This document shows, piece after piece, positions 1 through 54,197 of a DNA stretch of 54,197 nucleotides. This DNA comes from Actinomycetota bacterium (GTDB taxonomy: Bacteria; Actinomycetota; Coriobacteriia; Anaerosomatales; JAENZW01), in the NCBI GenBank assembly GCA_016841065.1, contig JAENZW010000004.1, positions 1-54,197 on the forward strand, in the 5' to 3' direction. The first letter of the stretch is position 1, and every line of letters starts with the position of its first letter. A program made the translations under genes and the position numbers. Under the pieces are notes generated by a model. It had not been told where the DNA came from and made no database searches. It was given only the letters and a program-made list of their open reading frames with translations.

Positions 1-180
1 GTCGTCCAGATGCTGTTCCGCTACTACATGGAGAACGCCGACGCGCTTCCCGAGGAGTACCAGCCTCGCGAACCGTCTGAACTGCCGCAGCGCGTCACAG
101 ACTACGTGTCAGGAATGACCGACCGGTTCGCTCTTCGGCAGTTCGAAAGCACCTTCATGCCGAAGAAGTGGCTGTTCTAG
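1..180 (+). CDS. dgt: dGTP triphosphohydrolase, C-terminal end (partial)
   Basis: Only the last 59 codons are present, reading in frame from base 1 to a TAG. The peptide ends with an aromatic and basic tail (RQFESTFMPKKWLF) after a region VVQMLFRYYMENADALPEEY, which resembles the C-terminus of HD-domain deoxyguanosinetriphosphate triphosphohydrolases. In many actinobacteria dgt lies just upstream of dnaG, and dnaG follows here after two genes, which supports the call. The catalytic HD domain is outside the window, so activity cannot be judged. The stop abuts the end of the opposite-strand methyltransferase gene, so the two genes converge with almost no spacer. The assignment rests on the short tail plus neighbourhood. 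Confidence 0.65.
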   Translation, partial: VVQMLFRYYMENADALPEEYQPREPSELPQRVTDYVSGMTDRFALRQFESTFMPKKWLF

Positions 181-181
181 C

Positions 182-985
182 TCACTTCGGGACTCTGCCC
201 ACTGCCCAGTAGTAGCCGTGCCAGGGCGAGAGTGCATCCGGCCAGATCGCTGCGAGCAGGTTCCATACCCTGGCCGCCATCATATATGCGAGCTTGATTC
301 CAGTGGGGCGCTGGCGCGGCGTCGCGTATAGGGTTGACCCACCGGCCCAGCCGGAGGAAACGTCCTCGAGCCCGCAGTCCTGCAAGAGTGACGCGAGAGT
401 GGTGCGATTCATGACGGCGAGGTTGTGGGTAGCGAAGTCCTCGGGCGCGAGCGACTCGAATCCGCGTCGGAGAGTCCACGTGCGGAAGTTGGGCACAGAG
501 ATCAGCACCCAACCGCCCGGGCCGGCGATGCGCGCGTGATGCGACACTATCTGCGCCGGGTCATCGAAATGCTCGAGCAGACCGCTGGAGATCACGACGT
601 CTACGGGCTCTGCGGGGGTGAACGTTCGGAGATCGGCTTCTTCGACTGCGGCGTCAACGCCGGCGCTGTCAAGGTAGTCGCGCGTGTTCTTGGCGCTCAA
701 GGGTGCGTAGTCTATGCCGGAGAGCCTCAGATCCGGACGCAAACGATGAACGCGGGCCAGGAACCAGCCAGGTGCGCAGCCGAGTTCGAGCAGGGAACCT
801 TCGCGAGGTGCGTGAGAGAGCATTCGGGAAACCATGCGGTCGTACTTGTGACCGTCGAAGTGGCGTACGGCGGTCATCAGGGGGGATTCTGAGGAGTGGA
901 TCTCAGGACGAGAGCGCTTGTCCCAGTACTCGGCCCCGGAGCGGTCCCGTCCGTCGCTATCCAGTTGTCGATTTGTCTGTGACAT
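182..985 (-). CDS. class I SAM-dependent methyltransferase
   Basis: Encodes about 267 residues with a Rossmann-type methyltransferase core. Motif I is LLELGCAPGWFL, an acidic strand-2 end follows in GIDYAP, motif post-I/II is VDVVISSGLLEHFDDP and motif III is GPGGWVLISVPN. The LEHFDDP signature is typical of Methyltransf_11/23-type enzymes, which act on small molecules, lipids or sugars; the substrate is not evident. I take the ATG at 985 (MSQTNRQ) as start because homologous regions begin close to the EYWDKR segment; a GTG at 1042 would add 19 residues. Neither has a convincing Shine-Dalgarno. The gene is divergent from hppA and convergent with dgt, so it is probably a single-gene unit. Confidence 0.8.
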   Translation of the reverse strand: MSQTNRQLDSDGRDRSGAEYWDKRSRPEIHSSESPLMTAVRHFDGHKYDRMVSRMLSHAPREGSLLELGCAPGWFLARVHRLRPDLRLSGIDYAPLSAKNTRDYLDSAGVDAAVEEADLRTFTPAEPVDVVISSGLLEHFDDPAQIVSHHARIAGPGGWVLISVPNFRTWTLRRGFESLAPEDFATHNLAVMNRTTLASLLQDCGLEDVSSGWAGGSTLYATPRQRPTGIKLAYMMAARVWNLLAAIWPDALSPWHGYYWAVGRVPK

Positions 986-1079
986 GGCCCGCCCGAGTAG
1001 TGACACCGAATCTTGCAGCGTATTGCGTGAAGCATAGCGCACGTGGCCTGGGCAGTCTCCGTTCGGTGTTTGATGCGTG

Positions 1080-1108
1080 TTGCCCGCTCATGCGCGTTCA
1101 CATAGAAT
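1080..1108 (+). promoter_or_regulatory. sigma-70 type promoter of hppA
   Basis: TTGCCC at 1080-1085 and TAGAAT at 1103-1108 are separated by exactly 17 bases. A start near 1115 would give a leader of about 45 nt before the hppA ATG at 1160. Confidence 0.55.
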
Positions 1109-1159
1109 CTGCGAAGCGTCACACGCTGCTTTTTCGAAATGGGAAGGGGAGCCGCGTTC

Positions 1160-3265
1160 ATGGCTGATTGGATCGTATGGTTGGCGCCGGCAGCTGCCGT
1201 ACTTGGCATCGCCGTCGCCGTCTATCTCGCAATGTGGGTTCTGAAGCAGGACCCGGGCACCGCGAGGATGCAGGAGATATCGAAGGCCACCCAGGAGGGC
1301 GCCCTCGCATTTCTGCTGCGCGAATACCGAGTTCTCGTGGTGTTCGCCCTGGTGGTTGGTGTGGTCCTGTGGTTCGCGATCGCGCCGATGACCTCGGTTG
1401 CGTTCCTCACCGGAGCAATTCTGTCCGCGGGTGCGGGCTACTTCGGTATGTACGTTGCCACCCGGGCCAACACGAGGACCGCGCAGGCCGCGACGATCGG
1501 CGTGCACAAGGCCCTCAACGTCGCGTTCCGGTCGGGGCTGACGATGGGGCTTACGGTTGCATCGTTCGGACTTGGCGGCTTGTCACTCTGGGCCATCACC
1601 CTGCTCGTCATGGGTGACAACCCCCTCAAGAGCTCGGAGATCGTCAGCGGTTTTGCGATGGGCGCGTCTTCGATCGCGCTGTTCGCTCGTGTCGGTGGCG
1701 GAATCTACACGAAAGCCGCCGATGTTGGCGCCGACCTGGTGGGCAAGGTTGAGGCGGGCATCCCCGAAGACGATCCCCGCAACCCGGCCGTCATAGCCGA
1801 CAACGTCGGCGACAACGTCGGCGACGTCGCGGGCATGGGTGCCGACCTCTTCGAGAGCTACGTGGGCTCGATTCTCGCCCCCATGCTGCTTGCCGTGTCG
1901 ATCTGGTTCACGGTCGGTGAGACGAAGTCGATCGATCTCCAGTACGGGCTGGCTGTGCCCCTCCTGATCGCGGCGTTCGGCATCGTCATGTCCATCGTCG
2001 GACTGTTCGCTGTGCGCGCGAAGGAGGGCACGAACCTCCACACGGCACTCAACAAGGGCACCTATGTCGCCGCAGGCCTTGAGGTTGTTGCGATGTTCTG
2101 GCTGTTCTATCACTGGAGCACGCGTGGCGACGTCCTTGGCGGCATCGATACGAGTGCGCGCATCTGGTACTTCGGTTCAGTGGTCGTCGGCCTGGCGGCG
2201 GGTATCGCGATCGGGAAGATCACGGAGTACTACTGCTCGGATCACTACAGCCCGGTGAAGAAGATCGCCGAAGCTTCCGAGACGGGTGCGGCGACCAACA
2301 TCATCCAGGGTCTGGGTACCGGCATGATGTCGACAGCTCTGCCGATCCTCGTCGTGGGCGGCGCGATCGTCGGGTCGTATCTTATGGGCAATGCAGCTGT
2401 TGCTGACAACGACCTATCTGGAGTCTACGGAATCGCTCTGGCCGCGCTCGGCATGCTGTCGATCACGGCGATCACGGTCGGCGTCGATGCCTACGGTCCC
2501 GTTGCAGACAACGCGGGCGGCATCGCCGAGATGGCGGACATGGGCAAGGACATCCGAAAGATCACGGACTCTCTCGACAGCGTCGGCAACACGACCGCCG
2601 CCATCGCCAAGGGCTTCGCGATCGGGTCCGCCGGACTCACTGCTCTCGCGCTGTTCGTGACCTTCCGACTCAGCCTCGCGGTCGGAGGCCTGACGATCGA
2701 CATGTCGCTGGAGAACGCGTACGTCATCACGGGTCTATTCGTCGGCGGTATGCTGCCGTTCCTCTTCGGAGCGCTCACAATGGGTGCTGTCGGTCGCGCG
2801 GCCTTCGCCATGATCGGCGAGGTTCGCCGTCAGTTCCGTGAGATTCCCGGCATCATGGAAGGTACCGGCAAGCCGGACTATGCAGCCTGTGTCGACATCT
2901 CGACCAAGGGTGCTCTCCGAGAGATGGTTCTTCCCGGCGCCATCGCGGTAGTCGTGCCCCTGGCAGTCGGCATCATCAATCTGTCGATGCTCGCTGGTCT
3001 TCTGGCTGGCGCGCTCGTCACCGGCTTCCTGCTCGCCGTATTCATGGCGAACGCGGGTGGCGCGTGGGACAACGCCAAGAAGTACATCGAGGGTGGTGCT
3101 CACGGTGGCAAGGGCTCCGATGCCCACAAGGCCGCAGTCGTGGGCGACACAGTCGGCGATCCATTCAAGGACACGTCCGGTCCGTCGATGAACATCCTGA
3201 TCAAGCTGATGACGGTCGTAAGCGTCGTCTTCGTGCCTCTCTTCCTGAAGGTACACGGCGCGTAG
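1160..3265 (+). CDS. hppA: membrane-bound ion-translocating pyrophosphatase (K+-dependent type)
   Basis: Hydrolyses PPi and pumps H+ or Na+ across the cytoplasmic membrane, saving energy from biosynthetic PPi. The 701 residues match the usual 660-770 and form about 16 membrane helices. Hallmark active-site motifs are present: [11 protein letters not shown] at residues 188-198, [20 protein letters not shown] from residue 214, DNAGGIAEM, and [16 protein letters not shown] near the C-terminus. The segment [10 protein letters not shown] (476-485) has Ala where K+-independent members have Lys, so this enzyme should need K+. The H+/Na+ preference cannot be decided by eye. The start is the ATG at 1160, preceded by GGAAGGGGAG with about 8 bases spacing, rather than the in-frame ATG at 1139. 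A promoter lies upstream and hairpins follow, so it is likely monocistronic. Confidence 0.96.
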
Positions 3266-3273
3266 GAACCGTC

Positions 3274-3339
3274 GGGGCGCGCGTCGCCCCATGCACGACT
3301 TGACCGACGTCTCCCGGCGCGCATCGCGTGCGCCGGGAG
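3274..3339 (+). terminator. two hairpins after hppA, probable terminator
   Basis: A first hairpin (GGGGCG 3274-3279 with CGCCCC 3285-3290) is followed by a stronger one, CTCCCGGCGC (3311-3320) pairing with GCGCCGGGAG (3330-3339). There is only a weak T-rich tail, so factor-independent termination is plausible rather than certain. Confidence 0.5.
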
Positions 3340-3449
3340 CGTCGCGTTGATACCGTCGACATTCTCGGCAAGTTTCACGCGCCTTGGGGGAGGCTTCTTC
3401 GGCAGGTTTGCCGAAGGGAATAGGAAGACGAGCGAAGAGAGGAGGGCGT

Positions 3450-5309
3450 GTGGGCCGTATCCCCGACGAAGATGTTCAGCGGGTGCGAGAAGCCACGGAT
3501 GTCGTCGCCCTCATCTCGGAGTCCGTCGTCCTGAAGAAGAAGGGCCGCCTCTTCTGGGGTCTCTGCCCCTTCCATGGCGAGAAGACCCCGTCCTTCAAGG
3601 TCGATCCTGCCACTCAGCTGTGGCACTGCTTCGGCTGTGGAGAAGGCGGCGACGCGTTCGGATTTCTCATGCGTCAGGAACACATGGAGTTCCCGGACGC
3701 CGTTCGCCTGCTTGCGGACCGGGGTCGTATCGAGATTCGCGAAGAGGGCGGCGGAGTCGATCGGGGGCACAAGGAGCGGTTGACCGAAGCGAGTGACGCC
3801 GCGGCGAGGTTCTACCACCGGACTCTTGTGATGTCGCGTGACGACGCTGTGGAGCGTGCGCGGAGCTATCTGTCCGGACGCGGATTCGGCAGCGAGGTCG
3901 CGAAGGAGTTCATGGTCGGATACGCCCCAGGTCGAGGAGCGCTGGTTCGCTACCTGAAGGAAGCCGGATTCACGGACACAGAGATGATCGAAGCAAACCT
4001 TGCGCTCAAGGGAGACAGAGGTCTGAAGGACCGATTCTATGAGCGGGTGATGTTCCCGATTCACGACCTTCAGGGCCGAGCCGTGGGCTTCGGCGGTCGG
4101 GTCATGGGCGATGCCGAGCCGAAGTACCTGAACACGCAGGAAACGCCAATCTTCCACAAGTCGCGCAACCTCTACGCGATCGACCGAGCGAAGAACGAGA
4201 TCGTCAAAGCGGGCGAGGCTGTCGTCGTTGAGGGCTACACGGACGTGATTGCCCTGCATGCTGCCGGCATCAAGAACGTTGTGGCTACGCTTGGCACGGC
4301 ACTGACACGCGATCACGTGAAGTTGCTCGGGCGTTTCGCGAGTCGAATCGTCTACCTCTTCGATGCCGACGAGGCTGGTTTGCGGGCCGCTGAGCGAGCG
4401 GGTGAGTTCCTGGATGTGCTGCTGGCGCCCCCCGAGGGTCTCGGTTCCGCGGCTGTGGATCTTGCGGTCGCGGTAGTCCCGGATGGCAAGGACCCGGCGG
4501 ACTACGTCTTGACCGCGGGTGCAGAGGGCATGCGGAAAGTGATCGGCGATGCATCACCCCTCCTTCGCTTCCTGGTGGACCGAAGGCTCGATGCGCACGA
4601 TCTCTCGCTTCCCGAGGGGCGTGCCCGGGCACTAACGAGCGTGGCGCGGTTGCTTGCCTCGATGAAGAGCACGGTGTTTCTGCACGAGTACATGGCTCAC
4701 GTGCAAGATCGCCTGGGTCTTGACTATCTGGTCATCCAGCAAGCCGTGAACGAGGCGCGTCCCGAGCAGGTTGCGCGTGACGGCGAGGGAGAGGACGCTG
4801 CTGGCGTCTCCGCGGCGGCCGCCGTTGCTATGCGTCGCCAGGATCCCGGGTACGTTGCCGCGCGAGAGTACGTGCGCCTGGTCGCACAGAGCGGCGAGCT
4901 GCGCACGTCGGCACGCGAGGTGCTGTCCGAGGGACTGGTTCACGACGAGATTCTTCGGCGAACACTCAGCGCTGTAGTAGATGCGGGAAGCACTGTGGGT
5001 ACAGAACTGTATACGCTGGTCGCGGAGACGGATCCTGAGGCAGGCGCCGTGCTCAGCGGGCTTGTCATGGATGATGAGGATTCCGCGAACAAGAGCACAG
5101 AGGCTCGAGACGTTTTAAGCAAGCTCAAGGAATTCGCCCTTGAGCGTCAAATCATAGAGAAGAAAGCACAAATGCGCGCCCTATCAGAGGTCAAGGCGAG
5201 CGCCGAATACGACGAACTATTCAGAGAGATTGCCGGCCTGCAGGTGAAGCTCGACAGAGTCCACCGAGGCCTGGCTGACTGTTCAGACACGGACGGAAGT
5301 GTGGGGTAA
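3450..5309 (+). CDS. dnaG: DNA primase DnaG
   Basis: Synthesises RNA primers at the replication fork with the DnaB helicase. The 619 residues are the usual size. The N-terminal CHC2 zinc finger is complete: C39-x2-H42-x17-C60-x2-C63. The TOPRIM catalytic core follows, with E261 in EGYTD and the D305-A-D307 pair in YLFDADEAG. The C-terminal third is helical and variable, as expected for the helicase-binding region. The start is the GTG at 3450 (VGRIPDED), preceded by GAGAGGAGG; an in-frame upstream ATG at 3384 would add a non-conserved arginine-rich stretch. rpoD starts two bases after the stop, so the two are surely co-transcribed, the classic macromolecular synthesis arrangement. Confidence 0.97.
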
Positions 5310-5311
5310 GC

Positions 5312-6847
5312 GTGGCCGACAAGGCGAGTACCACAAAGAAGCGGAAGACGGACGACAAGGCCGACACGGCCGCGGGGGAGACACCGGTGAAGGGCACGAA
5401 GGCGGCGGCCAAGAAGTCGCCTCCGGAGAAGAAGGCAGCGAAGACCGAGAAGGGCAGCAAGAAGCTCGCTCCGTCGAAGAGGCAGACGGCCGACCCGGCA
5501 GCTGCGCCGTCTTCCGAATCGGTCGAGAAGAAGCCGAGGAAGTCGCGTGCGAAGTCGGCATCGAAGGAACCCGGCGAGCGACGCTCGCCCGAGCTCCAGC
5601 TCGCAGAGGTGCAGACCCTCGCGAAGATGGGGCGCGGAAAGGGCAACCTGACCGAAGAGGAGATTCAGAGCGTCATAGGCGACATCGATCTGTCCGACGA
5701 TCAGATCGACAACGTCTACACGTTCTTCCGCGGTGAGGGTATAAGCGTTGTCGACGAGCCTCAAGAGGCCGGAGATGATGCCGACGCTGACGACGACATT
5801 GAAAGAGATGATGACATTCCTGCTGAAGTGAAAGAGCACATCGAGATTCCGTTGCCCAAACCCGCGAAGCCGGCAAAGAAGAAGGGCAAGCGACGGGTGA
5901 ACGAATCGACGCTCGCACCCCTCACCGGCGATCCGGTGCGCATGTATCTGAAGGAGATAGGCAAGGTGCCTCTCCTCACTGCGGCGCAAGAGGTCGACTA
6001 CGCGATGAAGATAGAGGCCGGACTCGAGGCTGTGCGCAGGCTCGAGGAGATCGAGATGTCCGGCGGCGAGATAGACCGTGCGGAGCGACGGCGCTTTCGT
6101 CGAATCGAACAGGTCGGTCTGGAAGCCAAACAGCAGCTCGTAGAGGCGAACCTGCGACTTGTGGTGTCAATCGCAAAGCGCTACGTGGGTCGGGGGATGC
6201 TCTTCCTGGATCTTATCCAGGAGGGCAACCTGGGTCTCATCCGCGCGGTCGAGAAGTTCGACTACGTCAAGGGTTTCAAGTTCTCGACGTATGCAACGTG
6301 GTGGATCAGGCAGGCAATCACCCGTGCCATCGCCGACCAGGCGCGCACGATCCGTATTCCGGTTCACATGGTGGAGACAATCAACAAGCTGATTCGTGTT
6401 CAACGTCAGCTTCTTCAGGAACTCGGCCGGGAGCCTACTCCTGAGGAGATCGGCGAGAAGATGGAGATGACAGCCGAGAGGGTGCGAGAGATCCTAAAGA
6501 TCAGCCAGGAGCCGGTTTCGCTGGAGACGCCCATCGGCGAGGAAGAGGATTCTCAGCTCGGCGACTTCATCGAAGACGGCGAGGCGATCGTGCCGCCCGA
6601 CGCCGCTTCTTTCTCGATGTTGCAGGAGCAGCTGTCAAACGTTCTCGATGGTCTCTCGGAGCGGGAGCGCAAGGTCATCGAGCTGCGCTTCGGGCTGACT
6701 GACGGACATCCTCGGACTCTCGAGGAAGTAGGCAGGGAGTTTGGCGTGACGCGAGAGCGCATCCGACAGATTGAGTCGAAGACACTCTGCAAGCTGCGTC
6801 ACCCATCCCGTTCGAGCAAGTTGCGGGACTACCTGGAGCTTCCGTAG
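5312..6847 (+). CDS. rpoD: primary sigma factor (RpoD/SigA)
   Basis: Directs RNA polymerase to housekeeping promoters. The 511-residue protein begins with about 90 residues rich in Lys, Ala and Pro, typical of actinobacterial SigA, followed by a region 1.1-like segment and an acidic stretch. Region 1.2 starts at [11 protein letters not shown] (residue 207). Region 2 contains [22 protein letters not shown] and the -10 recognition helix around [14 protein letters not shown] near residue 330. Region 4.2 carries the helix-turn-helix [20 protein letters not shown] near residues 469-488. The GTG start at 5312 lies two bases after the dnaG stop. The near-consensus -35/-10 pairs found elsewhere in this window are what this factor should recognise. 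Confidence 0.97.
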
Positions 6848-6896
6848 CCGCAGTATGACGAACCGCCAAGGGGTGCGTTCGTGCGAGCAGAACGAG

Positions 6897-6926
6897 AACA
6901 GGCCGTCGCTTTCGCGACGGCCTGTT
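6897..6926. terminator. perfect 13-bp hairpin, bidirectional terminator
   Basis: AACAGGCCGTCGC (6897-6909) pairs perfectly with GCGACGGCCTGTT (6914-6926) around a TTTC loop. It lies 50 bases after rpoD on one strand and just beyond the 3' end of tRNA-Asn on the other, so it can end both transcripts. T-rich stretches flank it on both sides but are short. Confidence 0.7.
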
Positions 6927-6933
6927 GATTGTC

Positions 6934-7009
<76 letters not shown>

Positions 7010-7051
7010 CCGTAGCTACGGCCTCCGAAGCGGCCGCGCGCACGGTTGAGG

Positions 7052-7080
7052 ATTATACCGACGAGTACGCTACACTACAA
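7052..7080 (-). promoter_or_regulatory. consensus promoter of tRNA-Asn
   Basis: Read on the minus strand, TTGTAG (7080-7075) and a perfect TATAAT (7057-7052) are separated by 17 bases, about 43 bases upstream of the mature tRNA 5' end. Confidence 0.75.
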
Positions 7081-7111
7081 CACTGTGTGTGACCTATTGC
7101 CGAGATAGTGC

Positions 7112-7186
7112 GGGCCCGTAGCTCAATGGCGGAGCAGGGGACTCATAATCCCTTGGTTGCAGGTTCGAGTCCTGCCGGGCCCACCA
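7112..7186 (+). tRNA. tRNA with CAU anticodon (Ile2, lysidine type, or elongator Met)
   Basis: A 75-nt cloverleaf with acceptor GGGCCCG/CGGGCCC, anticodon stem GGGGA/TCCCT around CTCATAA (anticodon CAT), T arm GCAGG/CCTGC and encoded CCA. It is not an initiator tRNA, since the acceptor stem is fully paired and the initiator GGG/CCC anticodon-stem triplet is not followed as usual. The C4-C5 acceptor bases and the overall GGGGACTCATAATCCCTTGGT segment look more like the Ile2 tRNA that TilS modifies than elongator Met, but the choice cannot be settled by eye. The amidase start codon follows only 9 bases after the CCA. Confidence 0.93.
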
Positions 7187-7195
7187 TTTGGCGAC

Positions 7196-8287
7196 ATGAC
7201 CTCCAAGAGATCTGACCGCAGGGAACGTTCCCGGAGCCGGCTGACCCGCCAGGTTCTTGTCGTCGTTGCGGTGACTGGCACAGTCGCTCTTGTGATTGGC
7301 GTGCTGCTGGCGATGGGAGCGTCGAGAAAGACTCCTGAGAACGTGAATCTGGCGTCTGCAGACACCACGACGGCACCTTCACTTCAGGCCAGTGCGACGA
7401 TCGAGACGACAACGGAAGCGATTCCGGCGGTCGAGGTCCCGAACGTTGTCGGAATGACGATTGCCGAGGCAAAGGTCCTACTGCAGGCAGCGGGGCTGTC
7501 GATTGACATCCGAGAGGATTCGGCGCTCAAGAAGGCCGGTGTCGCCGACGAGAGGAAGATCGCGCGTCAGGATCCGGTAGCCAAGGAGTTGGCCCAGGTG
7601 GGGACGGGCGTCACCTTGACGGTCCCTGTTGAGATCGCTGCGGCAGATGAATCGCTCGCGCAGTTCGTGGTCTGCATCGACCCAGGACATCAGGCGAAGT
7701 CCGACTCAAGTCAGGAACCGATCGGCCCAGGGGCAACTCAGACCAAGGAGCGAGTCAGCGCTGGTACGACAGGGGTGGAAACCGGAGTTCCCGAGTATGA
7801 GGTCAACCTGCAGATATCGATGAATCTCAAGGCACGGCTCGAGGCCGCAGGCGTGAAGGTTGTCATGACGCGAACGGTCAACGATGTCAACATCTCGAAT
7901 TCGGAGCGTGCTGCGGTGGCCAACAAGACCAAAGCGGACCTCTTTGTTCGAGTCCACGGAGACGGAAGTCCAGATCCGAGCACAACCGGAGTCACGATCT
8001 TGTACCCGAGCCCGAACGGGTGGACGAAGGCCTTCTCGGCAGACAGCAAGCGTGCGGCGGAGGCAGTTCACGACTCGGTTATTGCATCGACGGGAGCGTC
8101 CTCGGCCGGGCTTCAGGCGCGGGAGGATCTGAGCGGTTTCAACTGGTCGAAGGTTCCCGTCATCCTTGTGGAATGTGGCTTCATGACCAATCCTGTTGAA
8201 GACAAGCTGCTTGTGAGTCCGCACTATCAGGACAAGTTGGCTCAGGGCATGACCGACGGGATTCTGGACTACCTCAGGGAGCCGTAA
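7196..8287 (+). CDS. membrane-anchored PASTA-domain N-acetylmuramoyl-L-alanine amidase
   Basis: Cleaves the amide bond between muramic acid and the stem peptide in peptidoglycan. The 363 residues begin with a basic stretch and a membrane anchor (about 17-42). One PASTA domain (about 80-145, VPNVVGMTIAEAKVLLQAAG) probably targets peptidoglycan. An Amidase_3 domain fills 157-360. Its zinc and catalytic residues are visible: H165 in DPGH, E200 in PEYEVNL, H254 in RVHGDGS and E326 in VECGFMTNP. The ATG at 7196 is chosen because the longer frame would start inside the tRNA T arm. There is no Shine-Dalgarno and only 9 bases separate it from the tRNA, so expression probably depends on processing of a tRNA-mRNA transcript. 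The next gene overlaps by one base. Confidence 0.88.
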   Translation: MTSKRSDRRERSRSRLTRQVLVVVAVTGTVALVIGVLLAMGASRKTPENVNLASADTTTAPSLQASATIETTTEAIPAVEVPNVVGMTIAEAKVLLQAAGLSIDIREDSALKKAGVADERKIARQDPVAKELAQVGTGVTLTVPVEIAAADESLAQFVVCIDPGHQAKSDSSQEPIGPGATQTKERVSAGTTGVETGVPEYEVNLQISMNLKARLEAAGVKVVMTRTVNDVNISNSERAAVANKTKADLFVRVHGDGSPDPSTTGVTILYPSPNGWTKAFSADSKRAAEAVHDSVIASTGASSAGLQAREDLSGFNWSKVPVILVECGFMTNPVEDKLLVSPHYQDKLAQGMTDGILDYLREP

Positions 8288-9003
8288 TGGACCAGAACAG
8301 GTCTCCGTACCGGCGAGCGCTCGCGTGGGGTATCGTCGCGGGGCTGGTAGTAGTCGTCGGTGCGGTTGCTGCGTACCTGTTGTGGGGCCGCGACGCGGAC
8401 GTCGCACGCCGGCCTCAGTCTGTGGTTGTCGCGGCCCTCGCCGAGGACACAGACGGTGCTGTCGTTTGCGCTGCCGTCTTTCGGCTGGAGTCGACGATGT
8501 CCACGGCCTCTGTGACGCACTACGATCCCAATGCGGGCGTCGCCATTCCGGGGACGAGCTACGATCGCCTGAGAGACGTGTATTCGTTCGGTGGTGGCGA
8601 CGCGGTGTTCGAGGCAGTTGGACAGCTGGACTCGGGTCCCGGGGATGCATGGGTTGTGCTGCCCTCAAGCGCGTGGATAGACCTGGTGAACCGGGCTGGT
8701 GGCACTCGCGTGAACGTACCCGTCGAGACAAACGTGTTCATCGAGAACGAGCTCTTCGTGATAGGAGCCGGCCCCCAGGTCCTGTCGGGAGCGGAGATGT
8801 TCGCCATGTTCTCCTCACTGGACTACGGGGATCGCGAGAGCGTGTCGGCGTCCCTGCAGACTGAGCTCTCGCTGGCGCTCGCCGACGTTGCGGTTGGCGG
8901 TTGGAGTGACGTCATTCGAGCAGTTGAAGTGGGCGACGCTGACGCGTCCGTTGGTCCGAAGACGCTTGAGAGGTTCGGCCCCGAAGACGATAGCTCACCA
9001 TAG
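8287..9003 (+). CDS. membrane-anchored LCP-like protein, apparently degenerate
   Basis: 238 residues with an N-terminal membrane anchor (about 11-34). The remainder resembles a shortened LytR-CpsA-Psr domain: DAWVVLPSSAWIDLVNRAGGTRVNVP corresponds to the family's strand and DxxGGVxVxVP turn, and GPQVLSGAEMFAMFSSLDYGDRES to the GxQxLxGxxALxyxRxR region. The conserved arginines that bind the polyprenyl pyrophosphate are replaced by MFSSLDY, so it probably does not transfer glycopolymers and may be structural or regulatory. The start ATG overlaps the amidase stop (TAATG), so the two are translationally coupled; linkage to an amidase and an exopolysaccharide cluster fits a wall role. The family call is by pattern and moderately secure. 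Confidence 0.55.
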   Translation: MDQNRSPYRRALAWGIVAGLVVVVGAVAAYLLWGRDADVARRPQSVVVAALAEDTDGAVVCAAVFRLESTMSTASVTHYDPNAGVAIPGTSYDRLRDVYSFGGGDAVFEAVGQLDSGPGDAWVVLPSSAWIDLVNRAGGTRVNVPVETNVFIENELFVIGAGPQVLSGAEMFAMFSSLDYGDRESVSASLQTELSLALADVAVGGWSDVIRAVEVGDADASVGPKTLERFGPEDDSSP

Positions 9004-9124
9004 GAGACCGGCTCGCGGTCGTGGTGTCGCACGCGGCAAACACATATACTCGGGGAGGGCCTACGCTCGTTCGATTGAGTTGTCGCTCGTTGAGTGTCGC
9101 CTGGGGATTGGCAGGTCGTAGCCG

Positions 9125-9895
9125 ATGACGAAGCAGAAAGGCAATCCCAAGAGGTCAGTCGCGTTCGCGACTGCCCTCATGTTGGTGTCACTAGCGGCTT
9201 TTGGAGCGGCATTCTACTTTCTCGACGGCATGGCCCTTGTCGAGGAGTACCTAGGAACTGGGGACGGTGGCAGTGCGACTGGAACCGGATCCTCTGAGGC
9301 GACGGAATCGGCAGGGCGGGTTAGCGAAGACACGCTTCAGCTGCCTGCCGGGATGCCGGAGGAGTTTGCTCTGCGCATCTGGCAGGAGCAAGTCGACTCC
9401 CAGGCTAACCTGTCACGTCTGGCCGACGGCGAGGTCGAGCACATCAAGGTCTCCGGCACCGACCTGCAGGAGGACGTATCCACGCTGAGCATTACGGCCT
9501 CATTCCGCGACGGAACCTCGGCGGACGGCAAGCTCGGATTCCGCAAGTTCGGCTCGGTCTGGTACGTCGCGTACGTGACCGGGCTTCGCGAGGGAGACGC
9601 CGGGACAGCGCCCACGGGCCCACTTCCCGCGGTGGATGATGTCGACATCGGCCTGCTCAACGCGATTCTGGTCGAGAACGAAAAGAGCGCTCCGGTCTCG
9701 GAGGAGTACGCGACTGGTATCGTCGAGGCGATTCGGATCGCAGGCGTCGTGAAGGGCAGGAACACGGCGACACTCAAGATCGAGATGAATGAGACGCACG
9801 AAGAAGGCTACGGCGACGTTATCCTGGTGACGAAAGATATCGGCGGCAAGCCGTATTGGTTCATCGCGCGATTCACGAAGACAGTGGCACAGTGA
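9125..9895 (+). CDS. secreted or membrane-anchored protein of unknown function
   Basis: I do not recognise the family. The 256 residues start with a basic segment and one hydrophobic helix (about 11-38), followed by a low-complexity linker rich in Gly, Ser, Thr and Glu (40-62). The extracytoplasmic part contains two similar-looking segments ending in charged beta-rich sequence (TLSITASFRDGTSADGKLG and TATLKIEMNETHEEGYGDV), each followed by an aromatic strand (VWYVAYVTG, PYWFIARFTK), perhaps two copies of an NTF2-like or beta-sandwich fold. A TATACT at 9045-9050 could be its -10 box, without a good -35. It precedes the Wzz/BY-kinase by 50 bases and may belong to that operon. Confidence 0.6.
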   Translation: MTKQKGNPKRSVAFATALMLVSLAAFGAAFYFLDGMALVEEYLGTGDGGSATGTGSSEATESAGRVSEDTLQLPAGMPEEFALRIWQEQVDSQANLSRLADGEVEHIKVSGTDLQEDVSTLSITASFRDGTSADGKLGFRKFGSVWYVAYVTGLREGDAGTAPTGPLPAVDDVDIGLLNAILVENEKSAPVSEEYATGIVEAIRIAGVVKGRNTATLKIEMNETHEEGYGDVILVTKDIGGKPYWFIARFTKTVAQ

Positions 9896-9945
9896 GATGA
9901 TGCCATTGCGAACCACGGATGTAGTCCAAGTGGGTGGAGGGGTAC

Positions 9946-11739
9946 ATGGAGCTGCGTGACTACCTGAACGTAGTCAGGGCCCGCAAATGGGTGATCATCC
10001 AGGCCGTACTGATTGTAGCCCTCGCGGCTTTCGCAGTGAGTCTTCTGCAGCCCGAACGATTCGTGGGCGAAGCGAAGGTCCTCGTGTCGGAGAAGGACAG
10101 CGGTGCCGCGCTCTTCGGCCAGGTTCTTCCCGAATTCTCCAGCCAGCCTGAGCGCGGATTGCAGACACAAGTACAGTTGATGCAGCTTCGTCCGCTTGCA
10201 GAGAACACCATTCGGAGACTCGGACTTGAGATGTCCCCGGAACAGCTGCTCGCGAAGCTGAGCGTTTCCGCAGTCGGTCAGACCAACGTGGTTGCGATTC
10301 GTGCCAGCGCCGGGGATCCGGAAGCGGCTCGCGAGATCGCCAACACGATGGCGGAAGAGTACGTCAAGTGGTCGCGTGAGACCAAGCGGGAGAGCCTGAA
10401 CGTCGCGGCCGATGAAGTCGAGCAGCGACTGAACGATGCGAGGGATCAGATTCTCGAGCTTGGCCGCAGAATCCAGGACGAAGGCAAGAACGACGAACTC
10501 AGTGCCGAACTCGATATCGCTGTCGGATCCTACACCACGCTCGCAGAGAAGCTCGAGCAGTTGCGAATCAACGAGCAGCTGGAGGAGGGCTCCGGACGCG
10601 TCGTGTCCCCGGCGGTGGCGTCGAGCGCTCCCGTGGAGCCCCGTCCGGTCCGAAACGTTGTGCTTGGCGTCGTAGTTGGTCTGATCTTCGGCCTTGCGAT
10701 GGCGTTCCTGTACGAGTACATGGACAACACGATCAAGTCGACCGAAGAGGCGGAACGCCTCTATGGAGGTCCGGTTCTGGGCATCATCCCGGTCGAGAAG
10801 TTCGAGAAGGGCGACAAGCGACGACTGACGATCATCGAGCATCCCGGTTCTGCCGCCGCGGAAGCATACCGGGTCTTGCGCAACTCACTGGATTTCGTGA
10901 ACTTCGAGCACAAGATCAAGAAGCTGCTGATCACGTCTGCGACCCCGGCAGAAGGCAAGTCGACGGTTGCCGCGAACCTTGCCGCATCGCTCTCGAGGGC
11001 CGGCAAGAAGGTCGTCTTGCTCTCATGCGACTTCCGCCGTCCGACGACCGAGCAGTTCTTCAACGTGAACAACCTGATCGGGCTCTCGGACGTTCTGCTC
11101 GGCACTCACGCGCTCAAGGCCGCCCTGCAGCGTCCAGGAGATGAATCGCTGCTCATCCTCACCGCTGGCAAGATGCCCCCCAACCCGTCGGAGCTCCTGG
11201 GTTCGATCAAGATGAAGGAGCTCCTCGACGAGCTTGGCGAGTGGGCCGACTGGATTATCCTGGACTCCCCACCGATCCTGGCCGTTGCGGACCCCGTCTC
11301 TGTGGCGCGGTACACGGATGGTGTTCTGATGGTGAGCAAGGCCGCCACGGCTACCCGTGAGGCTGCCGCCAAGTCGGTCGAACTGCTCGGCAAGGTTGGA
11401 GCAGAGGTCATGGGTGTCGCGGTATGGGGTCTCGATGAGACACGCAACAGTCCCGGCTATGGCTATGGGTACTACACGGGCGGCTACAACTACTACAACG
11501 CCTATCAGGGAAGCCGGACCGAAGGAACTCAGGCGAAGGCTGGGACCCCTGCCAAGAAGGGTGACGAGTGGCTGCCAGTAGTGAGCCCCGGGCGCCGTGT
11601 CGCCATATTCGTTGGGCGTGTGCTCACGGTGATTCTTGGACTCGTGGTCGTTGTGGCCATCGCCGGTCTCGCCGCATATTTCCTTGACCAATACTACGGA
11701 TGGGGCCTTGTGGAGAGTCTCCTGGGCCTTCTCTCCTAG
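9946..11739 (+). CDS. Wzz-type chain-length regulator fused to BY-kinase, with extra C-terminal membrane helix
   Basis: Controls length and export of a polysaccharide by a tyrosine-phosphorylation cycle. The 597 residues start with a Wzz domain (TM1 about 15-35, an extracytoplasmic coiled region, TM2 about 235-257). The cytoplasmic kinase has Walker A ATPAEGKST (GKST 337-340), Walker A' LLSCDFRRP (D362; the usual first Asp is Ser360) and Walker B WIILDSPP (D440). Eight tyrosines cluster at 505, 507, 509, 510, 514, 516, 517 and 520, the expected autophosphorylation tail. A third hydrophobic helix (about 559-580) follows the cluster, which is unusual. The ATG at 9946 has GTGGAGGGG upstream; the in-frame GTG at 9934 lies within that ribosome-binding site. 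It heads the export genes that follow. Confidence 0.92.
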   Translation: MELRDYLNVVRARKWVIIQAVLIVALAAFAVSLLQPERFVGEAKVLVSEKDSGAALFGQVLPEFSSQPERGLQTQVQLMQLRPLAENTIRRLGLEMSPEQLLAKLSVSAVGQTNVVAIRASAGDPEAAREIANTMAEEYVKWSRETKRESLNVAADEVEQRLNDARDQILELGRRIQDEGKNDELSAELDIAVGSYTTLAEKLEQLRINEQLEEGSGRVVSPAVASSAPVEPRPVRNVVLGVVVGLIFGLAMAFLYEYMDNTIKSTEEAERLYGGPVLGIIPVEKFEKGDKRRLTIIEHPGSAAAEAYRVLRNSLDFVNFEHKIKKLLITSATPAEGKSTVAANLAASLSRAGKKVVLLSCDFRRPTTEQFFNVNNLIGLSDVLLGTHALKAALQRPGDESLLILTAGKMPPNPSELLGSIKMKELLDELGEWADWIILDSPPILAVADPVSVARYTDGVLMVSKAATATREAAAKSVELLGKVGAEVMGVAVWGLDETRNSPGYGYGYYTGGYNYYNAYQGSRTEGTQAKAGTPAKKGDEWLPVVSPGRRVAIFVGRVLTVILGLVVVVAIAGLAAYFLDQYYGWGLVESLLGLLS

Positions 11740-11745
11740 CCTGCG

Positions 11746-13029
11746 ATGAGTCGCGTCAAGAGTCAGAGGGCGAGGCGCATCGAGTCGGTCGCTGGCGTGG
11801 TCACGAGCGTCGTGCTCAATGCAATGGCGGTTCTGCTTGCGACGAGACTGCTCGGGGCCGCCGGACGTGGGCAGATGGTGGCCCTGGGCCTTGCCTCAAC
11901 TGTGGTGCACGTCGTCCTGGGTGTCGGATTGCCCGGCGCGAACGTGTACTTTGCGGCGCGATCGCCGCACGACACCCGTCGACTCATCGGCAACTCCCTT
12001 GCGTGGTGCATCGTGCTTCCTGTTGCCGCATGGGGATTGGTGCACCTTCTGCCGGATGCCTGGATTCCGGGACCCCGGCTCGACCTGTCGGCAGGCCATA
12101 TTCGTCTTGCGATACTCCTCACGCCGCCGATCATGGCGTTTCAGCAGATGGCGGGAGTCGTACAGGGACTCGGACGCTTTCGCGACCTGCTCAGAGGACG
12201 CGCACTGCAGGGGGGAGCACTCCTCGCCGGGATCGCCGTCTACCCGCTCTTTGGCACACCGACACCTTTCGGTCTCTACGTTGTCTGGGCTGCTTCATAC
12301 GGTCTCGGCGCCGCCGCATTCGTCGTTCTGGGCCTGAACGGGGATTGGCCTGCGCTCGACCTCGGACGTCTGCGTGATTCCCTGAGATACGGTGTGCGAG
12401 CGATGTGGACCCAGGTCTGGGAGTTCGTCAACATGCGGGGGGACCAGGTGATCGTGGCTGCGTTGGCGGATGCGAAGGCGCTCGGAGTCTACTCGATCGC
12501 TGTCTCCCTCTCAGAGGTCTTGTTCCACGTCCCGAACGCCGTTTCGGCGGTCGTGTTCTCGGACGCAGCATCGGGTGAGATACCCGATCAGCATCGGGCG
12601 GTGTCCCGGGAGGCGAAAGCCGTGCTTGGGATGACCGTCGCGGGTGGTGCGATCGTGGTGCTGGGAACCCAGTTGGTCGTCGTGCCTCTTCTACGCCTTG
12701 GAGACGAGCGTCTGGCTCTGGTCCTGGGCATCATGGTAGTCCCCGTAGCGGCGCTCGCATCCGCCAGATTGCTCGGTGCATACGTCATGGGTCGCGGGCG
12801 ACCTGATATCCCGAGCATCGCAGCCGCCGTGTCCTTCGGCGTGACGGTTGCCGCAGATCTCTACCTCGTTCCGAGGTTCGGTGCGCTGGGGGCAGCAATG
12901 GGCGTGTCCGTGGGGTACACGGCCGCTGCGATCGTGACGACATGGGTGTTCGCACAGTGGCCGAAGGATGACGACCACTTGGGTACGACCGTTCCCAGGG
13001 AGACTACCGAAGAGGATGTGCTGGTGTAA
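11746..13029 (+). CDS. polysaccharide flippase (Wzx / MATE-like)
   Basis: 427 residues with about 12 to 14 hydrophobic helices and a start typical of the oligosaccharide flippase family: RIESVAGVVTSVVLNAMAVLLATRLLGAAGRGQMVALGLAS. The segment MWTQVWEFVNMRGDQVIVAAL is the usual mid-protein region that begins the second half. It would move undecaprenyl-linked repeat units across the membrane. It begins 6 bases after the kinase stop and its TAA overlaps the next ATG, so it is translationally coupled to both neighbours. The last 25 residues are charged and cytoplasmic. Confidence 0.88.
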   Translation: MSRVKSQRARRIESVAGVVTSVVLNAMAVLLATRLLGAAGRGQMVALGLASTVVHVVLGVGLPGANVYFAARSPHDTRRLIGNSLAWCIVLPVAAWGLVHLLPDAWIPGPRLDLSAGHIRLAILLTPPIMAFQQMAGVVQGLGRFRDLLRGRALQGGALLAGIAVYPLFGTPTPFGLYVVWAASYGLGAAAFVVLGLNGDWPALDLGRLRDSLRYGVRAMWTQVWEFVNMRGDQVIVAALADAKALGVYSIAVSLSEVLFHVPNAVSAVVFSDAASGEIPDQHRAVSREAKAVLGMTVAGGAIVVLGTQLVVVPLLRLGDERLALVLGIMVVPVAALASARLLGAYVMGRGRPDIPSIAAAVSFGVTVAADLYLVPRFGALGAAMGVSVGYTAAAIVTTWVFAQWPKDDDHLGTTVPRETTEEDVLV

Positions 13030-14423
13030 TGGGCGCCGGCCGTCGCGAGCCGAAGAGCGTGCCGGTCGGTGTACTGCTCTTTGGAGCGATTGGGCTGGGA
13101 CTGGCCGTCGGCTACCTCCCCAGTATCGCCTTTGCACTCGTCTTGTGCGCTGCGATCGTTCTGGTGGGAATCATGTTGTTCGACCCGGCGTTGGCCGTTC
13201 TGGTCTACACCGCTTCGCGTCCGGTGGCCGACGCATTCGTCTTCGTCGTCATCGGGCCGTTCTCGGCAGGACAGCTCTGGGGCGCGGGTCTGATTGCGGT
13301 CTGCGCGTTCTACGTACTACTCCAGATGATGAGAGGACATGCCGAGGAGTCGTATCAGTACACGCTGACCCCGCTCGTGGTCCTCGGAACCTACGCTCTG
13401 GTCACACTGAGTCGCCCGGGAGTCAGTGAAGGGGTCACGAACACACTGCGCATGGCATCATGGCTCTTGGTAGCAGTCGTCGTCGAGCGCATCGCGTCGA
13501 ACGCGCAAGGGCGGGAACGGGCGCTGTTAACCGGCGTCGTCGGTGGCGGGCTGATGCTCGTCACTATCCTCATCGCGGCGACACAGAACCGATACGGCCC
13601 GGCCTACTACGCAGGCGAGTTCACCGCAATCGGGCAGGGTCCGCATGGGCTCTCGACATACGCTGTGCTCAGCGCAGCCTTCCCTCTCTTCTTCATGCTC
13701 GAAAGGCGGGGACGAATCTGGCCACCGGTCATGGTGGGTCTTCTGTTTCTCGCCGTCGTAGGTTCGCTGGTTCGAACGACGTTGTTGGCCGCAATCGTCC
13801 TGTTCATCGCCTACACGCTGATGGTGCTTCGAGGAAAGGGCGCGCGCGCGATCCTCGGAGCGTTCGTTATCATCGTCGTCTCTGCGGCAATCATCTTCGT
13901 CGCCCAGGACCGCATCCTGGCGAGGTTCTCGGATATCGGCTACATCTCTTCAGGAGCCGGCACAGAGGTGTGGGCTGGGAGCGGTCGGATCGGCATCTGG
14001 GTGGCGGTATGGAATGGGGTGTGGGACAACCCCGCCGCACTCCTGACTGGAGAAGGGGCGACATATAGCTCTGCACTCGTGTACGCAGCGATCGGAGTCG
14101 AGCGCTGGGCGCACAACGACTTCCTGGAGTTCTTGTCGACCGGCGGAATCCTGCTTCTGGGAGCCTACCTGTGGTTGATCTTCACCTGGGCGAGACATGG
14201 ATGGCGATTGCGGCGCTCACGTGACTCCCACGCACAGAACTTCGCACAGGTCTACCTGGGGGCTGTCGTCGCGTTCGTCGTCATCGCGTTCTTTAACGGA
14301 ATCGCGCTCTACCAGGCGAGCATCGTCATGGGTCTGCTCGCGGGTATCGCTGCGGGTTGGGTCAAGGACCTGAATCGTTCAGGCGAGATTGCCGATGTCG
14401 ACAGTTCGGCGGTGCTCGCATGA
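13029..14423 (+). CDS. O-antigen ligase/polymerase family membrane protein (Wzy-like)
   Basis: 464 residues with around 12 hydrophobic helices. The larger extracytoplasmic loop in the second half (roughly residues 300-365, with SAGTEVWAGSGRIGIWVAVW and ERWAHNDFLEFLSTGG) matches the O-antigen ligase/Wzy family, where RxxxW and HNxxLexl motifs line the active site. Expected role: polymerisation of flipped repeat units or ligation to an acceptor. It is coupled to the flippase through a TAATG overlap and to the glycosyltransferase through ATGA. Confidence 0.88.
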   Translation: MGAGRREPKSVPVGVLLFGAIGLGLAVGYLPSIAFALVLCAAIVLVGIMLFDPALAVLVYTASRPVADAFVFVVIGPFSAGQLWGAGLIAVCAFYVLLQMMRGHAEESYQYTLTPLVVLGTYALVTLSRPGVSEGVTNTLRMASWLLVAVVVERIASNAQGRERALLTGVVGGGLMLVTILIAATQNRYGPAYYAGEFTAIGQGPHGLSTYAVLSAAFPLFFMLERRGRIWPPVMVGLLFLAVVGSLVRTTLLAAIVLFIAYTLMVLRGKGARAILGAFVIIVVSAAIIFVAQDRILARFSDIGYISSGAGTEVWAGSGRIGIWVAVWNGVWDNPAALLTGEGATYSSALVYAAIGVERWAHNDFLEFLSTGGILLLGAYLWLIFTWARHGWRLRRSRDSHAQNFAQVYLGAVVAFVVIAFFNGIALYQASIVMGLLAGIAAGWVKDLNRSGEIADVDSSAVLA

Positions 14424-15544
14424 GTCCCTCTGCTGCAGCGATGAAACCCACTGTCCTGGTGCACGTCGGACCGTCACCGACGGCTCGCGGAGGAATCGCT
14501 CGGACAATCGGTCTGTACGCATCGTCAGCGCTTGCAGGAGAGTACGACTTCAGGGTGATCCCCTCGACGAGCGACGGGGGAGTGGTGTCGCGGATGCTCG
14601 TCTTCGTCGGCAGCGTCGTAAGACTTGCCGGTGTTCTCATTTCGCATCGAGACGTGGTCGTACACCTTCACGTGGCCTCCAGGGGCAGCTACGCGCGCAA
14701 GAGGCTTCTCTCGCTGCTGACAAGGGCGTTCGGAGGTCGGTACATCGCACATATCCACGGCGGGGGGTTCCATGCCTTCGCGACTGGTGGTGGCGTGGGT
14801 CGGGGCCGCTCAGTGAGACGCTTCCTTGAAGGGGCCGCGACGGTGCTCGTACTCTCGCAGACGTGGAGCGAACGTGTCGCGTCGCTGTCCGACGTCCGCG
14901 TCGCGACGGTGATTCCAAACGCGGTACTGCTTCCCGCCGGAGAGGATGTGCCGATTCGCCTCACGCGGAGTCGAGACGTGCCCAGGGTCCTGTTCGTCGG
15001 GCACATAGTAGAGCACAAGGGAGTCGAAGATCTAGCGGCAGCGCTGATACTCCTCGGGGAGCAAGGCGTTCGCGTTCAGGCAGTGCTCGTGGGAGCCGGC
15101 GATACGCGAGAGTTCACCCGCGAGGTCTCGGCTGCCACGGGGGTCACTGTGGATCTGCCGGGCTGGCTAGATGATGCCGCAGTCGCGCAGGAGTACGCGG
15201 ACGCCGACACATTCGTTCTTCCCTCGCGGGTCGAGGGTGTGCCTTTGGCGCTGCTCGAGGCGATGAGCTGGGCGTTGCCGTGCGTTGTGACTCCGGTTGG
15301 TGGTGTGCCGGACGTGGTGACAGAAGGCGTCACAGCGGTCGTTGTCCCGCCACAGGACCCGGAGGCGCTTGCCGCGGCGATAGGCCGCGTGCTCGGTGAC
15401 AGCGCACTTCGAGATCGACTGGGGGCAGCCGCGAGGGACTACGTCGGTCGGACACACGCGCTCGAGGTGGTATGCGACGCACTCCGGGGAGTCTATGACC
15501 GGCTCGGCGTCGTCCCTCGGCATGACTCGGGAGTGGTGTCGTGA
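14420..15544 (+). CDS. glycosyltransferase, family 4 (GT-B)
   Basis: 374 residues of GT-B fold. The N-terminal domain contains the family's usual basic and glycine-rich acceptor loop (GPSPTARGGIART) and HIHGGGFH. The C-terminal nucleotide-sugar domain has LFVGHIVEHKGVEDL, the PGW segment and the EX7E region VLPSRVEGVPLALLEAMSWALP. It probably adds one sugar to a lipid-linked repeat unit on the cytoplasmic face. The ATG at 14420 overlaps the upstream stop (ATGA); a longer frame from 14357 lies within the polymerase gene and is not credible. The GTG of the next gene overlaps its stop. Confidence 0.92.
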   Translation: MSPSAAAMKPTVLVHVGPSPTARGGIARTIGLYASSALAGEYDFRVIPSTSDGGVVSRMLVFVGSVVRLAGVLISHRDVVVHLHVASRGSYARKRLLSLLTRAFGGRYIAHIHGGGFHAFATGGGVGRGRSVRRFLEGAATVLVLSQTWSERVASLSDVRVATVIPNAVLLPAGEDVPIRLTRSRDVPRVLFVGHIVEHKGVEDLAAALILLGEQGVRVQAVLVGAGDTREFTREVSAATGVTVDLPGWLDDAAVAQEYADADTFVLPSRVEGVPLALLEAMSWALPCVVTPVGGVPDVVTEGVTAVVVPPQDPEALAAAIGRVLGDSALRDRLGAAARDYVGRTHALEVVCDALRGVYDRLGVVPRHDSGVVS

Positions 15545-16962
15545 GCATCACAGGTCGCATGCGCAACGCGTACGATGCGAGCCCTGTCCCGGTCAAGCGC
15601 GGTGCCGCGCTCGTGGCCAGGCTTCTACCACCAGGGAAGCTGTTTGGTCCGGCCTTCGGCGAGACATGGAATGCGCTGAAGGATGCCGAGGGGTGGGACC
15701 AGGAGCGCTTGCAGCAAGACCAACTCGAACGCTTGCGTGAACTGCTCCGCCTTGGGAGAGAGCGTGTGCCGTACTACCGAGAGCTCTTCTCAGAGATGGA
15801 CATGCACCCCGAGGACATCAACTCAGTGGATGAGATCGCCGCGATACCGCTGTTGACGCGAGCTATGGTGAGCGAGCTGGGAGAACACTTGCGCCCCGAG
15901 GGACTGAGCCCTGCGGCCTACCGGCATCAGACGACTGGCGGGACGTCGGGCGTTCCGCTCGGGTTCGACATCTCGCACGAAGCGTCGGCGCGAGAGTGGG
16001 CGTTCATGCAATGGCAGTGGGGTAGAGTCGGCTATCGTCTCGGTGATCGACGCGCGGTCTTGCGTGGACGTGCAATCTCTGGCAGAAAGCGGGGACGGCT
16101 CTGGGAGGAAGATCCTCTCAACAACGCGTTGTACTTCTCCAGCTTCGATCTTGCCGAAGACCTCATGCCGGCGATGGTCGAGCAGATGAAGGGGTACGGA
16201 GCGGCCTACCTACACGCGTATCCATCTTCGGCGACCATTCTTGCCGAGCATCTTGCCAAGGCCGGGACTTCGTTGCCGGGATTGCGCGCGTTGCTCCTTG
16301 GCTCCGAGAACATGACGCCCGGGCAGCGAACGTTCATCGAGGAGGTCTTCGGTGCTCGTGTCTACAGGTGGTACGGACATTCCGAGAAGTGCATTCTCGC
16401 AGGTGAGTGCGAAGGGGAGAATGCCTATCATCCGTTCACACAGTACGGCGTGACGGAGATAGTCGACTCATCGGGTAGGCCGGTGCTGGAGTCGGACGTA
16501 CCCGGCACGCTGGTGGGCACGGGCTTTCTGAACAGGGCGATGCTGTTCATCCGCTACGTCACAGACGACAGAGCGCAGTGGAAGGACGAACCATGCGCGT
16601 GCGGCCGTCCTGGGAGACGGATCACGGATGTGGTAGGACGGTGGGATCAGGAGATGCTCGTCGGTGCATCCGGCGCGCTCATTTCGATGACGGCCATCAA
16701 CCTCCACAGCGACGTGTACACGAGGATGCGACGATTCAGGTTCGTGCAAAACGAGCCGGGTTTGGTGGAGTTGCTCGTCGTTCCCGTGCCAGGCTTCAGC
16801 TCGGAAGATGAGCGCGCGATACTCGATGAGTTGGCAGACAAGGCTTCGGGCGAACTGGTTGTGCGAGTGAAAGTCGTCCCCGAGTTGTCGTTGACGGCGT
16901 CGGGGAAGTTCACGTTCGTGGAACAGCACCTTGACCTGGGCCAGAGACCCTGGGCGAGATAG
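15541..16962 (+). CDS. CapK/PaaK-like adenylate-forming enzyme
   Basis: 473 residues of the phenylacetate-CoA ligase-like branch of the ANL superfamily, which includes CapK proteins of capsule loci. The phosphate-binding loop TTGGTSG lies at 131-137; the aromatic WYGHSEKC and the Cys pair PCACGRPGRR resemble PaaK/coenzyme F390 synthetase relatives, and the C-terminal domain carries a lysine in TASGKFTFVE, placed like the adenylation lysine. It probably activates a carboxylic acid as an acyl-AMP for decoration of the polysaccharide, but the acid is unknown. The start GTG overlaps the glycosyltransferase stop. A phenylacetate degradation role is unlikely in this context. Confidence 0.85.
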   Translation: MSITGRMRNAYDASPVPVKRGAALVARLLPPGKLFGPAFGETWNALKDAEGWDQERLQQDQLERLRELLRLGRERVPYYRELFSEMDMHPEDINSVDEIAAIPLLTRAMVSELGEHLRPEGLSPAAYRHQTTGGTSGVPLGFDISHEASAREWAFMQWQWGRVGYRLGDRRAVLRGRAISGRKRGRLWEEDPLNNALYFSSFDLAEDLMPAMVEQMKGYGAAYLHAYPSSATILAEHLAKAGTSLPGLRALLLGSENMTPGQRTFIEEVFGARVYRWYGHSEKCILAGECEGENAYHPFTQYGVTEIVDSSGRPVLESDVPGTLVGTGFLNRAMLFIRYVTDDRAQWKDEPCACGRPGRRITDVVGRWDQEMLVGASGALISMTAINLHSDVYTRMRRFRFVQNEPGLVELLVVPVPGFSSEDERAILDELADKASGELVVRVKVVPELSLTASGKFTFVEQHLDLGQRPWAR

Positions 16963-16987
16963 AACAGAACCGAAGAGGGAGCGCTTC

Positions 16988-19165
16988 ATGAAGCAGGTCA
17001 CTCAGAGCATGAAGGACGGCACGATTCGGGTACTGGATGTCCCGATACCGGCACTTGGCGCTCATAACGTGCTGGTTCGTGTCGTGAGATCCCTGGTGAG
17101 CGTGGGAACCGAGCGGTCGAAGGTGGAGCTTGGGCGTAGCTCGCTTATCGAGAAGGCCAGGAAGCGGCCTGACGACGTGCGCAAGGTTCTCGACCGCGTG
17201 CGCCGCGACGGACTTCTCGGCACCTACAAGATGGTGATGGATCGCCTGGAACAGGCATCGCCGCTGGGATACAGCATCTCCGGCGTCGTAGAAGCTGTCG
17301 GTGAGCTTGTGGCTGGTGTGCAGCCCGGCGATCACGTCGCGTGCGCCGGGGCAGGCTACGCGAACCACGCTGAGTACGTCTCGGTACCCGGCAGCCTGTG
17401 TGTTCGAATCCCCGACGGCGTCGAGTTCGATCAAGCCGCGTACTCGACTCTTGGCGCCATTGCCATGCAGGGATTCCGACAGGCGCAGCCGTCCGTTGGC
17501 GACACCGTGGGCGTTATCGGCTTGGGGCTGCTGGGTCTCATAACGGTCCAGATAGCCAAAGCGGCGGGTTGTGTCGTTGTCGGATTCGATCCAGATGAGG
17601 AGCGCACGAAGCTCGCCGAGTCTCTCGGGGTCGATGCCGCGGCGGCTGGCGGGACTGATGAGTTTGCAGGACAGGTTGAGCGTCTCTCGCACGGGTTGGG
17701 AGCCGATGCGGTAATCATCACAGCGAGCACCCGAAGCAGCGACCCCGTCAATCTGGCCGCTGAGGTGGCAAGGGACCGAGGCGTCGTCGTAGTCGTCGGT
17801 GACGTCGGCATGGATCTGTCGCGCGCGCCGTACTACGGCAAGGAGCTGTCTCTTCGGCTATCGCGGTCGTACGGCCCGGGGCGATACGACCCGTCGTACG
17901 AAGAGTACGGAATCGACTACCCCGAGGGATACGTGAAGTGGACCGAACGCCGGAATATGGAGGAGTTCCTTCGACTGGTGAGCACGAAGGCTGTCGACAC
18001 GACGACGCTGACCACGCATCGCTTCTCGATCGATGAGGCGCCGAAGGCGTACGACCTGATCGTCACGCCCGGCGAGCAGGAGGTCATCGGCGTTCTACTC
18101 GAGTACGCATCGGCTCCAGGTGCCGCTGCAGACCTGTCGGCACCGGCGCGACCCGCCCGCAAACAGAAGGAGTCGGTAGCGATCGGGATGGTCGGTGCGG
18201 GCAACTTCGCAACGTCCACTCTTCTCCCGGCGCTTTCGGGTTTGCCTGGCGTAGAGCTGCGCGGCATTGTCACGGCATCCGGGCTCAGGGCCGAGGACGC
18301 TGCGGCTCGCCACGGTTTCGCGTACGCTGCTGCGTCCGTGGACGACCTTCTCGACGATGACGCGACTGACGCTGTCATTGTGGCTACGCGACATGACACG
18401 CATGCGCGCTTCGTCGTCGCGGGGCTGTCACGCGGCAAGGACGTCTTCGTGGAGAAGCCTCTGGCTCTGACTCGCGAGGAGCTCGACGACGTCATCCGGG
18501 CCGCCGCAGGGGCCGATGGCGCATCGGTGATGGTCGGATTCAACAGGCGCTACTCTCCCGCTGCTGTCGCCGTTCGGGCCCAGATACGACAGCGGGCCGC
18601 CGTTCCGCTCATTCAGATTCGCGTGAATGCTGGCGAGATCGCCGCCGATCACTGGATCCAGCGGTTGGAGGAAGGGGGAGGCCGAATCGTAGGCGAGGTG
18701 TGTCACTTCGTCGACCTGGCCTGCTTCCTCGCGGGCTCGCGCCCGACCAGCGTGCATGCCTACGGCTTGTCCAACGGCAAGCCTCCGGCGTTGCAGGACT
18801 CGCTAGTATGCTCGATGCAGTTCGCATCCGGCGCCGTTGCGTCGATCACGTATGCGTCCGGCGGAGACACCGCGTATCCGAAGGAGCTCGTGGAGGTCTT
18901 CTGTGGCGGCTCGACACTCGTCATAGACGACTTCAGACGACTTACGCACGTGGAGTCGGGGAAGACGCAGCGCAAGGACTACGGCAAGGTCGACAAGGGC
19001 CATGCCGAAGAGATGGCGACCTTCGTTCGCCTCGCTGGCGGCAAGAGCGAGGACGCAGAGACCCTCGACGAGGCTGTGGAGACGACCAGGGCGACACTGG
19101 CCATCGTGGAGTCGCTGAGCACGGGCGTGCCTATCTTGCTGTCTGGGCCGAGGGGCGATTCGTGA
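16988..19165 (+). CDS. bi-domain oxidoreductase: zinc-type MDR dehydrogenase fused to Gfo/Idh/MocA
   Basis: 725 residues joining two NAD(P)-dependent enzymes. Residues 1-350 are a medium-chain dehydrogenase with GroES-like part and Rossmann motif GVIGLGLLGLITVQIAKAAG near 176-195. From about 395, a Gfo/Idh/MocA domain starts with IGMVGAGNFATSTLLPAL and has the EKPLAL motif near 489, the usual cofactor and substrate lysine. This fusion is a known class that recurs in exopolysaccharide loci next to heparinase-like or toroid proteins; its substrate is a nucleotide or free sugar, not established here. The ATG at 16988 follows GAAGAGGGAG. The stop overlaps the start of the next gene (GTGA), which suggests they act together. 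Confidence 0.9.
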   Translation: MKQVTQSMKDGTIRVLDVPIPALGAHNVLVRVVRSLVSVGTERSKVELGRSSLIEKARKRPDDVRKVLDRVRRDGLLGTYKMVMDRLEQASPLGYSISGVVEAVGELVAGVQPGDHVACAGAGYANHAEYVSVPGSLCVRIPDGVEFDQAAYSTLGAIAMQGFRQAQPSVGDTVGVIGLGLLGLITVQIAKAAGCVVVGFDPDEERTKLAESLGVDAAAAGGTDEFAGQVERLSHGLGADAVIITASTRSSDPVNLAAEVARDRGVVVVVGDVGMDLSRAPYYGKELSLRLSRSYGPGRYDPSYEEYGIDYPEGYVKWTERRNMEEFLRLVSTKAVDTTTLTTHRFSIDEAPKAYDLIVTPGEQEVIGVLLEYASAPGAAADLSAPARPARKQKESVAIGMVGAGNFATSTLLPALSGLPGVELRGIVTASGLRAEDAAARHGFAYAAASVDDLLDDDATDAVIVATRHDTHARFVVAGLSRGKDVFVEKPLALTREELDDVIRAAAGADGASVMVGFNRRYSPAAVAVRAQIRQRAAVPLIQIRVNAGEIAADHWIQRLEEGGGRIVGEVCHFVDLACFLAGSRPTSVHAYGLSNGKPPALQDSLVCSMQFASGAVASITYASGGDTAYPKELVEVFCGGSTLVIDDFRRLTHVESGKTQRKDYGKVDKGHAEEMATFVRLAGGKSEDAETLDEAVETTRATLAIVESLSTGVPILLSGPRGDS

Positions 19166-20343
19166 CGGCGAACGTCACGGCGAACGGACTTGTGGGCGTC
19201 GATCCCTACGACGCCCTTATGGGCACCCGGATTCCTTCATGGGTCCGAAGCAACAGCCGTGCACGCCAGGCGGCGATACAGCTCCGCAAGCGGTTGCCGA
19301 TCGATCTCTCCAGGTTGCTGGGTGTTCGGCCGTACCTGATGGCGAAGTCGGTGGGCTGCGCGTTATCGGCGGTCGCACGCGAGGCGTGGGCGACGTCTGA
19401 CGGGTCCCAGAGAGCGGTCCTGCACTCTACGGCACTCGAACTGGCCCGGTCGCTCGAGACGTGCGGGGGCACGCTCGGCGGCGGTGCATACGGCTACGAG
19501 TTCGATGTCCAGACGAGATGGGCGTACTATCCCGCGAAATCGCCGAACATTATCGCGACGTCCTTCGTGGGCAGAGGGCTCTTGGAGGCCGGAATCGCAT
19601 TCGACCAAGCGGAATGGCTAGGCGCCGCGGCTTCTTCGGCCGAGTTCATTGAGGAGAACCTGCTGCTTCAGGGGGCGGGGGATAGCTACTTCCGCTACAC
19701 AACGACATCGACGACTCTCGTGCACAACGCGAACCTACTTGGAGCGATGCTTTGCGCTTCGGTCGCCGCGATAGTGCCAGGGATGACCGTTGATGGCGGC
19801 GTACTGATGGCGGCGGCGCGATCGATCGACGGGCAGAATGATGACGGCTCGTGGGCATATGGTGTCGGTCCGGGGCTGAGTTGGTGCGACAGCTTCCACA
19901 CGGCGTACAACCTGGATGCCCTGCTCCATCTGTGGCTGGCGACCGGCGATGCCCGGGCCCGGTCGGCCCTGGATGCGGGTGTCGCCTACTGGACGGGGTC
20001 CTTCTTCGGCCCGGCCGGAGAACCGTACTACACGCCTGCGGCCAGATGGCCCATCGATGTCCATGCCGGCGCGACGGCGGTGGATCTGCTTGCGCGACTC
20101 GTCGCGCATCGCTTCGAGACAGCGAATCTGGCAACCAGGGTGGCCGACTGGATGAGGGCCAACCTGGTGGCAGACGACGGGATCACGACTCGCTATCAGA
20201 AGCGCCGCCTGTTCACTGACAAGCGGCACTTCGCCCGTTGGGGCGACGCGCACTGGATTATGGCGGTCGGCTCATTGAGCTGTCTGGATAGCGGCATGAC
20301 TGCTCCGCTGGAGGCGCGTCTGGCTGAAGTAGGGCGAAGATGA
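19162..20343 (+). CDS. alpha/alpha-toroid protein of the polysaccharide locus
   Basis: 393 residues, mainly helical. Repeated glycine-aromatic hairpins (GGGAYGYEFDVQTRW, DGSWAYGVGPGLSWCDSFHT, AGEPYYTPAARWPIDVHAGA, RWGDAHWIMAVG) are typical of six-hairpin glycosidase or terpenoid-cyclase-like (alpha/alpha) toroid folds. There is no signal peptide, so it should be cytoplasmic. No clear catalytic motif can be named; a sugar isomerase, lyase or uronyl-modifying role next to the bi-domain oxidoreductase is a guess. The GTG start at 19162 overlaps the preceding stop. It is the last gene of the operon and converges with the minus-strand acyltransferase, 22 bases away. Confidence 0.7.
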   Translation: MTANVTANGLVGVDPYDALMGTRIPSWVRSNSRARQAAIQLRKRLPIDLSRLLGVRPYLMAKSVGCALSAVAREAWATSDGSQRAVLHSTALELARSLETCGGTLGGGAYGYEFDVQTRWAYYPAKSPNIIATSFVGRGLLEAGIAFDQAEWLGAAASSAEFIEENLLLQGAGDSYFRYTTTSTTLVHNANLLGAMLCASVAAIVPGMTVDGGVLMAAARSIDGQNDDGSWAYGVGPGLSWCDSFHTAYNLDALLHLWLATGDARARSALDAGVAYWTGSFFGPAGEPYYTPAARWPIDVHAGATAVDLLARLVAHRFETANLATRVADWMRANLVADDGITTRYQKRRLFTDKRHFARWGDAHWIMAVGSLSCLDSGMTAPLEARLAEVGRR

Positions 20344-20365
20344 GGGTGCCGCTCAGACGCGACCG

Positions 20366-20950
20366 TCAGTCGTCCTTGTACCCCGGAGACGCGGCTGTGA
20401 TGCGCTTGCCGTACAACGCCTGTTCGTGGGTCGCGATCTCTTCGTCCGTGAAGCGATGTGCGACGACTTTCGCAGGCACCCCGGCCACGACGGAGTACGG
20501 TGGAACGTCATGGGTCACTACAGCTCCTGCGCCGATGACGCTACCGCGCCCAACGGTGATTCCCTTGAGGATGATTGCGCGCATACCAACCCATACGTCG
20601 TCCTCGATGACGACGTCCTGGTCGTCCTCGGGGCTCTTCAGGTGTGCGTCGAACATAGACACGCCGGGGCGACGAAACGTATGGTCTCCCGTTATGATCG
20701 CGACTTCGGGGGCCAGCATCACCTGGGATCCGATGCGTATCTTGGCGGCGGCGGCCGACAACCAGCAGTCCCGCCCGATGAACACGTCGCTTCCGATGAA
20801 GACGTTGGATGTGGACCCGATCTCGACGCCGTCGGCGATGTTGACGTTGGAGCCTGCGGCGCCGAGCGCGAACGTCGTCACGCCCGCGCGCTGTGCTGCG
20901 CGTCGTAGGTGCCTTAGCTGGCGGAAGAATCTGCCGACAAAGGTCGACAT
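20366..20950 (-). CDS. left-handed beta-helix acyltransferase (NodL/Maa-like)
   Basis: 194 residues with hexapeptide repeats (VNIADGVEIGSTSNVFIGSDVFIG, VVIEDDVWVGMRAIILKGITVGRGSVIGAGAVVTHDVP) and the catalytic-region histidine in ITGDHTFRRPG. The ending YSVVAGVPAKVV is the standard cap of this family. It probably O- or N-acetylates a sugar of the polysaccharide. The start at 20950 is chosen since GGAGG lies 8 bases upstream; the in-frame ATG at 20956 is only 2 bases from it. A TATGAT on the minus strand (21020-21015) may be its -10 box. Confidence 0.9.
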   Translation of the reverse strand: MSTFVGRFFRQLRHLRRAAQRAGVTTFALGAAGSNVNIADGVEIGSTSNVFIGSDVFIGRDCWLSAAAAKIRIGSQVMLAPEVAIITGDHTFRRPGVSMFDAHLKSPEDDQDVVIEDDVWVGMRAIILKGITVGRGSVIGAGAVVTHDVPPYSVVAGVPAKVVAHRFTDEEIATHEQALYGKRITAASPGYKDD

Positions 20951-21082
20951 GGTCATTGCCTCCGTGCGTTGGAGTCGAATGTGCGTTCACACGTGGGCAC
21001 TTGCTGCCAGGGACATCATAGCGAAGCGGCGCGCTGAGCGGGTCGCCTCTTGGGACGGATTCTGCTTTGGTGGGCCACGGCA

Positions 21083-21111
21083 CTGTCGTTGTGCGGGCGA
21101 GCCGCTACAAT
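21083..21111 (+). promoter_or_regulatory. probable promoter of the SAT-like gene
   Basis: TACAAT at 21106-21111 is a near-consensus -10, with a weak -35 (CTGTCG, 21083-21088) at 17 bases. A start near 21118 would leave a 16-nt leader that includes the GGGGG ribosome-binding site. Confidence 0.4.
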
Positions 21112-21133
21112 ACGGTCAAGCATGGGGGTATCG

Positions 21134-21628
21134 ATGACTGAAACGGTTTCCGCTTCCGAAGGCCTGTTGACGCAACACTACCGGGGATGGGATCTCGCGA
21201 TCGTCCTCTATCGCGTGTCGCACTCCTGCACGCGACTGGGCATTGTCGGATGGCCTTTTGCGAAGATGGTCCACTGGATCAGCCGGGCGGTCACCAGCTG
21301 CGATATCGATCCGCGAGCACGAATTGAGAAGGGTGTGCGCGTACCGCACTCGGTGGGCGTGGTCATCGGCGAGACGACCACAATCGGCGCGGGTACGATT
21401 GTCATGCCCGGGGTGGTCATCGGTGCCCGTGTGATCGGCGATACGTACAAGCGTCACGCGGACGTGGGCCGAAACGTGTTGATCGGCGCTGGTGCCAAGA
21501 TTCTCGGAGCAGTCCGCGTTGGCGATGGCGCGCAGATTGGGGCCAATTCGGTGGTGCTACGCGACGTGCCTGCAGGCGCGAAGGTCTTCGGGATTCCGGC
21601 GACGGTTGCCGAGAACAAGGACGCGTAG
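21134..21628 (+). CDS. serine acetyltransferase-like hexapeptide transferase
   Basis: 164 residues. The core is close to CysE-type enzymes: IDPRARIEKGVRVPHSVGVVIGETTTIGAGTIVMPGVVIG, then hexapeptide repeats through VLRDVPAGAKVFGIPA. The long helical N-terminal domain of CysE is reduced to about 55 residues, as in short SAT homologues found in capsule loci. It could make O-acetylserine, but acetylation of a polysaccharide sugar is at least as likely in this position. The ATG at 21134 has GGGGG six bases upstream; a second ATG at 21122 would lack a ribosome-binding site. A strong hairpin follows the stop. Confidence 0.85.
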   Translation: MTETVSASEGLLTQHYRGWDLAIVLYRVSHSCTRLGIVGWPFAKMVHWISRAVTSCDIDPRARIEKGVRVPHSVGVVIGETTTIGAGTIVMPGVVIGARVIGDTYKRHADVGRNVLIGAGAKILGAVRVGDGAQIGANSVVLRDVPAGAKVFGIPATVAENKDA

Positions 21629-21648
21629 CCGAAGCCGTTGCGACGAAG

Positions 21649-21676
21649 TACGAGGACCCCGTGCGGGGTCCTCGTA
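21649..21676. terminator. perfect 12-bp hairpin between convergent genes
   Basis: TACGAGGACCCC (21649-21660) pairs perfectly with GGGGTCCTCGTA (21665-21676) around a GTGC loop. It sits between the SAT-like gene and the convergent giant gene, so it can terminate both. T-tracts are weak. Confidence 0.65.
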
Positions 21677-21702
21677 GGGATGCGTGTGTGTTCTCCCGAG
21701 TC

Positions 21703-23690
21703 CTACGGCGTGATCTCACCGATGATATCCAGCGCGTCCACCCCGATCATCGTGCCCGCCGACTCGGTGCGCTTGGCGCCCATGCAGGTGATGGTCACGG
21801 TGTGCGGACCTGAGGTGAGGTCCCCGGAGGACCAGATCAACTGCTTGAAGGCGAAGACTCCGTAGAGGTCGACCTCTTCGGCAAGTCCGCCATCGACGCT
21901 CACGAGAGCCTTGCCGTAGGAGGTGCTCTTCGAGCCGATCCAGTCGATTCGCGATCCATCGAACGAGAGGGAGACCGTCGACCCCGGCGTCGAGCTGACC
22001 TTCCACGAACCGGAGTGGAGATTCGCATGGTTGACCGACGACCACGAACCGGCATACGCGATGCCCGAGTCGAGGTTGTCGAAGCGCGTTGGCTGAGGAC
22101 CGGTGACCGCTTCTGTGAGTACGCCGACTATGTCGAGCGCGTCGATCCCGATCATGTAGCCGGACGAGGCAGCGTTCTTGTCGCCCGTGTACTCGATCTT
22201 GAGGGTGTGACTGCCGTCGGTCAGCTCACCCGAGGTCCAAACGGCCTGCTTGAAGGCGAACGATCCGTAGAGATCGACCGGGACTGGCGTTCCGTCATCG
22301 ACGGTGACCTGAGCGATGCCGTAGTTCGTCGACTTGGAGGATATCCACGTGATGCGAGTTCCGGTGAACCCGACCGTCAGGGAGGAGCCCGGTGTGGCTG
22401 TCAGCCTGTATGCGCCGCCGGACAGACCCGAATTGCTCAGCGAAGACCAGGTACCGGCCCAACCGAGGAGAGCGTCGGTCTCTTCGTAGCGTGTGCCCGG
22501 TGGAGTCGAGGGCTCTGCCTGCGTGAGGACGCCGACTACGTCGAGCGCGTCAACACCGACGTGGATTCCCGTGGAGCCGGGGTTCTTGTTTCCCGTGAAG
22601 CTGATCTTCAGCGTGTGGGGTCCGTCGGCGAGCGTGCCGGAGGTCCAGACCTTCTGCTGGTAGGCGAAGGTACCGTACAGGTCGACGTTCTGAGTTGGTC
22701 CGCCGTCGACGGAGACGGTCGCGATTCCGTAGTTCGTCGCCTTGGCTGTGACCCACGTGATCTTGGTGCCAGTGAAAGCCACGTTGACCGCGGAACCCGG
22801 TGTTGAGGTCACCTTGTACGCACCTCCTGAGAGGCCGCTGCCGCTCGTGGAGGACCAGGTTCCGTCGTAGGCGAGGAGCGTGCTGACGTCCTCGTAGCGT
22901 GTTGAGGGAGTCTGCGCCTGGGTGAGTACGCCGGACACGTCAAGTGCATCGACGCCGACTGTGTAGCCGGATGAGGCCGGGTTCTTTGTGCCCAGGTACT
23001 CGATCCTGACAGTGTGCGCTTCATTTGTGAGGGTTCCGGACGTCCATACGTTCTGCTGGAAGGCTGTCGTGCCGTAGAGGTCCACGGTGTGGGTTGTCGT
23101 GCCGTCAACCGTGACGAGCGCTTTGCCGTAGTTGGTGCTGTTCGACGTGACCCAGGTGATCTTCGTGCCCGTGAATGCCACGTTGACCGCGGAACCCGGC
23201 GAGTTCACGTACAGGTAGTCGCCTCCGGAGAGACTGGCGTGGCTGGTGACAGCCCAGTTCCCCTCGTAGGCGACGAGAGACGTGTCCTGCTCGTACCTGC
23301 GGTCGACGAGCTCACCGTTCACGTCGAATGCGTCGACGCCAATGGTGTATCCAGTGGAAGACGCGCTCTTCTCGTACAGGCACTCGATGCGCACGGTGTG
23401 CGTGCCGTTGGGCAGCAGGCCGGAGGACCAGACGTTCTGCTTGAACGAGAACGCTCCGTAGAGATCGACTGTGTAGGTGGTCGTTCCGTCAACGGTGACG
23501 AGGGCTCGGCCGTAGTTGGTGTTGCTCGAGGTGATCCAGTCGATCTTGGTCCCACGGAATGTGAACTCCGCCGCAGCGCCCTTCGTCGAGGTGACCATGA
23601 AGTTCCCGCCCGAGAGATTGACGTGCGAGGTCTTCGCCCAGGGACCGAGAAGTGCGACGCGGCCGTTGTCCTGCTCGAAACGCTTCTTGA
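21703..23690 (-). repeat. tandem array of five C-terminal type B modules
   Basis: Five consecutive copies of the 130-residue type B module without intervening type A repeats. Each begins with an aromatic-acidic pair (RFDN, RYEE, RYED, RYEQ, RFEQ), contains a DLYG core and a VWTSG or IWSSG strand, and ends in GVDALDVxG. They are 50-70% alike by eye, so they are older than the perfect duplication further upstream. Short Pro/Thr linkers (AEPSTPPGT, TGPQPT) join the last ones. Confidence 0.85.
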
Positions 23691-26600
23691 TACTGAAGCT
23701 GACGGATTTGACCGTCTCCACGTTGCCCGCGACGTCGGTCGACTTGAACTCAACGGTGTGAGGTCCGCCGGCGGAAGTGCTGATCGAGGTGCCCGTGGTC
23801 CAAGTTCCGGCGTCCAAGCGGTACTGGGTCGATTGCACACCTGATCCGACGTCGGTCGCGCTCAGCACTATCGCAGCGCTTTCGTTGTAGTCCGCGACGG
23901 CGTCGGACGTTGTCACGGGCGCAAGGGTATCGACTTTCGCGTGCGCGGCGTGGGCAACCTCTGTATTGCCTGCGGCGTCGACGGACCAGATGCCCACGAC
24001 GTTGTCGCCCGGAGTCGACACGACGAATGGTGCCGAATACGTTTTGGCGGTACCGCCGTTGATGCGGTAGTAGGTACCAGATACGCCGGACATGTTGTCG
24101 CTTGCCGACAGCGTGATGGTGATTGGCGTGGTCTTCCACGTGGTCGGAGTATTCGATGTGGTGACCGGGGCGGTCGTGTCTGCGACGAGGAGCTCGCCCA
24201 CGACGTCGAAGGCGTCGACGTTGATGGTGTAGCCCGTAGACGCAGGGTTCTTCTGCCCGGAGTACTCGATACGCACGGTATGTGCGCCGCTGGCGAGGTC
24301 TCCAGACGTCCACACGTTCTGCTTGAACGAGAAGGCGCCGTACAGGTCGACGTCAACCGGTGCTCCGCCGTCGAGGATCAGGCGTGCAGTGCCGTAGTTC
24401 GTCGCCTTGGTCGATACCCACGTTATCTTGGTGCCGGTGAATCGGATGTTCGCAATCGCGCCGATTGAGGCGGTGTTCTTGGCGGTGCCACCCGAGAGAC
24501 TGGAATGCGACGAATCCCACCAAGTGCCCTGGTAGATGATTTGCGACGCCACCTGCTCGAAACGCTTGGTGATCGTGAACGATGCGCTCTTGGTGTCCTC
24601 GACGTTTCCGGCCTCGTCAAGCGAGCGGAACTCGACTACGTGGCTCCCGCCGGTGGTGACGACGATGTCGGCGCCGTCAGTCCATCCGCCGCCGTTGAGC
24701 CGGTACTCAGTGCGATCGACCCCGGAGAGCGAGTCGCTGGCAGAGAGTCGGATCGTCGCGGACGTGTTGTAGCTCGAGAGAGTGTTGCTTGTCGTGAGCG
24801 GGGCCGTATTGTCGATTCGCACGGTTGCCGTGCGCGTTTCTTCGATGTTGCCCTTGACGTCCGTGCTGGCGTAGTCGATCGTCGTGACACCCTCTGAGGA
24901 GATTTCAACTGGCGATGCGTAGACCGTAGTCGTGCCGCTGGCTGAACGATATGCGGTCTCAGCGATGCCTGAGGCGTTGTCATTCGGGCTCAGGATCAGA
25001 TAGAACGGACCCTGCACCCAACCTTCCAGGGCGTTGTCTATCGTCTGCGGCGCCGTATCGTCGATCTGGACTCGCGCCGTCTTGACGTCCTCGGCGTTGC
25101 CGGCGATATCGACTGAGTAGTACTTGATGGTCGATGTGCCTTCGTTGCTGATGACGAGGGGAGACGTGACCTCGACGCTGGGCACGCTTCCGTCCAGCGA
25201 GTAGTAGGTGTGCGCCACGCCCGAAGCCGTGTCCTCGGCGGAGATCGCGACCGTGACCGGAGAGCTAGCCCAATTGTCCGGGGCGTCGGTCGTGCTGACC
25301 GGGTCGGTCAGGTCGACCGAAACGGTCGTGAAGTGCGAAGTCTCGATGGTGCCTACGTTGTCGACTGCCCAGAACTCCAGGCTGTTGGCACCGTCGGTAG
25401 AGATGACGAAGGGGACGCTGTACGTGTTCGTGTCGCCATCGTTGACCCGGTAGTAGATCGCCTGCACACCGGACATATCGTCGGAGGCAGAGAGAGTGAC
25501 GCTCACAGGAGCGGTACGCCAGTCGACAGGGGCGTTGGATGTGCTCACTGGTGCCGTCTTGTCCGCGACCAGGAGCTCGCCGATCACGTCGACCGCGTCG
25601 ATCGACACGGAGTAGCCGGTCGACGCCGCGTTCTTCGTGCCCGTGTACTCGATGCGCACGGTGTGCTCGCCGTCGGCCAGAGTCCCGGAATTCCAGACCG
25701 CCTGTTTGAACGCAAACGTGCCGTAGAGATCGACCTCGACCGGCGCTCCGCCGTCGAGGATCAGGCGGGCCTTGCCGTAGTTGGTGGCCCGGGTGGAGAT
25801 CCAGGTGAGCTTGGTGCCGGTGAATCGGATATTGACTGCGCCACCGACCGAGAGTGTGCTCTTGCTGGTGCCTCCCGATAGATTGGCGTTTGACGAGGAC
25901 CACCAGGATCCCTGGAAGACCACCTTCGGGTCGCTCTCTTCGAAGCGCTTCGTGATCGTGAAGGAAGCCGTCTTCGTCGCCTCGATGTTGCCTACCGCGT
26001 CTGTCGACCGGAAGTCGAGCGTGTAGCTGCCTCCCGTGGTGACGACGATCTGCGTACCCTCGGTCCACGCTCCGGAATTGAGGCGATACTGCGTCTGCGC
26101 GACTCCCGAGTGCAAATCCGACCCAGTCAAGCGAATCGTGGCCGAAGTGCTGTAGCTCGCGAGCGCGTTGCTGGTCGTTGTCGGCGCGGTGTTGTCGATC
26201 TTGACGGTGGCGGTCTGGATCGCCTCTGTATTGCCGGCGATGTCGACCGAACGATACGTGATGCTGTTGATACCCTCCGCTATGACCGGGAAGGGTCCGT
26301 CATACAGAGTTTCGGGATCGCTGCCAAGAATCGAGTAGAAGGTTCCGGCGACGCCCGCTGCGGAGTCCTGAGCGGACAGGGCAAGGAGTACTGGTCCGTG
26401 GACCCAGCCCTCCGGCGCGTCATCGGTCGTGGAAGGCGCGCTGTCGTCGATGCGCACGACCGCCTCGCGGACGTCCTCCGTGTTGCCCAAGACGTCGACG
26501 GAGTGGTACGCGATCGTGTGCGTGCCCTCGCCGGAGACAGCGACCGGGACCGTGTAGGTGGTCTCGTCGCCGCCGTCGAGCGAGTAGTAGGTGTCTGCCA

Positions 26601-29600
26601 CGCCGGCGTCGGCGTCGGTGGCGGAAAGCGTCACGTGGACGGTGCCCGCACGGAAGCCCTCCGGCGCGTCATCGGTCGTGGAAGGCGCAGTCCGATCGAG
26701 CTTGACCGTCGCTGTCTGAGTATCCTCGATGTTGCCCGCGACGTCGGCAGACCAGTACTCGACCGTGTTGATGCCTTCGTCTGAAACATCGAACGGCCCG
26801 GCGTATTCGGACAGAGCGGAGCCGTTCAGGCTGTAGTAGCTTGCCGCAACGCCAGACCCGTCGTCTGTCGCCAAGATCGAGACGCTGACCGAAGCGTCAC
26901 TGCGCCAATCAGCGGAGTGCTCGGGGAGAAGGCTCGTCGGCGCGCCCTCGTCCACGAGGACATAGTGAGTGTCGCTCCAGCCCTCGGTGTTCCCTGCGGG
27001 GTCAACGGAGAAGAAGGTGACGGTGTGCGTGCCTGGCTCGCTGAACGCGATAGGGGAGGTGTAGGTTGTGACGAGGCCGCTATCTGCCCTGTAGTACGTC
27101 GTGTCGACTCCAGAGTACGTGTCTGTGGCGGAGAGCACCGCGTATGCAGGTCCCTTCACCCAGGCACCCGGTGTCTCGCAGGTGGTGACGGGAGCCGTGT
27201 TGTCGATTCGCAGGGTTGCGGCCACACCGGTCTCGGTATGGCCGATCGCGTCCACCGACCAGTACTGGAGGAGCGTCGTTCCCTCGTCGGCGAACTCGAG
27301 CGGGGCCGTGTACGTCGTGACCACGCCGCTGTTGATGCGGTAGTACGTCGTCTCGACACCGGAGTAGGGGTCGGTCGACGTCAGGGTGACGGTCACCGGG
27401 CCGTTGACCCAGGCCGTCGGGGCGTCGTCGGTGGTGACCGGCGCCGTGCTGTCGACGTAGACAGTGACATTCTTGGAGACCTCGGTGTTCCCGGCGCCGT
27501 CTATCGACCAGTACTCGACGGTGTGCGTGCCCTCCGCGGTGACCGGGAACGGTGCGGAATACAGGGTGGACGCGCCGCCATCGATGCGATAGCGGCTCTC
27601 GGCGACGTAGGTCTGCGCGTCGGTCGCCGTCAGGGTGACCGTGACGCCGCCGTGCGTCCAGCCGGCGGCGGCATCGGCTGAGGTGGACGGCGCCGTCGTG
27701 TCGGACACGAGCGTGCCCGCGACGTCGATTGCGTCCACGCCGATCGTGTAGCCGGAAGACGAGGCGTTCTTCGTGCCCGTGTACTCGATCTTCAGGCGGT
27801 GGGTGCCAGACGAGATGGTCCCTGACGACCAAACCTTCTGCTTGAAGGCGAACGAGCCGTAGAGGTCGACCGTGACGGGTGCGTTGTCATCGAGGGTGAC
27901 CCTTGCGATGCCGTAGTTCGTGTTCTTGGACGTGATCCACTCGGCACGCGTGCCGTCGAAGACGAAGTAGAGCGCGGAGCCGGTCGTTGCGGTCTGCTTG
28001 AAGCTGCCGCCGGACAGGCTTGCGTGGTTCGTCGACCACCAGGTGCCCTTCCAGGCGAGTGCGGCGTCCGTCTCCTCGTAGCGGGCCATGAGATCGAAGC
28101 TCACGGACTTGACCGCCTCGGTGTTGCCGATCGCGTCGACCGAGTAGTACTCGAGGGTATGGCTACCCAGCGCGCTCGTGGACACCGCTGTGCCTGGGTT
28201 CCACGAACCGCCGTCGAGACGCCAGTAGGTGTTCGCGACGCCAGACTGAGTATCCGACGCGGTGAGCGTGATGTTGGCGGACCCGACATAGGTCGAGGCC
28301 GCGTTGGAGGTCGTGATCGGTGCCGAGTAGTCGAGCTTCAGCGTGGCCGTCTGAACTGCCTGTGTGTTTCCGGCATTGTCCACCGACCAGTACTCAAGCG
28401 TACGGGTCCCCGAACCGCCGATGAGCAAAGGAGTAGCGTAGGAGGTCTGAGCACCGCCGTCTAGCCGATAGTAGGTCGCCGCCACACCGGAGACCGTGTC
28501 CTGCGGGAAGAGCGAGACGAGCACGGGTCCATGAACCCAACCCACTGGTGCGTTGTCGCTCGTCACGGGGGCCGTGTCGTCGATGCGAACGTTGACATTG
28601 TGGGCGGTCTCGGTATGGCCGATCGCGTCCACCGACCAGTACTGGAGGAGCGTCGTTCCCTCGTCGGCGAACTCGAGCGGGGCCGTGTACGTCGTGACCA
28701 CGCCGCTGTTGATGCGGTAGTACGTCGTCTCGACACCGGAGTAGGGGTCGGTCGACGTCAGGGTGACGGTCACCGGGCCGTTGACCCAGGCCGTCGGGGC
28801 GTCGTCGGTGGTGACCGGCGCCGTGCTGTCGACGTAGACAGTGACATTCTTGGAGACCTCGGTGTTCCCGGCGCCGTCTATCGACCAGTACTCGACGGTG
28901 TGCGTGCCCTCCGCGGTGACCGGGAACGGTGCGGAATACAGGGTGGACGCGCCGCCATCGATGCGATAGCGGCTCTCGGCGACGTAGGTCTGCGCGTCGG
29001 TCGCCGTCAGGGTGACCGTGACGCCGCCGTGCGTCCAGCCGGCGGCGGCATCGGCTGAGGTGGACGGCGCCGTCGTGTCGGACACGAGCGTGCCCGCGAC
29101 GTCGATTGCGTCCACGCCGATCGTGTAGCCGGAAGACGAGGCGTTCTTCGTGCCCGTGTACTCGATCTTCAGGCGGTGGGTGCCAGACGAGATGGTCCCT
29201 GACGACCAAACCTTCTGCTTGAAGGCGAACGAGCCGTAGAGGTCGACCGTGACGGGTGCGTTGTCATCGAGGGTGACCCTTGCGATGCCGTAGTTCGTGT
29301 TCTTGGACGTGATCCACTCGGCACGCGTGCCGTCGAAGACGAAGTAGAGCGCGGAGCCGGTCGTTGCGGTCTGCTTGAAGCTGCCGCCGGACAGGCTTGC
29401 GTGGTTCGTCGACCACCAGGTGCCCTTCCAGGCGAGTGCGGCGTCCGTCTCCTCGTAGCGGGCCATGAGATCGAAGCTCACGGACTTGACCGCCTCGGTG
29501 TTGCCGATCGCGTCGACCGAGTAGTACTCGAGGGTATGGCTACCCAGCGCGCTCGTGGACACCGCTGTGCCTGGGTTCCACGAACCGCCGTCGAGACGCC

Positions 29601-32600
29601 AGTAGGTGTTCGCGACGCCAGAGTAGGGGTCAGTGGACGACAGCGTGATCGCTGCGGGTCCAACATAGGTCGAGGCCGCGTTGGAGGTCGTCACCGGCGC
29701 GGTGTTGTCGATCTTGATGTACTCGGTCTTGATGGGTTCGACGTTTCCGCGAACGTCCAGCGAGTAGTACTTGAAGATGTTGGTGCCCTCGTTCGAGAAG
29801 GTGATCGGCACCGTGTAGGGTGTCGTGGGGTTTGCACCGGTCGTAGAGTAGTAAGTGGCTGCGACACCGGTCGTCGCGTCGGTACTTGTCAGGGCTACCT
29901 GCACCGGTCCATTTGTCCATCCGGTGGGCGCGTTGCTGGTCGTGACCGGGGCAACGGTGTCAGGCACGAGTGCGATGACGCCGTCGATGGCGAAGCGGTC
30001 GGCTGAGATTCGAGTTCCGGTCGATGATGCGTTCTTCTGACCGGTCCACTTGATGATCACATAGTGATACGTGTAGTCGATCGTGCCCGAGTCCCACAGC
30101 GCCTTGTCGTACTGGCTGGCTGCCGAATAGAGGTCACGCGTACTGACATATTGACCGTCGAGATACACGTCGGCCTCGCCAAAGTCCGACCCGAGCTCGC
30201 CATACCACACGATGCGTTCGCCGTTGAAGTAGACATGCGTCTCAGCGCCGGAGGTGTTCGTCCACGCCCACGAACCGCCACTGCCAGAACCGGTCACAGT
30301 CGTCCAAGGGCCCTTGAGGGCGAGGCTCGAGTCGTTCTGCTGGTAGCTGTTCGTCCAGAGACGAACCCTGAACGTCTTACTTTTGGTGGTTTCCACATGA
30401 CCGGCATTGTCCACCGAGTACCAATACACAGTATGCCAACCCCATGCGGAGATGTACGCGCTGGTTCCCGTCTGCCACGACCCACTGTCGAACTTCCAGT
30501 AGGTTTGTGTGACGCCGGAGGCGGGGTCTGTCGGGAAGAAGTGAATCATCGCATCGCCCGAGTACGTGTCGCCGACATCGGACGTTGTCACTGGAGCGGT
30601 GTAGTCGATCTTGACCGTCGCCAGGTTCGGTGTCTCGACGTTGCCGCGCGTGTCGCGCGAGTAGTACCTGACCTCCGTTTGTCCTTCGGTTGAGATCTGG
30701 AAGGGAGCGGCGTAGATCTGCGTGAAGCCGCCATTGATGGAGTAGAACGTCTTGTCGATTCCGGAGACCGCGTCGGTTGCCTCGAGCGAGACCGTAAGTG
30801 GAGATGTGATCCATTCGTCTGTGATGTTGGAGGTGGTGACCGGGGGATCGGTGTCTGGTGGGAGCACTTCGACCTGGATAGAGTTTGTTTCCTCGATATT
30901 GCCGGCGCCGTCGGTGGTGTAGTACTGGATGGTGTGCACGCCGAATGACGTAATGGTGATAGTCTGGCCGGTCATCCAGGAACCCTGGTCAACCTTGTAC
31001 TTCGTTGTGGCGACACCAGAGAGGGCATCGGTCGGAAAGAGATGCACGGTTCCGGACTGTATGTAGGGAGTCTCGATGTGGTCGTCCGTGGTATCCGGTG
31101 CGGTGTTGTCTATCAGTAGAGACTCCACAGTTCCGGACTCAACATTGCCACGATAGTCCACGGAGTAGTAGCTGATCGTGTGTTCGCCTTCGCCCCATAC
31201 CTCGAACGGGATGTCATACGAAGTGGAGGTCTCCTCGAGTGTGAACGTGGCTGTGTATGAGGCCAGATCGATTGTGTAGTGGGTGAATTCGACGCCTGAC
31301 ACCGCGTCGTACGCAATCAGGCCGCCGTGGAACGGTGCACCCGTGGTCCAGCCGTTCGGTATGTTCGAGCTGGTGACTGGTGGGTCGACGTCGATGGGGA
31401 GGATGTCGATCTCATCGATGTTGATCGTCTCTGCGTTGCCGGCGTAGTCGGTCGAGTAGTACTCGATGACGTGGTGGCCGACCGTCCCGATGTAGATCGT
31501 CTTGCCGGTTACCCAGCTTCCGCCGTTGAGGCGGTACTTGGTGTTGAGGAGTCCGGACAGGTTGTCGCCGGACGTGAGAGTGATGGTACCGGAGTCGACA
31601 TAGCTCGACTCGGCATTCGACGTGGTCCACGGTTTCGTCCAGTCGATACGAACGGTCTCTGAATTCACCGACTCAGCGTTGCCGCGTTTGTCGATGGAGT
31701 AGAACTTGACGGTGTGGATGCCCTCAGAGGAGATCGTGAACGGCGTCGAGTATTCGATGGTCGGTGTGGAACCGTCGCTCGAGTAGTACGTCTTGTCTAC
31801 ACCGGTGACGGTGTCGGTTGCCGTAAGGGTGACTTGAGCGGGCGCCGTGTACCACGAGGACGAGATGTTCGAATAGGTGTCCGGAGGATCGGAGTCGATA
31901 GGGTCGATCACGATATCGATCTGATTGACACCCTCCGAGTTTCCCGCAGCGTCGACGGAGTAGTACTGGATCGTGTGAGAGCCGAGGACGTTGGTGATGA
32001 CCGACGTGCCGGGGGTCCAGGAGCTCTGATTGATCTTGTAGAAGGTGCTCGCGACTCCCGAGAGATTGTCAGTTCGCGAAAGCGTGATGTTTGCGGTGCC
32101 GATGTAGACCGGTTGCGCATCGTCCGTCGTCACTGGGGGAGTGTTGTCTATCCGCAAGAAGTCCGTGTGGACGGGCTCTACGTTTCCTGCCACGTCGCGC
32201 GAGTAGTACCTAACCGTAGTGGTCCCCTCATCCGAGATTGACAGCGAAGAGGAATACCGTCGGGCCGGATACGATCCGTCCGTCGAGTAGTACGTGGCCT
32301 GTACGGCGGAACTGGCATCCATTGCGGAGAGGGTCACGACGAAAGGCTGTCCCTGCTCCCACTCGGCCTGGATGTTCGAGGTTGTCACAGGCGGTACTAC
32401 GTCGGTCGAGTCCATCTCGTAGAGGATGAACTGGACGCGGTCGTTCCCGCTGTCTGCGACGTAGAGGTTGCCGTCCGCGTCGCACGCGACGTCCTCCGGC
32501 ACGCTGAACTGACCGGGACCTGAACCTGACTCGCCGATCGATTGTACGAACGTACCGCTGCTGTCGAAACGTACGATGCGGTCATTGAGAGTGTCCGCGA

Positions 32601-33423
32601 CGTAGACGGTCCCAGTCGCATCGACAGTGACTCCCTGCGGGTTCTGGAAGGTGTCCGTGCCGCCGTCGTCCCACGTATCGAGTGTCAGCTGGAGGGTTCC
32701 GGAAGTGCTATATCGATACACCTTGCTGTACATGGCGTCTGCGACCCACACGTGGCTGAAGCTGTCGATCCAGATACCGTCGGGACTTGGCGGCAAGCCG
32801 TCGAGGGGATCAGGATCCGGCAGAAGCCACTGAGAGAGGTAGTTGCCCGAAGAGTTGAATACCTGGATGCGTCCGTTGTAGGTATCGCTGACGTAGATGT
32901 CGTCCGATGCGTCGACGGCGACGCCCATGGGGTAGTCGAACTCACCGATTTCCGTGCCGTACGAGCCGAAGTGATTCACGTACTCGCCGTACGAGTCAAG
33001 AATCATGATCCGATAGTTGTCGGCGTCCGCTACGATGACGCGGCCGGTGGAGTCGACCGCGATGTGAGCCGGCCAGAGGAGTTCTGGCGGATCGATGCTG
33101 GTTCCTGCGGATGCGAACGAGCCGAGCGGCGTGGAGGTTGAGTCGAGCGAGTAGAGGCTGATCTGACTGTATTCCGAGGGATAGGGACCGTAGGGGTCGC
33201 CGTAGTCGCTCTCGGACACCAGCACCGTGCTGCTGCCGACAACGGCGACGGCCTCAGGCCAGCCGCTTCTTCCCGCGGCGATGTCCGTCTCCCACTGCCA
33301 GGTATCTAGCGGGGACGGCCCTGTCTCTCCCGCCACGGCGGACATGCTCACGGCCACTACTGCAAGCAGCAGCGATCCCATGATCACGCCCGCAATCCGG
33401 GCAACCCTCTTCTTTCTCGACAC
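21703..33423 (-). CDS. giant secreted modular protein: NHL propeller, 27 Ig-like repeats, 10 beta-sandwich modules
   Basis: About 3,906 residues in one uninterrupted frame. A basic start and hydrophobic segment (RIAGVIMGSLLLAVVAVSMSAVAGE) form a signal peptide. An NHL beta-propeller follows (DNA about 32,405-33,290; repeats such as PMGVAVDASDDIYVSDTYNGRIQVF). Next come 27 repeats of about 83 residues (type A), recognisable by TAPVTTSNAP, the SGV turn and YYSVDxxGNxE; they resemble OmpL47/chitobiase C-terminal Ig-like repeats. Ten modules of about 130 residues (type B), with a GTWWSS...SGG start, DLYG core and GxDALDVxG end, look like galactose-binding beta-sandwiches. Four are at the extreme C-terminus after a fifth interspersed one. 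No sortase signal, SLH domain or C-terminal helix is seen. GTG at 33423 has GGAGG eight bases upstream. Likely a surface adhesin or polysaccharide-binding fibre; specificity unknown. Confidence 0.9.
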   Translation of the reverse strand: MSRKKRVARIAGVIMGSLLLAVVAVSMSAVAGETGPSPLDTWQWETDIAAGRSGWPEAVAVVGSSTVLVSESDYGDPYGPYPSEYSQISLYSLDSTSTPLGSFASAGTSIDPPELLWPAHIAVDSTGRVIVADADNYRIMILDSYGEYVNHFGSYGTEIGEFDYPMGVAVDASDDIYVSDTYNGRIQVFNSSGNYLSQWLLPDPDPLDGLPPSPDGIWIDSFSHVWVADAMYSKVYRYSTSGTLQLTLDTWDDGGTDTFQNPQGVTVDATGTVYVADTLNDRIVRFDSSGTFVQSIGESGSGPGQFSVPEDVACDADGNLYVADSGNDRVQFILYEMDSTDVVPPVTTSNIQAEWEQGQPFVVTLSAMDASSAVQATYYSTDGSYPARRYSSSLSISDEGTTTVRYYSRDVAGNVEPVHTDFLRIDNTPPVTTDDAQPVYIGTANITLSRTDNLSGVASTFYKINQSSWTPGTSVITNVLGSHTIQYYSVDAAGNSEGVNQIDIVIDPIDSDPPDTYSNISSSWYTAPAQVTLTATDTVTGVDKTYYSSDGSTPTIEYSTPFTISSEGIHTVKFYSIDKRGNAESVNSETVRIDWTKPWTTSNAESSYVDSGTITLTSGDNLSGLLNTKYRLNGGSWVTGKTIYIGTVGHHVIEYYSTDYAGNAETINIDEIDILPIDVDPPVTSSNIPNGWTTGAPFHGGLIAYDAVSGVEFTHYTIDLASYTATFTLEETSTSYDIPFEVWGEGEHTISYYSVDYRGNVESGTVESLLIDNTAPDTTDDHIETPYIQSGTVHLFPTDALSGVATTKYKVDQGSWMTGQTITITSFGVHTIQYYTTDGAGNIEETNSIQVEVLPPDTDPPVTTSNITDEWITSPLTVSLEATDAVSGIDKTFYSINGGFTQIYAAPFQISTEGQTEVRYYSRDTRGNVETPNLATVKIDYTAPVTTSDVGDTYSGDAMIHFFPTDPASGVTQTYWKFDSGSWQTGTSAYISAWGWHTVYWYSVDNAGHVETTKSKTFRVRLWTNSYQQNDSSLALKGPWTTVTGSGSGGSWAWTNTSGAETHVYFNGERIVWYGELGSDFGEADVYLDGQYVSTRDLYSAASQYDKALWDSGTIDYTYHYVIIKWTGQKNASSTGTRISADRFAIDGVIALVPDTVAPVTTSNAPTGWTNGPVQVALTSTDATTGVAATYYSTTGANPTTPYTVPITFSNEGTNIFKYYSLDVRGNVEPIKTEYIKIDNTAPVTTSNAASTYVGPAAITLSSTDPYSGVANTYWRLDGGSWNPGTAVSTSALGSHTLEYYSVDAIGNTEAVKSVSFDLMARYEETDAALAWKGTWWSTNHASLSGGSFKQTATTGSALYFVFDGTRAEWITSKNTNYGIARVTLDDNAPVTVDLYGSFAFKQKVWSSGTISSGTHRLKIEYTGTKNASSSGYTIGVDAIDVAGTLVSDTTAPSTSADAAAGWTHGGVTVTLTATDAQTYVAESRYRIDGGASTLYSAPFPVTAEGTHTVEYWSIDGAGNTEVSKNVTVYVDSTAPVTTDDAPTAWVNGPVTVTLTSTDPYSGVETTYYRINSGVVTTYTAPLEFADEGTTLLQYWSVDAIGHTETAHNVNVRIDDTAPVTSDNAPVGWVHGPVLVSLFPQDTVSGVAATYYRLDGGAQTSYATPLLIGGSGTRTLEYWSVDNAGNTQAVQTATLKLDYSAPITTSNAASTYVGSANITLTASDTQSGVANTYWRLDGGSWNPGTAVSTSALGSHTLEYYSVDAIGNTEAVKSVSFDLMARYEETDAALAWKGTWWSTNHASLSGGSFKQTATTGSALYFVFDGTRAEWITSKNTNYGIARVTLDDNAPVTVDLYGSFAFKQKVWSSGTISSGTHRLKIEYTGTKNASSSGYTIGVDAIDVAGTLVSDTTAPSTSADAAAGWTHGGVTVTLTATDAQTYVAESRYRIDGGASTLYSAPFPVTAEGTHTVEYWSIDGAGNTEVSKNVTVYVDSTAPVTTDDAPTAWVNGPVTVTLTSTDPYSGVETTYYRINSGVVTTYTAPLEFADEGTTLLQYWSVDAIGHTETGVAATLRIDNTAPVTTCETPGAWVKGPAYAVLSATDTYSGVDTTYYRADSGLVTTYTSPIAFSEPGTHTVTFFSVDPAGNTEGWSDTHYVLVDEGAPTSLLPEHSADWRSDASVSVSILATDDGSGVAASYYSLNGSALSEYAGPFDVSDEGINTVEYWSADVAGNIEDTQTATVKLDRTAPSTTDDAPEGFRAGTVHVTLSATDADAGVADTYYSLDGGDETTYTVPVAVSGEGTHTIAYHSVDVLGNTEDVREAVVRIDDSAPSTTDDAPEGWVHGPVLLALSAQDSAAGVAGTFYSILGSDPETLYDGPFPVIAEGINSITYRSVDIAGNTEAIQTATVKIDNTAPTTTSNALASYSTSATIRLTGSDLHSGVAQTQYRLNSGAWTEGTQIVVTTGGSYTLDFRSTDAVGNIEATKTASFTITKRFEESDPKVVFQGSWWSSSNANLSGGTSKSTLSVGGAVNIRFTGTKLTWISTRATNYGKARLILDGGAPVEVDLYGTFAFKQAVWNSGTLADGEHTVRIEYTGTKNAASTGYSVSIDAVDVIGELLVADKTAPVSTSNAPVDWRTAPVSVTLSASDDMSGVQAIYYRVNDGDTNTYSVPFVISTDGANSLEFWAVDNVGTIETSHFTTVSVDLTDPVSTTDAPDNWASSPVTVAISAEDTASGVAHTYYSLDGSVPSVEVTSPLVISNEGTSTIKYYSVDIAGNAEDVKTARVQIDDTAPQTIDNALEGWVQGPFYLILSPNDNASGIAETAYRSASGTTTVYASPVEISSEGVTTIDYASTDVKGNIEETRTATVRIDNTAPLTTSNTLSSYNTSATIRLSASDSLSGVDRTEYRLNGGGWTDGADIVVTTGGSHVVEFRSLDEAGNVEDTKSASFTITKRFEQVASQIIYQGTWWDSSHSSLSGGTAKNTASIGAIANIRFTGTKITWVSTKATNYGTARLILDGGAPVDVDLYGAFSFKQNVWTSGDLASGAHTVRIEYSGQKNPASTGYTINVDAFDVVGELLVADTTAPVTTSNTPTTWKTTPITITLSASDNMSGVSGTYYRINGGTAKTYSAPFVVSTPGDNVVGIWSVDAAGNTEVAHAAHAKVDTLAPVTTSDAVADYNESAAIVLSATDVGSGVQSTQYRLDAGTWTTGTSISTSAGGPHTVEFKSTDVAGNVETVKSVSFSIKKRFEQDNGRVALLGPWAKTSHVNLSGGNFMVTSTKGAAAEFTFRGTKIDWITSSNTNYGRALVTVDGTTTYTVDLYGAFSFKQNVWSSGLLPNGTHTVRIECLYEKSASSTGYTIGVDAFDVNGELVDRRYEQDTSLVAYEGNWAVTSHASLSGGDYLYVNSPGSAVNVAFTGTKITWVTSNSTNYGKALVTVDGTTTHTVDLYGTTAFQQNVWTSGTLTNEAHTVRIEYLGTKNPASSGYTVGVDALDVSGVLTQAQTPSTRYEDVSTLLAYDGTWSSTSGSGLSGGAYKVTSTPGSAVNVAFTGTKITWVTAKATNYGIATVSVDGGPTQNVDLYGTFAYQQKVWTSGTLADGPHTLKISFTGNKNPGSTGIHVGVDALDVVGVLTQAEPSTPPGTRYEETDALLGWAGTWSSLSNSGLSGGAYRLTATPGSSLTVGFTGTRITWISSKSTNYGIAQVTVDDGTPVPVDLYGSFAFKQAVWTSGELTDGSHTLKIEYTGDKNAASSGYMIGIDALDIVGVLTEAVTGPQPTRFDNLDSGIAYAGSWSSVNHANLHSGSWKVSSTPGSTVSLSFDGSRIDWIGSKSTSYGKALVSVDGGLAEEVDLYGVFAFKQLIWSSGDLTSGPHTVTITCMGAKRTESAGTMIGVDALDIIGEITP
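27228..28245 (-). repeat. 1,018-bp perfect direct repeat, copy 1
   Basis: Base-for-base identical by eye to 28605-29622, at an offset of 1,377 bases (459 codons). It encodes one type Y repeat end, one type B module and two type A repeats. After a 40-base divergent patch (28246-28285) identity resumes in register for about 29 bases. Confidence 0.95.
28605..29622 (-). repeat. 1,018-bp perfect direct repeat, copy 2
   Basis: Second copy of the segment at 27228-28245, inside the same reading frame. The two copies are separated by 359 bases that encode unrelated type A repeats. Confidence 0.95.
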
Positions 33424-33523
33424 TGGGTACACCTCCACGTGTCCACTCCGTGTCTTGCTTGGCACACGGCGCACGCGAAATAGCGCGCCCGTTCGCACAG
33501 TTCATGTATCGTCCACGATGGTC

Positions 33524-33539
33524 GGTGACATTAGTCACA
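33524..33539. promoter_or_regulatory. CRP/FNR-like palindrome upstream of the giant gene
   Basis: GGTGACATTAGTCACA contains GTGA-N6-TCAC, the half-site spacing of CRP/FNR-family operators (TGTGA-N6-TCACA). It lies about 100 bases before the GTG of the giant gene, in the 200-base gap after the TagA-like gene. No clear -35/-10 pair could be placed beside it, so function is uncertain. Confidence 0.35.
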
Positions 33540-33623
33540 GAGCGCGACAAAGTGATAGTGCGCACACGCGGAGGATCAGCAGCTTGCACTAGGTGGACCA
33601 TGAAGTGGCGCTGGTGCGTGGGC

Positions 33624-34379
33624 CTAACGCCGGGTGAGGCGCTCCCTGAGGGTGAGCCAGATGAAACGAGAATTGCCGACAAGATAGCGACGCCACATGC
33701 GTTTCGGCTCCTGGAGCAGGCGATACAGCCACTCAAGGCCGGACCGCTGCATCCAACGAGGAGCTCTGGCGACGTGCCCTGCCACGACATCGAGGCTGCC
33801 GCCGACGCCGACCGCCAGTAGCGGACCGAAATCCGACAGATTGTCGGCCACGAGATACTCCTTCGCGGGGGACGGCATCGCTACGAAAAGCAGACGCGCG
33901 CGAGAGGCTCGGACTTCGTGGACGATCGGCGCCGCTTCCGTGAAGTAGCCATCGTGTGCGCCAGCGATGACGAGGCCCGGATAGCTGCTGGTCAGTGAGG
34001 ATATCGCGGCGTCAAGAACTTCCTGCCGCGCACCCAGAAAGTACACCGCCCATCCGCGCATTGCGGCCTCGATGAGCAGACGGTGCATCAAGTCGATTCC
34101 GGTGACGCGCTCGGGTACCCGGTGGCCGAGGAATCGACCGGCCCAGACAACAGATTGCCCGTCCGCGTTGACGATGTCTGCCCGTGTGATTGAATCCCGA
34201 AGTCGGTCGTCTTTTGACGCAAGCACGACTTTGCCTGCGTTCAGAACGACGTGGTGCGAGGGCAGTCCGCCCTCAATCAGGTCAACGCACGCAGCCACGG
34301 TCTCGTCCATGGTGACGAGGTCGAGTGGCATACCGAATATCAGGGCTCGCTGAGCCGTCTGGAAGACCCTACCTGCCAT
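33624..34379 (-). CDS. WecG/TagA/CpsF family glycosyltransferase (GT26)
   Basis: 251 residues of the family that transfers N-acetylmannosamine or related sugars to lipid-linked GlcNAc in teichoic acid and capsule assembly. Characteristic segments are NADGQSVVWAGRFLG, VTGIDLMHRL, VYFLGARQEVLDAA, and the C-terminal GVGGSLDVVAGHVARAPRWM followed by LEWLYRLLQEPKRMWRRYL, a membrane-associating tail. The start is taken as ATG 34379, since a near-consensus -10 (TATAGT, minus strand 34395-34390) would place the transcript start about 4 bases upstream; the longer GTG at 34391 would lie inside the -10. It is divergent from the initiating sugar transferase and lies upstream of the giant gene on the same strand. 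Confidence 0.92.
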   Translation of the reverse strand: MAGRVFQTAQRALIFGMPLDLVTMDETVAACVDLIEGGLPSHHVVLNAGKVVLASKDDRLRDSITRADIVNADGQSVVWAGRFLGHRVPERVTGIDLMHRLLIEAAMRGWAVYFLGARQEVLDAAISSLTSSYPGLVIAGAHDGYFTEAAPIVHEVRASRARLLFVAMPSPAKEYLVADNLSDFGPLLAVGVGGSLDVVAGHVARAPRWMQRSGLEWLYRLLQEPKRMWRRYLVGNSRFIWLTLRERLTRR

Positions 34380-34389
34380 AACGAGATAC

Positions 34390-34397
34390 ACTATACT
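34390..34397. promoter_or_regulatory. overlapping divergent -10 boxes
   Basis: The octamer ACTATACT holds TATACT on the plus strand (34392-34397) and TATAGT on the minus strand (34395-34390). Each is one mismatch from TATAAT. Predicted starts fall at or within a few bases of the start codons of both flanking genes. No good -35 boxes are visible. Confidence 0.45.
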
Positions 34398-34401
34398 TCA
34401 C

Positions 34402-35868
34402 GTGGGTTCGGAGGAATCCGAGCGGTGGTTCGGATGGCGGAGGTTCGTGGACCGGCGTATCACAGCAACCCAGGTCGTCGTCGACTTCATCATGCTCGTG
34501 GCTGCGGGCTTCGTAGCAACGGTGATGAGATTCGGCACCATCACGGCCGGGATATCGTTCTACAACGCGAATGCACAGCTGCCTTTCTGGAGGCTGACCC
34601 TGTTCATCGCGCCGATCTGGGTCCTCTTCCTCTACGGAGAGCGTCTCTACGACGCAGGAAGCGCATCCGTGCGTCCCGGAGAACTCGCGCGCGTTGCGCG
34701 AGCCCTGTCGTTCGGGCTCGTTGCGCTCATCATGCTCACGTACGTCCTCGATCTGCAGGGTCTGTCGCGCGCCTGGGCACTCCTGCTGTGGTCATTGGGC
34801 GTCATCTTTGTGCTTGCCGGTCGGGGGCTCGTGCACTTCACAGTCGCATACCTTCGATCGCACGGACATCTGTGTCGCCCCACACTCATCGTTGGATCGA
34901 ATGCCGAAGCTTCCGACGTCATCCGCGTACTCAAGTCGGCACAGGAGTCAGGTCTCGTGCCTATCGGGTGTCTCGCATCGTCGCAGGCCGAGCGCCTCTC
35001 GTTGGACTTTTGCGCTCCCGAGATCCCATGTCTGGGATCCGCACGCGAGCTCAAGGAGGTTGTGCACGGACACCGCGTGGAGGTCGCAATCATCGTTTCG
35101 TCGGCCTTCGACCACGACGTGCTTGCACGCATGATTGCCGAACTCAGAGGTTCTGGGGTTGAGATCAACGTGTCGTCAGGCCTCTTCGAGGTGTTGACCA
35201 GCCGAGTGCTGATACGCGAGATCGCCGGCGTTCCGCTCATCACGGTACGAGGAGTCTCGCTCTCGCGTGGCAAGATCGTCACAAAGCGCATCTTCGACCT
35301 CGTCGTCGCTGGAATGATCGTGCTGGTCGGGCTACCGATCTGGATGCTCATCGCTCTTGGAATCAAGATGTCCAGCAAGGGTCCGGTGTTCTATGTCCAG
35401 GAGCGGGTAGGACGCGGTGGCAGACTCTTCGGCATGTACAAGTTCAGGTCGATGGTGGCCGACGCGGATGCCATGCTGACCGAGCTGGAGGCAGGGAACG
35501 AAGCCAGCGGTCCGCTGTTCAAGATGAAGGACGATCCTCGGGTGACGAAGATAGGGAAGTGGATGCGGAAGTTCTCGATTGACGAGTTTCCGCAGCTCAT
35601 TAACGTGCTCAAAGGTGAGATGAGCCTGGTCGGACCGCGGCCGCCCCTGCCTCGAGAGGTCGAGGAGTACACCGAGAGCCACTGGCGCCGGATGGAGGTT
35701 CTGCCGGGCATGACGGGGCTGTGGCAGGTTTCCGGTCGCTCGCGACTCACCTTCGATGAGATGGTCAGACTCGACATCTTCTACATCGAGAATTGGTCGG
35801 TTTCGTTGGACTTGCAGCTCATCGCGCGTACGGTTCCCGCAGTCCTGTTCGCCAGGGGTGCGTACTAG
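34402..35868 (+). CDS. undecaprenyl-phosphate sugar-phosphotransferase (polyprenol initiating transferase)
   Basis: 488 residues of the WbaP/WcaJ type, which attaches the first sugar-1-phosphate to undecaprenyl phosphate. Several N-terminal helices (from about residue 21) are followed by a Rossmann-like CoA_binding_3 region (PTLIVGSNAEASDVIRVL). The C-terminal Bac_transf domain starts at KRIFDLVVAGMIVLVGLPIW and has FYVQERVGRGGRLFGMYKFRSM, DEFPQLINVLKGEMSLVGPRP and PGMTGLWQVSGRS. The GTG at 34402 lies almost at the predicted transcript start; a GTG at 34447 with GGAGG three bases upstream is the alternative. galE overlaps the stop by one base. Confidence 0.93.
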   Translation: MGSEESERWFGWRRFVDRRITATQVVVDFIMLVAAGFVATVMRFGTITAGISFYNANAQLPFWRLTLFIAPIWVLFLYGERLYDAGSASVRPGELARVARALSFGLVALIMLTYVLDLQGLSRAWALLLWSLGVIFVLAGRGLVHFTVAYLRSHGHLCRPTLIVGSNAEASDVIRVLKSAQESGLVPIGCLASSQAERLSLDFCAPEIPCLGSARELKEVVHGHRVEVAIIVSSAFDHDVLARMIAELRGSGVEINVSSGLFEVLTSRVLIREIAGVPLITVRGVSLSRGKIVTKRIFDLVVAGMIVLVGLPIWMLIALGIKMSSKGPVFYVQERVGRGGRLFGMYKFRSMVADADAMLTELEAGNEASGPLFKMKDDPRVTKIGKWMRKFSIDEFPQLINVLKGEMSLVGPRPPLPREVEEYTESHWRRMEVLPGMTGLWQVSGRSRLTFDEMVRLDIFYIENWSVSLDLQLIARTVPAVLFARGAY

Positions 35869-36869
35869 TGCGCGTTCTTGCGACCGGAGGAGCCGGCTAC
35901 ATCGGCTCGGTGACCGTGCGGCTGCTGTGCGACGCGGGTCACGAGGTGACGGTGCTCGACACGCTTGAGCGCGGGAACGAGGCCGCAATCGACCCGCGGG
36001 CTCGCTTCGTCCGAGGGGCCGTCGACGATCGTTCCGCGCTTGCGGAGGCACTTCCGGGAATCGACGCCGTCCTGCATCTCGCTGGATACATCGAGGTCGC
36101 GGAGTCGCAGGTTCGGCCTGCGGAGTACCTCGAGAACAACGCGGTCCGTCCGATGGAATTGGTCGAGTCGATGTTGGAGCACGGAGTCGACGCAATCGTG
36201 TTCTCATCGACTGCGGCTGTCTACGGAGAGCCCGAGTCGGTGCCCATCCGCGAGGACGCTCCGACGCGCCCGGTGAACGTCTACGGTGCGAGCAAGTTGA
36301 TGTTCGAGCGGATGCTCGACTGGTACGGCACTCGCCGAGGGTTACGGTCGGTGCGTCTGCGGTACTTCAACGTGGCGGGGGCGTGGCCCGACGGCTCCAT
36401 CGGCGAGGCCCACGACCCGGAGACCCATATCATCCCCCGGATTCTCAAGTCGGTGGCATCAGGTCAAACGCGATTCGAGGTGTTCGGCTCGGACTACGAA
36501 ACACCCGATGGTACGTGCGTGCGCGACTACATCCACGTGTGTGATCTGGCTGAAGCGCACCGTCTCGCCCTTGAGTACGTGCACGCGGGGGGCAGCACCG
36601 ACGTCTTCAACCTCGGCAACGGTCAGGGCTACAGCAACCTCGATGTCGTGCGTACCTGCGCGGAGGTCGTCGGACGCGAGATCGACATCGAGCTGGGACC
36701 TCGCAGATCGGGTGACCCGGCGGTTCTCGTGGCGTCTGCGGAGCGTGCCGAAGATGTGCTCGGATGGCGGCCCAAACGGCCGGAGCTCAGGACGATCGTC
36801 CGCGACGCATGGAGCTGGCACGAGAGTCACCCCGAGGGCTACCACTCGTCGGAGGAAATGGTAGAATGA
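35868..36869 (+). CDS. galE: UDP-glucose 4-epimerase
   Basis: Interconverts UDP-glucose and UDP-galactose (or the N-acetyl forms), supplying sugars to the polysaccharide pathway. 333 residues, the normal length for this extended short-chain dehydrogenase. NAD motif TGGAGYIGS lies at the N-terminus; the catalytic set is SSTAAVYGEP with Y139-x3-K143 in YGASK. RYFNVAGA and DGTCVRDYIHVCDLAEAH are further GalE signatures. The GTG at 35868 shares a base with the stop of the sugar transferase (TAGTG) and gives an N-terminus that starts directly with the Rossmann strand. The tRNA-Val gene follows after 26 bases; a TAGAAT at 36862-36867 in the end of galE may be its -10. Confidence 0.95.
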   Translation: MRVLATGGAGYIGSVTVRLLCDAGHEVTVLDTLERGNEAAIDPRARFVRGAVDDRSALAEALPGIDAVLHLAGYIEVAESQVRPAEYLENNAVRPMELVESMLEHGVDAIVFSSTAAVYGEPESVPIREDAPTRPVNVYGASKLMFERMLDWYGTRRGLRSVRLRYFNVAGAWPDGSIGEAHDPETHIIPRILKSVASGQTRFEVFGSDYETPDGTCVRDYIHVCDLAEAHRLALEYVHAGGSTDVFNLGNGQGYSNLDVVRTCAEVVGREIDIELGPRRSGDPAVLVASAERAEDVLGWRPKRPELRTIVRDAWSWHESHPEGYHSSEEMVE

Positions 36870-36895
36870 CCGTCGCCGCGAGAGCGGTGCAATAC

Positions 36896-36970
36896 GGGCG
36901 ATTGGCTCAGGGGGAGAGCGCTTCCTTCACACGGAAGAGGTCGTTGGTTCAAATCCAACATCGCCCACCA
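36896..36970 (+). tRNA. tRNA-Val (CAC)
   Basis: A 75-nt cloverleaf: acceptor GGGCGAT/ATCGCCC, D arm GCTC...GAGC, anticodon stem CTTCC/GGAAG around TTCACAC (anticodon CAC), T arm GTTGG/CCAAC, encoded CCA. A terminator hairpin begins seven bases downstream. Confidence 0.97.
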
Positions 36971-36977
36971 CAACTAC

Positions 36978-37010
36978 AGGTCTGGAACCTTCCGGGTTCC
37001 GGACCTTTCT
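36978..37010 (+). terminator. rho-independent terminator of tRNA-Val
   Basis: AGGTCTGGAACC (36978-36989) pairs with GGTTCCGGACCT (36995-37006), 12 pairs including one T-G wobble, with a 5-base loop and a TTTCT tail. Confidence 0.8.
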
Positions 37011-37143
37011 GATTGGGCCCTCTGCGGGCGTGCTACCCGCCATCAATCCTGAAGAGTCCCCGCCCTGTCCGAGACGCGATACCTGACAGGCTGAATATCT
37101 CGTGATAACCTCCGTTCAGGAACACTGAAGTGGGGAGCTGGCG

Positions 37144-38259
37144 GTGTTGCGAGCTAGAGCGACGTTTGTCGTCGTAGCGATATTGATGGTGCTCTGTATT
37201 GCCGCGCCTGCGTTCGGCGGGGCTCACGGTGTTGGCTGGCTAGATCCTTGGCCATCGGACTGCGCGGTATGCCACAACGAGGGTTTCCCATATGGCGAGA
37301 AGACAGGGCCGCACGACGGGTACACCACCGGCACGAACAAGTGCGAACTCTGCCACACCGTCCATGACGCCACTTCGTCGTACAAGCTTCTTCCGGCGTT
37401 CACGATTCAATCGACGTGCGAGATGTGTCACGACGGCACCGGCGGGAGCGGTGTGTTCGGGGCAATCGAGGCCCGGGGCCTTACTGTGGGCGCTACACAT
37501 AGGGTAGAGACGACTACCGTCATCCCCGGCGGCGATGCGGCGACAGGGGGGAGTCGGACAGGGTTGTTTACCGGCACTGCTGGCACTCTCACCTGCGGGG
37601 ACTGCCACAGCCCTCACAACTCCAACACAGTAGCGCCGTTCCGGGGCGAGCGAGTCCGGTTCCACGCTGACGAACTCAACTACGGAGCGCCTGACAAGGA
37701 GTGGCGGACCAGCAAGCTGCTTCGGCAACGCCCGACCGGGTCGGAGACAACGGCCACCGTCTATGGGTCGGACTGGTGCGCTACCTGCCACAGGGGCCGC
37801 TCGTCAGGGGGCGCCGTCCACAACCACCCGGTCGACTCGGACGTGACCCAGGCCTCACCGTTCTACTACGATCGCGTGGCCGTGGTGATATCAGACACGT
37901 CGCTCGAGACGACTTTCGGGACGATGGGCCTTGAGGGAACCAGTACTCCGAACCTGTACTGGCACAGCAGAGGCTTCGTGATGCCGTCTCCGCGGACCCC
38001 ACAGCAATCGGGGCACGCTCCAATCTGCCAGCAGTGTCATGAGGACTCGCGTCTGGTCGGAGAGCCCGGCAATGTCCAGAGGGCTGAGGTCTACAGGTAC
38101 GGCAACGGAATGACCAGCGGGGACCCCATTGCCGGTGATCCTCCTACGGACACACCGCTGTTCCAGAACTTCCCGCACGAGACGCAGAACCGGAACTTCC
38201 TTGTGGAGACGGACGACAACCTCTGCATGAACTGCCACCCGACCGCCGGGCTGCCATAG
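37144..38259 (+). CDS. secreted heptahaem c-type cytochrome
   Basis: 371 residues with a signal peptide (about 1-27, ending APAFGG). Seven CxxCH haem-binding motifs are present at residues 40-44, 67-71, 92-96, 151-155, 212-216, 295-299 and 361-365, with many additional His that could be distal ligands. There is no C-terminal membrane helix. The family cannot be named; such cytochromes usually carry electrons at or beyond the cell surface, and the nearby complex I operon makes a respiratory role likely. The GTG start at 37144 follows GGGGAG. An inverted repeat TTCAG-N5-CTGAA (37117-37131) lies just upstream. Maturation genes are not in the window. Confidence 0.93.
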   Translation: MLRARATFVVVAILMVLCIAAPAFGGAHGVGWLDPWPSDCAVCHNEGFPYGEKTGPHDGYTTGTNKCELCHTVHDATSSYKLLPAFTIQSTCEMCHDGTGGSGVFGAIEARGLTVGATHRVETTTVIPGGDAATGGSRTGLFTGTAGTLTCGDCHSPHNSNTVAPFRGERVRFHADELNYGAPDKEWRTSKLLRQRPTGSETTATVYGSDWCATCHRGRSSGGAVHNHPVDSDVTQASPFYYDRVAVVISDTSLETTFGTMGLEGTSTPNLYWHSRGFVMPSPRTPQQSGHAPICQQCHEDSRLVGEPGNVQRAEVYRYGNGMTSGDPIAGDPPTDTPLFQNFPHETQNRNFLVETDDNLCMNCHPTAGLP

Positions 38260-38643
38260 TCGCATTCCTCACGACCAGGTCTGATGACGCCGTCACGGGT
38301 TCCGCAGGACCAGCTCTTCAGCGGTGTGCCGACTAGGTTCGCTGGCCGCTTCCGTTCAGGGCGCCTCGACTACGGACTTGCTCGATCTCCTGAGGTAGGC
38401 ATCTCGGACCGCCCTCTTTTGCACCTGCGCCTGGCTCCTTCGGGGAGTTGGTGGCCCGCCGACCGGCGGGTCTCCGCTAGCGTCAACAGCCCGGTTCGCC
38501 GGGGTGTCCGCAGCATGACTTCAGCCGAAACAACTTTCGCGCCGTGTTCCGTGCTACCAGCCAGATCTTGCGCCCGAGTGGCATTTCCGCCCGGAGATTC
38601 TGCATGAAGCTCTCAGGTGAGGGCGTGTTGTCACCACACACGG
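38260..38643. other. 384-base convergent gap without a supportable gene
   Basis: Lies between the 3' ends of the cytochrome and the disulfide oxidoreductase. A 107-codon frame (38284-38607) has no recognisable composition, ribosome-binding site or domain. Two stable hairpins are visible: CTCC-TTCG-GGGAG near 38436-38448, and CCCGCC (38455-38460) with GGCGGG (38465-38470). They may be terminators or part of a small RNA. Confidence 0.5.
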
Positions 38644-39999
38644 CTACCACGCAGCCCAGTTGACAGACTCGCAGTACGCCGGGTGGATGCCGAGCGTGTC
38701 ACGAATCGTCGAGGCGGTCGCTCCGCACTTCATCGCCACGGCGAGCCCGTAGATGAGATCACTCGCGGTCGGGCCGACGATGTGCGCGCCGATGAGGCGC
38801 CCGTCTTCTTCGGCAAAGATCAGCTTCACAAGCCCGTCGCGTTCGTCATCGATGATTGCGGCACCCAGATACTCAAAGGGCGTGTTGCCGACGCGGTAGG
38901 CGATTCCCTGTGAACGCGCGTCCGCCTCGTTCAGGCCGACCTGCGCAATGTTCGGGACGGTGAAGACGCAGGTAGGAACAGAGCCATACTCCGGGACGAC
39001 GGGCGCACCGGTGTCGATCGACGCTGCGATGCAGCGGCCCTCGTAGGACGCAACGGGAGTCTGCATCATGCCGCCTGCGGCGTCGCCGCCGGCCCAGACG
39101 CGAGGGTTCGTCGTCGCGAGCGACGAATCGAGGACGAGACGGCCGCGATCGTCGAGGGCGATCCCGGCGGCCGCGACGTCCAGTGATGCCAGCGCAGGCT
39201 TCCTGCCGGTGGCAACCAGAACGCGCTGGTAGACGCCTTCGTGCGTCATGTTGGTGGGCTTCTCGAGAAACGTCGTGCGAATCCCTTCGGGATCTTCGAG
39301 AAGTCCTTGCATGCGGCAGTCGGAGAAGAATGTGACGCCCATGCGCTCAAGTCGGCGCACGGCCACGGACGCAACGTCCTCGTCGAGCATCTCGAGCGGT
39401 CGCGGACCCGATGAGACGACGGTCACAGCGGTACCGAACGAGGCAAACATGCCCGCGAATTCGAGCCCGATGAATCCGCCGCCGACGATCAGTAGGGATC
39501 CGGGAAGCTCGTGGTAGCCGAGTGCGTCGTCGCTCGTGTCGGCAAGTTCGATTCCGCGAACCGGCGGCTTGATCGGGGTTGAGCCCGTCGCAATCACGGT
39601 GTGTGTGGGAGACAGGAGCTCTCCGCCAACGTCGACCTGCTCGGGAGAAACGAACCGGGCGGTGGACTTGAGCAGGCGGATTCCGAGGTCGGAAAGTATC
39701 TTCTCCTGGTCGCCGGCGTACGTCTCCTGCGAATGCCACTTCCACGCGAGAACGGTCTGCCAGTCCGTCTGGGGGTCGCACGGACCGGACCCGTACTGTT
39801 CGGCCGAAAGGACCGTTCTATGGACGGAGGCGGATCGTGCGAGCGACTTCTTCGGCATGCAGCCTCGCCAGAGGCATGTGCCGCCGATTCTGTCACCATC
39901 GGCGACGGTGACGTCCCATCCACTACGTGCGAGTGACCGTGCTGCACCGTTGCCCGCGGCTCCGCTTCCGATCACGAGAACTGACTTGCTGTCTGTCAC
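38644..39999 (-). CDS. FAD-dependent pyridine nucleotide-disulfide oxidoreductase
   Basis: 451 residues of the dihydrolipoamide dehydrogenase/mercuric reductase family. It has the FAD motif VLVIGSGAAGNGAARSL, the redox disulfide GGTCLWRGCMPKKS (CxxxxC), the NAD(P) motif LLIVGGGFIGLEFAGMF and the second FAD segment VWAGGDAAGG. The dimer-interface His-Glu pair appears as HPAYCESV, with an unusual Cys beside the Glu. The substrate is not evident; a thiol, mycothiol-like disulfide or quinone are options. No lipoyl domain or heavy-metal domain is present. The GTG at 39999 has AGGAGA six bases upstream. The gene diverges from the nuo operon across a 318-base regulatory region. Confidence 0.9.
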   Translation of the reverse strand: MTDSKSVLVIGSGAAGNGAARSLARSGWDVTVADGDRIGGTCLWRGCMPKKSLARSASVHRTVLSAEQYGSGPCDPQTDWQTVLAWKWHSQETYAGDQEKILSDLGIRLLKSTARFVSPEQVDVGGELLSPTHTVIATGSTPIKPPVRGIELADTSDDALGYHELPGSLLIVGGGFIGLEFAGMFASFGTAVTVVSSGPRPLEMLDEDVASVAVRRLERMGVTFFSDCRMQGLLEDPEGIRTTFLEKPTNMTHEGVYQRVLVATGRKPALASLDVAAAGIALDDRGRLVLDSSLATTNPRVWAGGDAAGGMMQTPVASYEGRCIAASIDTGAPVVPEYGSVPTCVFTVPNIAQVGLNEADARSQGIAYRVGNTPFEYLGAAIIDDERDGLVKLIFAEEDGRLIGAHIVGPTASDLIYGLAVAMKCGATASTIRDTLGIHPAYCESVNWAAW

Positions 40000-40142
40000 G
40001 GAGCGTCTCCTATCGGGGGTCAGGGCGGGCGTAGCCGCGCCTCGATTGATTATTGCCGACGGCCGTCTCATGGAAACGAGCGAGGAGGGGAGTCGTGGCG
40101 GAGAGATTTATCAAGGAATTATGCAGGAATCGTCGCGGACGG

Positions 40143-40162
40143 ATTGTAACAATATTTACAAT
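40143..40162. promoter_or_regulatory. perfect palindromic operator overlapping the nuo -35 box
   Basis: ATTGTAACAATATTTACAAT is a perfect 7+6+7 inverted repeat. Its inner TTGTAA-N6-TTACAA has the 18-bp layout of Rex operators (TTGTGA-N6-TCACAA), and Rex is known to control nuo in Streptomyces. Members of the CRP/FNR family are the other candidates. It covers the -35 element of the nuo promoter, so the bound protein should repress. Confidence 0.6.
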
Positions 40163-40183
40163 GACCATATGTGCGGCTAGAAT
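40155..40183 (+). promoter_or_regulatory. promoter of the nuo operon
   Basis: TTTACA at 40155-40160, 17-base spacer, TAGAAT at 40178-40183. The start would be near 40190, giving a leader of about 128 nt that contains a hairpin (CCCGTTC 40197-40203 with GAACGGG 40213-40219). Confidence 0.7.
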
Positions 40184-40266
40184 GCCGTACAACGCGCCCG
40201 TTCGTTCGACATGAACGGGTGAGGGGGGTTGGGCCTGCGGGGGTACGTCTGACCGGCCGGAACGCT

Positions 40267-40283
40267 TGTAACAACGAGTTACA
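40267..40283. promoter_or_regulatory. second palindrome in the nuo leader
   Basis: TGTAAC-AACGA-GTTACA is a perfect inverted repeat with an odd 5-base spacer. It shares TTGTAACAA with the upstream operator and lies about 77 bases after the predicted transcript start. Confidence 0.4.
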
Positions 40284-40317
40284 TGGCACCGAGACGGCTT
40301 GCAGCAGGGGGTTCGCA

Positions 40318-40686
40318 TTGCACGACACGCCCGTCCAGAGCGTTCTTTTCGCACTCGGCCTCGCTATCGCGGCCGGAGGCTTCATCGGGCTGATATTTCT
40401 GGTTAACAAGGCGCTTTCGCCGCGTCATCCTACCGCCGAGAAGGTCGAACCGTACGAGTGCGGTATGGAACCTGCGGGACGTCCCTGGGTCCCGGTTCGA
40501 GTTCGCTTCTCGACGATCGCGCTGCTATTCGTGCTCTTCGACGCGGAGGCCGCTCTGCTCTTCGCCGTTTCCACCCGCCTCCGCGGGAGCTGGATCGCCC
40601 TTGTCGAGGTCGGCGCGTTTGTGGCCTTCCTCTCGCTCGGCCTTCTGTACGCCTGGCGAAAGGGGGCCCTCGCGTGGCGTTCGTAG
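40318..40686 (+). CDS. nuoA: NADH-quinone oxidoreductase subunit A
   Basis: 122 residues with three membrane helices, the normal size. The conserved loop EKVEPYECGMEPAGRPWVPVRVRF, with the Cys that sits near the quinone channel (ND3 loop), and FLFDAEAALLF-like FVLFDAEAALLFAV are family signatures. The TTG start at 40318 is preceded by AGGGGG; an earlier in-frame ATG at 40171 would add an arginine-rich stretch across the leader palindrome and is not credible. First gene of the complex I operon; its end overlaps nuoB by 13 bases. Confidence 0.95.
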   Translation: MHDTPVQSVLFALGLAIAAGGFIGLIFLVNKALSPRHPTAEKVEPYECGMEPAGRPWVPVRVRFSTIALLFVLFDAEAALLFAVSTRLRGSWIALVEVGAFVAFLSLGLLYAWRKGALAWRS

Positions 40687-41267
40687 ACCGTCTCGGCGAG
40701 ATCCTGAGCGAAGGTGGGCAGGGCGGGATCATCCTGACGTCCATCGATGCGCTGGCCGATTGGTCTCGCGGCAAGTCGCTGTGGGCCATGCCCATGGGCA
40801 CCGCGTGCTGCGCGATGGAGCTCATCGCTGCGTCGTTCGCGAAGTTCGACTTCGACCGCCATGGAAGCTTCCCGCGTCCCGATCCGCGCCACACCGACGT
40901 GATGGTTGTTGCAGGCACCATCACCAGGAAGATGGCGCCGGCGGTCAAGCGGCTCTACGAGCAGATGCCGGAGCCCAAGTGGGTCATCGCAATGGGCAAC
41001 TGCGCAGTATCCGGCGGCATCTTCTTCTACGACTCGTATTCAGTCATCCGAGGCGTGGATGAGTTCCTGCCTGTGGACGTCTACATCGCAGGGTGTCCGC
41101 CGCGGCCGGAATCGCTGCAAGACGCGGTTCTTCGGCTAAGAGAACTGATCTCCACCGAATCCATCGCGCCGGGCGTCAAGCACGAGCGTACTCTCAGTCT
41201 TCCCAGGTCAGGCGACGTGAGCTTCGGCGTGCGTCCAGGATCTGCCGAAGAGGGTGACGCCGAGTGA
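40674..41267 (+). CDS. nuoB: NADH-quinone oxidoreductase subunit B
   Basis: Carries the terminal cluster N2 that reduces quinone. 197 residues with all four ligands: tandem C45-C46 in GTACCAMEL, C110 in AMGNCAVSGG and C141 in AGCPPRPE. The GTG at 40674 lies inside nuoA with AGGGGGCC upstream. The C-terminal 30 residues are polar and variable. It overlaps nuoC by 4 bases (GTGA). Confidence 0.97.
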   Translation: MAFVDRLGEILSEGGQGGIILTSIDALADWSRGKSLWAMPMGTACCAMELIAASFAKFDFDRHGSFPRPDPRHTDVMVVAGTITRKMAPAVKRLYEQMPEPKWVIAMGNCAVSGGIFFYDSYSVIRGVDEFLPVDVYIAGCPPRPESLQDAVLRLRELISTESIAPGVKHERTLSLPRSGDVSFGVRPGSAEEGDAE

Positions 41268-41725
41268 ACATCACCGAGCTGCGCGATCACCTGTGCGAAC
41301 AGCATCCCGACCTCTGCCCGCTGTTCTCTATCGAGTTCGGCGATGGTGTTCTGAGCGTCAGCTGCGACAAGCTCTACGAAGCCGCGTCGGGCCTGCGAGA
41401 TCTGGGATTCGACCGGCTTGGAATGGCAACAGCCGTCGATCGTGGAGAGACGTTCGAGGTCGTATACAGGCTGACGTCGCGCTCGATGTCGGTCGGCATA
41501 TTCCTGAAGTGCCACGTTCCGAGAGACGCGCCGAAGACGAACTCACTGTTCCCCCTGTGGCCTGCCGCGCTGTGGCAGGAGCGAGAGATCTTCGACATGT
41601 TCGGCATCGACTTCGAGGGCCATCCCGATATGCGGCGCATCCTGCTGCCTGACGACTGGGTGGGCCATCCGCTCCGTAGGGACTACACCGACGACCGGAT
41701 GATCCGCCGTCCAGACTACATCTAG
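41264..41725 (+). CDS. nuoC: NADH-quinone oxidoreductase subunit C
   Basis: 153 residues of the 30-kDa subunit family, a separate gene rather than fused to nuoD. The signature WPAALWQEREIFDMFGIDFEGHPDMRRILLPDDWVGHPLRRDY is intact. It links the hydrophilic arm modules and has no cofactor. GTG start coupled to the nuoB stop. Confidence 0.96.
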   Translation: MNITELRDHLCEQHPDLCPLFSIEFGDGVLSVSCDKLYEAASGLRDLGFDRLGMATAVDRGETFEVVYRLTSRSMSVGIFLKCHVPRDAPKTNSLFPLWPAALWQEREIFDMFGIDFEGHPDMRRILLPDDWVGHPLRRDYTDDRMIRRPDYI

Positions 41726-41755
41726 AGGGTTGAAGACCGTGAAGGGAGGTGTGCG

Positions 41756-42901
41756 ATGACGCTTGAGGTAGAGAGCCGCAAGGAGACACTGGCCGAAGAC
41801 GGGCTTCCGGTTGAGGAACTCGTCGTCAACGTCGGTCCGTCGCACCCCTCGACGCACGGGGTCTGTCGCGTGATCGTGCATCTCGATGGCGAGATAGTGA
41901 CCAGGGCCGAACCGGTCATCGGATATCTCCATCGCGGCATCGAGAAGATGTGCGAGAACCGGACATACCTGCAAGTAGTCCCGCTCACGGATCGGCTCGA
42001 CTACGTGGGCTCGATGTACGCGAACTGGGCCTACTGCCGCGCAGTCGAGCGTCTCGCGGGCATCCGGGTTCCCGAACGTGCTGAGTACCTGCGCGTCATC
42101 GTCTGCGAGATGCAGCGCATAGCAAGTCACATGATGTCGCTCGGTTCTGCAGCCGCAGACACCGGGGCCGCCACGATGTTCATCTACGCGTTCGATGAGC
42201 GCGAGACGATTGTCGAACTCTTCGAGGACCTGTGTGGAGCGCGACTCACGTACAACTACGTTCGTCCCGGTGGCGTCAGCTTCGACATCCCGGAGGGCTG
42301 GACTGACCGGCTCCTCGAGTTCTGTCGGACCCATCGCGTCGCCTTGCGCGAGATGGACAAGCTGTGGTTCGGCAATGTGATTGCGCGGGGTCGCATGAAG
42401 GGCATCGGCGTGCTGGCTGCCGATGACGCGGTTGCATGGGGTGCATCGGGTCCCGTTGCAAGGGGCTCGGGTGTGAACTGGGACCTGCGCAAACACGACC
42501 CGTATTCTGTGTATCCGCGTTTCGACTTTGACATCCCCACTGGTAGTGCGGGAGACGTGTACGACCGTGCGCGCGTGCGGCTGTACGAGTGCTACGAGTC
42601 GTGCCGCATCATCGAACAAGCGGTGGCACAGATGCCCGGAGGACCGATCAAGGCCGAAGGGCTTCAACGGCTCATCGCCCCGAGGCCCGGCGACGCCTAC
42701 GACCACATCGAGAGCGCGCGCGGATCCCTCGGCGTCTACATCGTCAGCGAGGGTGGACCCAGGCCCCATCGCGTGAAATTCCGCTCGCCCGCGTTCTGCA
42801 ATCTCGCTCTACTGCCGCTTATTGCGGAGGGTCATATGCTCTCCGACCTGGTAGTTTGTCTCGGTTCGCTCGACCCCGTCTTCGGGGAGGTGGACCGGTG
42901 A
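41756..42901 (+). CDS. nuoD: NADH-quinone oxidoreductase subunit D
   Basis: Forms the quinone-binding site with NuoB. 381 residues, typical of the 49-kDa subunit. GPSHPSTHG places the quinone-site His at residue 34, LTDRLDYVGSMYANWAY contains the conserved tyrosine region, and RPGGVSFDIPEGW, RGSGVNWDLRK and ARGSLGVYIVSEGG are family segments. The Cys pairs of the [NiFe]-hydrogenase large subunit are absent, so this is not a hydrogenase. ATG follows GAAGGGAGG, the strongest internal ribosome-binding site of the operon. Confidence 0.97.
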   Translation: MTLEVESRKETLAEDGLPVEELVVNVGPSHPSTHGVCRVIVHLDGEIVTRAEPVIGYLHRGIEKMCENRTYLQVVPLTDRLDYVGSMYANWAYCRAVERLAGIRVPERAEYLRVIVCEMQRIASHMMSLGSAAADTGAATMFIYAFDERETIVELFEDLCGARLTYNYVRPGGVSFDIPEGWTDRLLEFCRTHRVALREMDKLWFGNVIARGRMKGIGVLAADDAVAWGASGPVARGSGVNWDLRKHDPYSVYPRFDFDIPTGSAGDVYDRARVRLYECYESCRIIEQAVAQMPGGPIKAEGLQRLIAPRPGDAYDHIESARGSLGVYIVSEGGPRPHRVKFRSPAFCNLALLPLIAEGHMLSDLVVCLGSLDPVFGEVDR

Positions 42902-43848
42902 GCGGCCTCTTGGGCGGAATCGTCTTCGGACTCGTAGGCGGAGTGGCGATAGCGCTCAGCACGATGGTGGGTGTCTATGGCGAGCGCAAGATCGCGGCCA
43001 AGATCCAGCGGCGCTTCGGCCCGCAGGAAACAGGCCCCTATGGTCTGCTGCAGTTGCCCGCAGACACCCTGAAGATGATCCTGAAAGAGGACATCACGCC
43101 GCGTCAGGCGGATGCCCGCATCTTCAAGATCGCGCCGTACTTCGTGTTCGTGCCGATAGCCATGGGCCTCGTTGTCATTCCGGTTGCAGCTGGCTGGGCG
43201 GCGCTCGATTCGAGCATCGGCATCCTGTTCTTCCTGGCAGTGCCGTCGCTTTCGGTTCTCGGCATCCTCATCGCCGGATGGTCGTCGGGTAACACCTACG
43301 CGACCATCGGAGGGATGCGAGGCGCCGCGCAGATGATCTCGTACGAACTGCCGCGGACGCTCTCGGTACTCGCAGTCGTGATCCTTGCCGGATCGCTTCG
43401 GCCGGTCGATGTGGTCCAGGCGTGGCGTTGGTGGTGGATCCCCCTGAACTTCATCGGAATCGTTGTCTACTACATCTCATCGATCGCGGAGCTCAACCGG
43501 GGTCCATTCGATATCCCCGAGTCAGAATCCGAGCTCGTCGCAGGCTACTTCGCGGACTACGCAGGAATCCGGTGGGGCATCTTCATGATGTCCGAGTACG
43601 GCGGCATGCTTGCGGCTTCTCTGTTCGGCGCAGCGATATTCCTCGGGACCCTGACCTGGCTTCCGGGCCCCTTCGGCATCATCACGTTCCTCCTGGGGAC
43701 GGGTGTCATCGGGTCGAGCATGATCTGGGTCAAGTGGACATTCCCGCGCATGCGACCCGACCAGCTGATGACCACAGCGTGGAAGGTCCTCACGCCGCTG
43801 GCCCTCGTGCAACTCGTCATCGTCGGGGTGGTGGTCCCGTGGCTCTAG
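42898..43848 (+). CDS. nuoH: NADH-quinone oxidoreductase subunit H
   Basis: 316 residues with eight or nine membrane helices; forms the quinone chamber and the link to the proton channels. Signatures: VYGERKIAAKIQRRFGPQ, GPYGLLQLPADTLKMILKED, ISYELPRTLSVLAVVIL and ELNRGPFDIPESESELVAGY. GTGA overlap with nuoD; the next gene starts inside its last codons. Confidence 0.96.
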   Translation: MSGLLGGIVFGLVGGVAIALSTMVGVYGERKIAAKIQRRFGPQETGPYGLLQLPADTLKMILKEDITPRQADARIFKIAPYFVFVPIAMGLVVIPVAAGWAALDSSIGILFFLAVPSLSVLGILIAGWSSGNTYATIGGMRGAAQMISYELPRTLSVLAVVILAGSLRPVDVVQAWRWWWIPLNFIGIVVYYISSIAELNRGPFDIPESESELVAGYFADYAGIRWGIFMMSEYGGMLAASLFGAAIFLGTLTWLPGPFGIITFLLGTGVIGSSMIWVKWTFPRMRPDQLMTTAWKVLTPLALVQLVIVGVVVPWL

Positions 43849-45911
43849 TCAACGAGCCCCGCCACGACGAGATAGGCGCACCGGACCGCACTCCGATCGC
43901 CGTGCCCGTGACCGTAGGTGTGACTGACGACTTCCCCGGCGGCATCGCAGGCTTCGTTGCCCGCTGGCGTTCGCTGTTTACAGGTCTTCGCATAACAGGT
44001 GGCCGCGCGCTCGGCCCGTCCAAGACCCTGCGCTACCCGGCCGAGAAGTACGAAGTCTCGCAACGATGGCGCGGTGCGTTGCGTCTGCAGGGAGTACTGG
44101 GAAAGAACGAGATTCCCCTGCTGCGCGAGCCCAGCCCCACATACAACGCCAAGATCGAAGAGCTGTACCGCACGGATCGCCTCGCACCGTGCATGGGGAA
44201 CTGCCCGGCCAACGTGGATGCGCGCGGGCAGAACTACTTCATGGCAGAAGACCGCTCTGTAGAGGCCTACGAGCTTGTTCGGGATCGCAACATCTTGCCG
44301 GGTGTTCTCGGCAGGATCTGCCATCACCCCTGCGAGACGGCGTGCCGTCGCAACTTCTATGACGAGCCCGTGGCTATTCGGCCACTCCACCGGATCGCCT
44401 ACGAGGCATATACAGACCAGGCGCCCGAGATCGTGCCGTTCGAGCGAACCAGCGACAAGCGGATCGCGATAATCGGTGCCGGCCCGTCGGCACTTGCGGC
44501 GGCATACGACCTTATGAAGCTCGGATACGGCGTCACGGCTTTCGAGAAGGAGGAGAAGCCAGGGGGCGCGCTGTACTCGGGCGTTCCGTCCTACCGCCTG
44601 CCCCGCGAGGTCCTTCACGGCGAGATCGACAACATCGTGGCCCTGGGTCTGGACCTGCGTTGCGGCGTCGAGGTCGGTCCCGATGTTCCCATCGAGCACC
44701 TGTTGGGCGAGTACGACGCAGTGCTCATCGCGGTTGGCCTCCAGCAGAGCCGCATCCTTCCGATTCCGGGGAACGATTCTGAGGGTGTGCGCGGGGCTCT
44801 CGAGTTCCTGCGTGCCGCCAACTGGCGTGGAGAGGCCGGCGTCAAGGGTAAGCGCGTCTTCGTGATCGGCGGCGGTAACGTTGCTGTTGATGTGGCACGC
44901 TGCGCTCTGCGCGTTGGCGCGACCGAGGTCCGCCTGGCATGCCTCGAGGGCGATGACGAGATGCCATGCCACCCGTGGGAGCTCGAGGAGGGTCTCGACG
45001 AGGGCATGATCGCGATGTGTTCTCTCGGCCCGGAAGAAGTGCTTGCCGAAGACGGCGTCGTGGTAGGCATGCGCATGCGCGAGTGCCTCGCGGTCTTCGA
45101 CGAGACCGGACGATTCTCGCCGAAGTTCGGCGAGAATCTCACGGATGTGCCTACCGACATCGTGGTCTTCTCGATCGGCCAGGCGCCGATGCTCGCCGGC
45201 GTCGTCGCTGGATCCGACTTGCACCTCACCGAGCGCGGACTGCTGCCGGTCGACGGCACTGTGTTCACGACGGATCACCCCGGCGTCTTCGCATGTGGCG
45301 AGGTGGTCACGGGGCCGGGTAGCTGCATCGGTTCCATATCGACTGGACACGAGGCCGCGATCTCCATTCACCGGTATCTTCACGATGAGTCGCTGCGCGA
45401 AGGTCGCGTGGCTCGCCCGGTGCCCACGTACGCGCGCTACGCCGTCGCCGATGTCGACGGCGTGGAAGAGAGCCGCCGGCGCGTCGAGATGCCTATGGCC
45501 CGAGGCGAGGATCGCGCGCACGACTTCCGGCAAGTCGAACTCGGCCTCACTCACCTCGAGGCGTTGCAGGAGGCCGCGCGGTGTCTACGATGCCAGTCCG
45601 AGGTGTGTGTCGGCTGTACCTTCTGCGCTAGGACGTGCCCGGACTACGCGATTCAGGTCGAGCGCGTGGATGATCCCGGCGGACGTGCTGTGACGCGCTA
45701 CGACCTTGACCTGACGAAATGTTGCTTCTGCGGTTTGTGCGCCGAGCAGTGTCCCACCGACGCGCTCCGTCACACGGGGCAGTACGAGCTGTCGTTCTAC
45801 CACCGCGATCTTGCCCAGTTCGATATCGACGAGATGTTGCGCGACGGCGACGGAACGCGTGCAACCGGACGCGACGGCGAACACGGTCACAAGGTCGGTG
45901 AGACCCAGTGA
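43839..45911 (+). CDS. nuoI: NuoI split by an inserted GltD-like FAD/NAD(P)H oxidoreductase
   Basis: 690 residues at the exact nuoI position. Residues 37-82 resemble the NuoI N-terminus (membrane-surface helix, then LRYPAEKYEVSQRWRGALRL). The NuoI ferredoxin domain is displaced to 580-665: C590-x2-C593-x2-C596-x3-C600 and C628-x2-C631-x2-C634-x3-C638, then QYELSFYHRD, a NuoI ending; C582 and C585 are extra. Between them lies a glutamate-synthase-small-subunit-like module: Cys-rich segment with C118, C122, C161, C165 and C169, FAD motif IIGAGPSALAAA (211-222) and pyridine-nucleotide motif VIGGGNVAVDVAR (342-354). The NADPH-type YRR is replaced by CLE (368-370), which favours NADH. The GTG at 43839 overlaps nuoH by 10 bases. 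No nuoE, F or G is present, so this protein probably supplies electron input. Confidence 0.9.
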   Translation: MALVNEPRHDEIGAPDRTPIAVPVTVGVTDDFPGGIAGFVARWRSLFTGLRITGGRALGPSKTLRYPAEKYEVSQRWRGALRLQGVLGKNEIPLLREPSPTYNAKIEELYRTDRLAPCMGNCPANVDARGQNYFMAEDRSVEAYELVRDRNILPGVLGRICHHPCETACRRNFYDEPVAIRPLHRIAYEAYTDQAPEIVPFERTSDKRIAIIGAGPSALAAAYDLMKLGYGVTAFEKEEKPGGALYSGVPSYRLPREVLHGEIDNIVALGLDLRCGVEVGPDVPIEHLLGEYDAVLIAVGLQQSRILPIPGNDSEGVRGALEFLRAANWRGEAGVKGKRVFVIGGGNVAVDVARCALRVGATEVRLACLEGDDEMPCHPWELEEGLDEGMIAMCSLGPEEVLAEDGVVVGMRMRECLAVFDETGRFSPKFGENLTDVPTDIVVFSIGQAPMLAGVVAGSDLHLTERGLLPVDGTVFTTDHPGVFACGEVVTGPGSCIGSISTGHEAAISIHRYLHDESLREGRVARPVPTYARYAVADVDGVEESRRRVEMPMARGEDRAHDFRQVELGLTHLEALQEAARCLRCQSEVCVGCTFCARTCPDYAIQVERVDDPGGRAVTRYDLDLTKCCFCGLCAEQCPTDALRHTGQYELSFYHRDLAQFDIDEMLRDGDGTRATGRDGEHGHKVGETQ

Positions 45912-46411
45912 ATGACACGATCGTTCAAATCATGTGGTGGGTCCTCGCAGCTGGCGCGCTCGCCGGTGCTGTCACGGTTGTGTTCTCTCGTGACGTGCTG
46001 CGCATGGCGCTCGGTCTCGGCGGCTTCCTTGTCGCGCTTGCTGGGTTCTACATGTACTACGCGCTGCCATTCCTCGCGACCGTGCAGGTCTTCGTCTACG
46101 TCGGCGGCGTGCTTGTGTTGATTCTTTTCGGCATCATGCTTGTTCACAGGAGTGAGGGAGATGCTCGGCCCGGCTTGTCGTCACGACACGACCCGGGATC
46201 GGCGGCCGTGGCCGTTGGGATACTCGCGCTGGTCACATCGATGCTGTGGCCTCTACGAGACGTGATGACCGAGCGTCCTGCGTCGGCTGGCACGAAGGCT
46301 ATCGCCGACTTGCTCCTGGGCGACTTGCTGCCGCACTTCGAGGCGGCAGGTGCACTGCTGCTCATCGCGTTGGTGGCGGTCATCGTGATCGCTGGCGGTG
46401 ATGACCGGTGA
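45908..46411 (+). CDS. nuoJ: NADH-quinone oxidoreductase subunit J
   Basis: 167 residues with five hydrophobic helices. The conserved TM3 region with its pi-bulge is recognisable in FYMYYALPFLATVQVFVYVGGVLVLILFGIMLV. GTG start overlaps the preceding stop by four bases and the stop overlaps nuoK likewise. Confidence 0.95.
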   Translation: MNDTIVQIMWWVLAAGALAGAVTVVFSRDVLRMALGLGGFLVALAGFYMYYALPFLATVQVFVYVGGVLVLILFGIMLVHRSEGDARPGLSSRHDPGSAAVAVGILALVTSMLWPLRDVMTERPASAGTKAIADLLLGDLLPHFEAAGALLLIALVAVIVIAGGDDR

Positions 46412-46716
46412 ATATCGTCGTTGTGGCAACAGCGCTGTTCTCTGTGGGCCTCTACGGCGTGCTGACGCGTCGAGACCTGATCGCAGTCCTCGCGAGTGTC
46501 GAGGTCATGCTCGGCGGCGCGAGCGTGCTGCTCGTCGGACTCGCCCGCACGATCGACATGCCCGCGACCCAGCTCCCGGGCGGGGTCGAGTCTGTGGGCG
46601 TCCTGATAGTCGTTCTCGCCGCTGCGGAAGCCGCAGTGGCACTCGCCGTGGTCATCGCAGCCGCGCGCGCCCTGAGTACCAGCCGTGTTGACGAGATGAC
46701 CGAGGTGGGAGGCTGA
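46408..46716 (+). CDS. nuoK: NADH-quinone oxidoreductase subunit K
   Basis: 102 residues, three helices, the standard size. Both membrane glutamates of the proton path are present, E32 (ASVEVML) and E74 (AAAEAAV). GTG start coupled to nuoJ; the TGATG overlap couples it to nuoL. Confidence 0.95.
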   Translation: MNIVVVATALFSVGLYGVLTRRDLIAVLASVEVMLGGASVLLVGLARTIDMPATQLPGGVESVGVLIVVLAAAEAAVALAVVIAAARALSTSRVDEMTEVGG

Positions 46717-48530
46717 TGACCGCGCTAGTCGAGAATGCGTGGCTGGTAGTAGCCGTCCCCTTCGGCCTCGCTCTGTTGGTTGGACTGACCGGTCGCATCC
46801 TGCGCGGTGCTGTCCCCTGGGTGACGCTCCTTGCGCCCTTGACGGTTCTCGCGACCGGTGTGGCGGCGCTTTCTGCCGAAGGGGAGCACGCGGACTCGGT
46901 TCGCTGGCTGTTCGCCGGGGAGAAGGCGCTGTCCTTCGGCTGGAGCGTCGACGGGCTCACCGCCATCATGCTCACCGTCGTCGGCTTCGTTGCGACGATG
47001 GTCGTACTGTTCTCGATCGGCTACATGCACGGCGAGTCCGGCCTGCCACGCTACTTCGCGTCCTTGTCATTGTTCACGGGCTCCATGGCGCTGCTCCTCG
47101 TCGCCGACGGGCTCGTCGGCCTGTTCGTTGGATGGGAGCTTGTCGGCGCGTGTTCCTATCTGCTGATCGGATTCTGGTTCCGCAAGCCGTCCGCTGCCGC
47201 AGCTGCGGTGAAGGCCTTCCTGACCACGCGCGTTGGCGATGTCGGTCTCTTGTTGGGGCTGGCACTGCTGTGGCGCGAGACCGGGCAACTCGGGTATTCG
47301 GCCGTTTTCGAGGCTGCGGAGGCGCTCCCGGTAGCCACTGTCACGACCGTCGCGATCCTTCTGTTCGTGGGCGCGATGGGCAAGTCGGCACAGTTCCCGC
47401 TGCACATCTGGCTACCCGATGCGATGGAGGGCCCGACACCCGTCTCGGCGCTCATTCACGCGGCTACCATGGTTGCAGCGGGCGTCTTCCTTGTCGCACG
47501 CATGTGGCCTCTGTACGAGCTGTCTGAGACCGCCCAGACAGTGATTCTGGTGATCGGTGTGTTCACGGCGCTCGCCTCGGCGACCGTCGCGTGCGCACAG
47601 CGCGACATCAAGAAGGTCCTCGCGTACTCAACGATCAGCCAGCTTGGGTTCATGTTCGCCGCACTGGGCGCGGGCGCGTGGGTTGCCGCCATCTTCCACC
47701 TCGTGACGCACGCTGCGTTCAAGGCATTGTTGTTCCTGGGCTCCGGAAGCGTCATTCATGGGACGGGAACCCAGGACCTGCGTGAGATGGGTGGGCTCGC
47801 GAAGAAGATGCCGGTGACGGCTTTGACGTGGGTCATCGGCTCCCTGGCTCTTGCGGGGGTTGCCCCGCTGGCAGGCTTCTTCAGCAAGGACGAGGTCATT
47901 CACGCGGTACTCACGAGGAACACGATCGCCGGACTGGCACTCCTCGCGGCGAGCCTTCTGACTGCGTTCTATATCACGCGTGCGACCCGCCTCGCGTTCT
48001 TCGGCGAGTACAGGGGTGATGGGCATCCACACGAAGGCGGGCTGGTGATGAGCGTTCCGCTGATCGCGCTTGCGGTCCCGGCTGCAACGCTCGGTTTCGC
48101 GGGCCACTTCATCGCGGAGCGCCTTCACGAGCACGCCGAGTCGCTGAATATGGCGGTCGCGGCGGGCTCGCTTGCGGTCGCTGCCGTGGGAATCGGGTTT
48201 GGGCTGATCACCTATCGAAACGGCGCGGAGTCTGAGGTCGCCGTCGAGAACCGCATGGGCAAGACCTGGGAAACGCTCCGCGGAGCCTACGGATTCGATG
48301 CAGCGGTGAGCGCGCTGGTCGTGAGACCCGTCACGGCGATCTGTCAGTGGCTCTACGATGTCATTGACCGCAAAGTGATTGACGCTTCGGTGGAGAGCAC
48401 AGGGCGCTGGGTCCCTCTTCTCGGGCGTCTGCTGTCGTCACTCCAGAACGGTGACGCGCAGTGGTACGCGGCTCTGTTGGGTGCCGGCGTCGTCGGCCTG
48501 ATCGCTCTGCTCGTGACGGGGGGGCGGTGA
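46716..48530 (+). CDS. nuoL: NADH-quinone oxidoreductase subunit L
   Basis: 604 residues of antiporter-like subunit, the distal proton pump. Signatures include FVGWELVGACSYLLIGFW (with the TM5 Glu), GAMGKSAQFPLHIWLPDAMEGPTPVSALIHAATMVAAG and the broken-helix region AHAAFKALLFLGSG-like THAAFKALLFLGSGSVIHG. The C-terminus (about 520-604) retains the lateral helix and a last membrane anchor, so it is complete. ATG shares a base with the nuoK stop. Confidence 0.96.
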   Translation: MTALVENAWLVVAVPFGLALLVGLTGRILRGAVPWVTLLAPLTVLATGVAALSAEGEHADSVRWLFAGEKALSFGWSVDGLTAIMLTVVGFVATMVVLFSIGYMHGESGLPRYFASLSLFTGSMALLLVADGLVGLFVGWELVGACSYLLIGFWFRKPSAAAAAVKAFLTTRVGDVGLLLGLALLWRETGQLGYSAVFEAAEALPVATVTTVAILLFVGAMGKSAQFPLHIWLPDAMEGPTPVSALIHAATMVAAGVFLVARMWPLYELSETAQTVILVIGVFTALASATVACAQRDIKKVLAYSTISQLGFMFAALGAGAWVAAIFHLVTHAAFKALLFLGSGSVIHGTGTQDLREMGGLAKKMPVTALTWVIGSLALAGVAPLAGFFSKDEVIHAVLTRNTIAGLALLAASLLTAFYITRATRLAFFGEYRGDGHPHEGGLVMSVPLIALAVPAATLGFAGHFIAERLHEHAESLNMAVAAGSLAVAAVGIGFGLITYRNGAESEVAVENRMGKTWETLRGAYGFDAAVSALVVRPVTAICQWLYDVIDRKVIDASVESTGRWVPLLGRLLSSLQNGDAQWYAALLGAGVVGLIALLVTGGR

Positions 48531-49969
48531 CGGTGGCCCAGCTCGACGCGCTCATCTTGCTCCCGGCCATAGGCGCACTCCTCTGTGTGTTCGCGGGCAA
48601 ATACGCGCGCTGGTTCGCGCTCATAGTCGCGCTGGCGACCGCTGGCATGGCGTACTCGGCGCTCAGTGAGACAAGCTTCGCCACGGGCGCCGCGGTTCAC
48701 GGTTCGCTGGAGCGCCTCGGCGCTGTGCCGTCTTGGGCGCTGACCCTCGACGGTCTTTCGGCTCCACTGATCGCGCTGACTGCGTTCCTCGGAATCATCG
48801 CAGTACTTGCGTCGTGGGGCGTCGAAGAGCGACCTGCGGCGCACCACGCGCTTCTGCTGTTCCTGACCGCAGCTGTGATGGGTGTCTTCCTTGCCGAAGA
48901 TGTGATCCTGTTCTACGTCTTCTGGGAGGCCGTGCTCATCCCGATGTTCTTCCTCATCGGGGTGTGGGGTCACGAGAACCGAAAACGAGCGGCGATCAAG
49001 TTCTTCCTGTACACGTTCGTCGGCAGTGCCCTCATGCTCGTCGGGTTGCTCATGGCGGTCTTCAGCACGGGCCTCACGCGGATCACCGACCTTGCGAGCG
49101 TGAGTGACGTGTTTGCGGCGAGAAGCATGTTCTGGCTGCTTGCGATCGGCATGCTCGTCAAGATCCCGGTCGTGCCGCTACACACGTGGCTTCCTGACGC
49201 GCACGTCGAAGCGCCGACCGCTGGCTCGATCATGCTGGCGGGCGTTCTCCTGAAGATGGGCGGCTACGGGCTGCTGCGGGTGGCAATTCCGCTGTCGCCA
49301 TCTGGATTCCAGGAGGCGCGCGGCATACTGGCCGCTCTGGGCATCATCGGAATCGTCTACGGGGCTGCGATGGCCCTGGCTCAGACTGACCTCAAGCGAC
49401 TGGTTGCGTACTCATCGGTCGCGCACATGGGCTTCGTGATGCTTGCGATCGCCGCTGCCACCACACAGGGCACCGTTGGGGCGATGCTGGTCATGGTGAG
49501 TCACGGTGTTGTCTCCGGCCTGCTGTTCCTACTCGTGGGATTGCTCTACGAGCGTACGCACACGAGGGAACTTGGCCGCTTCGGCGGAATGGGCGGCGTC
49601 GTGCCCGGTTGGGCGACCGCCATGACGTTCGGTTCACTAGCCAGTCTGGGACTCCCCGGTCTGTCCGGTTTCCCGGGCGAGTTTGCCGCGTCCCTTGAAG
49701 GATTCAGAGCATTTGGGTGGTGGATCGTCCCGGCGGCCGTTGGCCTCGTGTTGGCAGCCGCGTACAACCTGCGCGCTGTTCGCGGTGTCAATCACGGTCC
49801 GGCGACAGGGGAGTGGGACTCGATCCCGGATCTCAGAGCGCGCGAATGGCTCCCGGTGATCGCACTCGCCGTGGCGATCGTCGCCCTGGGCGTATGGCCG
49901 CGTCTGGTCGCTGACGTGATTGAACCCGCCGCATCCGCGCTCATGGCGCTGGTCGGAGGTGGGCTGTGA
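48527..49969 (+). CDS. nuoM: NADH-quinone oxidoreductase subunit M
   Basis: 480 residues, 14 helices expected. Family segments: ILFYVFWEAVLIPMFFLIGVWG with the TM5 Glu, KIPVVPLHTWLPDAHVEAPTAGSIMLAG, and VAYSSVAHMGFVML. GTG at 48527 overlaps the nuoL stop; a second GTG two codons later is possible. Its stop overlaps the nuoN start. Confidence 0.96.
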   Translation: MTVAQLDALILLPAIGALLCVFAGKYARWFALIVALATAGMAYSALSETSFATGAAVHGSLERLGAVPSWALTLDGLSAPLIALTAFLGIIAVLASWGVEERPAAHHALLLFLTAAVMGVFLAEDVILFYVFWEAVLIPMFFLIGVWGHENRKRAAIKFFLYTFVGSALMLVGLLMAVFSTGLTRITDLASVSDVFAARSMFWLLAIGMLVKIPVVPLHTWLPDAHVEAPTAGSIMLAGVLLKMGGYGLLRVAIPLSPSGFQEARGILAALGIIGIVYGAAMALAQTDLKRLVAYSSVAHMGFVMLAIAAATTQGTVGAMLVMVSHGVVSGLLFLLVGLLYERTHTRELGRFGGMGGVVPGWATAMTFGSLASLGLPGLSGFPGEFAASLEGFRAFGWWIVPAAVGLVLAAAYNLRAVRGVNHGPATGEWDSIPDLRAREWLPVIALAVAIVALGVWPRLVADVIEPAASALMALVGGGL

Positions 49970-51462
49970 GCATCCCACGCGAGGACCTCATCATGTTGGT
50001 ACCGCTCATGTCCGCCTTCGCGACCGCGGTCGTTGCTCTCGTGGTCGATGCCTTTGGCAAGCGCAAGGCTTCGGTAGGCCTGGCCATTGTGGGACTGGCA
50101 GCTGGCGGCGCATACGGCATCGTGCTTGGCGTGCGTGAGGATCCGAGACTCGTGGCGGATCTCTTCGCCTCCGGTGGAGGCTACTCCGCGATCTCGGGCT
50201 ACATGCTCTTGCTGGGCGCGCTCGCCCTCCTGGGTGGCTGGAACTGGTTCACAGCGAGCCCGCTCGGCGGCGGCGCGGCGGTGCTCATCGCATTCGTGTG
50301 CGGTGCGTCCGTCGGTCTTGCCACTTCGCTCGACCTATTCATCATGATCATCTGCCTCGAAGCACTTGCGATCTGCGGCTACGCATTGACCTCGCAGGCG
50401 CGCAGCGCACGCTCTGCCGAAGCTGCGGTCAAGTACGTCATCCAGGGTTCCGTGGCTACGGGACTCCTTTTGCTCGGCTTCGCCATCCTATACGGCGTCT
50501 ATGTCGCGCGAACCGGGTTGTACGACACCGGTGTCGCACGTGGGGCCGGCGCGCCCGAGCCGGCACTCGCGGCACTCGGTCTGATCGTCGGTGCGTTCGC
50601 GTACAAGCTCGGCGCGTTCCCGTTCCACTCGTGGGCGCCGGACGCCTTCGAGACGGCACCTCCGGCCTCTGCCGCTGTCATGTCGAGCGTGCCGAAGATC
50701 GCTGCCGTCGTCGCGTCGATTCTCGTGTTCGGAATAGCGTTCGGAGCCGCCGACACGGGACGACTACCGGTGCTCTGGATGGTTCTCGCGGCGGGTTCGA
50801 TCATCTTCGGAAACCTCGTGGCGCTCAAGCAGACCTCATACACGCGCATGCTCGGCTACTCGGGCGTCGCGCAGATTGGCTACGTCCTGGTGGGGCTTGC
50901 TGCGCCGTCAGCTGCGTGGACGACAAGCGCGCTACTCGTACTCGTATGCGCCTATGGACTTGCCGCCGCGTGTGCGTTCCTGGGAGCCGAGGCGGCACGA
51001 GTCGCCCGGCCGGGCTGGGACCGGTCGATAGCCGGCTTGGCGGGGCTTGGTCGGGAGCGGCCGGTTCTGGGGTTGAGCATGGCTGTTGCGATGTTCTCGC
51101 TGACAGGAATGCCGCTGACCGCCGGCTTCTGGGGCAAGTTCGGTGTGTTCGGCGCGGCTCTTGTGGATGACTCGCACTGGTTGGTCGGAATCGCGGTGCT
51201 CGGCATCGTCGGTTCGGTCGTTTCATTCGGCTACTACGGGGGAGTGTTGAAGGCGCTGTTCTTCGATTCACCGGAGGACGCTCCTGAGGATGCCCTCGTT
51301 GCCGACGAGTTGGGAGCGGACTCCGAGGAACCCTCGCGATTCTCGGCGATGCCCGCGATTCTCGCGAGCGCTCTTGCCGCCGTAGCCATCCTAGCAGTGG
51401 GTATCGCACCCGCTTTTCGCGGGCTCGAGTGGCTCTACGAGCTGCTGAACGTACTCGGCTAG
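49966..51462 (+). CDS. nuoN: NADH-quinone oxidoreductase subunit N
   Basis: 498 residues, the third antiporter-like subunit. Signatures: SLDLFIMIICLEALAICGYAL, KLGAFPFHSWAPDAFETAPPASAAVMSSVPK and MLGYSGVAQIGYVL. A polar acidic loop (about 435-455) precedes the last helix. GTG start at 49966 with GGAGGTGGG upstream. It is the last gene of the 11-gene operon; no clear hairpin terminator follows before the next promoter at 51499. Confidence 0.95.
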   Translation: MSIPREDLIMLVPLMSAFATAVVALVVDAFGKRKASVGLAIVGLAAGGAYGIVLGVREDPRLVADLFASGGGYSAISGYMLLLGALALLGGWNWFTASPLGGGAAVLIAFVCGASVGLATSLDLFIMIICLEALAICGYALTSQARSARSAEAAVKYVIQGSVATGLLLLGFAILYGVYVARTGLYDTGVARGAGAPEPALAALGLIVGAFAYKLGAFPFHSWAPDAFETAPPASAAVMSSVPKIAAVVASILVFGIAFGAADTGRLPVLWMVLAAGSIIFGNLVALKQTSYTRMLGYSGVAQIGYVLVGLAAPSAAWTTSALLVLVCAYGLAAACAFLGAEAARVARPGWDRSIAGLAGLGRERPVLGLSMAVAMFSLTGMPLTAGFWGKFGVFGAALVDDSHWLVGIAVLGIVGSVVSFGYYGGVLKALFFDSPEDAPEDALVADELGADSEEPSRFSAMPAILASALAAVAILAVGIAPAFRGLEWLYELLNVLG

Positions 51463-51498
51463 GACACAGCCCAAAAGAGAAGAATTTCACAATAACCC

Positions 51499-51527
51499 TT
51501 GATTCGTGGCTATTCGGCTCGTACAAT
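51499..51527 (+). promoter_or_regulatory. strong sigma-70 promoter before a structured region
   Basis: TTGATT (51499-51504), 17-base spacer, TACAAT (51522-51527). The predicted start near 51534 is immediately followed by a tetraloop hairpin. Confidence 0.75.
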
Positions 51528-51533
51528 TCGTCT

Positions 51534-51712
51534 TAAGTTGCATGCAAATGCAACCCCTTACCCCTGAGCCTCAAGGTGCCGGCCTTGGGGCTCCCCCATT
51601 TCTCGGGGTCGTTTGCGGGCGGCAAGTGGGGCTCCTGAAACACGGTCAGCCGGTTCTGTTGAGTGTGACGGATGAACCGAAGGCATGCTGTTAGACCGCT
51701 GGACGTTTCAGG
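51534..51712 (+). ncRNA. candidate structured RNA or riboswitch-like leader
   Basis: Three nested structures occur without a credible reading frame. GTTGCAT/ATGCAAC (51537-51554) closes a GCAA tetraloop. GAGCCTCAAGG (51566-51576) pairs with CCTTGGGGCTC (51583-51593). A longer element pairs CCTGAAAC (51634-51641) with GTTTCAGG (51705-51712), CGGTC (51643-51647) with GACCG (51694-51698), GCC (51649-51651) with GGC (51682-51684) and GGTTC (51652-51656) with GAACC (51674-51678). I do not recognise it as 6S, tmRNA, SRP RNA or a known riboswitch class. It could be a free RNA or a leader controlling the FlgM-like, YggT-like and pilB genes. Confidence 0.5.
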
Positions 51713-51751
51713 ATTAAGTCGGCTCAATATGCGGCCGATATCTCCTCCAGA

Positions 51752-52015
51752 ATGATTATCTCTGACGAGCAGGTACGACTAGCTGTCGAATACCTGCAGA
51801 CGACAAAGTGCGGCACCGGAACTGTCGGATGTCACCCCGACGAACCACTTGCTCCCGCCCTTATGGCTCGGGTTCGGTCGGCACTGTCATCCGTTCCTGA
51901 ACTCCGTGACGATCGGATCGCGCACGCACGCGCTCTGATGGCGGGCTCAGGGCCGAGCGGGGCAGAGGTGGCCGACAAGATCATCGGCCGGGCGATATCT
52001 GACTCTCTCCGGTAG
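51752..52015 (+). CDS. small FlgM-like protein (possible anti-sigma factor)
   Basis: 87 residues. The C-terminal half, VPELRDDRIAHARALMAGSGPSGAEVADKIIGRAISD, has the layout of the FlgM sigma-28-binding helices (VRxDRVxxxRxxI-x-G-x-Y-x-xAxEVAxxI). The N-terminal half carries two Cys and no known motif. No flagellar gene is seen nearby; the downstream gene is a pilus ATPase, so it may regulate another sigma factor or be a derived homologue. No good ribosome-binding site precedes the ATG. The family call is by pattern only. Confidence 0.5.
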   Translation: MIISDEQVRLAVEYLQTTKCGTGTVGCHPDEPLAPALMARVRSALSSVPELRDDRIAHARALMAGSGPSGAEVADKIIGRAISDSLR

Positions 52016-52026
52016 CCGCTTTCCTG

Positions 52027-52043
52027 TGGCGCTTCGGGCGCCA
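52027..52043 (+). terminator. short hairpin after the FlgM-like gene
   Basis: TGGCGC (52027-52032) and GCGCCA (52038-52043) around TTCGG, followed by TCTCTTC. A weak intrinsic terminator at best. Confidence 0.4.
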
Positions 52044-52169
52044 TCTCTTCGCATACCCCTCAATGCGCCGTGCCGAGCACGTCGACCGGTGGCGTCCGCG
52101 CGCATTTTACCTGCATAATGGCTCTCGAGGACAAACGAAGGAGCCTTGGCGAACACACGCGGGAGTGAT

Positions 52170-52460
52170 GTGACAGTGAGCGCGAGTCCGGTTCGTTCGG
52201 TCATCACCATCTTCATGAATCTGCTGATCCTCCTGTCAGTCCTGCTGGTGGTGCGCATGGTCGTGCTCTTCTTCGGCGCGCTTGACGCGCAGTCGTGGGG
52301 ACAGGCGATCGTGAAGGTCTCGAATCTAACGGTAGTCCCGTTCGGTGTCGAAGACGTGGTCACGCAGTTCGGAGGAGTCTTCGACGTGGACGCGGGACTG
52401 ACGGTCGCCGTGTTCCTGCTCGGCGAATGGGCGCTCAATACAGCCAGAGGCCGCGCGTAG
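52170..52460 (+). CDS. YggT-like small membrane protein
   Basis: About 96 residues with two hydrophobic helices: SVITIFMNLLILLSVLLVVRMVVLFFG and the C-terminal DVDAGLTVAVFLLGEWAL. Between them is a polar loop ending VPFGVEDVVTQFGGVFDVDA, which resembles the P-x-GxxD turn of YggT proteins, a family tied to division and membrane organisation. The GTG at 52170 is preceded by GGGAG; a TTG at 52146 with AAGGAG only two bases away is the alternative. pilB follows after 30 bases, so they are likely co-transcribed. Confidence 0.55.
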   Translation: MTVSASPVRSVITIFMNLLILLSVLLVVRMVVLFFGALDAQSWGQAIVKVSNLTVVPFGVEDVVTQFGGVFDVDAGLTVAVFLLGEWALNTARGRA

Positions 52461-52490
52461 CGATTTGGCGCTGCCGGAGGGAGAGAGTCT

Positions 52491-54155
52491 GTGACATATA
52501 CCCGCGAGCGGCTCGGGGAGATCCTCATAAAGGCCGACCTCATCACTGAAGAACAGTTGAAGGAGGTCCTCCTGGCGCAGAAGCTGGAGGGCGGCAAACT
52601 CGGGGAACTTCTCGTCAAGAAGCTTGTGATCGGCGAGGACGAACTTGCCGAGATTCTGGCCCACCAGAAGGGCCTGCAGCACGTCAACCTCGCCTCGTAT
52701 CCGATCGATCGCGCTGCCGTGGCGCTGCTATCAGAGCGCTTCGCGGAGCGGAGACACGTCATTGGAATCGCATTCGAGGACGAGCGCTTGGTGCTTGCGA
52801 TGTCGGATCCGCTGGACATCGAAACCGTCGACGACGTTGAGATGCGCACCGGCTACAAGGTGACGCCGGTCGTAGCCAGCAGCACTCAGATTGACTACGC
52901 GGTCGCGAAGTACCTACTGTCATCCGATGTGCTGGCCGAAGTTGTCCAGTCGGTTGAGGATCTTGCGCCCGACGAGACTGACGTGATCGCCGGTGAAGAT
53001 GTGCCGGTAGTGCGTCTCGTGAATCAGTTGATTCGCGAGGCGGTGCACGCCAATGCGAGCGACATCCACGTTGAGCCTCAGCGTACGGAAGTCCTCGTGC
53101 GATATCGGGTCGACGGCGTTATGCAGGAGGCCATGCGAGTCCCGAAAGCCGCCAAGGCCGGGATGATCAGCCGGTTGAAGATCATGGCTGACATGGACAT
53201 CGCTGAACGTCGCAGGCCGCAGGACGGCCGTATCGCAGTGATGGTCGATGGTCGTTCGGTAGATATCCGAGTCGCTTCGCTACCGACGCCCTGGGGCGAG
53301 GCGATCATGCTGCGCCTTCTCGGTTCCGAGCTTGCATTCCGGACGATGGACGAGCTCGGTCTCGGCATTGAGAACTCGCGCACGGTACAGCGCCTGCTGA
53401 AGCGACCGTACGGCGCGATCTTCCTCGCGGGCCCTACGGGCTCCGGCAAATCGACGACGCTATACGCTCTGCTCCAGTCGATCAACGATCCGACTCGGAA
53501 GATCATCACGGTGGAAGACCCGATCGAGTATCAAATGAACGGCGTGACCCAGATGGCAGTCAATGCCAAGATCGGACTGACGTTCGCGAGTGGGTTGAGA
53601 ACCATCCTGCGATCTGACCCCGACATAGTGATGGTCGGTGAAGTCCGCGATCCCGAGACTGCAGAGATCGCGGTGCGCTCTGCGCTGACTGGCCATCTGG
53701 TCCTGTCGTCGATTCATACGAATGATGCACCGTCGGCACTCACCCGTCTCACCGACATGGGTGTCCCGCCGTACATCACATCCTCAGCTGTGGCGGGAGT
53801 GGTTGCCCAGCGCCTGGTGCGTGTGTTGTGCGAGACGTGCAAGAAGCCGGTCAAGGTGCCCGGTTCGAAATTGATAGCGGCGGGATTCGAAGCGTCCGAG
53901 GCCACGAAGGTGACTATCTACGGGCCCGCTGGCTGCGACGATTGTGCCCACACCGGGTACAAGGGTCGCATCGGGCTGTTCGAGGTCATGGCTATAGACG
54001 ATGACATCGTGACGCACTTCCTGGAGAGAGAGCCTGCAGAGGCGCTTCGGGAGATCGCACTGGCATCCGGCATGATTCCTCTTCGGCGCGACGCGCTCGA
54101 CAAGGTGGCGGCGGGTACCACGTCGCTCGAGGAAATCGATCGGGTGGTGGTCTGA
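52491..54155 (+). CDS. pilB: type IV pilus assembly ATPase PilB (GspE family)
   Basis: Powers pilin polymerisation at the inner membrane. 554 residues. An N-terminal MshEN/T2SSE domain (1-150, starting RLGEILIKADLITEEQL) is followed by the N2 and ATPase domains. Walker A GPTGSGKST lies at 314-322; the Asp box and Walker B are in LRSDPDIVMVGEVRDPETAEIA, and the His box in GHLVLSSIHTNDAPSALTRL. The tetracysteine zinc motif C447-x2-C450...C482-x2-C485 marks PilB/GspE and excludes PilT. GTG start follows GGAGGGAGAG. Further pilus genes would be expected downstream of the window. Confidence 0.95.
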   Translation: MTYTRERLGEILIKADLITEEQLKEVLLAQKLEGGKLGELLVKKLVIGEDELAEILAHQKGLQHVNLASYPIDRAAVALLSERFAERRHVIGIAFEDERLVLAMSDPLDIETVDDVEMRTGYKVTPVVASSTQIDYAVAKYLLSSDVLAEVVQSVEDLAPDETDVIAGEDVPVVRLVNQLIREAVHANASDIHVEPQRTEVLVRYRVDGVMQEAMRVPKAAKAGMISRLKIMADMDIAERRRPQDGRIAVMVDGRSVDIRVASLPTPWGEAIMLRLLGSELAFRTMDELGLGIENSRTVQRLLKRPYGAIFLAGPTGSGKSTTLYALLQSINDPTRKIITVEDPIEYQMNGVTQMAVNAKIGLTFASGLRTILRSDPDIVMVGEVRDPETAEIAVRSALTGHLVLSSIHTNDAPSALTRLTDMGVPPYITSSAVAGVVAQRLVRVLCETCKKPVKVPGSKLIAAGFEASEATKVTIYGPAGCDDCAHTGYKGRIGLFEVMAIDDDIVTHFLEREPAEALREIALASGMIPLRRDALDKVAAGTTSLEEIDRVVV

Positions 54156-54197
54156 GTGGCTGCGCGCAACCCGCGCGCGATTGTGCTCGTGCTCGAC
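54156..54197 (+). CDS. start of an unidentified gene (partial)
   Basis: A GTG directly after the pilB stop opens a frame of 14 codons (MAARNPRAIVLVLD) that runs off the window. It begins with a beta-strand-like hydrophobic run, and position suggests a pilus-related gene, but nothing more can be said. Confidence 0.4.
   Translation, partial: MAARNPRAIVLVLD

Follow-up and report, generated by a model that had tools for sequence, protein, structure and literature searches.

How is a secreted protein of several thousand residues held at the cell surface when it carries no recognizable anchor, and does its position within a polysaccharide locus indicate what holds it? The question is raised by the stretch of 54,197 nucleotides analysed here (the window), which is one contig (C79) of the 2.34 Mb draft genome of an Anaerosomatales bacterium, labelled G000. 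An earlier note had described an 11.7-kb frame of about 3,906 residues with a signal peptide, an NHL propeller, 27 Ig-like repeats, 10 beta-sandwich modules and no visible surface anchor, lying between two parts of an exopolysaccharide cluster, and had proposed that the product binds the local polysaccharide and is thereby retained at the surface. The ORF check of the window agrees with the frame and its length: the minus strand is open from 33498 to 21703, the GTG at 33423 is preceded by GGAGG and serves as the start, and translation of the giant gene (21703-33423, minus strand) yields 3,906 residues, with a calculated mass of 413 kDa and pI of 4.35. The signal peptide read from the sequence (about residues 1-32, SAVA/G; 33328-33423) is the sole strong hydrophobic stretch, and beyond it no stretch of 19 residues exceeds 1.4 on the Kyte-Doolittle scale. 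The Rfam search of the window gave only tRNAs, which ruled out a riboswitch or another RNA element ahead of the giant gene.

Profile searches recovered the same counts of modules. The NHL repeats (Pfam, E 7.5e-24) form a beta-propeller at residues about 55-340 (32404-33261), whose kin by sequence in the PDB are the TRIM-NHL and PknD propellers. The Ig-like repeats (type A) belong to the OmpL47-type domain family NF047446 of NCBIfam, with 27 stretches and 1431 bits against a curated cut-off of 40. The beta-sandwich modules (type B) match CE2_N (Pfam PF17996) in six stretches with an E-value of 3.7e-39 and 133.6 bits against a cut-off of 27.9, and a type B profile built from these six finds exactly ten B modules in the giant. 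No catalytic domain was found in the giant by Pfam or NCBIfam, and in particular no SGNH or other esterase domain follows CE2_N. With the local profiles, the module order is n5-A8-B-A2-B-A4-B-A7-B-A4-B-A2-BBBBB. All on the minus strand, A1-A8 (30355-32391) are followed by B1 (29974-30357), A9-A10 (29467-29949), B2 (29086-29463), A11-A14 (28087-29067), B3 (27709-28086), A15-A21 (25954-27690), B4 (25573-25950), A22-A25 (24571-25551), B5 (24190-24567), A26-A27 (23689-24168) and the C-terminal tail of five B modules, B6-B10 (21712-23685), a candidate wall attachment region. B1 to B6 each directly follow an A module, and B7 to B10 each follow another B. Self-comparison revealed an exact duplication of 1,018 nt, identical to the base, with copies at 28605-29622 and 27228-28245 (minus strand; residues 1268-1607 and 1727-2066). 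This is a recent duplication or conversion, and because the copies are identical the assembly is least certain about how many times this unit occurs; a short-read assembly, if used here, could give too low a number.

The giant does lack the anchors that were looked for, namely SLH, a sortase signal and CWB2. G000 encodes two sortases; covalent anchoring of the giant was rejected, with no LPXTG in the last 200 residues, no transmembrane tail and a protein that ends in B10. SLH domains were found neither in the giant nor in the genome of G000. CWB2 (PF04122) is absent from the giant, versus 93 CWB2 domains in other proteins of the same genome, where all ten B modules are confined to the giant. 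Both SLH and CWB2 were therefore excluded as its anchor.

Polysaccharide genes were found on both flanks of the giant gene, as the earlier note had described. The first part of the cluster (8287-21628, plus strand) encodes a weak LCP-like protein, Wzz/BY-kinase, Wzx, Wzy and a GT4 glycosyltransferase by domain searches, together with an AMP-binding enzyme, a dehydrogenase/MocA fusion, a hexapeptide transferase and genes without assignment; a PASTA amidase gene also lies on this left flank. Two of the cluster genes (19162-21137; 393 and 265 aa) have no Pfam or NCBIfam match, and relatives of the 393-aa gene lie beside or near WecG in loci L067, L079, L085 and L095. The upstream neighbour of the giant gene, on its own strand, encodes a WecG/TagA/CpsF glycosyltransferase (33624-34391, minus strand; Pfam 1.8e-61). 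On the other strand follow the cassette genes for PssY, an initiating polyprenyl glycosylphosphotransferase (34402-35868, plus strand), and GalE, a UDP-glucose 4-epimerase (35868-36869, plus strand), both assigned by domain search. A multihaem cytochrome c gene with paired CXXCH motifs (37144-38259) adjoins this cassette, and L083 also has a homologue close to its cassette. In a second type of recurring locus, the gene of an NHL protein adjoins multihaem cytochrome c genes, and an initiating sugar transferase of a second type is encoded a few kb away (for example L108:4532-11999 on G000:C135 and L066:3803-5859 on G048:C14); by coordinates, the NHL and transferase genes are near each other in about a dozen genomes of the order.

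The proposal passed the genomic test that the earlier note had set for its refutation, namely that related genomes lack any tie to polysaccharide loci, and the association with polysaccharide genes is genuine and conserved: an A+B giant lies beside the PssY/epimerase cassette in 12 genomes, including that of the window (G000, G002, G009, G010, G014, G017, G022, G024, G025, G028, G031 and G032), from nine families (f1, f2, f7, f9, f10, f11, f14, f15 and f16). The cassette comprises the initiating sugar transferase, epimerases and sometimes WecG. In G002, G009, G010, G017, G024, G028, G031 and G032 the giant is divergent from PssY, which is followed mostly by GalE and UDP-GlcNAc 2-epimerase; the latter is present in most relatives and missing from the cassette of the window. 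In G014, G022 and G025 the giant adjoins an epimerase, with no PssY within the stretch read. The contig of the same-genus genome G001 ends inside WecG, at the expected beginning of a giant. Where the other flank could be read (G009, G017 and G024), it also carries glycosyltransferase or polymer genes. This neighbourhood was reached from two directions that are independent of gene context, a search with the B profile and a search with the propeller alone, in which the best hits other than the window are four giant-cassette loci (E 2e-94 to 1e-55). A scan of a contig collection with the B alignment gave four loci, and the comparison rests on the genome searches. A scan of all initiating transferases showed that family f12 has the cassette and f5 has the transferase, neither with an adjoining giant.

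The module order is also kept. The start A8-B-A2-B is common to eight giants whose first half is intact, representing six families (G000, G002, G009, G010, G014, G017, G028 and G032), with the propeller of G009 on a separate frame; the giant of G025 fits this order over its available length, and those of G022, G024 and G031 deviate. The other long complete giant, that of G017, has 3,865 residues, ten B modules and the same five-B end. This tail was found in two giants only (G000 and G017), most of the others being cut by contig ends; the giant of G009 ends in BABAB, and that of G024 shows no B tail. The modules A1, A8 and A9 of the window find their best match in the positional counterpart in G017 (53-58%). 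Position-by-position orthology was not seen for the B modules of these two giants, and the copies look homogenised within each protein. Elsewhere in the phylum, two genomes of only 1.3-1.4 Mb have long open frames that include several B-like modules, of 7,162 residues on G078:C9 and 7,182 residues on G093:C8.

Structure prediction of a single B module, as the earlier note had suggested, gave a carbohydrate-binding type of fold with a pLDDT of 94.6. The nearest solved folds are 3nqh (Z 17.1), the CE2 structure 2waa (Z 15.4; rmsd 2.2 over 114 residues) and the xanthan module 7ehg (Z 13.3), followed by several CBM35 structures (Z 12-13; rmsd 2.7-3.0 over 113-120 residues). The matches cover CE2 N-terminal domains, the C-terminal domain of the putative glycosidase BT_2959, the xanthan-binding module and many CBM35, and these fold relatives include binders of acidic polysaccharides. 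The likeness to CBM35 is at the fold level, with 13-17% identity and no Pfam match of the giant to that family. A structure search with an A+B pair gave matches almost all to B and hardly any to A. By its predicted structure, B has a CE2_N/CBM35-type carbohydrate-binding fold and may bind sugar. To our knowledge, the domain of CE2 enzymes that corresponds to B is not the known substrate site, and no report of CE2_N as a wall module was found in the literature searched, mostly open-access papers. A shared fold is no proof of sugar binding, and therefore the partner domains of B were examined.

Outside the giants, 14 of 20 B proteins carry peptidoglycan enzymes (Amidase_3 in one, NlpC/P60 in three, YkuD in four and SpoIID in six), and the others carry subtilase, matrixin, polysaccharide deacetylase or RHS repeats. 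This is the spectrum of a wall-attachment module. Because B occurs on wall enzymes, the retention step of the earlier proposal is better supported than could be known from the window; fold and wall enzymes both argue for retention via B, with the local polymer as its possible ligand. The fusions to amidases, endopeptidases, L,D-transpeptidases and SpoIID occur in genomes that have no giant, and the ligand may therefore be a general wall polymer and need not be the product of the locus. On such a reading, the target of B is either peptidoglycan or a general wall polymer synthesized elsewhere, and the adjacency to the cassette marks a neighbourhood of surface assembly that is silent on the ligand. 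We regard this chief rival as possible, though tentative. The giants, however, adjoin this one cassette in nine families, the fold relatives of B include acidic polysaccharide binders, and the giant is the sole user of B in G000. If the product of the cassette were the ligand of B, this would most simply explain why giant and cassette stay side by side.

B and CWB2 were never found in one protein (0 of 49 B proteins). Among 61 genomes, B is present in 19 of the 21 CWB2-poor genomes versus 20 of the 40 others (Fisher p 0.002). With the giant-bearing genomes left out, B and CWB2 show a Spearman correlation of -0.52 (within-family permutation p 0.0002), a moderate relation; the genomes are not independent of one another, a limitation that permuting within families addresses only in part. 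The inverse relation is also seen within families f2, f5 and f12; in f2, for example, G026 has at least 80 CWB2 domains and no B, and G017 has one CWB2 domain and 21 B modules, counts near 80 being possibly lower bounds. Another OmpL47 protein of G000 consists of A8 followed by three CWB2 domains, and therefore the five B modules of the giant appear to stand in the place of a wall anchor. Peptidoglycan-enzyme domains were not found on the CWB2 proteins of G000. The position of the giant beside the cassette is occupied in f12 by a CWB2 protein, about 715 residues long. Such proteins are encoded at L074:17174-19324, L096:14710-16857, L098:2685-4832 and L080:14707-16908, and that of L074, the one scanned, also has PPC domains. 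The inverse relation with CWB2, together with the occurrence of B on wall enzymes, points to the cell's own wall, which argues against a giant that is released or loosely held as a matrix or adhesion protein, its B modules binding a biofilm exopolysaccharide or foreign glycans and cross-linking the matrix with no anchoring to the wall. Cross-linking would indeed be feasible with ten B modules distributed over the chain, a covalent anchor is absent and a released polymer could be the product of the Wzx/Wzy/BY-kinase cluster; even so, we consider such a matrix role unlikely.

Based on these several lines, we propose that the giant is probably a surface protein whose B modules attach it non-covalently to a wall-linked polysaccharide, with the product of the adjacent genes as a plausible candidate. 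Gram-positive walls are described for cultured members of the order (PMC9686372). In such a cell the giant would be exported via its signal peptide, and the N-terminal propeller and the 27 Ig-like modules would form a long part extending away from the wall, which may make contact with surfaces, partners or matrix. The B modules would hold it non-covalently on the wall-linked polysaccharide, with the C-terminal run of five as the main attachment and the five further B modules along the chain as extra contacts. The most economical ligand would be the polymer of the neighbouring cassette, with its initiating transferase, epimerases and WecG, and the weak LCP-like protein. A role of the giant in polysaccharide assembly itself, for instance by catalysing or scaffolding the export or modification of chains, would also fit the conserved adjacency, but is very improbable given the lack of any catalytic domain by Pfam or NCBIfam and the cassette of f12 that has no giant.

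Few modules are known for sortase-free holding of proteins at the surface of Gram-positive bacteria, CWB2, SLH and LysM among them. A module that seemingly swaps with CWB2 between related genomes would offer a new and directly testable pair of anchor and ligand, and as an anchor B would imply a surface location for many proteins that lack annotation in the Anaerosomatales, an order that is mostly uncultured. The wider reading is about evenly balanced in our judgement: that B is a new wall-attachment module of the CE2_N/CBM35 fold which replaced CWB2 in its role on several occasions within a single actinobacterial order, and that the giant is a conserved scaffold at the surface, linked to the polymer of the neighbouring genes.

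The giant resembles several known systems and departs from each. The 27 A modules belong to the same OmpL47-type family (NF047446) as OmpL47 of Leptospira, a surface protein of this spirochaete with a mass of about 47 kDa, whereas here the family builds a Gram-positive giant with a propeller and B modules. B matches the N-terminal domain of CE2 carbohydrate esterases (2waa, 2wao; Z 15.4), which carry a catalytic esterase domain that the giant lacks. Among solved structures, the xanthan-binding module MiXBM (7ehg) is the best match of B both by sequence and by Foldseek, although the sequence match is only marginal (E 0.012). B also shares its fold with the CBM35 of CsxA from Amycolatopsis orientalis (2vzp, 2vzr; Z 12.3), likewise an actinobacterial module, which is reported to bind the producer's own wall polysaccharide (Montanier et al. 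2009, as cited in PMC11002231). The CBM35 of CsxA is a single module on a chitosan enzyme, whereas B, at 15% identity, is found in tandem on a giant free of enzyme domains. Like the giant, the CWB2 wall proteins of Clostridioides difficile (SlpA, Cwp2) are secreted, use non-covalent tandem repeats and are encoded beside a wall polysaccharide locus, the one proposed for their ligand PSII (PMC4973711); the f12 CWB2 protein beside the cassette parallels this arrangement. The proposed anchor of the giant differs in being a CE2_N/CBM35-type beta-sandwich, five in a row and not three, with no CWB2 sequence. By analogy, CWB2 on PSII (PMC4973711) and, as far as the citing work reports it, CBM35 on the producer's own wall polysaccharide (PMC11002231) may serve as precedents for attachment mediated by B.

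Follow-up and report, generated by a model that had tools for sequence, protein, structure and literature searches.

The place of nuoI in an operon for an 11-subunit complex I of an Actinomycetota bacterium is taken by a gene for a 690-residue protein in which the two ends of NuoI enclose a flavoprotein module of the GltD/NfnB type. This complex apparently has its own dehydrogenase built in, and looks like a previously unreported variant of complex I. The gene lies in a stretch of 54,197 nucleotides (GCA_016841065.1 JAENZW010000004.1:1-54197), referred to as the window; coordinates are counted from its first letter and residues are those of the fusion protein. The domains of the fusion and their boundaries are established, as are its conserved ligands, its place in the operon, the lack of NuoF and NuoG and its wide conservation; the proposed electron path is built on these features.

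The fusion gene and its operon

The original prediction read 43839-45911 as NuoI-like ends around a GltD-like FAD module inserted exactly at the nuoI place between nuoH and nuoJ, in an operon with every core subunit except nuoE, nuoF and nuoG. The coordinates are correct and the architecture is confirmed by Pfam, by the NuoI model TIGR01971 and by an N-terminal profile; the size of the insert, predicted at about 480 residues, is slightly larger, about 500. The operon reads nuoABCDH-X-JKLMN with Pfam matches throughout, A, B, C, D, H, J, K, L, M and N all being matched, and no nuoE, nuoF or nuoG was found within it by Pfam. Its features, and those of the fusion gene, are as follows:

40171..40686, + strand: nuoA (ORF; true start probably near 40366); Pfam Oxidored_q4, E 3e-28
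40458..41267, + strand: nuoB (ORF; true start probably near 40728); Pfam Oxidored_q6, E 4e-30
41264..41725, + strand: nuoC; Pfam Complex1_30kDa, E 6e-39
41756..42901, + strand: nuoD; Pfam Complex1_49kDa, E 3e-91
42889..43848, + strand: nuoH; Pfam NADHdh, E 2e-98
43839..45911, + strand: NuoI::GltD fusion gene, 690 aa; ORF call, Pfam, NCBIfam, orthologue alignment
43926..44093, + strand: NuoI N-terminal segment (residues 30-85; helix, YP.EK, RWRG); profile test and the insertless NuoI of L138 and L150
44166..45593, + strand: inserted GltD/NfnB-type module (residues 110-585); PRK12771 match, NfnB 4ylf alignment
44184..44411, + strand: Fer4_20 domain with C118, C122, C161, C165 and C169; Pfam, NfnB alignment
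44388-44390, + strand: codon of H184, at the position of NfnB E117 and StnC K170; alignment
44460..45338, + strand: FAD fold (GAGPS, 213-217) with embedded NAD(P) fold (GGGNVA, 344-349); Pyr_redox_2, Foldseek
44940..44948, + strand: C368-L369-E370, at the position of the NADP-binding YRR motif; alignment, rule from PMC7596348
45582..45593, + strand: C582-L-R-C585, equivalent to the NfnB distal-cluster ligands C39/C42, behind the FAD domain; NfnB alignment
45594..45824, + strand: NuoI dicluster domain (N6a/N6b type) and YELSFYHR tail; TIGR01971, E 1e-23
45908..46411, + strand: nuoJ; Pfam Oxidored_q3, E 2e-28
46408..46716, + strand: nuoK; Pfam Oxidored_q2, E 4e-14
46716..48530, + strand: nuoL; Pfam Proton_antipo_M/N
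48461..49969, + strand: nuoM; Pfam Proton_antipo_M, E 5e-73
49966..51462, + strand: nuoN; Pfam Proton_antipo_M, E 1e-50

With the fusion counted as I, the 11-subunit gene set (A, B, C, D, H, I, J, K, L, M, N) is complete, and the NuoB of the operon has the cysteine pattern expected for cluster N2 (GTACCAME, GNCAVSGG, CPPRPE). The definition of a 14-subunit complex I does not apply, as the operon is without NuoE, NuoF and NuoG and matches to NuoG and NuoF stay below cut-off genome-wide. The GTG start of the fusion is equivalent to the ATG start of the orthologue L017. Pfam places Fer4_20 at residues 116-191, Pyr_redox_2 at 208-500 (E 2e-22) and Fer4_7 at 590-642, and the best NCBIfam match is the GltD-like family PRK12771 over residues 110-644 (E 1e-130); the Fer4_20 ligands, FAD fold and NAD(P) fold of a GltD/NfnB-type protein are all present, with its CxxC motif circularly permuted. 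Residues ~515-577 lie between the FAD domain and this CxxC. Behind the insert, to which part its match is confined, TIGR01971 covers residues 586-662 with a score of 83 bits, below the curated cut-off of 113, and both CxxCxxCxxxCP motifs of NuoI (C590, C593, C596, C600; C628, C631, C634, C638) are present together with its C-terminal tail.

Boundaries of the insert

The N-terminal segment of the fusion is too short for the NuoI family models, and a profile was therefore made from 37 ordinary NuoI N-termini. It gives 30.8 bits for the window's fusion (residues 45-83) and 17.8-41.9 bits for the remaining listed fusions, compared with a maximum of 9.5 bits over 2000 shuffled N-termini; the membrane-side N-terminal segment of NuoI is thus present. 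The limits of the insert are given by two genomes of family f46 (L138, L150) that have a short, insertless NuoI at the nuoI operon place while their relatives have the fusion. Aligned with the fusion of their relatives, these short proteins cover its residues ~1-61 and resume at 558-639, with 60-64% identity at both ends, so that the insert corresponds to about residues 80 to 586 of the window's protein. In a tree of NuoB+NuoD+NuoH the short form L138 is nested within the fusion-bearing group (bootstrap 96-97), and it probably lost the insert secondarily.

Cluster ligands and circular permutation

Combined sequence and fold comparison finds the best relatives of the insert among solved structures to be the large subunits of NfnABC and StnABC, NfnB, GltD and DPD. 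An AlphaFold2 model from a 13-sequence alignment has a mean pLDDT of 52.5 with the ends unmodelled, and its FAD/NAD part alone was used, for fold comparison; in Foldseek the best matches of this model, reliable for the FAD/NAD region alone, are NfnABC, StnABC and NfnI. Residues 46-462 of Thermotoga NfnB (4ylf) align to 117-517 of the window's fusion, and NfnB residues 4-48, which carry C39 and C42, align to 547-591, behind the FAD domain. By this alignment the insert is circularly permuted relative to NfnB.

All seven cluster cysteines of NfnB have a counterpart in the 4ylf alignment: C582/C585 for C39/C42, C118/C122 for C47/C51 and C161/C165/C169 for C90/C96/C100. Fourteen cysteines are invariant in 24 fusions, namely C118, C122, C161, C165, C169, C585 and the eight of the dicluster domain, and C582 is kept in 23 of the 24. 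The assignment of individual NuoI ligands of the fusion to N6a or to N6b is taken here as an assumption. The spacing C585-x4-C590 is constant in 24/24 fusions, and since a step of five residues spans at most about 19 Å between alpha-carbons, the distal cluster of the GltD part should adjoin the NuoI clusters.

The position of the non-cysteine ligand of the proximal cluster is H184 in the window's protein and is His in 18 and Lys in six of the 24 fusions; it is Glu117 in NfnB and Lys170 in StnC, a non-bifurcating relative (PMC10482914). Because StnC has Lys where the fusions have His or Lys, a linear, non-bifurcating flavin is favored for the fusion. R253 (NfnB R201, StnC R239) was considered as a marker of bifurcation and is uninformative, being found in both kinds of enzyme.

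Nucleotide motif and quinone site

DsrL proteins with a YRR motif are assigned to NADP(H), those lacking it to NAD(H) (PMC7596348). The window's fusion has C368-L-E370 at this position, and the rest of its order, like the majority of the other families, has C-L-E, S-L-E or M-L-E; YRR is present in family f46 and in the divergent fusions L134 and L114. By the DsrL rule, NAD(H) is predicted for the window's lineage and NADP(H) for f46.

At the other end of the complex, both quinone-site residues, His (HPSTHG) and Tyr (NWAYCRAVE), are conserved in NuoD of the window's operon, as they are in NuoD of every fusion operon aligned. A gene of the MqnA/D-type menaquinone pathway is present in the window's genome and in nine of 12 genomes tested; a point against the path proposed below is that respiratory quinones were reported as undetected in two strains cultured from the order (PMC9686372).

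A second complex I and the search for NuoEFG

A separate complete nuoI was named by the original prediction as evidence that would count against it. Taken literally, such a gene exists: the window's genome has an ordinary nuoI on contig C56, yet this gene belongs to a second nuo operon, interrupted at the contig end, and since that operon carries separate A, B, C, D and H genes the finding is no refutation. Both operons are complete in the one-contig genome G012 (L066, and L067, the second operon, with 11 genes). Among 23 fusion genomes checked, 20 have at least two copies of nuoH and three have one (G001, G053, G060), the sole copy belonging to the fusion operon in G053 and G060. In the NuoD of the second complex, Val or Ala replaces the quinone-site Tyr in all five order members read.

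A nuoEFG set elsewhere was to be the other evidence against the prediction, and no NuoG or NuoF in the window's genome reaches the curated cut-off. A NuoF-domain match on contig C63 is the RnfC of an Rnf operon, and an HndC-like protein with a NuoG-N-like fragment on C157 is of the hydrogenase/formate dehydrogenase type and below cut-off. The proposed link between the fusion and a lack of nuoFG extends to its relatives, NuoG exceeding the cut-off in 0/28 fusion genomes and NuoF in 0/24; in many of them, complete or near-complete ones included, the NuoF matches are of the RnfC level alone. The fusion complex thus stands without NuoEFG.

Distribution and evolution

The full-length fusion was searched for within the window's phylum, and other phyla were covered by one pattern scan of contigs, which picks up close relatives only. 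It is found at E <= 1e-125 in 60 of 69 genomes searched of the window's order (apparently Anaerosomatales) and in 0/331 other genomes of the same class. Full-length or near full-length fusions with 41-52% identity occur in 14 genomes of seven other families of the phylum, and divergent ones in three further families (L134; L135 and L136; L114), giving ten families in all outside the window's class. The same domain order, which the prediction proposed to seek in other genomes, is therefore found in more than 70 of them. A scan of viral contigs for deeper homologues of the fusion gave none.

Of the operons read, 28 in all, each has the fusion either between nuoH and nuoJ or right after nuoBCD where the operon is split and the membrane genes are elsewhere (L056, L062, L063, L134-L136). 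Order members without the fusion keep an ordinary nuo operon (L069-L071). In family f45 (L135, L136) the NAD(P) fold is gone while Fer4_20, the dicluster domain and the operon are kept, so that pyridine nucleotide appears dispensable in some members. The insert tree places L134 and L136 with L114, outside the main group (99%), where the f46 inserts in turn stand off from the remaining main-group fusions; from this branching, the insert was probably grafted or replaced more than once.

Proposed electron path and alternatives

The usual NADH-oxidizing head of complex I consists of three proteins, NuoE, NuoF and NuoG. In the fusion, a complete, permuted NfnB/GltD-type flavoprotein takes the place of the NuoI loop that joins the N-terminal segment, which faces the membrane, to the two-cluster domain. 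NADH would bind the embedded NAD fold and pass hydride to FAD, which would release single electrons to a proximal [4Fe-4S] cluster (C122, C161, C165 and H184) and from there to a distal one (C118, C169, C582, C585); N6a/N6b of NuoI, N2 in NuoB and a (mena)quinone would follow, and quinone reduction would drive the NuoHJKLMN pump. One polypeptide would then do the work of NuoE, NuoF, NuoG and NuoI. Judged from the gene and its relatives, NADH quite probably enters in this way, through FAD and four clusters of one chain to N2 and quinone, and the built-in NAD(P)H input of the original prediction appears to be the best fit. Cofactor occupancy, NADH as donor, linear transfer and the direction of flow are the parts of this path that we infer.

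The direction might be the opposite with the anatomy unchanged, proton motive force and quinol serving to reduce NAD+, and during lithotrophy on H2 or formate the complex may be reversed and serve as a source of NADH. Strains cultured from the order use H2 or formate for growth, together with Fe(III) or sulfur, and have group 1i hydrogenases linked to quinone (PMC9686372), and a DsrL-type module can favor NAD+ reduction (PMC7596348). Direction is, however, unreadable from sequence, and reversal as the main function is possible though doubtful.

Less probable still is ferredoxin as the main donor, with the FAD/NAD module exchanging electrons with NAD+ at a ferredoxin/NADH/quinone junction. Ferredoxin is thought to feed 11-subunit complexes elsewhere (PMC11238625) and was suggested as an alternative donor by the authors of the genome paper on the same order, who listed nuoNMLKJIHDCBA without EFG and named the gene nuoI (PMC9686372); among the solved structures close to the insert is NfnB, an enzyme that reduces ferredoxin (PMC10482914). 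The Rnf operon or the second complex I with its plain NuoI could, however, serve ferredoxin, the fusion operon shows no additional subunit for docking ferredoxin, and the insert lies next to the NuoI clusters along the chain, all of which makes such a junction unlikely.

Of these three alternatives bifurcation is the least likely. The module is of the NfnB fold family and its hosts are anaerobes, as would suit an FAD that splits the electrons of NAD(P)H between quinone and ferredoxin, but only one path of clusters can be made out, the operon has no gene for NfnA, the partner of NfnB, and the proximal Glu of NfnB is replaced by His or by Lys, the residue of non-bifurcating StnC; a bifurcating complex I is accordingly very improbable. 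A misassembly or chance in-frame joining of two genes can be dismissed, since more than 70 genomes, each assembled independently, share the architecture and its invariant ligands at 41-79% identity.

Implications

If NADH input through the fusion is the correct reading, the electron source of an 11-subunit complex I would be named by the gene itself, as NADH here and as NADPH in another lineage. A published search for one donor common to such complexes was unsuccessful, and they were viewed as a platform on which several donors dock (PMC11238625). The fusion would be a simpler, naturally occurring counterpart of NuoEFG and would illustrate the gain and loss of input modules by respiratory complexes, and casts doubt on the ferredoxin suggestion for the order, at least for the fusion operon. 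On balance it seems to represent a new input design: a permuted NfnB-type insert forming a single-polypeptide NADH arm, ancestral to most of the order, recurring in other classes with NADH- or NADPH-type motifs, lost in two genomes and deprived of its nucleotide fold in one family, with the NuoI loop as a docking point for exchangeable modules.

Comparison with known systems

No description of a NuoI::GltD fusion was found in the open full-text literature. The passages retrieved from a 2025 complex I survey give no fusions other than those of B, C and D (PMC12361115), and B/C/D fusions are given in an archaeal fusion survey (PMC11237513).

Ordinary NuoI/Nqo9/NDUFS8 (TIGR01971) shares with the fusion the N-terminal segment, two four-Cys motifs, the YEL tail and the operon place, to which the fusion adds about 500 residues with FAD and NAD(P) folds and two more cluster sites. 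The 11-subunit enzymes of Desulfitobacterium, Fpo/Fqo and cyanobacterial NDH-1 have the same nuoABCDHIJKLMN set without EFG, but their donors are separate (ferredoxin, an F420H2 subunit) or unknown, whereas here the predicted input enzyme is within NuoI.

On the side of the insert, NfnB, GltD and DPD (4ylf, 5jca, 6s6s, 1h7w) have Fer4_20 with seven matching cysteines and the FAD and NAD(P) folds in common with it, and have YRR where the fusion has CLE. Compared with NfnB, the first ~48 residues with their CxxC stand behind the FAD domain, H184 replaces Glu, and the whole is embedded in NuoI. The large subunit of StnC/NfnABC (8oh5, 9bov) also has a GltD module grafted into a complex-I-related protein, with a linear path from FAD to clusters; it belongs, however, to a soluble transhydrogenase with a NuoG-like host domain, HydBC-like bifurcating partners and no membrane pump. 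The NuoG-like/FdhF-like domain is absent from the window's fusion, of which the GltD part alone aligns well.

DsrL resembles the fusion in that a ferredoxin domain with two [4Fe-4S] clusters comes after a GltD-type module; in DsrL a flexible linker of ~100 residues precedes this domain (PMC7596348), and its NAD(H) and NADP(H) types are split by YRR. It serves DsrAB and has neither the N-terminus nor the tail of NuoI; the fusion gene stands in a nuo operon. The putative oxidoreductase PRK13984 (NF010590), like the fusion, combines a NuoI/HycF-like dicluster domain and a GltD module in one chain, but in tandem, ferredoxin first and GltD second, with no insertion. Its family model shows matches to the NuoI part as well as to the GltD part; the window's protein scores 338.7 of 946 bits against this model, far below its cut-off.

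Quinone site of the second complex I

The conserved quinone-site tyrosine of NuoD is retained in the complex that contains the NuoI::GltD fusion, unlike the second complex I with ordinary NuoI, where alignment shows valine or alanine at this position, in the motif GEQAVALAVE (L003 in the same genome; L067, L069, L070 and L071 in members of the order).

L003:3848-5221 (contig C56): NuoD of the second complex I

Quinone reduction by the second complex I of the order may depart from the normal mode.

Reduced forms of the fusion

L135:5635-7080: NuoI fusion without the NAD(P)-binding fold, Pyr_redox_2 match restricted to profile positions 1-118
L138:10058-10300 region: short NuoI without insert

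The L136 fusion has the same truncated profile match (1-118) and has likewise lost the NAD(P)-binding fold; Fer4_20 and dicluster domains are retained in both, within intact nuo operons. A second short insertless NuoI occurs at L150, and the insert has apparently been lost from NuoI at both L138 and L150, whose family otherwise has the fusion.

Other genes of the genome

On contig C157 (L007) of the same assembly, an HndC-like NuoF protein adjoins a NuoG-N-like fragment, whose nearest relative is a group A6 FeFe hydrogenase, and a further ORF resembles a CBS-domain protein. The set would belong to a hydrogenase or a formate dehydrogenase, the contig ends leaving both types possible.

Window 1139-3265 (+): membrane-bound H+-pyrophosphatase (Pfam H_PPase, E 2e-266)
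Window 21703-33498 (-): 3931-residue ORF, NHL beta-propeller repeats and several CE2_N (carbohydrate-esterase N-terminal) domains
Window 37144-38259 (+): gene for a multihaem cytochrome c, in which CXXCH motifs are doubled

The cytochrome gene lies a short distance upstream of the nuo operon, with which the pyrophosphatase gene shares the window; the 3931-residue ORF probably encodes a giant surface protein.

A different NuoI graft

L139:7392-9233 (-): NuoI N-terminus with one cluster motif, joined to NuoF-like domains
L139 near 5213-6844: GltD-like protein, the next ORF

Both genes lie inside a nuo operon, and the C-terminus of the GltD-like protein resembles the second half of NuoI. The L139 arrangement differs from the NuoI::GltD fusion as a graft: NuoF-like domains are joined to the NuoI N-terminus and the GltD-like part is placed in the following ORF.
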